A stretch of 64,000 bases of DNA from Lunularia cruciata (taxonomy: Eukaryota; Streptophyta; Marchantiopsida; Lunulariales; Lunulariaceae), in NCBI GenBank assembly GCA_948567375.1, contig OX419756.1:35168333-35232332 (forward strand), read 5' to 3'. This document shows, one piece after another, positions 1-64,000 of the stretch. The translations under genes were made by a program, and so were the position numbers. The notes below the pieces were generated by a model. That model was not told the origin of the DNA. It saw only the letters and a list, made by a program, of their open reading frames with translations, and searched no databases. The number at the start of each line of letters is the position of its first letter. Within the stretch, counting starts at the first letter, position 1.

Positions 1-993
1 GGTACTTTACCGCAATAATAACGAGGCTTTTTGGAAGGCAAGTTCATACAGCTCAGACTCTATGTTCCAAGAACACATATTCAATTTAACGTGGCCTGTG
101 TAGTACCGCTTGTCATACGATTGATACACGGTAGAGTGAACAGGGTTTTTAACTGTTCGGCGGGTTGATATACACTGTAACAGTGTCATTTCTGTGTAAA
201 TTGTTGTGAATTATGGTTTATAATCTTTTTCCGTGTCTTTCAAGGCATTTCAACTTTAAGGTTTTTTTTCCCTCTTTCGTGATTATTTTTCTTTTCATTT
301 TTCTTTCCCGCCAAATTGTCAAGATATATATTTATCCTTTCAGGAGTTCTCTTCACAATGGAACTAAATATATATATTTTTTCAAGTTTTTTCCTTTTCT
401 ATACATAACGGAGTGGATGTATTCATTGTTTTCTTCATTATTAGAGATGGATTATTTGGACAAAGAAGAATTATGTGAATGGGATTTAAAATGGTGTGTT
501 ACTAGCTTTTTTCCAGATCATTTTCTATTTCAGATTGCTTGTCATTTGGAAATTTCAGTGTTTTCAACAGCGTTAAAAATTTGAGTTGTGTTTCAACCAC
601 ATTTTTGTTGTGAAATATCAATCACTTGCAGGTTGCAAATTCACTGGCGGATTTCGTATTGTCTAATTTCATGCAGACAACGTTCAGAGCACTGTCCATT
701 CAACCGTGACTAGGTATTGACAGAGAGGTTCAGGTAGTTTGCCAACAAGGACTTAGAAGTAAACTCATTTCATCTTGCGCAATGTATACATGGCCAGGCT
801 GGCTTCGATTCGCTTCCCTATCCTCCCTTACAAGTGTATAGTTAAATTTTCTAGGCGCCACCAGTTCGGACAAGTAACACTACTCGACATCTAGAGTGGT
901 GCGCTACAACGACGGTAGAGTGCTGAAGAACATCGCTGTTCGCTACACTGACAGTCCACAACCAATATCCTAAGACTACGAGTGCGTAGTTTG
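1..993. other. intergenic, no supported gene
   Basis: AT-rich DNA downstream of the minus-strand plantacyanin gene; the part nearest 994 should hold its 3' UTR. A 123-codon open frame at 213-584 (+) is hydrophobic and low in complexity, with no recognisable domain, and I do not call it a gene. Confidence 0.5.
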
Positions 994-1620
994 TTACTTG
1001 GAGACAGTGACGGCCAACTTCATTCCGGATGCACAGTGGTTGCTAAAACCACAGATAAAGTAGTATGTTCCGGGATTGCCCAACTTGATACTGTCTTTCC
1101 CAGACGCGAATTTTTTACCACCTGATGTCGTGCATAAGTTGTATGCGTCCTTGCTGACCATAAACACATTGTGAACTGATTTGTTGTACACGAAGCCTGC
1201 AGAGAGAAAACCGAACAGCGGCACGAACAGTTTAATACGCACCGCAGGCATCGGATTGATCCAAGTGGGAAACGAGATGCTCCAGGCACAGTGCAGTTGT
1301 ATTGGGGACCAATGCAAGACACAAGCTCGAACAACCCAGGTGCTTCGTGATGGTTCGATCGAGACATTACCAGCATCGAAGACAGAATATGAACGACATT
1401 TGAATTGCAACGGACATGCGGACTACTCACTGAGAACGTCTTTCGATGAGAATTTCTTGCCCTTCGTCCAGGAACCGGAGTTAAAATTGAGATTCCATCC
1501 TTTACTGTCTCCAACCTTGTAAGTGGCTCCCAATGCAATCTCGGTCAATGCCAGGACGCACACTACCACTGCAAGGATGCGTACTGCACTGCTGCTTCCC
1601 TGACTGCTCGGCCTCCCCAT
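994..1620 (-). CDS. plantacyanin (basic blue copper protein), two exons
   Basis: Small secreted type-1 copper protein of the phytocyanin family, expected in the apoplast as an electron carrier or signalling protein. Exon 1 is 1620-1431 and exon 2 is 1196-994. The 234-bp intron has a GTGAGT donor and a pyrimidine-rich acceptor ending GCAG, in phase 1. The predicted protein has 130 residues. Residues 1-31 form a signal peptide with hydrophobic core ILAVVVCVLAL. The copper ligands are all visible: His72 (SVHNV), Cys112 (FIC), His117 (NHC) and Met122 (SGM). Cys85 and Cys118 are placed for the family disulfide. The protein ends right after the cupredoxin fold, with no proline-rich arabinogalactan tail or GPI-anchor signal, which points to plantacyanin rather than uclacyanin, stellacyanin or ENOD-like types. 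The start is the ATG just before the signal peptide. The reading frame is undamaged, unlike everything else in the window. Confidence 0.93.
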
Positions 1621-3040
1621 TTCGGCACAAGAAGATGAAGCTGAAGAGAGTAGACGTCGATGAGGAAGCGGGACGCCTGCTTAGGACGGTGTAAACTACG
1701 ATGCGAAATCGCCACCAAGTGGCTGCAGAATAGAGTCGGAAAGAAGAGGTGCTGATTCAGGAAGGAGTTTAAGCTGGCAATAAGTAGTACCAGGAGGCGC
1801 TCAAGGGAGAAAGACGGCGCACAGATAGATGGGCCCAGTCATACAAGCGGTAGTTAGGCTGTTGATGCCAGAGAAATGAACGACCTACGTTAGCTTTCTT
1901 TAGTCCTCAACCAGGCCTGCTATTTTCACTCAGTGCCATCAAGTTTGTCAGGCTAGAAATGAGAGATGATCCTGTAGTAGTAACTCTCGGTAGTTGAAGC
2001 ATACTGTAGTGAAATAACAACGTCGAAGAACAACCACATCACCTCAGGTCACGTAGAAGTTTTCAGAAGACAGTCAGCACAGCTGGTCAGTACCAGACAT
2101 GGTTTCTGGGGGACTTGATGGCTCCAATTCCACTGCAGTCAGGGCAGGTCTAAGCAGAGCTGAACCAGTTGAGTTCGCCTGGGCATTTTAGCCCACACTA
2201 GGGGCCTCGGATCTCGGATCGAACGGATTTCCATTGACTTGTAGGGATATGGTATTAATTTATGGATATTTAGAGGAAAATTATCTATAAATTAAAATAT
2301 ATTCTTAGATTTAAATTATAAAATTTGAAAAATCTTATGCACTATAAAAATTTTATATTATATGTTAGATTTTTAAATAAATTCTTAATTCTTAATTTAC
2401 CTGTAAAATTATAATATATTCTCCGCATGCTAATTTACTTTCCCATACTATCCAAAAAATTTATTGACAATCCTTAAATTCATTTTTTAGATTTCTGCGG
2501 GTTTGGAAAAGCTAAATCTGAAATGTATTGTAGAGCACTTGTAAACTACTTTCTGTAACTAGTATTGAACTTTTATGAGTGTGTGTACCTATGTATGTAT
2601 AGTGGAACATTAATAGAGCGATGGAGACAAATTAGAGCTTAGACATAAGTTAGGATTCGAATTAGGAGTTTGGCTTAATCAAGAACATTCTTCATTTAAG
2701 ATATTTATATGGGAATATTTATAACGTTAATAAGGAAGCAATAAAACAAAAACAATTAGCATGAATAATTAACGCCCAACAGCTTCCTTACAGTTTGCAG
2801 AATGTTTGTCACCATAGTTTTTGTACTGCGAGTTTATGCTCAATTCTAGTCACTTGAACAAGGAGAGTTTTGTGAGAGTACCTCCTGACTGGTCATGTGG
2901 GCATCTCGGCCTACCTGGACAGCACTTTCGTAGGAGCTACGAACCCAATTTTATCCTCAAATTCTCGGATTTGGATGTAAGAAAAGTTCTCACCTTTCAT
3001 TGTTGCATTTATTTGGATGAGTGTTTATCTTGAAGTGTTT
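1621..3040. other. plantacyanin upstream region and intergenic DNA
   Basis: The part next to 1620 should hold the plantacyanin 5' UTR and promoter; I could not pick a convincing TATA box on the minus strand. From about 2230 the base composition becomes strongly AT-rich. A 70-codon open frame at 2821-3033 has no recognisable domain. Confidence 0.45.
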
Positions 3041-3305
3041 CTAGAGTGTATGCATGTCCATTGCTCTACAGAGGGCAGTGGCTGGTGCAATCCATAGGAG
3101 AGCAATCACATTAGGTGATGTTTCTTCGGATGCTTCAGCTGTGTGTAGATCGTACGACTTGCATAGCTCGGATATCTTAAGTGCGATAGGGCAGATTTCT
3201 CATACAGACTCTATTGGGGCTTAGCCTCATGTTACTTTTTTTGTCTCTCCCTTGTCCGGCTTGATGGGGTTCCCATCCTTCATTTTTCCTATGCGGTTGC
3301 CTTTT
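3041..3305 (+). repeat. non-LTR retrotransposon 3' tail, copy 1
   Basis: About 260 bp closely matching 12130-12385, which directly follows the endonuclease-domain remnant ending at 12100. Shared landmarks are the words CTACAGAGG, CATAGGAGAGCAATCACA, GCATAGCTCGGATATCTTA and CAGACTCTATTGGGGCTTAG. The shared block ends with TTTTTCCTATGCGGTTGCC. It is best read as the 3' end of a 5'-truncated insertion. Confidence 0.65.
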
Positions 3306-3335
3306 TCCCTTTCCACCTTACGGCTGTATGCACAT

Positions 3336-3380
3336 GTGTACAAGACTCTCTTCCTCCTTACCGAAGAGCGTCTTGTACAC
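3336..3380. repeat. hairpin, 18-bp arms
   Basis: Arms 3336-3353 and 3363-3380 are inverted copies with a single mismatch around a 9-base loop (core GTGTACAAGA and its complement). It lies just past the 3' tail copy. Confidence 0.7.
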
Positions 3381-3719
3381 CATGTACATGTGAAACTATC
3401 AAGCAGGAGGAAGAGAGGGGTTAGGAGTGGATTTGAATGAACTCCCTCGGTATACCATGGGTCTTCCTTCTTCCTCACGTGAGTTCACTCCCTACAAGTG
3501 AATGAGCTTTTCTAAACTTGGACTAAGAAATCGTTGTAAAATAAAATCAGAAAACAAATTTCAATTGTGAATCTAAGTCCTTTTTTGTGAATTGTATCTT
3601 ATTGCAGACTTTGTCTTTACAATCCAATGTAAAAATTGGGAGGGAGTAGGCTCCCAAGTAGGAAGAAGTGGGACTCCTCATATACCATTCAAATCCACTC
3701 CCAACCCCATCCACTAGGA

Positions 3720-4030
3720 TTAGTGAATGACTGAACCTCTTCCAACGATGAATGAGTGTAGACAAGGATAATTGAGTGTGTGAACCCTCTTCCAAAGATG
3801 AATGAGCTAGTGTAGACAAGGATAACTGAGTGAGTGAGACCCTCTTCCAAGGATGAATGTGTGAGTGTAGACAAGGATAATTAAATGAGTGAACCCTCTC
3901 CCAATGATGCATGAGCGGGCGTGTGGACAAGGATGAATAAGTATGAGTGAATTGACAAGGATAGGTGAGTGAGTGAGGTGAAAATCTTCCAAGGATGAAC
4001 GAGTGAGTGAGGGTAGAAAAGGCAACCTTG
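3720..4030. repeat. minisatellite, ~52-bp unit, about five degenerate copies
   Basis: Each unit contains the words CTTCCAA, GATGAATGAG, GTAGACAAGGATAA and TGAGTGAGTGA. Spacing varies between units, and the last two are shortened. Antisense open frames over 3547-4091 are produced by this repeat and are not genes. Confidence 0.8.
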
Positions 4031-5640
4031 GAAACAAGGGCCAAATCCAAATTATAGTAATGTGAAATGACCCATGACCTCCTCTTCCCACTAGGTTGTG
4101 CTAACTTGAACTCTAGTCGAACTTATGTATCATGAGAATGTAATTCACACCAATGCGAGTGGCATCTTTTATTGGCCACGTCCTTCAATCCGTAACCTTT
4201 CCTGGTTCTTTCATGTCTTTTTTAAATAAATCCAATTAAACTGCATGAAGTATGTTAAAAGAGGCAGAAGCACTTTGGGTTTTGCATCACTTTTGCCCTA
4301 ACAGGTATCAGGGTGACTAGACGGTACAAGAGTTATCTCCATCCTATGGAAGAAGGAGAACTCAATAATGTTTCACACTATTATAAGGAGAAATCACGTT
4401 ATGAGACCAAGAATTTTGCATAGAAGCAAGCAGGAATGGAAATATCTTGCAAGAATTGATGGTCGAGTATATCTCGCATATGGTAGGATGTATCCAACTC
4501 TTGGAACTTTTGACGAATGATGATTTCTGTATCTTATTCAGTTACAACGCTGAGTATATAAGCTTATTTCAAGGAAGCACAGAAATCTAATGCTGTGAAC
4601 TAGGAGGCAAACTAGGTTGGATGAAGGTAATTCCCGAGATTGATATGGTGATTGAAAGTCTTCATTTGAACACTTGTAAATCTACTACATGACGCTGATG
4701 TAAATCGACTAAATAATGTCTACCAGGTTAGTACTACGGGTCTTAAATTGAAATCTGAGCTTCAAATTTTAGAAGGTAAAAAGGTGTTAATGCCTAGAGC
4801 GAGCTGCCAATTCCAAGTCAGATTAAAAGGTGAGGGCTGTCTGTTGAAGACATATTAGGCGAAGTTTACGACTTTTGTCATAAAAATCTCTGTCTACTAG
4901 AATTTACTAAAATCTATGTCTATTGAAATTTTTTATGACAAAAGTAAAATCTGTAGTAGACACCAACAGTAATATCTCATAGCGTCTCATAATCTAGAAT
5001 AGTGAGACTTTTGACTTATATTTATGATAGAGTTTGAAGTTTCTGCAGACATGTACATTTGATCCGCATCCGCCCGATTTGATCTGAACGAATAGGAACA
5101 ACTGATGAAAGTCCCATCTTAGAGTGCCGAGCAACCATAGAGTCTAACATGCTACGTTAACTATTTCAGAGTCATTGAAGTCAATAAGTCCTTCAGTTGT
5201 GGGAAAGTGGGAAATAACTTCTTTCAGTTGGTCATATCCTGTGGATATATGTAAGTACTGAGGCTACATTCAATCCAACAGACCAACACAGTGTGTGACT
5301 TTCCCGTACAGAAGCTGACTTTGACAAATCAGTATCTGATTGGGACGTCCAAAAGAATTTATCGAGGCATTCTAGTGAGTATAAGACATCCAAGTTATGA
5401 CTTTAAGTTATCTTCTCCTGATTGATATTTTATTGAGAATCTATCAAAAATGTTTTGGTGAATATGACTAATCCAAGTGTACGGAAGTCGACTTACCCGA
5501 TTTGTTCATCTGGATAAAATTTCTGCTTCAAGATCGCAAAAGCTTCAATTGTGTAGGATCACTGTCCTGTGAAGTTCCTTCGTGAAGATTCTAGTTCATG
5601 TGCAAAAAGGAGAAGTCCTCATAAAATACAAATTAGGTGC
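4031..5640. other. intergenic, one inverted repeat
   Basis: No coding region supported. At 4871-4886 and 4930-4945 there is a perfect 16-bp inverted repeat (ACTTTTGTCATAAAAA and complement) around a 43-base spacer. At 4303-4316 a short GGTATCAG word resembles an initiator-tRNA-Met primer site, but nothing around it supports an element. Confidence 0.5.
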
Positions 5641-5759
5641 GGTAGTGCAGATTTCTCATACAGACTCTATTGGGGCTTAGCCTCATGTTATCTTTTTTGT
5701 TTCTCCCTTGTACGGCTTGATGGGGTCTTCCCATCCTTCATTTTTCCTACGCGGTCGCC
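5641..5759 (+). repeat. non-LTR retrotransposon 3' tail, copy 2
   Basis: Matches the terminal ~120 bp of the copies at 3041-3305 and 12130-12385, from GTGCAGATTTCTCATACAGA to CCTACGCGGTCGCC. The copy is 5'-truncated. Overlapping open frames (5569-6084, 6026-6346) show no domain. Confidence 0.65.
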
Positions 5760-6405
5760 ATTTTTCCATACAGTACAAATTAGACAAACATATGACAAGA
5801 TTTTCAAATACATAGAAAAGTTGCGACGGGATACTTTAGGATCAAAGTACCAAGTAAACAGAAACAAAAATAATGCCGAGAGCACCTTGTTTTCTATATG
5901 CTTTACGCTTTCATTGATGTTTATGCTTTATTATACAAGATCCGCAGATGAGAGGTTCAATTCACCGTACACCTCTCATTTAGAGCCTCCTATACTTCAG
6001 CTTTGGACGCATTTGGATCATTCAAGTGCATCTTCCATCGTTGGTTCGGAGCGGAAACGAAGAATTCCGCCACGTGGATCTTAATTTCATTGCAAAAGTT
6101 ATTGTCTTTCTATGGTTCAACTCCAGTGCACATGAGTGGGTTTCAGAGATAATTTTATATACCTCGGTATATTTTCATATAGATCATTACAAAGCGTTAT
6201 TAGTTCGCGACGGGTGCGGGTGGGGGAAGAAAAAGTCACACTATGAAGTTCTGGCCAAGTTCCTTATTATTAGCAAACTCCATAAGAGGTGGTTCGCAAA
6301 AAATAAAAGATATGGAGTTTTCCATAGTCACATCGGAATGCATTGATTACATATGAGGGTTAATAAAGTGTCTGGTTTAGGGTGAATATGATCTATACCG
6401 GTTGC
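5760..6405. other. intergenic, nothing recognised
   Basis: Two overlapping open frames on the plus strand show no domain and no codon pattern I trust. No repeat or regulatory element was recognised. Confidence 0.4.
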
Positions 6406-6728
6406 CGCCCGGTGTAATGTGTTAATTTAGTATTAAATGAGATTTTGTTCGTCGGTGCTCACCGTTGCTCGATGGTGCCTGTAACCGCTCATTGCCACTA
6501 GTAATTGCTTGTTGCCATTGGTAGCCACTTGATAATGTGTTAGTAATGTGTTAATTTAGGATTTAATGGGATTTTGCTCGTCGTTGCTCATTGTATCTTG
6601 TCACTGCTTGTTGTTGCTCATAACCACTCCTAGCTGCTCGATGGTGCCTGAAGTCAAAGCTTGTTGCCGCTCGTTGCCGCCCGAAGTTGCTTGTTGCCAT
6701 TGGTAGCTGCTTGATAGTGCACATTGAT
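6406..6728. repeat. tandem duplication with short internal repeats
   Basis: Two imperfect units, about 6417-6540 and 6541-6722, both open with GTGTTAATTTAG and close with TTGCCATTGGTAGC. Inside them short words such as GCTCGTTGCC, GCTCATAACC and CTCGATGGTGCCTG recur many times. Confidence 0.7.
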
Positions 6729-9132
6729 TTTACATTCAAATGTGAGCCTGCATTGCAATCAAGTTTTTGCTAATTTTTAGTTGCACTCTTGGAGTAAAAA
6801 TTCATTGACCTCCAATTAATTTCTTGCTTGCCGCAAGATGATGCAAATCATTTTCCATAACTCATGCTATCTCTGTACTAATCTATGTAAATGAACCACA
6901 ACACCAATGCAAAACTACAAAACCCACCAATTTAGTTTATTGATAGGAGCATTTGCACATAGCATTCGCATTTGTAGATGGTGAATTTGAATTTGAATAG
7001 TTGAGAGTGGCATTTTGGATCCGCCAAAAAATTTCATAAATCTCACTCTAAAAATCACACACCAAAAAGACTTGGCAATTTTCTCAAGAAGCCAAATTAT
7101 CTCTTTGGATAATCATTTATTTCACTACGAACAATCCTAAACATCCATAATATAGTGCTTGATTTTTTTAATGAGTGCAAATTGCATGCGATATACCATA
7201 TAAGAGTTTACGAAGCGTTCATTTATTAGTACCTCATCTCCTTACATAGTTCACTAAAAATAATTACAAAGTTTGTCATTTATCCAGTAGACATCAGTCA
7301 AAAAAATTTCTAAAACCCCCTAATGGAAAGGTCTTACGGGTACCAAAGGGAACATAGATCGTTTCCCATAATTTCTCAACTCACGTCCTTTTAAACTTTT
7401 CGTCTCCAAAGTGGACCCCGTTCACCTCAAAATTTATGGTTCTTACTCGAATTCTTCTTCATATAACGGAAAATATTCAGTGTGGATAACAACGTTTACG
7501 ATAGAAAACTGTGTTTTCCAGAGTAATCTATAATGTTGGTAATTTAGATAAAATCAATGCGGTGAATAGATAATTGATAAAGCGTTCTTACAAACTTTAA
7601 TGGAGCTGATCTATGATGGCAACATATAAAGGGTAATTGTTTTAGTTACTTTGACCACCAAAGTGGCATAGATATCACAAGGACCTTACATATTCATTTC
7701 ATCAATCAAGAAACATCTTATCTGATAAGCAAAAGTAGGGGTGTGGGGGGTAGGTTCATAATAAGATGGATGTACTGAGATTTCCTCACTGGAGCTTTCA
7801 GTATGTCAAAATCGAATAATCCAAAGCTTAGATAGATATAGGACATATCTATATAAGAAGGAGTTAGCAGTGGTCGTCAATTCGGTCCCATTTAGCTGTT
7901 CATAGAAGTTTTTCAACCAGTGCATGTTGTTTGGCAGTAAATTTCAAGTAAAAAAGAGAGCAAAATCACACGATATCTAAACCTGATTAGCTCTCTTGAA
8001 AATTTTTAAAAAACGAAATATTGAGATAGAGGAAAGAGTTATGAAATATCCCAAGAATTAAAGACTTGCCCCAAAGAATTAAAGATATGAAAAGAAGACT
8101 TCTCTGCACGAGAATCAAGAGTAGAAGAAAGTGGAAGACAGGTTTTATTTATGTTCATGGTTACTTGGATTTCATTATAGTAATTCATTATTAATTAAAA
8201 TATTAATTCTTTTTTGTGAAAATTGAAACTAATTAGTTCATTAAGAGTTTTAGCCTTCATCAATATCTTTCGATACACTAAATCCAAATATAGAACTAAT
8301 TCATGAAAAAATCGTACTCTTCTCTATAGTTATGTGGAGATACTAACTGAGTTCATAATGAATTTTCTAAAATGGTGGATAATATCAGTAGAAAAGTTAA
8401 ACTGATTGGGAAGCAGAATAAAGAGTATAAGCACATTATCTAATTATTACCAACTAAAACCAATGAAATTTACCTATAAAATGAAAATGATTAAGTTCCT
8501 CATAATATTTTATTACATAAAACATATAAAATATAAAACATAAAATACAATTTCATCATGTAGTATATCTATATAATGTATATGAAAAATTACTATCTGT
8601 ATTATAATCTGAGAATATTTTATGGTGTACAATGTTTTGATTGGTGGGGTCATTTAATCTTATGTCTATAGTACAACTTATATTACCTCATGTTTAACTC
8701 TTTTGAGTTTTTGTGTGTGTCTGTTTATGTTCTTCTCTTGTGTATCTTATATCATGCATCTTTTTCAAACTGTTGTCTTGTGTATTTTGCCTAACTTAGT
8801 GGAGGATGTAGAAAGTTTTATTGAAGTCTTGAACTACTTATACCAACTGAAAATTAAAATTTCACTTCTGAATTTAGATTTTTTGATGAGTGATCTTTTA
8901 TTTCGTTGTAAAAATATACTATTTAGAAACACACACTTATTAAATTTATGTACTCATTAAGAAAAAAATATATATTATGTAAATTTTTTGTTACCTAAAG
9001 TAAATTTTTCATATTTACATTTATACGCATTTTACAAAGTTAACAAAGTCAAATGATAGACGCATTGTATTGACGTTCATAAGATGGCACAACTGCACCG
9101 AACTGAGCTCAACAAGATTAATAAATCTTGGA
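6729..9132. other. long AT-rich intergenic stretch
   Basis: No gene, element or RNA recognised. Around 8500-8600 there is low-complexity ATAAAA-rich sequence. The 85-codon frame at 8703-8960 looks like chance. Confidence 0.5.
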
Positions 9133-9960
9133 TATTAATAAAACGACCCAAGTTTTTCTCTACTGACCCTACCCTTCAGCACGAGGCGTATTGTAGGGTA
9201 TCAAAGAGAATCTTGATAATGTCACGCCAGGACTACTGTGACTAGGTCACGGTCACAAAGAAAATTCCGTTAACTAAATCCACAACCTGCGGGAGTGGTG
9301 CCATGACTATGACTGGGTCATGGTCACGAAGAAAATGCCTGAGTGGAAATTGGCCCAATCAAGTTGAATGTAATCGAATTCAAGGTCAATTAGTCAGTTC
9401 AGGAGAATAGGATTTGAAATCAGGTGGATAATAGTGACATAGACATACGTCTATTTCTGAAATAAATAGGAATCTTACCATGTCATCTAATTGCATTATT
9501 TCTATTTCATTGTTGGATATCTAAAACTTGACTGTCTGGAGAATTTCTCGATTCTTCTTAAGCAACGCAAGTAGAACCATGCTGTCAAATAGAGAATGTG
9601 ATTACATAGAGGTCTGCATGAAGAGAGGTCTGTGTAAATAACTGAGAATGTGATTTCAGAGAGGCCTGCTCGAATAGAAACAACTTATCAGAGATCTGAA
9701 GTTACATTTCAGAGTGACATGAAGGTTGTAATTCAAGACCGACGAGACCAATTTTAAGTCCCCGCTACCCCCATAAATTGTGTGTTTAATTTACTCGGGA
9801 ACTTATTTCATGACCGTGACCTAGTCCCATGTACATTACCAAAGTTCTCTTCGATTCTGTCGGTGACATTACCGAGATTCCCTTTGATACAATAGAACAG
9901 TGATTCACCATACGATAGGGTAGATTGATTTAGTAAAAATTTGGTTCATTTTAAGAATAT
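9133..9960. mobile_element. non-autonomous element with ~150-bp degenerate inverted termini
   Basis: The left arm (9133-9285) and right arm (9791-9960, inverted) share several collinear blocks: CCAA-TTTTT, ACCCTA, TATTGTA with TATCAAAG, GAATCT, TAATGTCAC and ACTAGGTCACGGTCA. The core between them has no coding potential. This is the layout of a long-armed MITE or foldback element. The arms have diverged and I could not fix the exact ends or a target duplication. A GTCATGGTCAC word at about 9327 repeats the inner arm motif in direct orientation. Confidence 0.65.
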
Positions 9961-10049
9961 ATAGGAGAATAATCACATTAGATAATTTTTTTCAAATGTT
10001 CCAATTATATATAAATTATATAAATTAAATATTTTAAATATATTAAACA

Positions 10050-10160
10050 AATTTTTCATATAGACTCTATTAGAACTTAGCACCATTTTACTTTCTATTT
10101 TCTTCTCCGTGGTACAGTAGGACGGGGTCTTCCTCTCTCTCGTTTTGTCTACGCTGGTTG
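10050..10160 (+). repeat. non-LTR retrotransposon 3' tail, copy 3
   Basis: A diverged copy of the shared tail: TTTTTCATATAGACTCTATT, AACTTAGCACCATTTTAC, GGGGTCTTCC and TCTACGCTGGTTGC, in the same order as in copies 1, 2 and 4. A terminal scrap (GGTTTTCCTACGCGGTCGC) recurs at about 10453-10471. Confidence 0.5.
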
Positions 10161-10365
10161 CATTCTTCTCTCTTTAACAATACCCCAAATCTTTACCCAC
10201 TTCTTCTAGAATGTAATTTTTTGCAAAATTCATGGTATAGTTTGAATCGCCTACCGTACAAGTACAACCTTAAACGTCTGTACAACTATGACCATGGATG
10301 CAGACTTTGTACCACACTAAACGAGTTAGATGTGTAGATAATTTATCACACGTGTGAAATCACTT

Positions 10366-10815
10366 CGTGCCAACTTTTACCCATGGATGCCACGTCGGAA
10401 AACGTAGCAGTTGAGGTTCGATCAAATCATTTTGCCTATCTAAATGCCTTCGGTTTTCCTACGCGGTCGCTTCCTTCTTCTAACTGCCGAATACTTTGTT
10501 AGTCTTCTTCTGCAGATCTCCATGTCAGGAGCAGGGCATTATACAGACATCCGGGAACCTCCTCTTATTTCTGAAAGTTCAAAGATGCTGGTTGCAAACA
10601 CGACCTCAGCCCATGCCAACTATTACTCATGAATGCCATGTCGGACTACGTGGCATTTGGAGTCGATTAAGTATCTTTGTCACTTGGGGGCATTAAGTCA
10701 GTCGAAGTGCCAAATATTGGGTCGATGAAGTCTTTCTCAACAATAATACATGTAAGAAGCAGGGCATTTATAGAGACTGCAATCTCCCCTTATTTCTAAA
10801 GATGCAAAGTAGATA
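10366..10815. repeat. tandem duplication, ~235-bp unit
   Basis: Two ordered blocks recur about 230-245 bp apart. One is TGCCAAC...ATGCCA(C/T)GTCGGA...TCGAT (near 10373 and 10616). The other is CATGT(C/A)AG(G/A)AGCAGGGCATT...CTTATTTCT (near 10519 and 10748). No coding potential was recognised. Confidence 0.6.
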
Positions 10816-11099
10816 ATAGTCTCAACATTTCCGTTATGTAATGTAGTCCATATCTTGTTTAGTAGTTCTACCGTTTTGCATTCAAAAGATTTTTTAACTC
10901 CTTCCTCTAAGGTCATATGTACTTTATATGTTACTAGGAGATTTGCAATTGACATTTGGTATACTCTTCTCTAGTATTGCTTGTCTACCAACTTCCCTCA
11001 TTCGTACATTTTCCCTCTCCTCATCCTTCTTATCGGGTCTAAGAGCCTTTGATAGGAGGATTATGAAAATCTTTGGTGATATTATTGGACCGTAGACAT

Positions 11100-12100
11100 T
11101 TTAGTGTGTGATAGGGGATTTGGCACATAGACAGATGGCTGTGCCTATCTCTTGTGGAGGGATTGGCTTGCTATCTATGGAGGAGATGACACCTATAGTA
11201 TTTTTGGGTAGTTGGGTTATCTCGGCACCCCTACTTTCCTCTCCATTTGTAGTTGTTGATCAGCTGGTTTTGGAGACTTATGTGATAGAGGTGGAGGAGG
11301 AATCCTTTTCTCTCCATATGTTATTGTGACAGACAAGAGATAGTCTATCCCCACGGGCACGAGAGTACTTTCCATCTTTTGCTTCACTATTGTCAGATTG
11401 GATTAGAGGTTTCCGATCTTCCTTGATGGAGCAATAGTGTGAGCATATGCTACATTTTCTCTTAGTTGACTTGTCCATTCCTCAAGCTACTAGAAAATGT
11501 CTTTGCTCTTGCTTTGGCAAGGAGCAGGCTCTTGGATCCTAGCTTGACCGTGTATTAGGGCATTCAACTCACACCAACTACTTTTTCTATAGCAATGAGG
11601 TTTTGCCTAGATTTGGTCCACCCATCTACATCTTCATTACTCACTTGTGAATGTGGTTCTACACTAGATGCAACAGCGGTCAGTATGACACGGTGTCTTT
11701 TGGAGGATAGAGGATAGCTACCCATGATGCTATTAGGGACATAATGTTTTCTATGGCACGAGAGAGTGTATACTTGGCTTGGAAGGAGTGTTTGTATGCT
11801 TTGCGGACAACACATGTCAAGGCAGACTTATTCTTGGTCCAAGATGATAAGGTGATAGAAGCGGATGTCGTGGTTATGGACCCCACATTGGATACAATTT
11901 TGGAAGGAGTGATTACCCATCCCCCTGGATGGGTGATGAGTGCAGTAGTAGGTTGCAAGGTCTCCAAGTATATGGGCATACAGCAAGGTCACCTCTTTAC
12001 TCCTCTAGCCTTGGAGTTATATGGAGAGATGGACACGGTGTTTGACACATTTGTCAAGGAGTGCGCAAGAGCTTATCATGTTAGGCGCCAAGAGTACTAG
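11100..12100 (+). pseudogene. non-LTR retrotransposon C-terminus: zinc knuckle and restriction-like endonuclease remnant
   Basis: Fragments in order match the region after the reverse transcriptase of non-LTR elements with a restriction-like endonuclease. First comes a 'PISCGGIGLLSMEE...FLGSW' segment (from about 11140). Then a knuckle of the form C-x-C-G...C (LTCECGS near 11640), in which the zinc-binding His appears to be lost. A frameshift near 11700 follows, then 'THDAIRD' and an endonuclease-like block with KADLFL and EADVVVMDP, ending K-x2-KY (11744-12100). Such a domain would nick target DNA during target-primed reverse transcription. The upstream RT is missing, and stops and frameshifts break the frame. 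The 3' flank is the repeat tail found elsewhere in the window. The family call rests on motif order only. Confidence 0.6.
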
Positions 12101-12129
12101 TCTCACTCTCATACTTTGTAGCATATTTT

Positions 12130-12385
12130 AGACAGCATGTGTCCATTTCTCTACAGAGGACAATGGCTAGTACAATCCATAGGAGAGCAATCACACTAAG
12201 TGATGCTTCTTTGGATGCTCCTATTGTCTATAGACTGTACTACTTGCATAGCTCGGATATCTTAGGTGCAATAGGGCAGATTTCTCATATAGACTCTATT
12301 GGGGCTTAGCGCCATTTTACCTTTTTTTGTCTCTCCCTTGTATTGCCTGATGGGTCTTCCCATCCATGGTGCTTTCTTTGCAGTC
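12130..12385 (+). repeat. non-LTR retrotransposon 3' tail, copy 4 (attached to coding remnant)
   Basis: Follows the endonuclease remnant by about 30 bp and matches copy 1 along most of its length, so this copy ties the dispersed tail to its parent element. It runs into an uninterrupted ~19-T tract (about 12390-12408). Confidence 0.65.
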
Positions 12386-12408
12386 TCCCTTTTTTTTTTT
12401 TTTTTTTT

Positions 12409-13248
12409 GTGTATGCAAGGTTTCATTTCTTAGCAAAGAGAATTATACTGTACTTGCAGTCCATAGAATCCATGGGAGAAACAATATTCTTTGCATGAAG
12501 GTATGAACACTAACACATTTGTGTAGAAATGAGTAATCCGCTTTGCACGAAAGTCTGTATATTATATAACATTTGTTTACCATTGAATAATGTTTAGCAT
12601 AGATTGAGTGAATATACAAGTGTTTTATAGATATAGAGTATCGTTGTCGAGTCAACCAGATCTCAACTTTGTGGAGAGACTCAGTCGAAACCATGTTGCT
12701 AACAGTTAACCAGATTCCAAAATTGCAAAGAGAATTAGTAATCCAGATCGATTCTATCAATTTTGGTGAGTATTTAAAGTTTGTAAAAGCGTCGGTCGAA
12801 CCCCTGTTGCTGACCTGTCGCTCTTCACCTTACGTCCACTAGAAGTTGAATCTGAGAAGTTCGGATTAATGTCTGAAATACAAGAACACCTTGACTTGGT
12901 GCTCCAAACCGAAATTTGCATATCTAATCAAGCCGCCAAACATTTTGTTCTAAACATTTCATTCATATCTGTTTATGCAGATGGGTGATTGCAAAATACT
13001 GTGATTGTAATTCATATACATCGAGAACGGAACACGTTTAATTAGCCAGTCTTAGGAAAACGATAATATAATTTGAATAATAGTAGATGATCAGTGTGAA
13101 GTTTCATTCGTCAAAATATCGCATTGAAGTTTTAAATAGAGCAATCTGAATGAAACGGACAAATGACACAACATCACGAGTACTGCAAGGCTGGTCATCC
13201 TAAGTCGCTAAACAGATGGATAACTCTATACAGATTTAAACACACACA
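12409..13248. other. intergenic, nothing recognised
   Basis: AT-rich sequence between the T tract and the MULE insertion. A 105-codon minus-strand frame (12443-12760) has no recognisable domain. Confidence 0.45.
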
Positions 13249-13373
13249 AAAATAAAGGATTGTTAAATACACCACACCTTTTACTAAATACACCACAGCT
13301 AGTGTGTAATATTCTTAGAAGATATCGATACTCCACTTCGAATACCAAACCACACTTTCCAGACCTCGGCAAA

Positions 13374-14250
13374 ATGGAGCGTGCGCAATTAGTAAATATC
13401 GATTCTGCACTCCTTGACCAACAGTTGGTGCTTGATCCCGACACTACATTTCTTGAGCATATGGACTTGGTAGCGCACGTCCAGAATCACGGCCTAAAAG
13501 ATGGGTATGCGTACATCACCCAACGCTCAGACACCAAATGCAATGCTATTCAGCTGGGCTGCAATTGTGTGTGCCAATATCGCAAGTTTCAAAAACCTGC
13601 AGTCACTATGCAAAAGCGCCCAAGCAGCAGCACCTGCCGTATTGGTTGCAATGGAAGGTGGTTGGCAAGAAACAACATGGCCTTTGGCAGATGGAGCTAA
13701 GCTGTGTATAACACAATCATGATCCATCCACAAACATGGCTAGCCATCCCAACAGCCGGCGACTGACAAAGGAGGTAGAGCAGACTGTGAATAAGTCTTT
13801 AGCCGTTGGAGTCCCAGCTCATCAGATTTTGACGTCGTTAAGTCAATGGGACCGCAATTTGCTAGTTGTTGATAGAATTATATACAATGCAAAGGCAAAG
13901 CGCTGGCACAAACAGCTGTTGGGATGCATGCCAATTCAAGGACTTCTAGATGAACTTAAGCAAAGTCAATTCAAACACGTTGTCCAATGCAATAGGAACG
14001 GTAATGTCTTGAGGGTTTTCTTTGTGCACCCAGATTAAATTTTGCTTGCCAGATGGTTTGATTCAATTATCATGTTGGACTGCACATACAAGACAAACAA
14101 ATTTGGAATGCCATTGTTGCATGTGATTGGACGAACTGGCCTCAATACATCCTTTGCCATCGTCATCATATTTCTCAATGGAGAAGAACTTGGTGATTAC
14201 CTTTGGGCTTTAGGCAAGCTCAACACTCTCTTTAATGGTCAATTTCCAAC
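13374..14250 (+). pseudogene. MULE/FAR1-type transposase, N-terminal part
   Basis: Starts at ATG 13374. The FAR1-type zinc-finger DNA-binding region follows (GYAYITQRSD, RPSSSTCRIGC). A frameshift near 13650-13700 moves the frame to a stretch with an HNHDPS-type motif and NSRRLTKEV. A TAA stop lies at 14036. The MULE transposase core then begins: LDCTYKTNKFGMPLLHVIG holds the first catalytic Asp region, and NGEELGDYLWAL follows. The gene is cut at 14250, between the codons of FPT, by the chromovirus. The damage makes it non-functional as it stands. Confidence 0.8.
14246..14250 (+). repeat. chromovirus target-site duplication, left copy
   Basis: CCAAC, repeated at 19287-19291 right after the 3' LTR. 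Confidence 0.9.
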
Positions 14251-14320
14251 TGTAACAATATGGAGTTTAGTGACGAAGTTAGTCGGGCTTACGAAGTAGA
14301 GAATAAGACAAAATAGCCTA

Positions 14321-14542
14321 GAATATTCTAGAAGCATCTAAGAAGCTTCTTAGGAAGCTTCCTAACTAGTTAACTTGCGCCCTAAGTAGGTAGCTTCTAG
14401 AAGGAAGCTTCTAGAAGCTTCTAACTAGCTTAGCTTGCACGCCAAGTAGGCGGCTTCTAGAAGGAAGCTTCTTGAGAAGCTTCCTAGTTAACTTGGCTTG
14501 CACTCCAAGAAAGCGGCTCAAGGAAACTTCTTGAGAAGCTTC
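14321..14542 (+). promoter_or_regulatory. heat-shock-element array in the LTR
   Basis: Heat-shock factor binds alternating GAA and TTC units spaced by two bases. 14404-14421 reads GAAGCTTCTAGAAGCTTC, four perfect alternating units. 14321-14333 (GAATATTCTAGAA) gives three. Further GAAnnTTC or TTCnnGAA pairs start at 14342, 14354, 14395, 14455, 14464, 14476, 14523 and 14535. The array ends about 20 bp upstream of the TATA box at 14561. The same units are kept in the 3' LTR. Heat-induced transcription is predicted, not shown. Confidence 0.7.
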
Positions 14543-14560
14543 AAGGGTCTTGTATTTACC

Positions 14561-14568
14561 TATAAATA
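14561..14568 (+). promoter_or_regulatory. TATA box of chromovirus LTR
   Basis: TATAAATA in the context TTACCTATAAATACC, the only good TATA box in the LTR. The 3' LTR copy is at 19175-19182. Confidence 0.75.
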
Positions 14569-14673
14569 CCAAGGCCGAAGCTCATGCTAGGCATTTGGAG
14601 TTTTCCCTCATTCAAGTGTCCCAATGTGAGCTTCCATTCTCCTATTTCTCTCCTCGGTTTTGGTCTTTTACAT

Positions 14674-14685
14674 TGGTATCAGAGC
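14674..14685 (+). other. primer binding site, initiator tRNA-Met type
   Basis: TGGTATCAGAGC one base after the 5' LTR, the usual complement to the 3' end of plant initiator tRNA-Met, which primes minus-strand synthesis. Confidence 0.92.
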
Positions 14686-14943
14686 AGGAATGGGATGGAT
14701 GGAATTTATGGACCACCAAATCCACTTCCGCCAAACTATTGGGACTTTCATGTCCAGATATTACCAAAGTATCGTTTCACACAATTCATCACCTCACGCT
14801 TTGGGCAGGATTTTCTACATATGATCACCGTGTCAGAGGAACCCTTGATACTTCCAGTTGTAACTTATGGAGAACGGTGGACGTGTTGTATCTACGTGTT
14901 AATCAACTAGATAAATTGCAGGTAGTGGAATAGAGTAGTAGCG

Positions 14944-15681
14944 ATGGCGGCAATACCAAATGTTATCCTTGCAATGCAACAACAAATCGAGCATCTTACT
15001 TGATTGTTGGATGAACGAGACCAGCAACGACGAGAACAAATAGACAAAGCGCCAGTTCGAGATGGAGAAGATCGCATTTGATTTCCGAAACCCAAGGTGT
15101 TTGAAGGCAAGAATCTTCCAAGCACAGTGGAGAATTTTGTGTTTGACTGTGAACATTACTTTGAAGCCACCAATCTTCAAGACGAGCGGAAACAAATTCT
15201 CTTGGCTTCTAGCCAATTGGATGGAGTGGCAAAACTTTGGTGGCAATTCCGAGTAGAAAGAGCTAAACGACAAATTGTTACACCAATTTTTACATGGGCA
15301 GAATTCAAGGATGCAATACTTGGTCGATTTCAGACTATAAATGCCACCCAAGCTGCATGAGATAAATTGGCAGAGTTGAGGCAGATTGGCTCAGTGAGAA
15401 GCTACATCACACAATTTCAGAATATCATCATGCAAATTCCAGATATCCAAGAAGGTGAAGTTCTGGATCGATTTGTGCGAGGATTGAAGTCACGAACCAG
15501 ATTGGAGGTGACCATGCGAGAGCCACAGAATGTAGAACAAGCCATGCAATTGGCTGAGCGTTTTGATTCCTTAGTTGCGACAAGGAACCTTATGACATTC
15601 AAGCCAAGGTATGAATTTCCAAATGCAAGTACAACACCAAGGTATGAATTTCCGATTAGGTTGTCTGGCACCTCTAAGTAA
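14944..15681 (+). pseudogene. chromovirus gag, with three in-frame TGA codons
   Basis: Capsid-type retrotransposon gag, which forms the particle that packages the RNA. From ATG 14944 one frame runs to 15681, broken only by TGA at 15001, 15079 and 15358. Typical gag blocks follow in order: FPKPKVFEGKNLPS, a DCEHYF block, LDGVAKLWWQ, FTWAEFKDAILGRF, LAELRQIGSVRSY, LDRFVRGLK and EQAMQLAERFD. At each TGA an Arg CGA codon would fit, so CpG deamination is a likely cause. No C-x2-C-x4-H-x4-C knuckle is visible after the capsid part. Confidence 0.88.
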
Positions 15682-17095
15682 GACACCTAAGATTAGTCAG
15701 TCCCAAGATGGGAAGTTTGTCGAGAAGGTAGCCATAGAGCAAATCTGGAAGGGAGATGAGTCCCAAGATGGGAAGTTTGCCGGGAAGGCAACCATGGAGC
15801 AAGCTCGGAAGAGAGATGAGTCCCTAGAAGGGAAGTTTGTTAATGAAGCAACCATAGAGCAAGCTTTGGAGGAAGATAAGTCTGTATTCGCAGTGTGGAT
15901 CAAGCCGATTGCACAAGAACAATCTGAGGAGGGCCAAGTGCCGCATCAAGCGACGGTTGATCGGATAGCTCAAGAGTTTGCAGATGTGTTTCCGGATGAT
16001 CTGCCAAAGGGATTACCCTCTGATCGAGGTATGCCCTTCAAGATCGAGTTATTGCCAGGGAGTACTCCAGTGAGTAGACCAATCTATCGGCTCTCACCAA
16101 AGGAGTTGGAGGAGTTGCAAACAACACTTACAGAGTTGTTGGAGAAGGATTTCATACGACATAGTACCTCTCCTTGGGGAGCACCGGTACTATTTGTTCC
16201 AAAGAAGGATGGAGGACTTCGTTTTTGTATTGATTACCGTGGGCTCAATAAGCAAACCGTGAAGAATGCATATCCCTTGCCTTGGATCGATGACTTGCTT
16301 GATCAATTAAGTGGAGCACGATACTTTTCCAAGCTAGATCTTCGTAGCGGCTATTGGCAAATTCCTATTGAAGGAGAGGACGTGAAAAAGACTGCCTTTC
16401 GTACAAGGTATGGACATTTTGAGTGGAGAGTTCTACCTTTTGGACTCACTAATGCTCCAGCAGTCTTCATGGATCAGATGCATCGGGTGTTGGAGGGGCT
16501 ATTGGATCAGTCTGTGGTAGTGTTCTTAGATGATATCTTAATCTATAGTAGGACAAAGGCAGAACACATGAATCATGTGCAAGAAGTCCTAAGACGACTA
16601 CGACAGTGGAAATTTTACTTCAAGAAGTCAAAGTGTGCTTTTTGGCAAAAGGAGGTTACCTTCTTGGGTCATAAGATCTCATCAGAGGGGATCAAGATGG
16701 AAGAAGAAAAGATCAAGGCCATTACTGATTGGCCTACCCCGAAGGATGCTACCGAAGTACGAGCGTTCAACGGATTGGCCAGTTTTTACCGACGGTTCAT
16801 CCACTATTATGCTCACGTGGCTGCACCATTGACTGACCTCTTGGGAAAGAACTCGAGCTTCCAATGGACCACCAAGCATGAAGAAGCATTCCAGAAGTTA
16901 AAGCATATGGTGTCTTCAAGACCCATTCTTCAACCATATGATCCTCAACTACCTTGTGTGGTTGATTTTGATGCTTCTAACTTTGCAATTGGAGCTGTGT
17001 TGCAACAAGAATTTCTAGATGGACTACATCCTATTGCCTTTGTGTCTCGCCGACTAAATACAGCTGAAAGAAATATTACTCTGCTCGAGATCGGG
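15682..17095 (+). CDS. chromovirus pol part 1: reverse transcriptase and RNase H start
   Basis: Open frame in a different phase from gag (open from 15611). It first holds three imperfect 20-residue repeats (SQDGKFVEK.., SQDGKFAGK.., SLEGKFVNE..; 60-bp period, about 15704-15880) where zinc knuckle and protease would be expected. The pre-RT segment ([14 protein letters not shown]) and RT follow: [55 protein letters not shown] and the catalytic FLDD (16523-16534). RNase H begins with [15 protein letters not shown] frameshift at about 17085-17095 breaks RNase H after the LLE block. No protease DSG/DTG motif was found. Confidence 0.9.
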
Positions 17096-18930
17096 AACAA
17101 CTTGCAATGGTATATGCCACCAAGGTATGGAGGCATTATCTCTTGGGGAAACAAGTGATCATGCGAACTGATCACAAGCCATTGTTGCAGACCTTACACC
17201 TAGAGCACATCAAGAGTCAACATCATCGATGGGAAGAGCAACTCCAATTGTTCGACATCAAACTTGAGTACAAACCAGGTCGGTTCCATGTCATCCCTGA
17301 TGCTCTATCACGACGACCTGATTTGAAGTCTCTTCCTCTCATCGTGGAAGCAATTACGACGGTGTCAATTGATCCCAAGATTCATAACGAGTTTCGGTTA
17401 GCCCTACAGCAAGATCCCTTCTTCCAAATGGTACACGGTCGTCTAACAACACGCGACAAGGAGTACAACACCTTCTCCTTCAAGGAAGGCCTTTTATTCC
17501 ATGCAGACCAGATCTATGTTCCAACCAAAGGTGATCTTTGACTTGTGCGCCTTCAAGAAGCCCATGATTTACCAATAGCTGGTCACATGGGAGTGGACAA
17601 GACCTTGGGCACCCTCCAACGCCAATGGTGGTGGCCCAACATGACACGAGATGTTCGAGACTTTGTCCGATCATGTGAGAGTTGCCAACGGAACAAGGCC
17701 AGCAACCAGAAACCGAGTGGACTCCTTCAACCACTCGCCATTCCATCTGCTCGTTGGGAGCATGTGAGCTTGGATCTCATCACATCCTTGCCAAAGACAA
17801 AACAAGGACACACCGCAATTGTGGTGTTTGTGGATAAGCTTAGTAAGCAAATCCACTTGGCACCAACCTGTGATACCGTGGATGCTCCAACCTTAGCGCA
17901 AATCTACTTCGACAATGTCTTCAAGCATCATGGGATGCCACATGTACTCATCTCCGACCGTGATCCTCGATTTCTAGGGAAGTTTTGGCAAGCACTCTTC
18001 CAGATACTCGGCACCAAGCTTGCTTTGTCCACGGCCTATCATCCTCAAACTGATGGACAAACCGAACGCGCCAATCGTACATTGGAAGATATGTTGCGGG
18101 CCTTTGTCAATGTCCACCATACCAACTGGGATGAATGTCTTGCAGCTGCAGAATTTGCCTACAACAATTCCAAACAGGCAAGCATTGGATTTTCTCCCTT
18201 CTTTCTCAATTTTGGCCAAGATCCGCTTGTTCCAGATTCTCTTCTTGCTCCCCCTCCCTCTCAGGTTCCTCATACTTCTACATTCTTGACCACTATATCC
18301 CAATCTCTCCAACAAGCCAAATCTCACCTCCTTGTTGCTCAGAATCGGCAAAAACAATATGCAGACCATCATCGTCGTGATCTCACCTTTGAAGTTGGTG
18401 ATAAAGTCATGCTATCCTCTAGTAACCTCCCTCTCCCACTTGATACCCAAGTTCGTAAACTTGCTCCTAATTGGATAGGACCCTTTGATATCACCCACAT
18501 TATCTCTCCTGTTGCTTATCGTCTTGCCTTACCTTGTCACATGCGTATCCATCCTGTCTTTCATATTTCCAAGTTGAAACCCTTTGTTCCTAACCCTTCT
18601 TCCTTTTCCTCTCGAGTCCAACCTCCCCCTCTTCCTGTCCCTATCAATGATCATGAGGAGTACGAAGTTGATCGTATCCTTGCGCGTCGCCATATTCAAC
18701 GAGGCCGTCACCAACATACGGAGTACAAGGTCCTTTGGAAAGGGTATCCCCTTCATGATGCTACATGGGAACCTCTTTCTCACCTCCAGAATGCACAGAT
18801 GGCCATCAAGGAATTCGAAGCTTCACTGACGACAAGGACGTCATCAACTAGCGGCGGGGGAATATGTAACAATATGGAGTTTAGTGACGAAGTTAGTCGG
18901 GCTTACAAAGTAGAGAATAAGACAAAATAG
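17096..18930 (+). CDS. chromovirus pol part 2: RNase H end, integrase, chromodomain
   Basis: Continues in gag's phase after the frameshift. RNase H end: TDHKPLLQ and [12 protein letters not shown] at 17539 interrupts the link to integrase. Integrase has an HHCC zinc finger (AHDLPIAGH ... CESCQRN), then the catalytic triad in SLDLIT, SDRDPRF and the TERANRT helix. It also has a GPF module (WIGPFDI) and a C-terminal chromodomain ([11 protein letters not shown] ... YKVLWKGYP ... ATWEPLSHL; about 18655-18810), which in chromoviruses guides integration to marked chromatin. The frame runs over the polypurine tract and stops 66 bp inside the 3' LTR. Confidence 0.92.
18850..18864 (+). other. polypurine tract
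   Basis: Purine-rich AGCGGCGGGGGAATA directly before the 3' LTR; it primes plus-strand DNA synthesis. Confidence 0.8.
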
Positions 18931-19286
18931 CCTAGAATATTCTAGAAGCATCTAAGAAGCTTCTTAGGAAGCTTCCTACCTAGTTAACTTGCGCCCTAAG
19001 TAGGTAGCTTCTAGAAGGAAGCTTCTAGAAGCTTCTAACTAGCTTAGCTTGCACGCCAAGTAGGCGGCTTCTAGAAGGAAGCTTCTTGAGAAGCTTCCTA
19101 GTTAACTTGGCTTGCACTCCAAGAAAGCGGCTCAAGGAAACTTCTTGAGAAGCTTCAAGGGTCTTGTATTTACCTATAAATACCAAGGCCGAAGCTCATG
19201 CTAGGCATTCGGAGTTTTCCCTCATTCAAGTGTCCCAATGTGAGCTTCCATTCTCCTATTTCTGTCCTCGGTTTTGGTCTTTTACA
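18865..19286 (+). repeat. chromovirus 3' LTR
   Basis: 422 bp, TGTAACAATATGG...TTTTACA, nearly identical to the 5' LTR, followed by the CCAAC target duplication at 19287-19291. Confidence 0.95.
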
Positions 19287-20090
19287 CCAACGGTTACTAT
19301 GTATGACGCACACAAGAGGCTTGCCATTGTGATTGCATGTGTTGCTCCAAATTCCTGCCATCTCTTATGCATTTGGCATATTGAAAACAAAGTGCTTTCT
19401 CAATCAAAGAAGCACATCAAGAATGATGATCGCCACAAACTTTTTATGATGTGCAGTACAAGAACAAATTGCACATATGCTTCAATATCAAGTTGCGGAG
19501 TACTACGCTGCGGAAGCTACTCAAAAGATGTATGTGCTGCACAACTTGCGAGTGATCCCGATCTTCAAACATCTCGTCGGAAATGTGAGCCAATACATGT
19601 TAAAGTTGATTGAAGAACAATGGGATTTGGCGATGGAGGTAGCGACCGGAATAGCATTGCCGGCTTGTTGAGGCACATTCAGATGCACATTAGGTCTACC
19701 ATGTGCCCATGACATCATGTTAGCCGGTGAAGAACCCATCGCATTGCACACGATTGATCAACATTGGCATTTGCACTAAACTCGTCTGTCAGATGTCCCA
19801 CATATGGATGAACCGTAGGTTGTGCATCTCGATTTGTTTCAGAAGCAGCTCCAGATGCTTGAGTCCACTTATGTGGAATAGCCACCTGCTCAGCAGGCTG
19901 TGGCCTTGCTGCAAGTCTCAGAGCTCAGTGCAGGAAAGATGCACTCACTTGCCAATCCATTACTGGTGCAATCGAAAGGATGTCCACTTGGTGCTAAAAA
20001 CAAACCAAGGAGTTTGACAAAATATGATCCATCAACATTTGAGTGTACAAAGAAGATTTGTCGCTGCGGTTAATGCGGACAGGTCCAGGA
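19287..20090 (+). pseudogene. MULE/FAR1-type transposase, C-terminal part
   Basis: Resumes in the same phase as the part cut at 14250 once one target-duplication copy is discounted. Matches include MYDAHKRLA (second catalytic Asp region) and HLLCIWHIENKVLSQSKKH. Frameshifts follow. In another frame at about 19670-19720 lies a SWIM-type zinc finger (CTLGLPCAHDIML), then TKYDPSTFE near 20020. FAR1-type DNA binding, MULE core and SWIM finger in that order is the standard layout of this transposase group. Confidence 0.78.
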
Positions 20091-20253
20091 TACTTGAGAT
20101 AAACGCACTTGTCCATCGAGCAAACCACCAGTATAACAATATGCATACTGCGTTTGGGATGTTGTGTCATGTTTTTTTTTCAATAAACTTTGGTGTGATG
20201 ATTGTGACGTATTTAATTTAGTGGTGGTGTATTTAACAATTCCCAAAATAAAT

Positions 20254-22116
20254 ACCCAAAGAGAGGAGAGAAGGATACAGAGCACCAAAGAGTGCTAGAG
20301 GATATCGAGCACGGTACCCAACGAGACCCAAGAGTAAGAAAAAATGCAAATCGTAGACCCCGAAGCCAAACCAATGGGCTCTCTAATGAGACTTAGCACC
20401 ATTTTATCTCATGTAAGGCTTGATTGAGTTTTCCATCCTTCTTGTTATCCTATGCGGTCGCCTCGCTCGTACTCTATACGGGAATTACCAAGAATTGCTA
20501 CTACTGTGCATTATAATGACTTGTGTCCAGTTTTCCACCCACTTTGTCAACTATGGTCGTTTCTGTACTTCACATTTTGATTCGAGCATTGAACTGATCT
20601 CAACATCTTCGACTGCGACTGATTTGCGTACGGAGTTTACTTACTCAAGTCTCTCGTTCGTGTTCGAGTATTCGGTTCTCGCTGTTCGTTTACAGTTGAG
20701 TCCTACATAGCTTCTGTTGGGCAGTGCAGAATCCTGTAGTACAGTTGACAGAACCTTGGAGCTCCGTTTAAGGAGGAAGTAGGTGTTGGAGTTAATGTAT
20801 TTTGGTAGAGTCAATGGCGATGACGTGAGATAGTGTGGAGCCCTTTAATGCAACACTCAAATATTGTATTCGGATGGTAGACAGATCGAATGGTGTTATT
20901 ATGGCGTTAACGATACGCCGGCACCGGTAGAAACGTACTCAACTGTACCCCAACTACCCCTACTACCTCTTCCCCCACGAGAAGAGATTTCTCTGGTTGC
21001 GCGAGGCGTCGATGTCGACAAGCTATTATGGCTCATGCACGAGATCGTTCAGCTTTATGCTTCGAGTATCTACTGCTGTCAAATGCTGTTGTATCTCAGC
21101 ACTTGTGACTCATACGATATTGTCAAATTTCGGTCTCTGAGAGTTGATTCAATAGGGGGATTTAATTTGAGGAGATACGGGAATAGATAGAACACAGAAA
21201 TTATGATGTGAGGCTCGATCTCTCATCAAATTGATTTGATTTGTATACTAGTTATTAAAAACTTGAATGAAACGTTAACAATAAGATTTTCACGAATATC
21301 AACTAGATAATGAAAATATGAACACCTCACCATTTACATCGTGACATTTACAAGACTCTATCTTTAAAAAGCCTGTTTGTTTTGGGAAACAGATCAATGC
21401 AGAAATCTTACTGTACGTCTGACTTACATTCTAGGCTTAGTTTGATCCGTACCATGGAGGTTAAATATAAGCCGCTAAGAAAAATCAGGGTATTGATGCT
21501 GCTATGTTTTGTCCCATAACAAAACTAATCATGATTATGTTATTTAAGCCTATTAGAGGGCTACCTCTTAGGTGCCCAGACATTTTTAATAGTACTAAAT
21601 AAAATTTTCAAGATATGCACCGCCCTCTTCCGAGGCTTGTTAGCAAGACCACCTATAACAACACTATATTACAGATATTCATATTCTCGTGAAAAATATA
21701 TATTTTCTGGTGAAAGAATGATGATTATCTTAACTAGTGTTATTAAAAAAAGTTCTTTGCAAAGGTAAGAACTATTCTATATAAATAAAACATACATGTT
21801 CTCTCTAAAGATACTTTCATGTGAATCTAATAACAAGTAATGTTTCTAAAACTTAGAATTTATAAATCAGGATTCAGTGCTTGTCAAGGTTTCCATGATT
21901 TCACCAGGTTTTGTGAATATTATTCAAATCAGAATTCATTTAAGAATAAAAATTCACTCAAAGCAAGATCTGATCAAATAAAAAGGAATTCTTGTTTATA
22001 CAATTTGATATATTTTATGAAAGCTAAGTTTTGCTGAATTGGAACTCTCTTATGAGTCTATGATAACAATTTTGATTATTCATTAGGAAGAGATTTTGAG
22101 TTAGAGATTGAGTTTG
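20254..22116. other. intergenic with one non-LTR 3' tail scrap
   Basis: 20377-20462 is a shortened copy of the non-LTR retrotransposon tail (GAGACTTAGCACCATTTTA ... TCCTATGCGGTCGCC). A 108-codon frame at 20864-21190 has no recognisable domain. From 21200 on the DNA is AT-rich with nothing recognised. Confidence 0.5.
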
Positions 22117-22547
22117 TCACGCCATTGTAGCATCGCACCTAGATTGCTCGGACTCTGGAGTAGTAGTGTGGGTAGTCAGACATATTTTGGCTAGTAATTA
22201 TAGACTACTTATTGACGGATAGATTTTGTGATCGGGATATTGACTACATGGTGGAGCCCACCGTCACTTGCACCGTCAGTTGCGCCACCAGCGGGACCAT
22301 TAGGGTTGGAGACCAAGGGATATATTTTTTAAGTGCAATTCCAAAGAGCTCACTTCTTGGATGTTGAGACTTTGAGTTCTTGGCTATGGTGAATAGAGGC
22401 CGACAAGCATCACCTATATGCTCTTAGCTAGAGTGTGTGTGACTTGACTATAATCAATGCTCAATTGTTGGCAGATTATTGAGTGACAGATCAAGTACTG
22501 ATTTGATTGAGTGTGCTTTGAGTTGTGTGAACAAACTGATTACATCA
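22117..22547 (+). repeat. terminal block A, plus orientation, isolated
   Basis: Starts TGTCACGCCATT and ends ...AACTGATTA, like the A1 blocks at 24091 and 47579. After about 25 bp a second A block follows in inverse orientation, making a head-to-head palindrome. No internal region of its own follows. Confidence 0.8.
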
Positions 22548-22574
22548 ATCAATTACATCAAGTGAAAAATCAGT

Positions 22575-24090
22575 TTGTTCACACAACTCAAATCACACTC
22601 AATCATTTCGATACTTGATATATCACTCAATAATCTACCAATAATTGGGCACTGATTACATTTTAACCACACACACACTCTAGCTAAGAGAATCCATGTG
22701 ACGCTCGTTGGCCTCTGTCTACCTAGCCAAGAACTCAAAGGCTCAACATCAAAGAAGTGAGCTCTTTAGAGTTGCACTTTGAAAGTATACCCCTTGGTCT
22801 CCAATCCTAACTATCCCGTTGACGGTACATTTGAAGGTGCAAGTGACGGTGGGCCTCACTATGTAGTTAGTACTCCAAATATGAAATCTATCTATCAACA
22901 AGTAGTCTATGAGTAATTGCCAAAATATGTTTCACTACCCACACTACTACTCCAATGTTCAAGCAATCTACGTGTGATGCTACAAATGGAATGATAGTTT
23001 TTGTACATATATACATCCTTACACAACATACATCACTACACAACATACATTGCTACACAACATACATCATTACAAACATTGCATACTATAGAAGCACAAC
23101 TCACACATAAGTCATACATGGACTCTAAAGTGCCACAAGTGCCCCACTAGCTGGTGGTTAGGTCCCTCTAACTCCAGATAGCTATCTACTCCAAGTATAT
23201 GGCATACTAACGGTGGGCAAAAGATCAAGAGGCTAGGTGCTATCAAGCCCCATCATTAGTTGCCTGTCTACAATTTATACCATATAAAAGATGAACTAGT
23301 TATAGGTCAAGTACATCTAGGACATAATCATTGTCCTTGAGGAACCATTGTGAGGGGAGGAGTCAAACATGCCATATGCCATCCTCTTGAATAGCTATCA
23401 CACACTAACATAGTAGCAGCTTCACCAAAAGAGCCGCAGAACATACATCTCAAGCCTATATGTACAAGTGCCAAGCTTGGGTCCATAGTACCATCAATGT
23501 TTGGGAGGTGGCATGGCGCACAATTGCACATATGATCCTTCTAAACAATACCATCATGTCCTTCCAACACAAGGACTCTAGATGGCAAAACCTCATGCAC
23601 TTTCAAGATAGTGCGGCCCATAGAAACATCAAGTGTTTAGGGGTTGTTTAGGGGTTGCAATGTTGTCTATTGTAGATATACATAGTCACCTAGATGAAAT
23701 TTATAGATAGAGGGTCTATAACCTCTTCCTTGAATGGTAGTTTAGCAAGGTATTGCTATGTTGAGCAATCGCCAAGTTCTCAAAGTCCATCGGCATCACT
23801 CTTCAAAAGATCTCTGCCCATTGAGAACATGTGCTCATCCATACATTTGGATCATCCAAGTCCAAAACTATAGTAGCATCTCAACAAATGGCTGTAGGTA
23901 AATTTGGATCTTGTTCATAAAGTAGAAAGTAAGGAGAGAAGGATGCTAAGGAGGCTTGCCAATTGAATAGATAGTCCATGGCCAACCAAGGTAATTGGAG
24001 ATCCCAATCTACCTTGTTGCAAACCATACTTTTGCAATCCTCTCTTCATTGTCTAAACCACTCTCTCTGCTAAGCCATTTGCCTTTTGAT
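22575..24090 (-). mobile_element. copy E, 3' part: terminal repeats, PHD finger, integrase end
   Basis: Reading leftward from 24090 come the end of integrase, the PHD finger (23531-23328: CMFCGS, CDSYSRGWHMAC), a polypurine-like tract, block B (about 23134-22991, expanded by an ~18-bp ACACAACATACAT repeat) and block A (22990-22575). E is the oldest copy. It is interrupted here by copy A, which duplicated TTGAT, and it continues at 45202. Confidence 0.75.
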
Positions 24091-24529
24091 TGTCACACCA
24101 TTTGTAGTGTCACATCTAGATTGCTCGGACACTAGAGTTGCAGTGATAGTAGTTAGAGGTATTTTAGCAATCACTCATAGACTACCTTCCAATGGTCAGA
24201 TTTTGTGTTCAAGTATTGAGTTCATGGTGGAGCCCACTATCACTTGCACCGTTGGGTGTGCCATCATCGGGACCATTAGGGTTTCAGACCTAGCTCAAGT
24301 CCAAGGGTATACTTTTGAAGTGCAACTCTAGAGAGCTCACTTCTTTGATGTTGAGCCTTTGAGTTCTTGGCTATGGTGGACAGAGGCCGGCAAGCATCAC
24401 TTGGATTCTATTAGCTAGAGTGGATGTGACTTGATTGTAATCAGTGCCCAATTGTTGGTAGTTTGTGATGTGATAGATCTAGTATTGATTTGAGTTGAGT
24501 TGATTTAAGTGGTGTAAACAAACTGATTA
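24091..24529 (+). repeat. copy A terminal block A1
   Basis: 439 bp from TGTCACACC to CTGATTA, then directly the internal start CAACAAAGAAGTGAGG. No B block follows it. Confidence 0.85.
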
Positions 24530-25930
24530 CAACAAAGAAGTGAGGTCAGGGGGAAATTGGGTGCAAGAACTACGAGTGTTGGTGGTATCTCCAAGCTCGG
24601 TGGATCATTGGTAGCTCGATCAAAGTTCAAGTTTTCCCTAGTGTGCAAAAGCTTGTTGATTAATGTGGATTTGGTAGTGAGGTAGATGGTGGCCAAATTT
24701 TGAGCAAAGAGAAGAAATTTTCAAGCGGTAGTTGTGATTTTGAGCTCAAGAGGTGACAACATGACCAATTTGTTGCAAGTTGGGCTTAGAAAGTGACATT
24801 GAAAGTGGAGTTTGGACCCACTTCTTTGAATTTGTAATTTGGGGAAACCCATTTTTGCAATTTGGATTGAGTAAAGAGTTAGTGGAGGATTTGGTGGTCA
24901 ACCAACTTTAGGGTTTACATCCAATTTTTGCTGGAGTTTACGTCAGATTTTGGCCAGATTTGGAAGAGCTTTTGCCAGATTTAGAGAGGGTTCAACATGG
25001 TTAGAAGAAAGGTCTCATTTGGCTGAAATTTAGCATTTAGAGGCTTCAAGGCATATGGCTATGAGAAGCTACAAAGGCCAACAAACTAGTTTGCTAGCGT
25101 GAGGCTAGCTAGTTTAGAGTAGATCTTGGTCATTGTTTGGCAAAATCTGCCCATCCTGCTAGATTGTGCACAACAAGGTTTGATCCTTAGATCTCTGGTT
25201 CCTAGACTGGTGCCCTAACCAACTGGTCCACCCTCACTTGTTGTCCTAATGACTATTCCACTATTATCTATACACTTATAGCTTTGGCTAAGAAAGGCAG
25301 TTTGATCTCATTCTTGGTGATCTTGGTAACTTAGGATGTAGATAGGAACTCCTATTATGTCAAATGCCTAGTGGTAGTAGAGTCTATCTTGTGTAGCCTT
25401 ATGAGATGGATGGTTTTTGTTTAGATTTCTTGTAATTGGACTCCCTCCATTCTTTATTTCTTGTTTGTGCACCACGTTTGTGTGAGTTGCCCTTAATTTA
25501 GAGCATTGGTGCTATGGTGTGCTCTTGATGGTGAGGCTGAGTGATGACCAATTAGAATACCTTTATTTCTCTCTGATGAGGCAAGAAGTGATGACCTGTA
25601 GACTGTGAGAGTGCATGTTGTGATGGTAGGTTATAGGCCGCTCTTTCCACTAGTGTAGTTGTCTCAATTAGAGTTACATTAGTGGATAGTGTTTGATTGG
25701 TATTGGCACTTGGTGGTGCTCAATTGGTGTTGGTACTTGGTGGTTTTTGGTTGGTAGTGTTGGTTCTTGGTGGGGTACTTGTGGTTGCGGTTGCGGTTGC
25801 AATTGGCAGTTTGTGGTTACTTTGTCACTACGGAGTTCTTTGGGGATTCCAAAGGAGATAGCCTTGTAGTATGCAATGGGTTTACTCAAAGTGGTGCTCA
25901 ATATCAGCCTATATCTTAGGTCCCACTAAG
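24530..25930 (+). other. copy A leader
   Basis: Non-coding leader between A1 and gag. At about 25175-25245 it holds an antisense tRNA-like segment with B-box-like and A-box-like words. At about 25375 there is a TGGTAGTAGAGTC word resembling a primer site. GT-rich repeats (TTGGTGTTGGTACTTGGTGG) come before gag. Confidence 0.6.
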
Positions 25931-27420
25931 GGAGAAGATTGACTCTAAGTTGGAGTTTGACATAGGAGCTGATTCAGTTGAGAGTGCCCTTGGTTTGTCC
26001 GCACCATTGTTGTGGGACATGGATAAGATTTATGGGGCCTCCAAAGGCCCTAGGTGTTACTCTAGTATAATGGGGGTCATTGAGTTCGATGACTTCATCC
26101 AAGAGTTCAATAGTTGGTGTGATCTGCAATAGATGCAGAACTTGACTTTGTTCACACCCTTCATGGCATGGAAGAGCTTGTTTCAGCATTTGAAGGGTCC
26201 ATCGATGGACCACTACCATGAGTTCAAGAGAGCTCACTTGGAGGAGATTGAGCTATGGAGACAATATTGGTCTCTAAACTATATCTCTCCATTGCTTTAG
26301 GCTCAGTTTCTAGGGGTAAATCGGCTGTACCCACAAGTTCTAGCTTGAGTAGCATATGGTGGAGCTAGTGCAGGTGCACTAGATGGAGATAGTGCTACTA
26401 TGAGTGGAGATATAGGAGGTAGTGTAGTACGGAGGTTTAACCCCATATGGTGGAGTTCTTCTAGTGTTCAAGTCAAAACTACCAGGGAGTGTGGACTGAC
26501 AAACTAAGGAGCTTGTAGGAGTTCCAATGGAAGGTTGGAGAGAGCCTACATGAGACATACACTTGCATGAGGTGAATGATCAGTTTCACTTAGGGAGTTA
26601 CTGAGGCCCATGCAGTCAAATTTTAATATGGGATATTAGACAGGGAGTTGCAACATAGAGTTCTTGATGCTACATTGTTACATGCTACTTTGCCTACTTT
26701 GGCGGTGGTCTTTGGTTTGGCTGAGCATATTGAGCTCAACATGGCGGAATAGAGAGTGGTGACATCTGGATTTGGTAAGGAGACCTCATCCACAGTTGTG
26801 ACTTCTTTTAGAGTGCACCATGCCTAGTTGGTATTTGGGGACAAGATGGATAGCCCAGATCCTATGGAGCAAGTAGAGGGCCTAGTGGAGTTAGACCCTA
26901 ACCTTCATTTTTAGGTCAGTAGTAGCCAATGAGTGGTGGTGTTGCTTCTTAGACTTGTGGTGGACCTCACCATAGGAGAGAGTGTACTCAGGGCAGTGGA
27001 CTTGATACCTCTGGTGCATCACAACCAGCACAGAGACAATGTGAGCATTGTCATAGATATGGTCACCGCATACCAGGGAGTGCAGATTGACTCCTCATAT
27101 GATGGTGATAGAGATGCTTTGGACTTCATGTGCAGAGCAACACAAGTGGATGCATCTGCAGTAGTGACTAGGAGTGCAATACATGCTCCAGAACCTAGAG
27201 GAGCATCAGTGGAATTGGACTCACAAAGAGGAGAGGTTGGGACATAGGTCAAACTTCCCCAATCTTTCATGCTCTTTGAGGCCCTATAGATGTTATCTAT
27301 GGCTCCTAAACATCCTAGTGCAGGTGTGACAAGTGATGATATGGTGCATGATGGATTACCTACTAGTCAACCACTTGCTACTACACAGATTGAGTCTAGC
27401 ATGATGTTAGGAGTCCTTAG
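25931..27420 (+). pseudogene. copy A gag and zinc knuckles
   Basis: Starts with the conserved SVESALGLSAPLLWDMDKIY block, then a gag capsid region (DKLRSL.EFQ, ESLHETYTCMR, ATLPTLAVVFGLAEHIELNM) and a degraded knuckle region near 26945-27060 (TCGGPHHRRECTQ pattern across frames). Multiple stops. Equivalent to gag in copies B and D. Confidence 0.75.
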
Positions 27421-27629
27421 TTGATTATGCGCTATCCTTTATTTTCAACCAATGACATGTGTACATTGGAAGTTGACCCAACCCTAGTGTTCAGATTGGC
27501 TGCCACGCTTTGTGAGAGTAGGGATGATGTGGTTCCTACTACTAGAGCAAAGGTGGTTGATAGTGGATTTGACTTGGTTGAGAAGCATAGGATTTGCTCA
27601 ACAACCAGTGGTTTATGGTAGGCAACAGT

Positions 27630-28140
27630 GGCTAGATTGGAAGAGTTGCCAACTAGACCGGCCTTTAAGAGAGTGCGGTTCACGCCTGGTGTTGTCCTAT
27701 TCAATAACCAGAGGGGGATTTTCTGTTTGGTGGGAACCTTCAAGGAAGGTCTATACACCATAGAGAGTCTTATTAGACTCGGGTGCACAACCCCTTATGT
27801 TGGGGAAGACTACAATTGTTGGTCTAGGTTATGGACCAATATGGAGAGGTGTCTATTTCAGATCCAAACATCTCTAAGAGATGGTTTGATGCAATACATC
27901 ACACATGGAGAGCTAGTTGTTCAGATTTAGCCTGGTCATCCGATTGATAGCTCGGTGGTGAGAGCTCAAGCTATTGCAACAATAGCTGAGTCATATGATG
28001 TTCTAGTTTTTGGAGTAGTGTTATATCCTATGGGTTTTAATGTTGATTATTGGGAGGAGACAGCCTCTTATAGACCAGGTTGGCAGTCAAGTGAAGAACA
28101 AGTATGTTACCTACCAATACGCTTTTATGGTAGTCTTGGC
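27630..28140 (+). pseudogene. copy A aspartic protease
   Basis: Retropepsin-like region: RPAFKRVRFTPGVVLFNNQRG, then the strand carrying DSG(A/C)TTP (near 27775; DSGAQPLMLGKA in copy D) and MERCLFQIQTSLR. In retroelements this enzyme cuts the polyprotein. It is followed by a conserved extension (VVRAQAIATIAESYDVLV, PMGFNVDYWEE) of unknown role, also in copy D. Confidence 0.65.
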
Positions 28141-28329
28141 TAACTACAGTCCGGGACCATGACAACATCAATTTCAGCTTTCAATGGTATAGTTACTTTG
28201 CCTAGTGATTTATTGGAGGGGAATGCCCATGTAGAGGATACTCCAATACCAAAGGAGATCACTCAAATTTGGAGTACGAGTGGGATTGTTCTACCCACCT
28301 TGGATGTTTCATTATGGAGTTTAGAGGAG

Positions 28330-29490
28330 GCATAACAACATCATGTACATTGATTGTTGTAGTAGGATTGGAGTGGAGCCTTTGTACCACCAAGGAGATG
28401 AGTGTGAAGATGAGCCTCCAAAGTTGATTACCTTGACATCTCTAGATACCACACTCATTTTTTGGCAGTATCTAATAGGAAGAGTATGTCTATTGGAGTT
28501 TTTTGGTGGGATTAGCACTAGACTAGCTATGGTACTACTGGAGTGTATACAAGTACAAAGGTACTTGTATATAGAAAGAGATGAAACTGCTAGGTGAGTC
28601 TCTCTCCATCATATGGCACACTTGGCCTATCAATATCCTAAGTTATTATTGATGTCAGTAGTTAGGGGTTATTAGTAGGCTCTACCAATAGAGATTTCTT
28701 TATTGGGGGCGTGTGATCTGGAGAGACATAGGCTTGTTCATTTGGTGATTTTTGGATGGCCATGTTAGGGACATACATGTGTTTGCCAAATTTTGGGTCT
28801 TTAGGATCCTCATTCTGGTGTCTTTTGGGAGATGTTATGCATACTTTGATATCTCTAGGTCCATCAATCTATTTCTCCAACTTACCTTTTGGAGAACATT
28901 CCTTTGATAGGTGATTCTCACACCAAAGAGGTGGAAACTACACATCAGGTCCATTCTTGGATGGGACTTGCTAGATGTTAGATGCAACCAGAGTGGGATC
29001 ACATGCTTATCATCTTTGTCTTTGGTGGATGAACCTCTTACCTAGAGAGGTTCTACAATGTGCTTATGATGGGATTAAGCAACAAGATCACATCATTGTT
29101 GATAAGATCTTGGATGTTGGGCATTAGTCTTAGATGGTGGTAGTGGCTGATAGGTTAGCTATGGCAGTAGTGAACCTAGTTGGACAACCTAAAGCCGCTT
29201 TTCCCTCACTTATGAGTTTCCCAAGCTCTCATGCATTTTGAGAAGGAGGTCTTGGATTGGTTTGGGACTCACCGTTAAAGTAGTTGGTGGAGCACAATGC
29301 CAATGAAAGAGAGTAGGCAATGGGTTTTTGCACTTGTATTATTGTTGTTCCAACAATGTCAAAGGCATCCAAGCGTCAGGTGTTAGGTCAGGCTATGGAC
29401 CTAAACTGTTTGACCTGGATTGTGAGCCTTGGCTTGGCAGAGCAATGTAGGATATGCTTGATAGGCATCACCACTCGGACACTTATGAGC
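28330..29490 (+). pseudogene. copy A C5-cytosine DNA methyltransferase
   Basis: Methyltransferase motifs in order I to X: CLLEFFGGIST (motif I, AdoMet binding), YLYIERDETAR (II), GWPC followed by a stop (IV), YLLENIP (VI), the VIII region and, near 29300-29420, AMGFCT...RQVLGQAMDLN (IX/X). A TGA follows ETAR as in copy D. Several frames are needed, so this copy cannot encode the enzyme. Confidence 0.8.
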
Positions 29491-29850
29491 CCTATGCCTA
29501 TCAAGACAATTTAGGCACATGTTGGGGCCGATGGAAAAAGTGGATTTGGTATTCTTGGGACACAACCAATAGCTACTAGGGAGAGTGGTCTACTTGGAGT
29601 CCATCCAAGTGAGTGTGGGCTACTTGGATTACACCCTTGGTCTACTTGCGATGCTGCTAGAGGATGTGTGGAGCTTGCAGCCAAAGTGGAGGGAGTTTTT
29701 CACATAGAGGTTGGGACCTCTAGTGGTTGGAAGTATGACACTATTGCTCCCAAGGGTCAAGTGTAGCAACTAGTCAGCATGTCTTCCACTCCTATAACAA
29801 GTACAAAGGATATTTGGGAGCCAAATCTTGGACCCAAGCTTATAGGAGAG
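29491..29850 (+). other. copy A methyltransferase-to-RT linker
   Basis: Glycine- and leucine-rich degenerate repeats (GLLGVHP, GLLGLHPWST patterns) joining the methyltransferase to the RT, found in the same place in copies B and D. No domain recognised. Confidence 0.5.
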
Positions 29851-31260
29851 GAAAAACAAAGAGTTTGGAGGTTCTTGAGGAGCTACATGAGTTTTTTTGC
29901 CTTCAGTATGAAGGATTTGGGTGCTCTAAAAGGACTTGGTATTTAGATTGAGATGACTAGTGATACACCAGTTTTCTGACATACTTATTGATATAGTGAT
30001 ATGGAGAGGACATTGATCTACAGTCATAGTAGAGACCTTTTTGAGGCTGGTTTGGTGGAGATTTCACATGGACGGTATGCATCAGTAATAGTGATGCCAA
30101 CTAAGAAGGATATGCATAGCAACTACACAAATAGATGGATGTGTGGAGATGCTTGTCTTATCAACCGATATACTAGGGCTGATCGGTATGCCATGCCTAC
30201 ACTAGAAGAGATCTTAGATGTGATTGGGCATGCAAAGGTCTTCAGTATTTTGGATCTTTGAGTAGGATATCACCAATTGCTGATCAAGGAGGAAGATAAG
30301 TCCAAGATAGCATTCTAGGCTATTGATCCTTACGGTAAGGATGTGTTATATCAGTGGAGGTTCTTACCATTTGGGTTAAAGAATGCTCTTGCTGAGTTCT
30401 AGAGGGTCATGGATAGGATCCTAGCTGGATTGAATTTTGCTTGGTGCTATATTGATGACATTTTGATCTATAGCACTATTATGGAAGAGCATGAGAGATT
30501 GTTGTTGGAAGTGTTTGAGAGGTTGAGTCTCATGGCCTCAATTTACACCCTAGGACGTTTAGGTTCTTCCATGAGCAAGTTGAGTATTTGGATCACACTA
30601 TCTACCCATGAGAACTTGGTGTTTAGCAGACCAAGGTGGAGGCTATTGCACATATTCCTTGGCCTATGGATGTGAGCAGAGTGCGAGCATTCCTTGGGTT
30701 GGTGAACTTCTATTGCCAATATGTTAGAGGATTTAGTGTCATTGCCAAGGCCTTGACAAAGCTGACCAAGCATACACATGAGTGGTGTTAGGGAGATGAG
30801 CAAGAGAGAGCTTAAGGAGAGGTTGACATTTGCTCCTATTTTGAGGAGACCAATTAGAGGATGACCATTTCAGGTTCACATTGATTGGAGTATGTTGGAG
30901 CTTGGAGCAATGCTTACCCAGTATGATGATGAGGGGAAGGAATTTGTGGTGGCCTATGCTAGTTTCTCCAATAGTTTAGCGGAGGTAAAGTATAATTCAT
31001 ATGGGAGAGAGTGCTTGGTAGCAATTTGGGCAGTAGCACATTTCTAATGGTACCTATTTGGTAACCCCTTCACTCTCATTACTGATCATCAACCACTGAA
31101 GTGGTTGATGGAGTCCGACAAGCTTTTAGGAAAGCTTGCACAATGGGCTTTGATTTTACAAGACTATGATTTCATGGTTGTTCATAGACCTGGAGTGGTG
31201 AACCATGATGCAGAGGGGTTGAGTAGAAACCCATATCCCAACCAGCAAGATCAGACTAGA
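29851..31260 (+). pseudogene. copy A reverse transcriptase and RNase H
   Basis: RT blocks: FEAGLVEISHG, MPTKKDMHSNY, MPTLEEILDVIGHAKVFSILDL, LPFGLKNA and the catalytic YIDDILIYS (near 30450). RNase H and connection: WSMLELGAMLTQ, ITDHQPLKWLMESDK and HRPGVVNHDAEGLSRNP. Frames are broken by TAG codons and shifts. Closest in type to Ty3/gypsy polymerases. Confidence 0.85.
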
Positions 31261-31439
31261 GCATGTTGACATGGTGACTTAGATGAGGAAATGGTACCAA
31301 GTTGGCATGCATCTACTTTTTTGTGTATATTTTTTGACGCTTTGGTGGTATCTCTCAAAATGCATACAAGAGGAGTTATTAAAGTTCAGATTCAGAGAGT
31401 GAAGATATTGGTATAGTTTAGCAAGATATTCATGATGAT

Positions 31440-32480
31440 CTCTTAATGATGGACTATTTTTGCACTAGTGTTGCAAGTGGTATAGTTGGGGCCAAGGAGA
31501 GAGACCATGTTCTTCAACAAGCCAGACAATTTAGATTGGAGGATATATACCTTTTGCGTGTATGGGAGGATGGTAGAGTGCGAGTAGTTCCATCTCATAG
31601 ACCACAATTGGTCTGTCATGCTCACAAGGAGCAAGGACATTTTGGAGTAAAGCGTACCTATAGCTTATTCCACAGTCATTATTGGTGGCACAATATGCAA
31701 GGTACAACAATTTGTTGCAAGATGTGTGGTTTGTGACCAAATTAGAGCATCATTCAATGCTCCTATGCCATAGTTAAACCCATTACCTATTATATGATTG
31801 GGTTACTATTGGGGTTTGGACTTCACTAGACCTTCATTGTTGACTGTGAGACATCATTGGTATGTTTTGGTGATGATGGAGCACTTCTCCAAGTGGATTG
31901 AGTTGGTAGCACTTCTTGACAAGTCCACTGAAGGGACGACTTATTCATTCCTAGATCGGGTTCTTAGTCATTTTGGTGCACCAATTGAGGTTTTGACTGA
32001 CTAGGGTACAGAGTTCTTGGGGGAGTTTCAAGTTTTGAATGACAAGGCTTTGATTGATCATCATACTACCTCCCAAGATCACCTTGAGGTAGATGGCTTA
32101 GCAAAGAGAGTGATTAAGACGATGAAGAGAGGATTGCAAAAGTTTGGTTTGCAGAGAAGCCACTTGGGAGATTGGATCTCCAATTACCTTGGTTGGCCAT
32201 GGGCTATTGGTTCAGCCGGCAAGTCTCCTTAGCATCCTTTTCTCCTTACTTTCTACTCTATAGACAAGATCCAGATTTACCTACAACCATTTATTGAGAT
32301 GCTACTGTAGTTCTGGACTTGGATGATCAAGATGTATGGGTGAGTGCATGTTCTCAATGTCTAGAGATCTTTGGGAGAGTGATGTCAATGGCCTTTGAGA
32401 ACTTTGTGATTGCTTAGCATAGGGATACCTTATGTTATGCTACTATTCAAGGAGGAGGTTATAGACCCTTGGTCTATTAA
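31440..32480 (+). pseudogene. copy A integrase
   Basis: Zinc-binding start (VCHAHKEQGHFGVKRTY ... RCVVCDQIRASFNAP across a shift), a catalytic core with GLDFT (first Asp), VLTD followed by a stop (second Asp) and a VDGLAKRVIKTMKRGLQ helix where copy B has the Glu in LVERVV. The C-terminal part has FSPYFLLY-type blocks. It would insert the cDNA and make the 5-bp duplications. Confidence 0.8.
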
Positions 32481-32489
32481 TTTCATCCA

Positions 32490-32870
32490 TTGGACTATGT
32501 ATATCTACAAGAGACAACACCAATGATACTTGATGTATTAATAGGCTGCACTATCTTGAGAGTGCACAAGGTTTTGCCATTAGGAGTCCTTGTGTTGGAA
32601 GGATGTGATGGTGTTGTTTGGAAGGATCATGTGGGCAATTGTGCACCATACCCCCTCCCAAACATTGATGGTACTATGGACCCAAGCTTGATGCTTGTAT
32701 GTGTAGGCTTGTGGTGTATATTATGTGGTTCTTCTGGTGGAGCTACTACTATGTTAGTGTGTGATAGCCATTCAAGAGGATGGCATATGGCATGTATGAC
32801 TCCTCCCCTCACAATGGTTCCTCAAGGATAGTGGTTATGTCCTAGATGTACTTGACCTATAGCTAGTTCA
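32490..32870 (+). pseudogene. copy A integrase tail with PHD finger
   Basis: A ~60-residue segment (TILRVHKVLPLGVLVLEG, CAPYPLPNIDGTMDPS) leads into a C4HC3 PHD finger: CILC ... MLVCDS, then GWHMAC and WLCPRC. A TAG lies just before the last cysteine pair and one CxxC is altered (CDSH), so zinc binding is damaged here. Confidence 0.8.
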
Positions 32871-33022
32871 TCCTTTAAATGGTATAGATTGCAGACAAGT
32901 GATTAACGATGAGGCTTGATAGCACCTAGCCTCATGATCTTTGCCCATCATAGGGTATACCATATACTTGGAGTAGACGGCTATCTGGAGTTAGAGAGAT
33001 CTAACCGCAAGCTAGAGGGCAA

Positions 33023-33436
33023 TTATGGCACTTTAGAGTCTTTGTATGACTTATGTTATGTGTCTTAAGTGTATGATGTTGATAGTGATGTATATACGCA
33101 AGGCAACCATCACGCCATTTGTAGTGTCGCATCTAGATTGCTTGGACATTGGAGTTGCAGTAATAGTAGTTAGAGGTATTTTAGCAGTCACTTATAGACT
33201 ACTTTCTGATGGTTAGATTTTGTGTTGAGGTACTAACTTCATGGTGGGGCACACTGTCACTTTGCATTGTTTTCATTGTTGGGTGTGCCGTTAGTGGGAC
33301 CATGAGGGTTTTGGACCTAGCTCAAGTCTAGGGGTATACTTTTGAAGTACAACTCTAGAGAACTCACTTCTCTGATGTTGAGCCTTTGAGTTCTTGGCTA
33401 TGGTGGACAGAGGCTGGTGAGCATCACTTGGATTCT
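33023..33436 (+). repeat. copy A block B1 and first part of A2
   Basis: B1 starts TTATGGCACTTTAGAGTC after the purine tract AGAGGGC (33014-33020) and runs to 33107. A2 starts at TCACGCCATTTG and is cut at 33436 by element F. A2 resumes at 44984. Confidence 0.8.
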
Positions 33437-33814
33437 TGTGACAACCTAGAAAATATCATCTTTGTGGTAATTGGGTAAGTAAAGTTTGTTCCTGCAGAGA
33501 TACAAGTAAAAAATGTCCAAATATGAAGCACAGTAACAATTTTAGTTCTTCTTGGTTGCGTCTTTAATCTCTCAGGTAGAAACCACACCCAAAAGAGAGT
33601 AACAAGCACTGATTCTCAGTCTTGTCATGAACTAACACTCCTTAATCACAACGCCATCAAATCTTTCCAAACAATCTTGATTGTGATGATTCAGGCTCTC
33701 CTGAAAATAGCACTTCATTGCAAAACAACTTCACCTCAGAATTGTGTTCCACCCCTCCATTGAAGGCACAACTTACTCGATTGAAATTGCTTCATATCAA
33801 CTTTGCATTGCACT

Positions 33815-34522
33815 GTCGTGCATATATACATTGCTACACAACATACATCACTGTCAACATCATACACTATAGAAGCACAACTCACACATAAGTCATACAT
33901 AGACTCTAAAGTGCCACAATTAATCAGATTGCTTAACACTTTCAACTCAACTCAGATCAGTACTTGATCTGTCACTCTATAAACTGCCAACAACTGGGCA
34001 CTGATTACAGTCAAGCCACACCCACTCAAGCATAGAGAATCCAAGTGACGCTCACCGGCCTTTGTCCACCATAGCCAGGAACTCGAAGGCTCAACATCAA
34101 AGAAGTGAGCTCTCTAGAGCTCACTTCGAAACTATACCCCCTGGACTCGAGCTAGCACTGAAACCCTAACGGTCCCGCTGACGGCACACTTGACAGTGCA
34201 AACGGTGCAAAGTGACGGTGGGCTCCACCGTGAAGTCAGTACCAAATCAGACTGTCAGAAAGTAGTCCCTAAGAAACTACTAGAATAACTCTAACTACTA
34301 TCACTGGAACTCCAGTGTCCGAGCAGCTAGATGCGGAACTACAAATGGCATGACAACTATCACTAGAACTCTAGTGTCCGAGCAGCTAGATGCGGAACTA
34401 CAAATGGCGTGACAGCTATTGTGCGTATATACATTGCTACACAACATACATCGTTGTCAACATCATACACTATAGAAGCACAACTCACACATAAGTCATA
34501 CATAGACTCTAAAGTGCCACAA
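33815..34522 (-). repeat. copy D 3' terminus: B1-A2-B2
   Basis: Read on the minus strand: purine tract AGGGGGGCGA (34532-34523), B1 (34522-34415, starts TTGTGGCACTTTAGAGTC), A2 (34414-33921, starts TGTCACGCC, ends CTGATTA), B2 (about 33919-33815, starts TTGTGGCAC, ends GCACGAC). The host-side end is B2, not A2. Confidence 0.85.
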
Positions 34523-34690
34523 TCGCCCCCCTAGCTGGCGGTTAGGTCCCTCTAACTCCAGATAGCCATCTACTCTAAGTATATGGTATACCGTCTAATG
34601 GGCAAAGATCAGGAGGCCGGGTGCTATGGAGCCCCATCGTTAGTCACCTGTCTGCAATCTATACCATATAAAGAATGAACTAGCTATAGG

Positions 34691-35023
34691 TCAAGTACAT
34701 CTAGGACATAACCACTGTCCCTGAGAAACCACCATGAGGGGAGGAGTCATACATGCCATATGCCATCCTCTCGAACAGCTATCACACACTAACATAGTAG
34801 CAGCTCCACCAGAAGAGCCACATAACATACACCTCAAGCCTGCACGTACAAGTGCCAAGCTTGGGTCCATAGTACCATCAATGTTTGGGAGGTGGCATGG
34901 CACACAATTGTGCACATGATCCTTCCAAACAACACCATCACGTCCTTCTAACACAAGGACTCTAGATGGCAAAACCTCACGCACTCTCAAGATAGTGCGG
35001 CCTGTAGAAACATCAAGTGTCAT
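34691..35023 (-). CDS. copy D integrase tail with PHD finger
   Basis: An open stretch of about 110 codons. The first ~60 residues (TILRVREVLPSRVLVLEGRDG, CHLPNID) are a conserved post-integrase segment. They lead into a complete C4HC3 PHD finger: CMLC, 11 residues, CDSC, SRGW, HMAC, then W-x-CPRC, ending one residue later. PHD fingers read histone tails, mainly H3K4 states. At this place in pol, chromoviruses have a chromodomain, so the likely role is to steer integration by chromatin mark (inference). The frame is continuous with integrase only through shifts. Confidence 0.85.
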   Translation of the reverse strand: MTLDVSTGRTILRVREVLPSRVLVLEGRDGVVWKDHVHNCVPCHLPNIDGTMDPSLALVRAGLRCMLCGSSGGAATMLVCDSCSRGWHMACMTPPLMVVSQGQWLCPRCT

Positions 35024-35950
35024 CGGTGCTGTCTGTTGTAGATATACATAGTTACCTGGATGAAATCGACGGATCGAGGGTCTATAACTTCCTCCTGGCG
35101 TAAAGTATCTCTATGCTGAGCAATCGCCAAGTTCTCAAAGGCCATTGGCATCACTCTCCGAAAGATCTCTGCCCGCTGAGAACATGCGCTCATCCATACA
35201 TTGGGGTCATCCAAGTCCAAAACTACTATAGCATCTCGACAAATGGCTACAGGTAAATCTGGATCTCGTCCATAGAGTAGAAAGTATGGAGAGAAGGATG
35301 CTAAGGAGGCTTGCCGGCTGAACCGATAGCCCATGGCCAACCAAGGTAACTGGAGATCCCAATCTCCCAAGTGGCCTCTTTGCAAACCATACTTTTGCAA
35401 TCCTCTCTTCACCATCTAAACCACTCTCTCTACTAAGCCATCTGCCTCAAGGTGATCTTGGGATGCAGTATGATGATCAATCAAAGCCTTATCACACAAG
35501 ACTTGAAACTCTCCCAAGAACTCTGTACCTTGTCAGTCAAAACCTCAGCTGGTGCACCAAAATGACTAAGAACTTGATCCAGGAATGAGTAAGCTGTCCC
35601 TTCACTAGACTTGTCAGGAAGTGCCACCAACTCAATCCACTTGGAGAAGTGCTCCACCATCACCAAAACATACCGTTGATGTCTCATAGTGAACGGTAAA
35701 GGTCCGGAGAAGTCCAAACTCCAACGGTAACTCAATCCCATGATAGGTAATGGGTGTAAATGTGGCATAGGAGCATTGAATGATGCTCTAACTTGGTCAC
35801 AAACCACGCATCTAGCAACAAACTGCTGCACCTCGGTCTGCATACCGCGCCACCAATAATGACTCTGGAGTAAGCTATATGTACGCTTTACTCCAAAATG
35901 TCCTAGCTCCTCATGAGCATGACGGACCAATTGTGGTCTCTATGATGGAA
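35020..35950 (-). pseudogene. copy D integrase
   Basis: Zinc finger HAHEELGHFG ... CVVCDQVRASF, catalytic core with WSLDFSGPLP (first Asp), HFSKWIELVALPDKS, EVLTD (second Asp, followed by a 1-base loss) and the Glu helix (near 35420) leading to MVKRGLQKYGLQRGHLGDW. Then SFSPYFLLYGRDPDLP and RAEIFRRVMPMAFENLAIAQHR. Two frames cover it. Retroviral-type DDE integrase of the Ty3/gypsy kind. Confidence 0.88.
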
Positions 35951-36122
35951 GTGGTACTACTCACACTCTACCATCCTCCCATACACGCAAAAGGTGTCTA
36001 CCCTCCAATCTGAACCGTCTGGCTCGCTGAAGAACACGGTCTCTCTCCTTGGCCCCAACTGTGCCACCCACAACACTAGTGCAAAGATAGTCCATCACTA
36101 AGACATCATCATGAATGTCTCG

Positions 36123-37110
36123 CTAAACTGTACCAATATCTTCACTCTCTGGATCTGTGACCTCAATAACTCCTCCTGTATGCACTGAGAGAGATACCAC
36201 CAAAGTCTCTGCAAATATACACAGAAAGGCCGATGCATGCCAACTTGGCACCATCTCCTCATCTGTCTCACCATGCCAACGTGCTCCGGTCTGATCCTGC
36301 TGGCTGGGACATGGGTTTCTACTCAACCCATCTGCATCACGGTTCACCACTCCAGGTCTGTGAACAACCGTGAAATCATACTCTTGTAAAATCAGAGCCC
36401 ATCGTGCAAGCTTCCCTGAAAGCTTGTCGGACTCCATCAACCACTTCAACGGCTGATGATCAGTGATGAGAATGAAGGGGTTACCAAGTAGGTAACATCG
36501 GAAATGTGCTATTGCCCAAACTGCTGCCAAGCACTCTCTCTCATATGAACTATACTTTGCCCCCGCTGAATTGTTGGAGCGACTAGCATAGGCCACCACA
36601 AACTCCTTCTCCTCATCATCATGCTGGGTGAGCACCGCTCCAAGCCCCAACATACTCCAATCAGTGTGAACCTGAAATGGTCGTCCCTTGATTGGTCTCC
36701 TCAAAATAGGAGTAGATGTCAACCTCTCCTTGAGCTCTACAAAAGCTCTCTCCTGCTCATCTCCCCAACACCACTCCTGTGTAAGCTTGGTCAGCTTGGA
36801 CTTATCCTCCTCCTTGATCGGCAACTAATGATATCCCGCTCGAAGATCCAAAGTACTGAAGACCTTTGCATGCCCAATCGCATCAAAAATCTCCTCCGGT
36901 GTAAGCATGGCATACCGATCAATCCTGGTCTGTCGGTTGATAGGATAGTAATCTCCACACATCCGCCTATCTGTATAGTTGCCATGCATATCCTTCTTGG
37001 CTGGCATCACTGTCATTGATGCATACTCTCCATGTGAAATCTCCACCAAACCAGCCTCAAAAAGGTCACTACTCCGGCTCTGAATCAATGTCCTCTCCAT
37101 ATCACTATAA
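36123..37110 (-). pseudogene. copy D reverse transcriptase (core deleted) and RNase H
   Basis: The RT start is present (FEAGLVEISHGEYAS, MPAKKDMHGNY, PEEIFDAIGHAKVFSTLDLRAGYH). After KEEDKSK the sequence jumps to LTKLTQEWCW in the connection domain, so the YIDD catalytic region present in copies A, B and C is gone. A CCAAG word sits at both edges of the deletion as judged from copy B (~478 bp lost). RNase H is open for 233 codons: DWSMLGLGAVLTQ, YERECLAAVW, ITDHQPLKWLM, NRDADGLSRNP. Confidence 0.88.
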
Positions 37111-37640
37111 CGATAAGGACATCAGAAAACTGGTGTGTCGCTAGTCAGCTCAATCCGTATACCAGGTCTCTTTAGAGCACCCAAATCCTTCATACTGAAG
37201 GCAAAACAACTTGTGTGGCTCCTCAAGAACCTCCAAACCTCCGTCTTTCCTCTCTAGTAAGCTTGGGTCCAAGATCTGGCTCCCCAGTATCCTCTGTAAC
37301 TGTAGTAGGAGTGGAAGACGTATTGACTGGCTGCTACACTAGGCCCTTGGGAGCAATAGTGTCATGCTCCCGACCACTAGAGGTCCCAACCTCTGTGCAA
37401 AAAACTCCCTCCACTCTGGCTGCAAGCTCCACATGTCCTCTAGCTGCATCCCATGTGGACCAAGGGTATAATCCAAGTAGCCCACGCTCACCTAGATGGA
37501 CTCCAAGTAGACCACTCTACCTAGTAGCTACTAGATGTGTCCCAAGAATACCATGTCCACTTGGTCCATCGCCCCCAATATGTGCCTGAATTGTCTTGAT
37601 AGGCACAGGGCTCACAAGTGTGAGAGTGGTGATGCCTATC
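37111..37640 (-). other. copy D methyltransferase-to-RT linker
   Basis: A linker of ~180 codons rich in Gly, Leu and Pro, with degenerate 10-11-residue repeats (GLLGVH, GLLGLYPWST). No domain recognised. Conserved in position in A, B, C and E. Confidence 0.5.
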
Positions 37641-37649
37641 AAGCGCATC

Positions 37650-38746
37650 CTACGCTGCTCCGCCAAGCCAAGGCTCACAATCTAGGTCAAACAGTTCAGG
37701 TCCATAGCCTGACTTAACACCTTACGCCTAGATGCCTCTGACACTGCTGGAACAACGGTAATACCGGTGCAAAAACCCATCGCCCGCTCTCTCTCATCAG
37801 CATTGGGCTCCACCAACTGTTGTAACTGTGAGTCCCAAACAAGTCTCGGTCCTCCCTCTCAAAAAGCATGAGAGCCTAGGAAACTCATGAGTGTGGGAAA
37901 TGCAGCTCTAGGCTGTCCAACTAGGTTCACCACTACCATAGGTGACCTATCAGCCACTACCACTATTTGAGACTGACGTCCAGCATCCAAGATATCATCA
38001 ACAAGAATGTGGTCTAGTCGTTGAATCCCATCATAACTACGCTGTAGAACCTCTCTGGGTAAGAGGTTCGTCCACCAAAGACGAAGATGATGAGCCCGTG
38101 ATCCCACTCTGGCTGCATCTAACAATACAGCAAGTCCCATCCAAGAATGGACCTGATGTGTACTCGCCACCACTCTAGTGCAAGAATCACCCATCAAAGG
38201 AACGTTCTCCAAAAGGTAAGCTGGAGAAACAGACTGATGAACCTGGAGATGTCGTAGTATCCGTAACATCTCCCAAAACACACCAGAATAAGGATCCTAA
38301 AGACCCAAACCGCGGCCCACACGTGTATGTCCTTGACATGGCCATCCAGAAATCACCAAGTGAATAGGCCCATGTCTCTCTAGGTCATGCACCTCCAGTA
38401 AGGAAATGTCTCCTGGTAAGGCCTTCTGGTAACCTCTAATTGCTCATATTGGTAATAACTCCGGATACCGATAAGCCAAGTGTGCCACATGATGTAGAGA
38501 GACTCACCTAGCAGTCTCATCTCTCTCTACATACAAGTACCTCTGTACTCGTATACCCGCCTGTAACACCGCAGCTAGTCCGGTGCTGATCCCACCAAAC
38601 AACTCCAATAGACATATCCCCTCTACTGGATACTGCCAAGCAATGAGTGTGGTATCTAGAGGTGTCAAAGCAATTGCCTCTGGAGGCTCATCCTTACACT
38701 CATCCCCTGATGGTACGAAGGCTCCACTCCAAGCCTGCTGCACCAA
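37650..38746 (-). pseudogene. copy D C5-cytosine DNA methyltransferase
   Basis: An enzyme that methylates cytosine at C5 using AdoMet. Reading leftward: motif I CLLELFGGISTGLAAVLQAG (near 38600), motif II YLYVERDETAR, HLVISGWPCQGHTRVGRG (motif IV, catalytic Cys in PCQ, near 38340), YLLENVPLMGD (motif VI, near 38205), RVGSRAHHLRLWWTNL (motif VIII-like, near 38090) and ERERAMGF...QAMDLN (IX/X, near 37660-37790). The order I to X is that of DNMT1/DNMT3 enzymes, not the permuted DRM order, and the motif wording is closest to DNMT3. It is broken by TGA after ETAR, TGA after LLPI, TAG before DPYSG and a shift after the SHAF stop. It lies in the polyprotein order between protease and RT, so it is element cargo. 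Confidence 0.9.
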
Positions 38747-38949
38747 CTGATCTGCATGCTACTGCAATGCCTCCTCTGAACTCCACAATGGAACATCCAA
38801 GGTGGATGGAACAATCCCACTCGTACTCCAAAGCCGAGTGATCTCCTCTGGTACTGGAGTATCCTCTGCATGGGCGTTCCCCTCCAACAAGTCACCAGGC
38901 CAAGTAACTGCACTGCTGAAAGCCAAAACTGATGCTGCCATGGTCCGGA

Positions 38950-39484
38950 CTATAGTGAGCCAAGACTGCCACTACTGAAGCGTACTGGTAGGCGACATAC
39001 CCGTCCCTCACCAGACTGCCAACCAGGTCTATAAGAGGTTGTCTCCTCCCAATAGTCAATGCTGAAACCCATAGGGTATAACACTGCTCCCCCAACTAGC
39101 ACATCATATGACTCAACTATCATCGCAATAGCTTGAGCTCTCACCACCGAGCTATCAGTCGGATGACCAGGCTGAACCTAGACAACAAGCTCTCCACGTG
39201 TGATGTACTGTGTCAAACCACCACCAAGAGATGTCTGGATCTAAAATGGACACATCTCCATATCGGTCTTCCATAACTCTAGACCAACAACTGTAGCCTT
39301 CCCCAACATAAGGGGCTGAGCACCAGAGTCTAACAAGACTCTCTGTGGTGTATAGACCTTCCCTGAAGGTCCCACCAAACAAAAGATCCCCCTCTGGTTA
39401 TCCAATAGGACAACACCAGGTGTAAACTGCGCTCTCTCAAAGGCCGGTCTAGTTGGCAACTCCTCCAGTCTAGTTGTTGCTGCC
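38950..39484 (-). pseudogene. copy D aspartic protease and extension
   Basis: Retropepsin-like: FERAQFTPGVVLLDNQRG, then VLLDSGAQPLMLGKA with the catalytic DSG (near 39325), GLELWKTDMEMCPF. An extension conserved in copy A follows (VVRAQAIAMIVESYDVLVGG, PMGFSIDYWEE). An in-frame TAG separates it from the gag C-terminus. No function known for the extension. Confidence 0.75.
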
Positions 39485-40404
39485 TACCATAAACCACTGG
39501 TCGCTGAACGGATCCCATGCTCCTCAACCAAGTCAGCTCCACTACCAACCACCTCTGCTCTAGTAGTAGGAACTGCACCATCCCTACTCTCACACAACGT
39601 GGCAGCCAACCGGAATACTGAGGCTGGGTCAACTCCCAATGTAAACATGCCACTGGCTGAAAATAAAGGATGCTGCATAATCAGCTGAGCCGCCCCCAAC
39701 ATCATGCTAGACTCAATCTGTGTAGTAGCAGGTGGCTGACTAGCAGGTACTCCATCAAGTACTCCATCACCACCTACCACACTTGCACTGGGACGTCTAG
39801 GAACCATGGATGTTGTCTGTAATGCCTCAGATAGCGTGAAAGATTGGGGAAGTCTTACCTGTCTCCCAACCTCTCCTCTCTGTGGGTCCAACTCCACTGA
39901 TGCTCCTCTAGGCTCTGGAGCACGTACTGCACTCCTAGTCACTACTGCAGATACATCCACCTGTGCTACTCCACACATGAAGTCCAAAGCATCTCTATCA
40001 CCAGCATATGAGGTGGAAGCCTCAGCACCCGAATCTGATCTCCTTTGAGCAATAGCCATACTAGCCAATCTCTGCTCCAACTGCTCAATCTGAGTAGCCA
40101 TAACTATATCAGAAGTAAGGGCAGGTATTGCACCCCTACAAGGTGTAGATCCTCTACCACCACCTCTACCACCTCGTCCTCCATGAACTGGAGCTCCTCT
40201 ACTACCTGCCATAGCAGCCCTACCACTCCGTAACTCCGGATGTAGGTCAAAACACCGGTCACTAGTGTGACCAAATCTGTGGCAGTGCTCACACTGCCTC
40301 TGTGCTGGATGTGATGCACCAGAGGTATCATGTCCGCTGCCCTGAGTACACTCTCTCCTATGGTGAGGTCCACCACAAGTCCAACAAGCAACACCACCAC
40401 TCAC
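39484..40404 (-). CDS. copy D gag C-terminus with two zinc knuckles
   Basis: 306-codon open frame. It opens with two nucleic-acid-binding knuckles, CWTCGGPHHRREC (C-x2-C-x3-H-x4-C, slightly short) and CEHCHRFGHTSDRC (standard CCHC). A Gly/Arg-rich stretch follows, then a helical segment (ATQIEQLEQRLASMAIAQRR). It ends at the TAG before the protease. Role: binding element RNA in the particle. Confidence 0.82.
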   Translation of the reverse strand: MSGGVACWTCGGPHHRRECTQGSGHDTSGASHPAQRQCEHCHRFGHTSDRCFDLHPELRSGRAAMAGSRGAPVHGGRGGRGGGRGSTPCRGAIPALTSDIVMATQIEQLEQRLASMAIAQRRSDSGAEASTSYAGDRDALDFMCGVAQVDVSAVVTRSAVRAPEPRGASVELDPQRGEVGRQVRLPQSFTLSEALQTTSMVPRRPSASVVGGDGVLDGVPASQPPATTQIESSMMLGAAQLIMQHPLFSASGMFTLGVDPASVFRLAATLCESRDGAVPTTRAEVVGSGADLVEEHGIRSATSGLW

Positions 40405-40524
40405 TGGCTGCTGCTTACCCGAAAATGAGGGTAAGGGTCTAACTCCACTAGGCCCTCCACTCGCTCCATAGGATCTGGGTTGTCCACCCTTTCCTTGAAA
40501 ACCAACTGGGCGTGGTGCACTCTA

Positions 40525-41450
40525 CTACACTCTAGAAGAAGTCACAACCGTGGATGAGGTCTCTCTACCAAATCCAGATGTCACCACTCTCTCCTCCACC
40601 ATGTTGAGCTCAATACGCTCAGCCAAACCAAAGACTACTGCCAAAGTGGGCAAAGTAGCCTGCAACAACGTAGCATCATGAACTCTACGTCGCAACTCCC
40701 TGTCCAGTATCCCATACCAAAACTGGACTGCCTGGGCCTCAATAACTCCCTGAGTGAAACTGATCAGCCACCTCATGCAAGTGTATGCCTTGCGTAGGCT
40801 CTCTCCAGCCTTCCGCTGGAACTCCTGCAAGCTCCTCAGCTTGTCAGTCCGCACTCCCTGGTAGTTCTGCCTCAAACATAGGAAGAACTCAACCATGGGG
40901 TTAAACCCCGGTACCACACCACCTCCTGCAGCGGTACCTCCACTCGTAGTAGCACTATCTCCAGCTACTGCACCTCCACTAGCTCCACCAACACTACTCG
41001 AGCTAGAACTCGTGGGTACAGCCGATCTACTCCTGGCCACCGAGCCTGAAGTAATGGAGACGTAGTGTGGAGACCAATACTATCTCTATAACTCAATCTC
41101 CTCCAAATGAGCTCTCTTGAACTCATGGTAGTCATCCATCGGCAGATCCTCCAGATGTTGAAACAACCCCTTCCATGCAATGAAGGGTGTGAACAAAGTC
41201 GGGTTCCGCATCTGCTGCAGATCACACCAACTATCAAACTCCTAGATGAAGTCATCCAACTCAATGGTACCCACTATACCAGAGTAACGCCTAGGGCCTT
41301 TGGAGGCCCCATAAATCTTGTCCATGTCCCACAACAACGGTGCAGACACACCAAGTGCACTCTCAATTGAATCAACTCTTGTATCAAACTCCAACTTAGA
41401 GTCAATCTCCTCCCTCACTGGGACTTGAGATACAAGCTAATACCGAGCAT
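40525..41450 (-). pseudogene. copy D gag capsid region
   Basis: Upstream part: SIESALGVSAPLLWDMDKIYG, GTIELDDFI and HLEEIEL, broken by TAG codons. A 171-codon open stretch (41040-40525) then holds a Ser/Gly-rich spacer and the retrotransposon gag core (NYQGVRTDKLRSLQEFQRKA, ESLRKAYTCMRWLISF, ATLPTLAVVFGLAERIELNM). Confidence 0.8.
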
Positions 41451-42079
41451 CACTCCGAGTAAACCCACTGCGTATTGCAGGGCTAACTCCTCTAGAATCT
41501 CCAAAGAACTCCATTGTGACCATGTAACTACAACAGCAAACCCGAACCACCAACTGCAACCGCAAGTCGCAACCGCAAGTGCCCCACCAAGTGCCAACAC
41601 CACCACGTGCCAACACCAACTAGACACCACCTACTAATGTAACTCTAACCGAGATAACTACACTAGGGGAAAGGCAACCTGTAACCTGCCATCATAACAC
41701 GTACTCTCACGGTCTGCATGTCATCACTTCCTGCCTCACCGGAGAGAAACAAAGGTAGTCTGATTGGTCATCACTCCAATCTCACCACCAAGAGCACACC
41801 AGAGCACCAACGCTCAAAAGTCAAGGCACCTCACACAAACGTGATGCACAAACAAGAAGCAGAGAATGGAGGGGATCCAATCACAAGAAATCTAAATAAA
41901 AACCCTCCATCTCATAACACAACACGGGACTGACTCTGCCACCATTTGGCATTTGACATAAGAGCAGTTTGTATCTAAGTCCTAAGCTACCAGGATCACC
42001 AAGAATGGGATCAAACTGCTTCTCCTAGCCAAAGCTACATATGTATAGATAACAGTTGCGCAGTCACTAGGACAACAAG

Positions 42080-42147
42080 TGAGGGTGGACCAGTTGGCTA
42101 GGGCACCAGTCTAGGAACAAGAGATCTAGGGGTCAAACCCTATTGCG
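42080..42147 (+). other. tRNA-like segment, antisense in copy D leader
   Basis: On the plus strand, opposite to the element, an A-box-like TGGACCAGTTGG (42086-42097) is followed 31 bp later by a B-box-like GGGGTCAAACCC (42129-42140), the spacing of a tRNA gene's internal Pol III promoter. I could not draw a good anticodon stem, so it is tRNA-derived rather than a working tRNA. Copies A (~25175-25245), B (~48780-48840) and C (~59025-59095) keep it. Confidence 0.6.
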
Positions 42148-42878
42148 CACAATCTAGCAAGAAAGGCAGATTTTGCTAACCAATGACCAAGATCTACTCT
42201 AAACTAGCTAGCCTCACGCCAGCAAGCTGGCTTGCTGGCTCTTCTAGGCCTTCGTAACCTCTCATAGCCCTATGCCTCAAAGCCTCTAAATGCCAAAATT
42301 CAGCCAAATGAGGCCTTTCTTGTTACCACTTCGAAACCTCCTCCAAAATTGGCGAAACTTCTCCAAATCTGCAAAAGTCCTCCAAACTAGCAAAAGTCCT
42401 CCAAATCTGGCCAAACAGCAAAAACTCCTCCAAATCTGGTCCAAAATTTGACGTAAATTTGACGTAAAATCTGACGTAAACCCTAAAGATGGCTGTCCGC
42501 CAAATCCCCCGCTAACTTTCCACTCTAGCCAAATTGACAAAATGGGTTTTTCCAAATTACAATTTCATGAGAAGAGCTTCCCAACTCCACCTTCAATTTC
42601 ACTTTCTGAGCCCAACTCGTAGTAAATTGGTCCTGCCTTCACCTCTTGAGCTCAAAATCACAACACTACTCGAAAATTGCTCTTTCTTTGCTCTAAATTT
42701 GGCCAGCGCTTCCGCACATTGTCCGCCTAAGTGCCAAATCTGAATCACTTGAACGAGCTTCTGCACACTAGGGAAACACAGAACTTGAATCGAGCTACCA
42801 TGATCCACCGAGCTTGGAGATACCACCAGCACTCAACGTTCCTGCACCTGATTTCCCCCTGACTTCACTTCTTTGATG

Positions 42879-43387
42879 TAATCATATTGCTTAACACTTT
42901 CAACTCAACTCAACTCAGATCAATACTTGATCTGTCACTCTATAAATTGCAAACAACTGGGCACTGATTATAGTCAAGCCACACCCACTCAAGCATAGAG
43001 AATCTAGGTGACGCTCGGCGGCCTCTGTCCACCATAGCTAGGAACTCGAAGGCTCAACATCAGAGAAGTGAGCTCTCTGGAGCTCACTTTGAAACTATAC
43101 CCCACTGGACTCGAGCTAGCACTGAAACCCTAACAGTCCCGCTGACGGCACACTCGACGGTGCGAACGGTGCAAAGTGACGGTGGGCCCCACCATGAAGT
43201 CAGTACCCTGAACACCAAATCAGACTGTCAGAAAGTAGTCCCTGAGAAACTACTAGAATAACTCTAACTACTATCATTGGAACTCCAGTGTTCGAGCAGC
43301 TAGATGCAGAACTACAAATGGCGTGACAACTATCACTGGAACTCCAGTGTCCGAGCAGCTAGATGCGGAACTACAAATGGCGTGACA
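42879..43387 (-). repeat. copy D terminal block A1
   Basis: Starts TGTCACGCCATTTG at the host junction and ends ...ATGATTA next to the internal start CATCAAAGAAGTGAAG. Contains the ~65-bp tandem duplication also seen in D's A2. No B block on this side. Confidence 0.85.
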
Positions 43388-45201
43388 ACACTCACAAATG
43401 TAGAATACTACCAACACTATAATTCCTCTCAGATCTGTCAAGGCATTGCTTTGATTGCACTTCACTCAGGATCAAACACATAGAATGAAGATCAAGGCTA
43501 TGGAATCCAACATCCAACAAGCACATTGACTTGCACTTCAAATTTCTCCACAAACTCACAAACATAGACACAAAGTTGATACTCAAAATCAAGCTCAAGC
43601 AACGAGCACTACTTCACAACACTTTGCTTTATCTATTCTCATAAATAATGAGCATTGAACAACATAAGACTACAAATGCCACTCTTAAATAGTGAAGCAA
43701 TTGCTAGTTATCTTCCTAATTTACCTCTTCCTAACAACTCTACAAACCTGCAGATCCGAAATAACAATGCACCTCTTCATATCTACCTCTTCAAATCTTC
43801 AAAACTGTTACTAATCCGATCCAATGTCTACTTCTTCCCCGACTTTCAAACCCAATCCCAAAGTAACTTCACTTCCTACTACTCTATCCTCGGGTTTCAC
43901 AACTCTTATTTTCTCTACCAATTTTACTAATTCTCCACTCTAATCTACAATTTCTATCACAAGTAATCCTTTTAAATCTCTATCTCCCGACCCACTCTTC
44001 TCTAAAGTGTCAAATGTCAAATCCAAAGACACCTGCACTCCTATCTCACTTATTTTGGGTTTAACTACTATCAATTACTTTACTAATTCTATTGTGTCAT
44101 CATCAAAAATTATAATTGAAAGCATGAATACACTATCTACACATTCAATTTGTAACCCACTTTTCCATAATCATTCATGTAACTGACTTGAAGACACTTA
44201 TTGTTTGATTTTGCACTTTGGGTTTATTCACTACTCCTACTTCTGCTTCAATTCATGTTCCATCTTCAATCAAAACTGACATTGAAGTCATGGGTATCCT
44301 AACTATATTCTTTCCCTACTCTAACTTCCTCTGATCCCTTGGGCAAAACTCTCGAAGTCACCTTCATTGCACTCCGAGGTCTGACTTCCTTGGGTTGAAT
44401 CATATTTGTCTTGAGGTAAAGTCTTTAGTCCCAAAGTCATGTAAACACGAAGTCCGAAGTACGAAGTCCAAAGTCAAATTGACCCGAAGACACCAAACTA
44501 CTTTGTACATCTACTCCTAAAACTTCAAATGCTTGTAACTTCTTTTACAAACCTCCAAACTTTACGATTTTAGTGGCAATGGAAAGCCCTAAACGAAACG
44601 CTTCCAATGAAATATAGCATGCTTGATTTGGACTTGTGAACATTGAGATATGGCTCCCGCAATATTCTTGACTTGTAACCTTCATTCCAATGCGAAAAAA
44701 CCCTCCTTCGGCATCTGGTCCAAGTTTTTCCCTCCTCTGACACGAAGTAAGCTTCTTTGGGTTTGATCCAGTCCGAGTTTTTCCCTCCTCTGACACAAAG
44801 TAAGCTTCTTTGGGTTTGATCTAGTCCGAGTCCTTCTTCCTCTAACACAAAGTTGACTCCCTCGAGCTTGATCAAAACACACGTTTCCACTCATTTCTTC
44901 TCCATTTGGTTTCAATTTGGTTTCAACAAGGCACTTCTTCTTCAAAACTCGTCCAAAATGAAAAATGTGTGTACCACAATTCTCTTAGCAAGAGTGGGTA
45001 TGGCTTGATTGTAATTAGTGCTCAATCATTGTCAATTTATGGAATGACAAATCAAGTACTGATCTAAGTTGAGTTGAGTTGATTCAAGTGGTATAAACAA
45101 ATTGATTATTGTGGCACTTTAGAATCTCTATATGACCTATGTGTGAGTTATGTGTCTATAGTGTATGATGTTGACAACAATGTATGTACACACAAAATGA
45201 T

Positions 45202-47578
45202 CTCAAAAGGTAGTACAATGATCAATCAAAGCCGTGTTGCACAAAACCTGAAATGCCCCAAAGAACTCTATACCCTAATCAGTCAAAACCTCAACGTGTG
45301 CACCAAAATGACTAAGATCTAAGAACAAGTAAGCCGTCTCTTCAATGGACTTGTCAAGACCTCAATCCACTTGGAGAAGTGCTCCACCAGCATGAAAACA
45401 TATTGATCATGTTTCATAGTCAATGGTAAAGGTCCAATGAAGTCCAAACTCCAATAGTAATCTAACCCCATGAAAGATAATGGTTGTAATTGTGGCATAA
45501 AAGATTAAATGATGCTCTAACTCGGTCATAAACCACACATCTGGCAACAAAATGTTGTACATTAATCTACATGTTGTGCCACCAATTACGACTTTGGAGT
45601 AAGCTATATGTACTCTTTACTCCAAAATGTCTTGGCTCTTAATAAGCATGACATACCAATTGTGGTCTCTAAGATAGAAGTGATACTACTTGCATTCTAC
45701 CATCCTCTCATACATGAAGAAGGTATCTACACTCCAATCTGAACCGTCTGGCTTGCCAAAGAACACAATCTCTCTCCTTGGCTCCAATTGTGCCACCCAC
45801 AACACAAGTGCAAAGATAGTCCATCACTAAGACATGTTCATGAATGCCTTGTTGAACTGTACCACTATCTCTACTCTTTGGATCTATGTTCCCAATAACT
45901 CTTCTTGTATGAATTGAGTGAGATACCACCAAAGCCTCAAAAACTATGCATAAAAAGGTAGATGCATGCCAACTTAGCACCATCTCCTCATCAATCTCAC
46001 CATGCTAACATGCTCTGGTCTGATCTTGTTGGCTAGGACATGGGTTTCTACTCAACCCATCCACATCACGATTCACCACTCTAGGTTTGTGAATAACCAT
46101 GAAATCATACTCTTGTAAAATTAGAGCCCATCATGCAAGCTTCCTTGAAAGCTTATTGGACTACATCAACCACTTTAGTGATGAGAGTAAAGGGGTTACC
46201 AAATAGGTAACATAAAAAATGTGCTACCGCCCATACTTATGCCAATTACTCTCCCTCATATGAACTATATTTTTGCCTCTACTGAATTGTTGGAGCAATT
46301 AGCATAGGTTACCATAAACTCCTTTTCCTTATTGTCATACTGGATGAGCACTACTCCAAGCTCCAACATACTCCAATTAGTATGAACCTGAAATAGTCAT
46401 TCTCTAATAGATCTCCTCAAAATAGAAGCAAATGTCAACCTCTCCTTAAGCTTTACAAAAGCTCTCTCTTGCTCATCTCTCCAACACCACTTGTGTGTAA
46501 ACTTGGTCAACTTTGTCAAGGCCTTTGGTAATGGCACTAAATCCTCTAATATAGTGGCAATAGAAGTTTTCTAACCTAAGGAATGCTCACCTTCTGCTCA
46601 CATTTGTAGGCCAAGGAATATGCACAATAGCTTCTACCTTGGTCTACTGAACACCAAGTCCTCCAAGATAGATAGTGTGGCCCAAATACTTAACTTGCTT
46701 GTGGAAGAACCTACATTTCCTAGGATGTAATTTGAGTCCATGAGATCTCAATCTCTCAAATGCCTCCAACAAATGTCTCTCATGCTTCTCCACAATAGTG
46801 TTATAGACCAAAATGTCATCAATATAGCTCCAAGCAAACTCCAATCCAACTAGGATCTTATCTATGATCCTTTGGGACTTGGCGGGAGTGTTCTTTAACC
46901 TAAATGGTAGGAACCTCCATTGATATAACACATCCTTGCTGTGAGGATCAATAGCCCAAAATGCTATCTTGGACTTATCCTTCTCTCAAATCAACAATTG
47001 ATGACATCTTGCTCGAAGATCCAAAGTATTGAAGACCTTTACATGCCCAATTAGATCAAAGATCTTCTTTGGTGCAGGCATGACATACCAATCAACCCTA
47101 GTCTGTCGGTTGATTGGACAGTAATCTCACACATCCACCTATTTGTTTAGTTTCCATGCATATCCTTCTTGGTTGGCATCACTATAGCTAATGCTTACTC
47201 TCCATGTGAAATCTCCACAAAACCAATCTTCAAAAGATCTATACTTTGGCTTTGAATCAATGCTCTCTCCATATCACTACATTGATAGGGACGTCAGAAA
47301 ACTAGTGTATCATTAGTTAGCTCAATTTGAATACCAAGTCCTTTCAAAGTACCCAAATCCTTCATATTGAAAGTAAAACAACTCATGTAGCTCCTCAAGA
47401 ACCTCCAAAATCTCCATCTTTCCTCTCTTGTAAGCTTGGGTTCCAAATCTGGCTCCCAAGTATCCTTTGTAATTGTCGTAGGAGTGGAAGACGTATTTGA
47501 TTGGCTACTATACTGGACCCTTGGGAGTAGTATTTTCATGCCCCCAACCACTAGAGGTCCAAACCTTAGTGTGAACAA
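45202..47578 (-). pseudogene. copy E, middle part: integrase start, RNase H, RT
   Basis: Continues E's integrase interrupted at 24090. Reading leftward from 47578: linker, RT (YIDDILVYN near 46820, HPRKCRFFHKQVKYLGHTIY), RNase H (near 46000-46500) and the integrase zinc finger (near 45550-45660). Frames are heavily broken. The piece ends at 47578 where copy B inserted. Confidence 0.78.
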
Positions 47579-48032
47579 TGTCACGCCATTTGTAGTTCTA
47601 CATCTAGATGCTCGGACATTGGAGTTCCAGTGATAGTAGTCAGAGTTATTTCAGCAGTTTCTCAGAGGCTACTTTCCGATGGTTAGATTTTGTGTTCAGG
47701 GTACTAACTTCATGGTGGAGCCCACTGTCACTTTGCACCGTTCACACCGCCAAGTGTGCCGTCAGCGAGACTGTTAGGGTTTTAGAGCTAGCTCAAGTCC
47801 AGGGGGTATAGTTTTGAAGTGAGCTCGAGAGAGCTCACTTCTCTAATGTTGAGCCTTCGAGTTCTTGGCTATGGTGGATAGAGGCCGGCGATCATCACCT
47901 AGATTCTCTATGCTTGAGTGGGTGTAGCTTGACTGTAATCAGTGCCCAGTTGTTGGCAGTTTATAGAGTGACAGATCAAGTATTGATCTGAGTTGAGTTG
48001 AGTTGAGTTGAGAGTGGTAAGCAATTTGATTA
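47579..48032 (+). repeat. copy B terminal block A1
   Basis: 454 bp, TGTCACGCC to TTTGATTA, then internal CATCAGAGAAGTGAAG. Directly repeated as A2 at 56129-56577 but without any B block at this end. Confidence 0.88.
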
Positions 48033-49369
48033 CATCAGAGAAGTGAAGTCAGGAGGAAATCTAGTGCATGAACTTTGAATGTTGGTGGTATCTCCAAGCT
48101 CAATGGATCATTGGTAGCTCAATTCAAGTTTAGTGTTTCCCTAGTGTGCAGAAGCTCATTCAAGTGATGCAAATTTGGCAGTTAGGCGGACGGTGTTTAG
48201 AAGCGCATGCCAAATTTCGAGCAAAGAAGGAGCAAATTTTGAGCAATGGTTGTGATTTTGAGCTCAGGAGGTGAAGGCAGGACCAATTTGCTGCGAGTTG
48301 GGCTCAGAAAGTCAAATTGAAGGTGGAGTTGGGAAGCTCTTCTCATGAAATTGTGATTTGGAAAAACCTATTTTGTCAATTTGGCTCAAGTGGAAAGTTA
48401 GCGGGGGATTTGGTGGACAGCCAACTTTAGGGTTTATGTCAAATTTTACGTCAGATTTTGGTTGGGATTTACGTCAGATTTTGGCCAGAATTGGAGGAGT
48501 TTTTGCTATTTGGCCAGATTTGGAGGAGTTTTGCTAGTTTGGAGGAGTTTTGCAGATTTGGAGAAGTTTTGCCAATTTTGGATGAGGTTCGAAGTGGCAA
48601 CAAGAAATGCCTCATTTGGCTGAATTTTGGCATTTTGAGGCATAAGGCTGTGGGCTATGAGAGGCTACGAAGGCCTAGAAGGGCCAGCAAGCCAGCTTGC
48701 TGGCATGAGGCTAGCTAGTTTAGAGTAGATCTTGGTCATTGGTTGGCAAAATCTGCCTTTCCTGCTAGATTGTGCGCAGTAGGGTTTGACCCCTAGATCT
48801 CTTGTTCCTAGACTGGTGCCCTAGCCAATTGGTCCACCCTCACTTGTTGTCCTAGATGACTGTGCCACTGTTATCTATACACATGTAGCTTTGGCTAGGA
48901 GAGGCAGTTTGATCCCATTCTTGGTGATTCTAGTAGCTTAGGACTCAGATACAAACTTCTCTTATGTCAAATGCCAAATGGTGGTAGAGTCAGTCTCGTG
49001 TTGTGTTATGAGATGGAGGGTTCTCATTTAGATTTCTTGTGATTGGATCCCTTCCATTCTCTGCTTCTTGTTTGTGCACCATGTTTGTGTGAGGTGCCCT
49101 GACTTTTGAGCGTTGGTGCTCTAGTGTGCTCTCAATAGTGAGGCTGGAGTGATGACCAGTCAGACTACCTTTGTTTCTCTCTAGTGAGGCAGGAAGTGAT
49201 GACCTGCAGACCGTGAGAGTGCGTGTTATGATAGCAGGTTATAGGTTGCCCTTCCCCTAGTGTATTTATCTTGGTTAGAGTTACATCAGTGGGTGGTGCT
49301 TAGTTGGTGTTGGCACGTGGTGGTGTTGGCACTTGGTGGGGCACTTGTGGTTGCAACTTGCGGTTGTAG
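48033..49369 (+). other. copy B leader
   Basis: Long non-coding leader. It holds a ~26-bp minisatellite (GCCAGATTTGGAGGAGTTTT words, about 48470-48590), the antisense tRNA-like segment (48780-48840) and a TGGTGGTAGAGTC primer-site-like word near 48980, some 0.95 kb past A1. GT-rich repeats (GTTGGCACTTGGTGG) come before gag. Confidence 0.6.
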
Positions 49370-51190
49370 TTGGTGGTTCGGGTTTGCTATTGTAGTTACT
49401 TGGTCACGACGGAGTTCTTTGGAGATTCCAGAGGAGTTAGCCTTGCAGTACACAGTGGGTTTACTTGGAGTGGTGCTCGGTATCATCCTGTATCTCAGGT
49501 CCCAGTGAGGGAGGAGATTGACTCTGAGTTGGAGTTTGACACAGCAGCTGATTCAATTGAGAGTGCACTTGGTGTGTCCGCACCGTTGTTGTGGGACATG
49601 GACAAGATTTATGGGGCCTCCAAAGGCCCTAGGCGTTACTCTGGTATAGTGGGTACCATTGAGTTGGATGACTTCATCCAGGAGTTCGATAATTGGTATG
49701 ATTTGCAACAGATGCGGAACCCGACTTTGTTCACACCCTTCATGGCATGGAAGGGGTTGTTTCAGCACTTGGAGGGTCCGCCGATGGATGACTACCATAA
49801 GTTCAGGAGAGCTCATTTGGAGGAGATTGAGTTATGGAGACAATATTGGTCTCCACACTATGTCTCCATCACTTCAAGCTTGGTGGCCAGGAGTAGATCG
49901 GCTATACCTACAAGTTTTAGCTCAAGTAGTGTGGGTGGAGCTAGTGGAGGTGCACTAGCTGGAGATAGTGCTACTACGATTGAAGGTACCGCTACAGGAG
50001 GTGGTGTGGTACCGAGGCTTAACCCCATGGTGGAGTTCTTCCTATGTTTAAGGTAGAACTACCAGGAAGTGCGGACTGACAAGCTAAGGAGCTTGCAGGA
50101 ATTCCAGCAGAAGGTTGGAGAGAGCCTATGTGAGGCATACACTCGCATGAGGCAGCTGATCAGTTTCACTTAGGGAGTTACTGAGGCCCAAGCAGTCCAA
50201 TTTTGGTATGGGATACTGGATAGGGAGTTGCGACATAGAGTTTGTGATGCTACGTTGTTGCAGGCTACTTCGCCCACTTTGGCAGTAGTCTTTGGTTTGG
50301 CTGAGCATATTGAACTCAACATGGTGGAGGAGAGAGTGGTGACATCTGGATTTGGTACGGAGACCTCATCCATAGCTGTGACTTCTTCTAGAGTGCAGTA
50401 GAGTGCACCACGCCCAATTGGTTTTCAAGGATTGGGTGGATAGCCCAGATCCTATGGAGCAAGTGGAGGGCCTAGTAGAGTTAGACCCTTACTCTCATTT
50501 TTGGGTCAACAGCAGCCAGTGAGTGGTAGTGTTGCTTGTTGGACTTGTGGTGGACCTCACCCTTGGAGAGAGTGTACTCAGGGCAGTGGACCTGATACCT
50601 TGGGTGCATCATAGCCAGCACAGAGGCAGTGTGAGCACTGCCACAGATTCGGTCACACTAGTGACCGGTGTTTTGACCTACACCTGGGGTTACGGAGTGG
50701 TAGGGCTGCTATGGCAAGTAGTAGAGGAGCTCCAGTTCATGGAGGACAAGGTGGTAGAGGATCTACACCTAGTAGAGGTGCAGTACTTGCCCTTACTTCT
50801 GACACAGCTATGGCTACTCGGATTGAGCAGTTGGAGCAGAGATTGGCTAGTATGGCTATTGCTCAAAGGAGATCAGATTTGAGTGCTGAGGCTTCCACCT
50901 CATATGCTGGTGATAGAGATGCTTTGGACTTCATGTGCGGAGCAGCACAAGTGGATGCATCTGCAGTAGTGACTAGGAGTGCAGTACGTGCTCCAGAGCC
51001 TAAAGGAGCATCAATGGAGGTGGACCCATAGAGAGGAGAGTTTGGGAGACATGTCAGACTTCCCTAGTCTTTCACGCTATTTGAGGCATTGAAGACGACA
51101 TCCATGGTTCCTAAACGTCCTAGTGCAGGTGTGGTAGGTGGTGATGGAATACATGATGGACTACCTGCTAGTCAGCCACCTGCTACTACA
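49370..51190 (+). pseudogene. copy B gag with zinc knuckles
   Basis: A 228-codon open frame from 49370 (SIESALGVSAPLLWDMDKIYGASKG, GTIELDDFIQEFDNW, a Ser/Gly-rich spacer, NPMVEFFLCLR), then a TAG. The capsid core continues in the same phase. The knuckle region is at 50530-50690 (TCGGPHP..RECTQG, CEHCHRFGHTSDRC across frames). An open C-terminus (50711-51031) has the helical IEQLEQRLASMAIAQRR. Confidence 0.8.
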
Positions 51191-51440
51191 CAGATTGAAT
51201 CTAGGGGAACGCCCATGCAAAGGAGATCACTTGGCTTTGGAGTACGAGTGGGATTGTTCTATCCACCTTGGATGTTCCATTGTGGAGTTCAGAGGAGGCA
51301 TTGTAGCAACATGCAGATTAGTTGGTGCAACAGGCTTGGAGTGGAGCCTTTGTACCATCAGGAGATGAGTGTGAGGATGAGCCTCCAGAGGCAATTGTTT
51401 TGACACTTTTGGATACCACACTCATTGCTTGGTAGTATCC
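51191..51440 (+). other. copy B junction left by protease deletion, plus pre-methyltransferase segment
   Basis: The sequence jumps from the gag-end block QIES straight to the segment that in copy D follows the protease extension (GNAHAED region). About 0.8 kb is missing relative to D. The remaining segment (AWSGAFVPSGDE and DTTLIAW in D) is the conserved lead-in to the methyltransferase. Confidence 0.7.
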
Positions 51441-52425
51441 AGTAGAGGGGATGTGCCTATTGGAGTTGTTTGGTGGGATCAACACAGGACGATCTGCGGT
51501 GTTACAGGCGGGTACACAAGTACAGAGGTACTTGTATGTAGAGAGAGATGAGACTGCTAGGCAAGTCTCTCTACATCATGTGGCACTTGGCCTATCGGTA
51601 TCCGGAGTTATTACCGATGTCAGCAGTCAGAGGTTACTAGAAGGCCTTACCAAGAGACATTTCCTTACTGGGGGCGCATGACCTAGAGAGAAATAGGCCT
51701 ATTCACTTGGTGATTTCTGGATGGCCATGTCAAGGACATACACGTGTTGGTAGAGGATTGGGTCTTCAAGATCCTTGTTCAAGTGTGTTTTGGGATATGT
51801 TACGGATACTATGACATCTCTAGGTTCATCAGTCTGTTTCTCCAGCTTACCTTTTGGAGAACGTTCCTTTGATGGGTGATCTCGCACTAGAGTGGTGGCG
51901 AGTACACATTAGGTCCATTCTTGGATGGGACCTACTATATTGTTAGATGCAGCCAGAGTGGGATCATGGGCTCATCGTCTTTGTCTTTGGTGGACAAACC
52001 TCTTACCCAGAGAGGTTTTACAATGTGCTTATGATGGGATTCAGCGACTGGACCACATTCTTGTTGATGATATCTTGGATGTTGGGCGTCAATCTCAGAC
52101 AGTGGTTGTGGCTGATAGGTCACCTATGGCAGTGGTGAACCTAGTTGGACAGCCTAGAGCCGTATTTCCCACACTCATGAGTTTCCTATGCTCTCATGCT
52201 TTTTGAGAGGGAGGACCTGGACTTGTTTGGGACTCACAGTTACAGCAGTTGGTGGAGCCCAACACTGATGAGAGAGTGCGGGCGATGGGTTTTCACACCG
52301 GTATTACCGTTGTTCCAGAGTGTCAGAGGCATCCAGGCGTCAGGTGTTAGGTCAAGCTATGGACCTGAGATGTTTGATCTGGATTGTGAGCCTTGGCTTG
52401 GCAAAGTAGCGTAGGATGCGCTTGA
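51441..52425 (+). pseudogene. copy B C5-cytosine DNA methyltransferase
   Basis: Motif I CLLELFGGIN (51454-51480) and YLYVERDETARQVSLHHV, with CAA (Gln) where D and A have TGA. A small deletion shifts the frame after HHVA. In the shifted phase motif IV is intact (SGWPCQGHTRVGRGLGLQDP; PCQ at 51725-51733), and ENVP is at 51857-51868. The motif VIII region follows, then a 93-codon open stretch (51925-52206: AARVGSWAHRLCLWWTNLLPREVL). The IX/X region lies near 52270-52420. Together the copies show that the domain has all expected motifs, although none is intact. Confidence 0.88.
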
Positions 52426-52837
52426 TAGGCATCACCACTCGGACACTTGTGAGCCTTGTGCCTATCGAGACGATTCAGGCACATGTTGGGGGCGATGGAC
52501 CGAGTGGACATGGTATTCTTGGGACACATCCAGTAGCTACTAGGGAGAGTGGTCTACTTGGAGTCCATCCAGGTGAGCGTGGGCTACTTGGATTACACCC
52601 TTGGTCCACATGGGATGCAGCCAGAGGACGTGTGGAGCTTGCAGCCAGAGTGGAAGGAGTTTTTTGCATAGAGGTTGGGACCTCTAGTGGTTGGAAGCAT
52701 GACATTATTGCTCCTAAGGGCCAGTATAGCAGTCAGTCTGTACGTCTTCCACTCCTACTACAATTACAGAGGATACTTGGGAGCCAAATCTTGGACCCAA
52801 GCTTAATGGAGAGGAAAGACGGAGGGTTTGGAGGTTC

Positions 52838-54240
52838 TTGAAGAGTCACACAAGTTTTTTTGCCTTTAGTATGAAGGATTTAGGTGCTCTGAAGGGACTT
52901 GGTATACGGATTGAGCTGACTAGCGACACACTAGTTTTCCAATGTCCTTATCAATATAATGAGATGGAGAAGACATTGATTCAAAGCCGGAGTAGTGACC
53001 TTTTTGAGGCTGGTTTGGTAGAGATTTCACATGGAGAGTATGCATCAGCAACAGTGATGCCAGCCAAGAAGGATATGCATGGCAACTATACAGATAGGTG
53101 GATGTGTGGAGATTACCGTCCTATCAACCAACAGACCAGGGCTGATCGGTATGCCATGCCTACACCGGAGGAGATTTTTGATGCGATTGGGCATGCAAAG
53201 GTCTTCAGTACTTTGGATCTTTGAGCAGGATATCATCATTTGCCGATCAGGGAGGAGGATAAGTCCAAGACAACATTTTGGGCTATTGATCCTCAAGGCA
53301 AGGATGTGTTATCTTAGTAGAAGTTCTTACCATTTGGGTTAACGAATGCTCCTGCTGAGTTCCAGAGGGTCATGGATAGGATCCTAGCTGGATTGGATTT
53401 TGCTCGGTGCTATATTGATGACATTTTGGTTTATAGCACTACTGTGGAGGAGCATGAGAGACAGTTGTTGGAGGTGTTTGAGAGGTTGAGATCTCATGGA
53501 CTCAAATAACATCCTAGGAAGTGTAAGTTCTTCCACGAGCAGGTTGAGTATTTGGGTCACACTATTTTCCCCGGAGGACTTGGTGTTCAGCAAACCAAGG
53601 TGGAGGCTATTGCACGTATTCCTCGGCCTACGGATGTGAGCAGAGTGCGAGTAGAGTGCAAGCATTCCTTGGGTTGGCAAACTTCTATCGCTGCTATGTT
53701 AGAGGATTTAGTGCCATTGCCAAGGCCTTGACAAAGCTGACCAAGCTTACACAAGAGTGGTGTTGGGGAGATGAGCAGGAGAGAGCTTTTGTAGAGCTCA
53801 AGGAGAGGTTGACATCTGCTCCTATTTTGAGGAGACCGATCAGGGGACGACCATTTCAGGTTCACACTGATTGGAGTATGTTGGGGCTTAGAGCGGTGCT
53901 CACCCAACATGATGATGAGGAGAAGGAGTTTGTGGTGGCCTATGCTAGTCGCTCCAACAATTCAGCGGCGGCAAAGTATAGTTCATATGAGGGAGAGTGC
54001 TTGGCAGCAGTTTGGGCAGTAGCACATTTCCGATGCTACCTATTTGGTAACCCCTTCACTCTCATCACTGATCATCAGCCGCTGAAGTGGTTGATGGAGT
54101 CCGACAAGCTTTCAGGGAAGCTTGCACGATGGGCTCTGATTTTACAGGAGTATGATTTCATGGTTGTTCACAGACCTGGAATGGTGAACCGTGATGCAGA
54201 TGGGTTGAGTAGAAACCCATGTCCCAGCCAGTAGGATCAG
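52838..54240 (+). pseudogene. copy B reverse transcriptase and RNase H
   Basis: [70 protein letters not shown] and catalytic YIDD at 53411-53422. RNase H: 192-codon open frame (53656-54234) with HTDWSMLGL, YEGECLAAVW, ITDHQPLKWLM, NRDADGLSRNP. A short GTAGAGTGC duplication near 53640 shifts the frame, and a few TGA/TAG codons remain. Confidence 0.9.
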
Positions 54241-54540
54241 ACCGGAGCACGTTGGCATAGTGAGATAGATGAGTAGATGGTGCCAGATTGGCATGCATCG
54301 GCCTTTTTGTGTTTATTTGCAAAGGCTTTGGTGGTATCTCTCTCAGTGCATACAGGAGGAGTTATTGAGGTCACAGATCCAGAGAGTGAAGATATTGGTA
54401 CAGTTCAGCAAGACATTTATGATGATATCTTAGTGATGGACTATCTTTGCATTGGTGTTGTAGGTGGCACAGTTGGGGCCAAGGAGAGAGACCATGTTCT
54501 TCAGCGAGCCAGACAGGTCAGATTGGAGGGTTGACACCTT

Positions 54541-55450
54541 TTGCGTGTATGGGAGGATGGTAGAGTGCGAGTAGTACCACTTCCATCACAGAGACCACAA
54601 TTGGTCCGTCATGCTCATGAGGAGCTAGGACATTTTGGAGTAAAGCGTACATATAGCTTACTCCAGAGTCATTTTGGTGGCATGGTATGCAGACCAAGGT
54701 ACAACAGTTTGTTGCCAGATGTGTGGTTTGTGATTGAGTTAGAGCATCATTCAATGCTCCTACGCCACAGTTACACCCATTACCTATCATGGGATTGGGT
54801 TACCATTGGAGTTTGGACTTTGCCGGACCTTTACTGCTGACTATGAGACATCATCGGTATGTTTTGGTGATGGTGGAGCACTTCTCCAAGTGGATTGAGT
54901 TGGTGGCACTTCCTGACAAGTTAGTGAAGGGACAGCTTACTCGTTCCTGGATCAAGTTCTTAGTCATTTTGGTGCACCAGCTGAGGTTTTGACTGATCAG
55001 GGTACAGAGTTCTTGAGGGAGTTTCAGGTCTTGTGTGACAAGGCTTTGATTGATCATTATACTACATCCCAAGATCACCTTGAGGCAAATGGCTTAGTAG
55101 AGAGAGTGGTTCAGACGGTGAAGAGAGGATTGCGAAAGTATGGTTTGCAGAGAGGCCACTTGGGAGATTGGGATCTCCAATTACCTTGGTTGGCCATGGG
55201 CTATCGGTTCAGCCGGCAAGCCTCCTTAGCATCTTTCTCTCCATACTTTCTACTCTATGGACAAGATCCAGATTTACCTGCAGCCATTCGTCAAGATGCT
55301 ACTGTAGTTTTGGACTTGGATGACCCCAATGTATGGATGAGCGCATATTCTCAGCGGGCAAAGATCTTTTGGAGAGTGATGTCGATGGCCTTTGAGAACT
55401 TGGCAATTGCTCAGCATAGAGATACTTTAAGCTATGCTACCATTTGAGGA
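54541..55450 (+). pseudogene. copy B integrase
   Basis: HAHEELGHFGVKRTYSLLQSH, then CVVCD followed by a stop. Core: WSLDFAGPLLL (first Asp), TDQGTEFLREFQ (second Asp) and ANGLVERVVQTVKRGLRKYG (Glu). A 152-codon open stretch (54989-55447) continues through YRFSRQASLASFSPYFLLYGQDPDLP. All three DDE residues are visible in this copy. Confidence 0.9.
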
Positions 55451-55552
55451 GGAGGTTATAGACCCTCGATCCATCGATTTCATCCAAGCAATTATGTATA
55501 TATACAGCAGACAGCACCAACAACACTTGATGTTTCTACAGGCTGCACTATC

Positions 55553-55852
55553 TTGAGAGTGCGTGAGGTTTTTCCATCTAGAGTCCTTGTGTTAGAAGGA
55601 CGTGATGGTGTTGTTTGGAAGGATCATGTGCGCAATTATGCGCCATGCCACCTCCCAAACATTGATGGTACTATGGACCCAAGCTTAGCACTTGTACGTG
55701 TAGGCTTGAGATGTATGTTATGTGGCTCTTTTGGTGGAGCTGCTACTATGTTAGTGTGTGATAGCTGTTTGAGAGGATGGCATATGGCATGTATGACTAC
55801 TCCCCTCACGGTGGTTCCTCAAGAACAGTGGTTATGTCCTAGATGTACTTGA
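55553..55852 (+). CDS. copy B integrase tail with PHD finger
   Basis: Open stretch ending at TGA. Leader segment VLVLEGRDGVVWKDHV and CHLPNIDGTMDPSLALV, then the PHD finger: CMLC (from 55712), CDSC, GWHMAC, WLCPRC (to about 55849). All eight zinc ligands (C4HC3) are present. The near-identical finger in D suggests the domain was kept under selection while the family was active. Confidence 0.87.
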   Translation: MRVREVFPSRVLVLEGRDGVVWKDHVRNYAPCHLPNIDGTMDPSLALVRVGLRCMLCGSFGGAATMLVCDSCLRGWHMACMTTPLTVVPQEQWLCPRCT

Positions 55853-56004
55853 CATATAGCTAGTTCATTCTTTATATGGTATAGATTGCAGACAGGTGAC
55901 TAACAATGGGGCTCTATAGCACCCGGACTCTTGATTTTTGCCCATTAGAGGGTATACCATATATTTAGAGTAGATGGCTATCTGGAGTTAGAGGGACCTA
56001 ACCG

Positions 56005-56682
56005 CCAGCTAGGGGGGCGATTGTGGCACTTTAGAGTCTATGTATGACTTATGTGTGACTTGTGCTTCTATAGTGTATGATGTTGACAGCAATGTATGTT
56101 GTGTAGCAATGTATATATGCACAATAGGTGTCACGCCATTTGTAGTTCTGCATCTGGATGCTCAGACATTGGAGTTCCAGTGATAGTAGTCAGAGTTATT
56201 TTAGCAGTTTCTCAGAGGCTACTTTCTGATGGTTAGATTTTGTGTTCAGGGTACTGACTTCACGGTGGGGCCCACTGTCACTTTGCACCGTTTGCACCGT
56301 CCAGTGTGCCATCAGTGGGACCGTTAGGGTTTCAGAGCTAGCTCGAGTCCAAGGGGTATAGTTTTAAAGTGAGCTCCATAGAGCTCACTTCTCTGATGTT
56401 GAGCCTTCGAGTTCCTGGCTATGGTGGACAGAGGCCGGCAAGCGTCACCTGGATTCTCTATGCTTGAGTGGGTGTGGCTTGACTGTAATCAGTGCCCAAT
56501 TGTTGGTAGTTTATAGAGTGATAGATCAAGTACTGATCTGAGTTGAGTTGAGTTGAGAGTGGTAAGCAATCTGATTATTGTGGCACTTTAGAGTCTATGT
56601 ATGACTTATGTGTGAGTTGTGCTTCTATAGTGTATGATGTTGACAGTGATGTATGTTGTGTAGCGATGTATATATGCACGAC
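56005..56682 (+). repeat. copy B 3' terminus: purine tract, B1-A2-B2
   Basis: Purine tract AGCTAGGGGGGCGA ends at 56020. B1 is 56021-56128 (TTGTGGCACTTTAGAGTC...CAATAGG), A2 56129-56577 (TGTCACGCC...CTGATTA), B2 56578-56682 (TTGTGGCAC...GCACGAC). B1 and B2 differ at only a few bases. Confidence 0.88.
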
Positions 56683-56687
56683 AACAA

Positions 56688-57690
56688 CTCCTTCCGATCT
56701 AGCTGCAAGCTCCATAGGTACTCTTGTTGCATCCCAAGTAGACCAAGGGTGTCATCTAAGTAGACCATGCTCACTTGGATGGACTCCAAGTAGAGCACTC
56801 TCCCTAGTAGCTATTGGTTGTGTCCCAAGAATACCTTGTCTACTTGGTCTATCATCCCAGGATGTGCCCAAATTGTCTTGATTGGCACAGAGTTCACAAT
56901 TGTCCGAGTGGTGATGTCTATCAAGCATATCCTATGTTACTCTGCTAAGCCAAGGCTTACAATCTAAGTCAAAAAATTCAGGTCCATAGCTTGACCTAAC
57001 ACTTGACGCTTAGATATCCTTGACACTATTGGAATAGTGGTAATACCAATGAAAAAACCCATCACCAACTCTCTCTCTCTCATTGGTGTTGAGCTCCACT
57101 AACTACACTAATTATGAGTCCCAAACAAGTTGATGACCTCCTTCTCAAAAAGCATGGGAGCTTGAGAAACTCATAAGTGTGGGAAAAGCAATTCAAAGTT
57201 GTCCAACAAGGTTCACTATTGCCATAGGTGCCCTATCAGCCACTCCCACCATTTAAGACTAGCACCCAACATCCAAAATCTCATCAACAAGAAGGTGGTC
57301 AAGTCGTTAAATCCCATCATAAGCATGTTGTAGAACCTCTCTAGGTAAGAGGTTTATCCACCAAAAGATGAAGACAATGATCTCATGACCCCACTCTGGT
57401 TGCATCCAATAATATTATAGATCCTTTCCAAGAATGGACTTGATGTGTACTTGCCATCACTCAGGTGCAAGAATTACCCATCAAAGGGACGTTCTCCAAA
57501 ATGTAAGCTAGAGAAATAGACTTATGAACTTGAAAATAATGTAATATACATAACATCTCCCAAAACACACTAGAACAAGGATCCTTAAGACCCAAACCAT
57601 GGCCAACACATGTATGTCTCTAACGTGGCCATCCTAAAATCACCAAATAAATGAGACCATGTCTCTCTGGATCTTGCATCTCCAATAAGA
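56688..57690 (-). pseudogene. copy E, 5' part in window: linker and methyltransferase
   Basis: E continues after copy B. Reading leftward from 57690 is the methyltransferase from motif IV to motif X. The PCQ region has decayed (GWP followed by Arg). Linker sequence follows down to 56688. E is cut at 57690 by copy C, so its protease and gag should lie beyond the window. Confidence 0.75.
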
Positions 57691-59699
57691 GTAGCGTCGG
57701 ACCTAGATTGCTTGGAATCTAGAGTAGTAGTGTTGGTAGTCAAGAGTATTTTGGTAGTTACTCATGGGCTACTTGTTGACAATCAGATTTCATGTTCAAG
57801 GTACTAACTACATGGTAGGGCCCATTTGCACCATTCACTTGCACCATTTGTACCGTTGGGTGTGTTGTCAACGGGACCGTTAGGGTTTGAGACCTAGCTC
57901 AAGTCCAAGGGTATACTTTCAAAGAAGTGAGCTCTCTAGAGAGAGATCTCATTTCTTTGATGTTGAGCCTTTGAGTTCTTGGCTATGGGGGATAGAGTCC
58001 GGTGAGCATCACCTGGATTCTATTAGCTAGAGTGGATGTTGCTTGACTGGAATCAATGCCCAATTGATGGCAGATTATTGAGTGATGGATCAAGTACTGA
58101 TCTGATTGAGGGTGATTCAAGTTGTGTAAATGAACTGATTACATCAAAGAAGTGAGGTCAGGGAGAAATTGGGTCCAAGAATTGAGAGTGTTGGTGGTAT
58201 CTCCAAGACTTGCTGATCATTGGTAGCTTGATCAAACTTTTGATTTTCCTTAGTGTGCAAAAGTTAGTTCACATGATGCAGATTTGGCAATAAGGTAGAC
58301 TCTTTGATGTTGAGCCTTTGAGTTCTTAAAAATGGTGGATAGAGGCCGGCAAGCGTCACCTAGATTCTCTTAGCTAGAGTGGATGTGGCTTGACTATAGT
58401 TAGTGCCAAATTGATGGTAGATTATTAAATGGCAGATCAATACAATTGAGGGTGATTTGAGTTGTGTAAATGAATTCATTACATCAAAGAAGTGAGGTCA
58501 AGGGGAAATTGGATGTAAGAACTAAGAGTGTTAGTGGTATCTCCAAGACTTGTTGATCATTGGTAGCTCCATCAAAGTTCTGATTTTCCCTAATGTAAAA
58601 AATTTTGTTTACTTGATGTAAATTTGGTAGTAAGGCAAACGGTGTGCGGAAGCACTGGCCAAATTTTGAGGAAAGAAAAGAAATTCAAATGGTAGTTGTG
58701 ATTTTGAGTTCAAGAGGTGAAAGTAGGACCAATTTGGTTTGAGTTGAGCTCAAAAAGTGAAATTGAATTTAAGCATTTAGTGGCATTGAGGCATAGCAAT
58801 TCAAATAGTAGTTGTGATTTTGAGTTCAAGAGGTGAAAGTAGGACCAATTTGGTTTGAGTTGAGCTCAGAAAGTGAAATTGAATTTAAGTATTTAGTGGC
58901 ATTGAGGCATAGGACTATGGGCTATGAGGGCCAATAAGCCAGCTTGCTAGCGTGAGAGTAGCTAGTTTAGAGTAGATTTTGGTCATCATTTGGCCAAATC
59001 TGCTTACCCTACTAGATTGTGCACAACAAGGTTTGAACCTTAGATCTTTGGTTCCTAGACTGGTGCCCTAGCCAACTAATCCACCTCCACTTGTTGTCCT
59101 AATGATTATTCCACTATTATTTGTACACTTGTAGCTTTGGCTAGGAGAGACAGTTTGATCTTTTTCTTGGTGATCCTGGAAGCTTAGGAAGTCAACAATT
59201 CATATTATATCAAATGCCAAATGGTGGCAGAGTCAATGCAAAGTTGATTTATGAGATGGAAAGTTTTCATTTAGATTTCTTGTGATTGGACTCCCTTCAA
59301 TCTCTACATCCTATTTGTGTGCTATGTTTTTGTGAGGTGCCCTAACTTTAGATTTTTGGTGCTCTAGTGTGCTCTTGGTAGTGAGGTTGGAATGATGACC
59401 AATCAAACTACATATGTTTCTCTTTGTGAGGCAAGAAGTGATGACCTATAGACCATAAGAGTGCGTGTTGGTAGGTTACAAGTTGCACTTTCTCCTAGTG
59501 TAGTTGTTGTAGTTAGAGCTAATTAGTTAGTGACGTTCAGTTGGTGGTGTTTGCACTTAGAGGTGTTGGCACTTGGGTGGTGATTTTTGGTGGAGCACTT
59601 GCGGTGGTTCCGATTGCGGGTTGCAGTTCTTGGTTACTTTGTCATGACGGAGTTCTTTGGGGATTCTAGAGGAGATAATATTGCAAGACGTAATGGGTT

Positions 59700-60640
59700 T
59701 ACTTGGAGTGGTGCTCATTATTAGCCTGTATCTTAGGTCCTAATGAGGGAGGAGATTAAGTTGGAGTTTGACACAAGAGTTGATTCAATTGAGAGTGCAC
59801 TTGGTGTGTCTGCATCGTTATTGTGGGACATGGACAAGATTTATGGGGCCTCTAAAGGTCCCAAGTGTTACTCTAGTACAATGGATACCATTGAGTTGGA
59901 TGACTTCAGCTAGGAGTTCAATAGTTGGTGTGATCTACGAAAAATGAGGAACCCAACTTTGTTCACACCCTTCATGCCATGGAAGGGGTTGTTACAGCAT
60001 TTGGAGGGTCTACCAATGGAAAACTACCATGAATTCATGAGAGCTCATTTGGAGGAGATTGAGCTATAGCGACAATATTGGTCTCCAAACTATGTCTCCA
60101 CTCCTTTAGGCTCGGTTTCTAGGAGTAGATAGGTAGTACCATGAGTTCTAGCTCTAGTAGCATTGGTGGATCTCTTGGAGATGGTGCACTATGAGTGGAG
60201 GTACCACTACAAGAGGTGATGTAGTAGCACGGTTTAAACCTATGGTGGAGTTCTTCCAATGTTTGAGGCAGAACTACCAAGGAGTACGGATTGACAAGTT
60301 GAGGAGTAAAAGTTCCAGCGGAAGGTTGGAGAGAGCCTATGCTAGGCATACTCTTGCATGAGATGGCTGATCAGTTTTACTCTAGGAGTTATTGAGGCCC
60401 AAGTATTCCAATTTTGGTATGGGATATTGGACAAGGAGTTGCAATGTAAAGTATATTGGACAAGGAGTTGCAATGTAAAGTTCATGATGCTACATTGCTA
60501 CATGCTACTTTGCCTACTTTGGCAATGGTCTTTGGTTTGGCTAAGCATATTGAGCTCAACATGGTAGAGGAGAGAGTCTTGACATCTAGATTTGGTAGAG
60601 AGACCTCATCCATAGTTATTACTTCTTCCAAAGTGTAGCA
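59700..60640 (+). pseudogene. copy C gag
   Basis: SIESALGVSASLLWDMDKIYGASKG block, then a gag core with EAQVFQFWYGILDKELQ (a 36-bp tandem duplication at about 60422-60480) and LPTLAMVFGLAKHIELNM. After 60640 the sequence jumps to the gag end, so the zinc-knuckle region is missing. Confidence 0.72.
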
Positions 60641-60719
60641 CAGTGCACTACGCCATGTCAGTTTCCAAGGATAGGGTGGACAGCCTAGATTTTATGGAGT
60701 GAGATCCTATAGCCTTAGT

Positions 60720-61380
60720 GTTTTGGTTGGCTGCCATGCTTTATGATAATAGGGATGATGTGGTTCCTACTAGTAGATCAGAGGTAGTTGATAGTAGAGT
60801 TGACTTGGTTGAGGAGCATGGGATCCGCTCAACAACCAGTGGTTTATGGTAAGCAATAGCGGCTAGATTGGAGGAGTTACCAACTAGATCAGCTATTGAG
60901 CAAGCATGGTTTACACCTAAAGTTGTCCTATTGGATAACCAAAGGGGGATTTTTTGTTTGGTGGGATGTTCAAGGAAGGTCTATACACCATAGAGGGTCT
61001 TACTAGACTTTGGTGCATAGCCATTTTTGTTAGAGGAGGCTAAAATTGTCAATATGGAGTTACGGAAGACCAATGTGGAGAGGTGTCTAGATCCAAATAT
61101 CTTTAGGTGGTGGTGGTTCTACATAGTACATCACATGTAGAGAGCTTGTTGTTCATATTTAGCCTGATCATCCGATTGATAGCTCTATGATGAGAGCTTA
61201 GGCCATTGTGACAGTGGTTGAGTAATATGATGTGTTAGTTAGAGGAGCAATGTATACCCCATGGGTTTTAGTATTGACTACGGGAGGAGATAGCCTCCTA
61301 TAGACCAGGTTGGCAGTTAGGTCAGGGATGGGTATGTCTCCTACCTATACGCTTTAATAGTGGTAGTCTTGGCTCACTAC
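60720..61380 (+). pseudogene. copy C protease region
   Basis: Decayed equivalent of the D protease: PSIEQAWFTPKVVLLDNQRG-like region, the DSG site altered to DFG (LLDFGA near 61005), and the PMGFSIDY-type extension near 61260. Not functional. Confidence 0.6.
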
Positions 61381-61659
61381 AATTGGGGACCATGGCAACA
61401 TCAATTTTAGCTTTCAATGGTTTTGTTACTTGGCATGTTGATTTATTAGAGGGGAACATCCATGTAGAAGATACTCTAGTACCATAGGAGATCACTTGGA
61501 TTTGGAGTACAAGTGGATCATTCTATCTACCTTGGATGTTCCTTTGTGGAGTTCAAATGAAGCATTGCAGCAACATGCATATGAGTTGATGCAACAGGCT
61601 TGGAGTGGAGCCTTTGTACCTCTAGGCAACTAGTGTGAGGATGAGCCTCCATAGTTGAT

Positions 61660-62680
61660 TACCTTGACACCTTTGGATACCACACTCATTGCTTGGTAGT
61701 ATTTAGTAGAGGAAGTATGTTTATTGGAGTTGTTCAATTGGATTAGTACTGGATTAGTTGTGGTACTACATATAGGTATATGAGTATAGAGATACTTGTA
61801 TATGGAAAGAGATGAGGTGAGTCTTTCTACATCATGTGGCACACTTGGCCTATCAATATCTTGAGTTATTACCAATGTCAACAATTAGGGGTTATCAGTA
61901 GACATTTCCTTGTTGGGAGTGTAAGATTTGGAAAGACATAGTCCTATTCATTTGGTGATTTTTGGATGACCATGTTAAGGACATACATGCACTGGCTGAG
62001 GTTTGGGTCTTTAGGATCCTCATTCTAGTGTGTTTTGGGAGATGTTACAAATACTAAAACATCTCCAAGTTTATCAATCTATTTTTCCAGCTTACATTTT
62101 GAGGAACATCCCTTTGATGGGTGATTCTTGCACAATGGTGGTGGCAAGCACACATTAGGTTCATTCTTGGATAGGAATTAATGTGTTGTTGGATGTAGCC
62201 AGAGTGGGATCACGGGCTCATTGTCTTTGTCTTTGGTAGATGAACCTCTTACCTGGAGAGGTTCTACAGTGCACTTATGATGGGATTCAATGACTAGACC
62301 ACATCATTTGTTCATGACATCTTGGATTTAGGCATCAAACTTAGATGGTGGTAGTGGCTGATAGGTCATCTTTAGCGGTGGTGAACCTAGTTAGACAACC
62401 CTGAGCCACTTTTCCCACACTTATAAGTTTCACAAGCTCCCATGCTTTTTGAGAGGGAGGTCTTGGACTAGTTTGGGACTCACAATTACAATAGTTGGTG
62501 GAACCCAATGCCAATGAGAGAGAGAGAGCGGATGATGGGTTTTCCCACTGTTATTACTATTGTTCCAATAATGTTAGAGGCATCCAAGTGTTAGGTGTTA
62601 GATTAGGCTATGGATCTGAATTGTTTGACCTAGATTGTGAGCCTTGGCTTGGCAGAGTAGTATAGGATGTGCTTGGTTGG
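61660..62680 (+). pseudogene. copy C C5-cytosine DNA methyltransferase
   Basis: Highly decayed. Recognisable from the lead-in DTTLIAW equivalent, the LLELF region near 61720, the HHVAHLAYQYLELLPMS stretch, the ENVP region near 62090, WTNLLPGEVL-type sequence near 62240 and the QAMDLN-region equivalent near 62600. The catalytic PC region is lost. Confidence 0.65.
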
Positions 62681-63029
62681 CATCACCACTCAGACACTTG
62701 TGAGCTCTATGCCTATCAAGATGATTCCAGCACATGTTTGAGAGCAATGGACCAAATGGACAAGGTATTCCTAGGACACAACCAATGGCTACTATGGAGA
62801 GTGGTCTACTTGGAGTCCATCCAAGTGAGCATGGTCTACTTAGGATGCAATGAGAGGATGTGTGGAGCTTGCAGCCATAGTAGAGGGAGTTTTTCACATT
62901 GAGGTTAGGACCTCCAGTGCTTGGAGGCATGACATTATTGCTCCCAAAGGCCCAGTGTAGTAGCAAATCAATGCGTCTTCCACTCTTATGATAATTATAG
63001 AGAATACTTGGGTGCCAGATCTAGGACCC

Positions 63030-64000
63030 AAGCTTACAAGAGAGGAAAGACAAAGAGTTTGGAGGTTCTTGAGGAGCTACACGAGTTGTTTTACCTTTAG
63101 TATGAAGGATTTAGGTGCTCTAAAAGGACTTGGTATTTGAATTGAGCTGACTAGCAGTACAATAGTTTGCCAACGTCCCTATCCATATAGTGATATGTGG
63201 AGAGAGCATTGATTCAAAGCCAGAGTAGTTATCTTTTTGAAGTTGGTTTGGTAGAGATTTCACATGGAAAGTGTGCATCAGCTACAATGATGCCATCCAA
63301 GAAGGATATGCATGGCAACTACATAGATAGGCGGATGTGTGGAGATTATCATCCCATCAACCAACAGACTAGGGTTGATCAATATTCCATGCCTACATTG
63401 GAGGAGATCTTTGATGCAATTGGGCATGCAGAGGTCTTCAACACTTTGGATCTTCAAACAAGATATCATTAGTTGCCGATCAAGGACCTCCTCCTTGATC
63501 GGCAAGTCCAAGATAGCATTTTGGACTATTGATCTTCACAACAAAGATGTGTTATATTAGTGGAGGTTCTTACTATTTGGGTTAAAGAACACTCTTGCCA
63601 AGTTCTAGAGGGTCATGGATAAGATCTTAGCTAGATTGGATTTTGCTCGGTGTTATATTGATGACATTTTGTTCTATAACACTATGGTGGAAGAGCATGA
63701 GAGATATTTGTTGGAGGTGTTTGAGAGGTTGAGATCTCATGGATTCAAATTACATCCTAGGAAGTGTAGGTTCTTCCATGAGCAGGTTGAGTATTTGGTC
63801 ACACTATCTACTCTAGAGGACTTGGTGTTCATCAAATCAAGGTGGAGGCTATTGCACATATTCCTTGGGTTGGCAAACTTCTTTTACCACTATGTTAGAG
63901 GATTTAGTGCCATTTCCAAGGCCTTGACAAAGCTGACCAAGCTTACACATGATGATATTAGGGAGATGAGCAAGAGAGAGCTTTTGTAGAGCTCAAGGAG
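63030..64000 (+). pseudogene. copy C reverse transcriptase and start of RNase H
   Basis: RT: YLFEVGLVEISHGKCAS, MPSKKDMHGNY, MCGDYHPINQQTRVDQYSMP, IGHAEVFNTLDL. A 13-bp inverted repeat at 63476-63503 (GCCGATCAAGGA and complement) interrupts the next block. FARCYIDDILFYN (near 63655) carries the catalytic pair. It runs into the connection domain and off the window at 64000. Confidence 0.82.

Follow-up and report, generated by a model that had tools for sequence, protein, structure and literature searches.

A DNMT3-type cytosine methyltransferase carried at a fixed position by an abundant Ty3/gypsy-type retrotransposon family of the liverwort Lunularia cruciata

Does a retrotransposon family of Lunularia cruciata carry its own C5-cytosine DNA methyltransferase (MT), and what would such an enzyme do for the element? 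The question arises from a stretch of 64,000 nucleotides (hereafter the window, the whole of the DNA that was analysed at this locus), in which a first-pass annotation had described five element copies, A to E, with an MT at the same site between the protease and the reverse transcriptase (RT). Our results show that the family is real, abundant, constrained and structurally unusual, and its identity is well supported; the catalytic activity and the purpose of the enzyme are predictions made from its sequence.

MT homology was found in all five window copies (tblastn, with an open-frame copy as query), and in all five the MT is interrupted by stops. The common site between protease and RT was recovered in copies A to D; in copy E, on the minus strand, the RT side is seen and the protease side is missing. 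Copy A (24091..33436, plus strand, with similarity stopping within the 3' A repeat at 33436) has its MT at 28436-29469, copy C (47579..56683, plus strand, flanked by the target duplication ACAA/ACAA) at 51403..52433, and copy D, whose coding part (58927..64000, plus strand) is cut by the window end, at 61667-62684 (all three by tblastn). Copy C is inserted into copy E, so that the MT-side piece of the latter, which is without its 5' part (56683..57690, minus strand; MT homology 57688-56913), is split from its RT-RNase H-integrase piece (45197..47578, minus strand). Copy D adjoins the truncated end of copy E, and copy A adjoins a further minus-strand copy represented only by its 3' end, with the integrase end, PHD finger and repeats (22568..24084).

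The whole copy B element occupies 33814..43387 on the minus strand, with the ends TGTC..GACA and a target duplication with one mismatch (GTGT/GTGC). Read in its own direction, it comprises a gag region with a CCHC-like knuckle (39820..41619; by homology, the knuckle by eye), a protease region with a DSGA motif (38771..39819; by homology and motif, a Pfam aspartyl protease being detected in the homologue P0086), and the DNMT3-type C5-cytosine methyltransferase domain, decayed and with five stops (37631..38665; tblastn 93%, and motifs). The tail of ORF1 follows, which forms the interval between MT and RT and ends in a conserved TAG (37337..37630; TAG CAG CCA), and then a partial RT, in which 450 nt of the stretch used for comparison are missing (36792..37247), RNase H (36321..36785; Pfam PF17917/PF17919 and homology), H2C2 and the DDE (rve) integrase (34850..36320; Pfam on 35484-35939 and homology), and, as the C-terminal domain of ORF2, a PHD finger (34694..34849; matching that of an open copy at 98%), all on the minus strand.

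C-to-T loss in the old window copies (24091-64000) generally follows the order CG > CHG > CHH, with 56%, 31% and 8%, respectively, in copy A, and equal losses of 30% at CG and CHG in copy D. This pattern suggests long-standing CG and CHG methylation. CpG depletion was rejected as a proof of self-methylation, since the loss at CG, CHG and CHH fits methylation by the host equally well.

The assignment to Ty3/gypsy was borne out by Pfam on two open frames of 1037 aa, in which RT-RNase H is followed by H2C2 and the rve integrase. Two MT pieces of copy B run against Pfam gave no match to PF00145, due to their decay and not to the absence of the domain. Scores of 31-38 bits, above the cut-off of 22, were obtained for the open MT frames of L005, L007, L008 and L009, and the 123 genomic places scored with this profile all lie above the cut-off; most of them cover one common profile stretch, and a few are host genes. 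Loci L005-L008 are 79-95% identical to the window copies and were confirmed as members of the family. The unpermuted motif order proposed in the first-pass annotation stands, with I (ELFGG), IV (WPCQG), VI (LLENV), VIII (RAHRLRLWW) and IX (ERERAMGF) in the usual numbering; a permuted order of the DRM type was not found in the element MT. The likeness to DNMT3 was also upheld, as DNMT3 is the closest solved relative, and the whole fold of the predicted structure matches DNMT3A (AF2 model A2, pLDDT 89.8, which replaced model A1, with 22 sequences and a pLDDT of 50.5).

In the assembly of 565.77 Mb, eight of whose contigs with matches measure 60-85 Mb, family-specific 26-mers were counted genome-wide with at most two mismatches, the reversed-pattern control giving zero each time. 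The words occur 3,825 times for gag, 3,921 for MT, 4,941 for RT and 5,138 for integrase. Copies are therefore not mostly devoid of MT and, judged by these counts, loss of MT is not more frequent than loss of gag. In a protein search, 127 of 12,926 first-look candidates were scored, and all were essentially full length with at least 93% identity. On contig C1, 44 of the 63 listed exact MT places are followed on their own strand by RT 1.5-3.5 kb downstream, at a distance of 2134-2178 bp in 39 of these 44 (most commonly 2163), and none of the 100 listed RT places is accompanied by an MT in the wrong position or orientation; gag lies about 1.47 kb upstream at 46 of 57 MT places. Counts and spacing thus agree with the earlier view of MT as family cargo at a fixed position, as opposed to a chance insertion. 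In a small sample of 3-kb pieces taken at fixed positions, the family accounts for 9,662 of 60,000 bases and was met at 4 of 20 places, of which L039 shows MT, L048 is a deletion derivative without it, and L042 and L043 are cut by their edges before the MT region. The Lunularia genome is almost twice the size of those of the other liverworts studied, mostly through Ty3/Gypsy bursts, according to the parts of PMC9985172 used here, in whose main text the word "methyltransferase" does not occur.

The element has two open reading frames. ORF1 (1428 aa in L009) encodes gag, a CCHC-like knuckle, the protease (DSGA) and, at its end, MT; the gag match to PF03732 is weak (E 0.07, below the cut-off). 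ORF2 (1037 aa in L013 and L014) encodes RT, RNase H, H2C2, the rve integrase and, at its C-terminus, a PHD finger (PF00628, 2e-10 in L014). Both are in the same frame, with a single TAG between them in all 25 copies compared (20 fetched and 5 from the window), and the six bases after it fit CAR YYA in 22 of the 25 by our own count. We take UAG CAR YYA to be a leaky-stop context of the tobamovirus type, and this context makes UAG readthrough giving Pol a putative step of expression. Among the homologues, P0068 from Marchantia and P0070 from a public contig likewise end 98 and 94 residues, respectively, past the point where the last MT motif begins. In contrast, the Marchantia protein model P0071 continues from MT into RT-like sequence, and in the Marchantia models P0074, P0078 and P0082 MT occurs together with RT or RNase H domains; the latter four are gene models and may bridge the stop.

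The termini of the element are also unusual. The ordinary layout, with one identical LTR per end, was not found; instead, the repeats are split in the order A1, coding region, B1, A2, B2. In copy B they lie (BLAST edges, minus strand) at 43387-42879 (A1), 34523-34416 (B1), 34414-33921 (A2) and 33920-33813 (B2), and in copy C (plus strand) at 47579-48032, 56020-56122, 56129-56577 and 56577-56679, in the same order. In most copies A1 is followed by ACATCAGA, which has only a short resemblance to the primer site of initiator-Met tRNA, and B1 is preceded by the polypurine run AGGGGGGCG. Of 19 junctions between B1 and A2, 14 have the form GACA-NN-TGTC, and 11 of these are the palindrome GACAGCTGTC, whose halves are the ends of the element; among three further elements, the junction is palindromic in one and not in two. 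In the genome, the elements begin with TGTC on the left and end with GACA on the right (the right end in 13 of 14 and 5 of 6 members of two sets). Of 11 elements with both ends and flanks, compared by eye, nine have a perfect 4-bp target duplication (TAGC, CATA, TTTA, ACCG, ATGT, TCCT, AACC, AGGG and ACAA), window copy B has one with a single mismatch, and L013, which has none, is probably a recombinant.

The distance between A1 and A2 within an element was measured in 12 fetched elements; it is 0.7-3.2% in 10 of them, 5.6% in L024 and 11% in L013, and in window copies B and C it is about 8%. The mean distance among 21 A repeats of fetched loci is 4.1%; the two repeats of one element are mostly closer than this mean and, therefore, both are renewed together. 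In copy B, a 59-bp tandem duplication opens both A repeats (43387-43328 and 34414-34356), as expected if replication copies one end from the other. The simplest reading of these termini is that the integrase would act on joined B-A ends, in a way resembling the circle junctions known from some insertion sequences.

The coding regions bear traces of selection. We compared pN/pS among 20 copies, hand-picked from the PF00145 matches, many of them for their long frames and hence not a random sample, with neutral expectations from star-tree simulations (30 runs each). For MT, the value was 0.379 (codon bootstrap 0.271-0.545) against a neutral expectation of 0.682 and a lowest simulation of 0.545, which the upper bootstrap limit touches. 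For RT it was 0.296 against 0.654 (lowest simulation 0.509), and gag (0.427; lowest simulation 0.575), the protease region (0.473; 0.537) and the integrase (0.472; 0.485) also fell below their simulations; RNase H, at 0.423, was not separated from them in the same 20 copies (lowest 0.368). Pooled over 25 copies, pN/pS was 0.428 for MT and 0.413 for RT. An explanation by decay only is disfavoured by these values.

The element coexists with several DNA methyltransferase genes of its host, pieces of which were found at four loci: L001, a DNMT3-type exon with DNMT3C/3A as best PDB matches, and, in frames read by eye, L004, another DNMT3-type exon, L002, permuted and DRM-like, and L003, a CMT-like piece. 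The L001 exon and the element MT are both of the DNMT3 type, but only 37% over 41 aa is shared between them (BLASTP, one exon compared), making a recent capture from the L001 gene unlikely.

Outside Lunularia, database searches (67 and 34 matches) retrieved relatives of the MT in Calypogeia fissa, Sphagnum troendelagicum, S. tenellum and S. fallax, as well as in Marchantia polymorpha, Marchantia paleacea, Riccia sorocarpa and many public contigs. The suggestion of a land-plant family is thus supported by close relatives in named liverworts and Sphagnum. In our tree, from which a length filter left out the named Sphagnum sequences, the Lunularia, Calypogeia, Marchantia and several public-contig enzymes form one clade (100/100); the root of the retrotransposon MTs is not fixed, because the single DNMT3 outgroup sits on a long branch. 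A second group of 11 rows (100/100) comprises the enzymes of P0089-P0099. Where matched, these elements resemble ours in RT-RNase H (34-46%), integrase (40-55%), PHD finger (42-50%) and the enzyme itself (34-42%), but those read have one long ORF in which the enzyme follows RNase H and precedes the integrase, and some have an additional C-terminal domain. In P0091 and P0099, this stretch past the PHD finger shows a DPWAGT..TSPW/TSPH pattern, and in P0091 it has a weak Pfam similarity, below the cut-off (E 0.16), to a D12 adenine methyltransferase; elements of this type may carry two different kinds of methylase.

The window also holds a young chromodomain gypsy element, or chromovirus (14251-19286), with open RT and integrase-chromodomain frames and repeats of 422 bp that are 99.1% identical (14251-14672 and 18865-19286). 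It shares a Ty3/gypsy RT and integrase with the MT family but has a chromodomain in place of the PHD finger and an ordinary repeat pair, and Pfam found no methyltransferase in the two open frames examined.

The precedent that the first-pass annotation named from algae and dinoflagellates is real: retrotransposons bearing DNMTs are known from Symbiodinium and Klebsormidium (de Mendoza 2018, PMC5890265; here and below, as described in the sections of that paper used here). The closest is KnitGypsy-Dnmt3 of Klebsormidium nitens, compared here by its published description, which combines an unpermuted DNMT3-type enzyme under purifying selection with gypsy domains and a DIRS-like repeat arrangement; an independent acquisition is argued for this lineage. 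Its enzyme lies in the Pol polyprotein ORF, whereas that of the liverwort element shares ORF1 with gag and protease and precedes the UAG. The K. nitens enzyme gave no methylation in yeast, a result that the authors call inconclusive, and DNMT-bearing copies are fewer in K. nitens than in Symbiodinium; here the word counts reach 3,800-5,100. SymbioDIRS-Dnmt3 and SymbioLINE-Dnmt are likewise high-copy, retrotransposon-borne C5 methyltransferases, and two SymbioDIRS-Dnmt3 enzymes methylate CG in yeast (PMC5890265). In contrast, their backbones are DIRS (tyrosine recombinase) or LINE and are described as independent of the gypsy case (PMC5890265); in our ORF2, Pfam found no phage-integrase family, and an rve integrase and 4-bp duplications were observed instead. 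A liverwort element of this kind was not found among publication titles, a weak test of its absence from the literature.

What, then, would the enzyme do? The best explanation, to which we give a probability of about 0.6, is that ORF1, with gag, protease and MT, would end at a leaky UAG and yield a packaged enzyme that methylates the element's own cDNA. Most ribosomes would stop at the UAG, so that MT would reach a level like that of Gag and be built into the particle, and the few that read through would produce Gag-MT-Pol. Within the particle, MT would most likely methylate the new double-stranded cDNA de novo, with the CG preference expected of a DNMT3 type, and new copies would land already methylated because of this. 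The PHD finger on the integrase might help to choose chromatin, and the integrase would join DNA at both halves of the palindromic B-A junction, giving the 4-bp target duplications. The decay of many family copies counts against this explanation, as do the negative yeast result for the K. nitens enzyme, which its authors call inconclusive, and the Marchantia models that pass from MT to RT.

DNMT3-type enzymes are de novo methylases, and the enzyme could instead act on the host in trans, methylating silencing targets or the chromatin of insertion sites, or dampening the element for coexistence. The PHD finger of ORF2 could place such a complex on chromatin, the family has thousands of copies, and several options of this sort are discussed in the sections of PMC5890265 used here. 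However, MT lies in the ORF of Gag and not in that of the integrase, and is therefore expected in particles; we regard an action in trans as unlikely. It is more improbable still that MT has lost catalysis and persists because it binds nucleic acid or serves the structure of the particle. Its link to Gag and its motif IV, SGWPCQGHT against GGSPCNDLS in DNMT3A, would suit such a role, but the catalytic Cys is readable in 24 of 25 copies, the ENV and AdoMet motifs are mostly kept, and the predicted fold matches that of DNMT3A. As for a neutral passenger, captured by chance and hitch-hiking, the many broken copies and the deletion derivative L048 are what it would leave behind; nevertheless, the low pN/pS of MT (0.38 against 0.68 for neutrality), an MT word as common as the gag word, and the location of MT downstream of gag/protease in proteins of Marchantia, Calypogeia and Sphagnum render it very improbable.

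On a more tentative reading, which we consider less likely than not, one ancient gypsy lineage defined by integrase, PHD finger and DNMT3 would have existed in green algae and early land plants. An ancient lineage would be preferred to repeated captures because RT, integrase, PHD finger and MT all have relatives in both forms, and MT would have moved within the element, between the form with RNase H, MT and integrase and the bryophyte one with protease, MT, UAG and RT. The repeat of its cDNA would be B-A, from the polypurine tract to the 5' leader, and its genomic ends would lie at the internal B/A palindrome, as though the DDE integrase had opened, at this point, a circle containing two copies of the B-A repeat. 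This palindrome-integrating lineage would dominate the repeats of a liverwort genome whose size has doubled.

The element is therefore of a known kind, that of KnitGypsy-Dnmt3 of Klebsormidium (as described in the part of PMC5890265 used here), and what is new is its spread in liverworts and Sphagnum, the location of the MT in the ORF of Gag, the presence of a PHD finger, the geometry of the junction and the copy number. The palindromic junction and the split repeats reopen the question of how such elements make their integration ends, and the family may be a main cause of the growth of the Lunularia genome. The cases covered in that part of PMC5890265 are from algae and dinoflagellates; those reported here include one from Marchantia polymorpha, a model plant whose genetics would allow the predictions to be tested. 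A genomic parasite carries here the kind of tool that its host uses to silence it and, as retrotransposons are among the main targets of methylation and this one has an MT of its own under selection, the view of methylation as a weapon of the host only is complicated.
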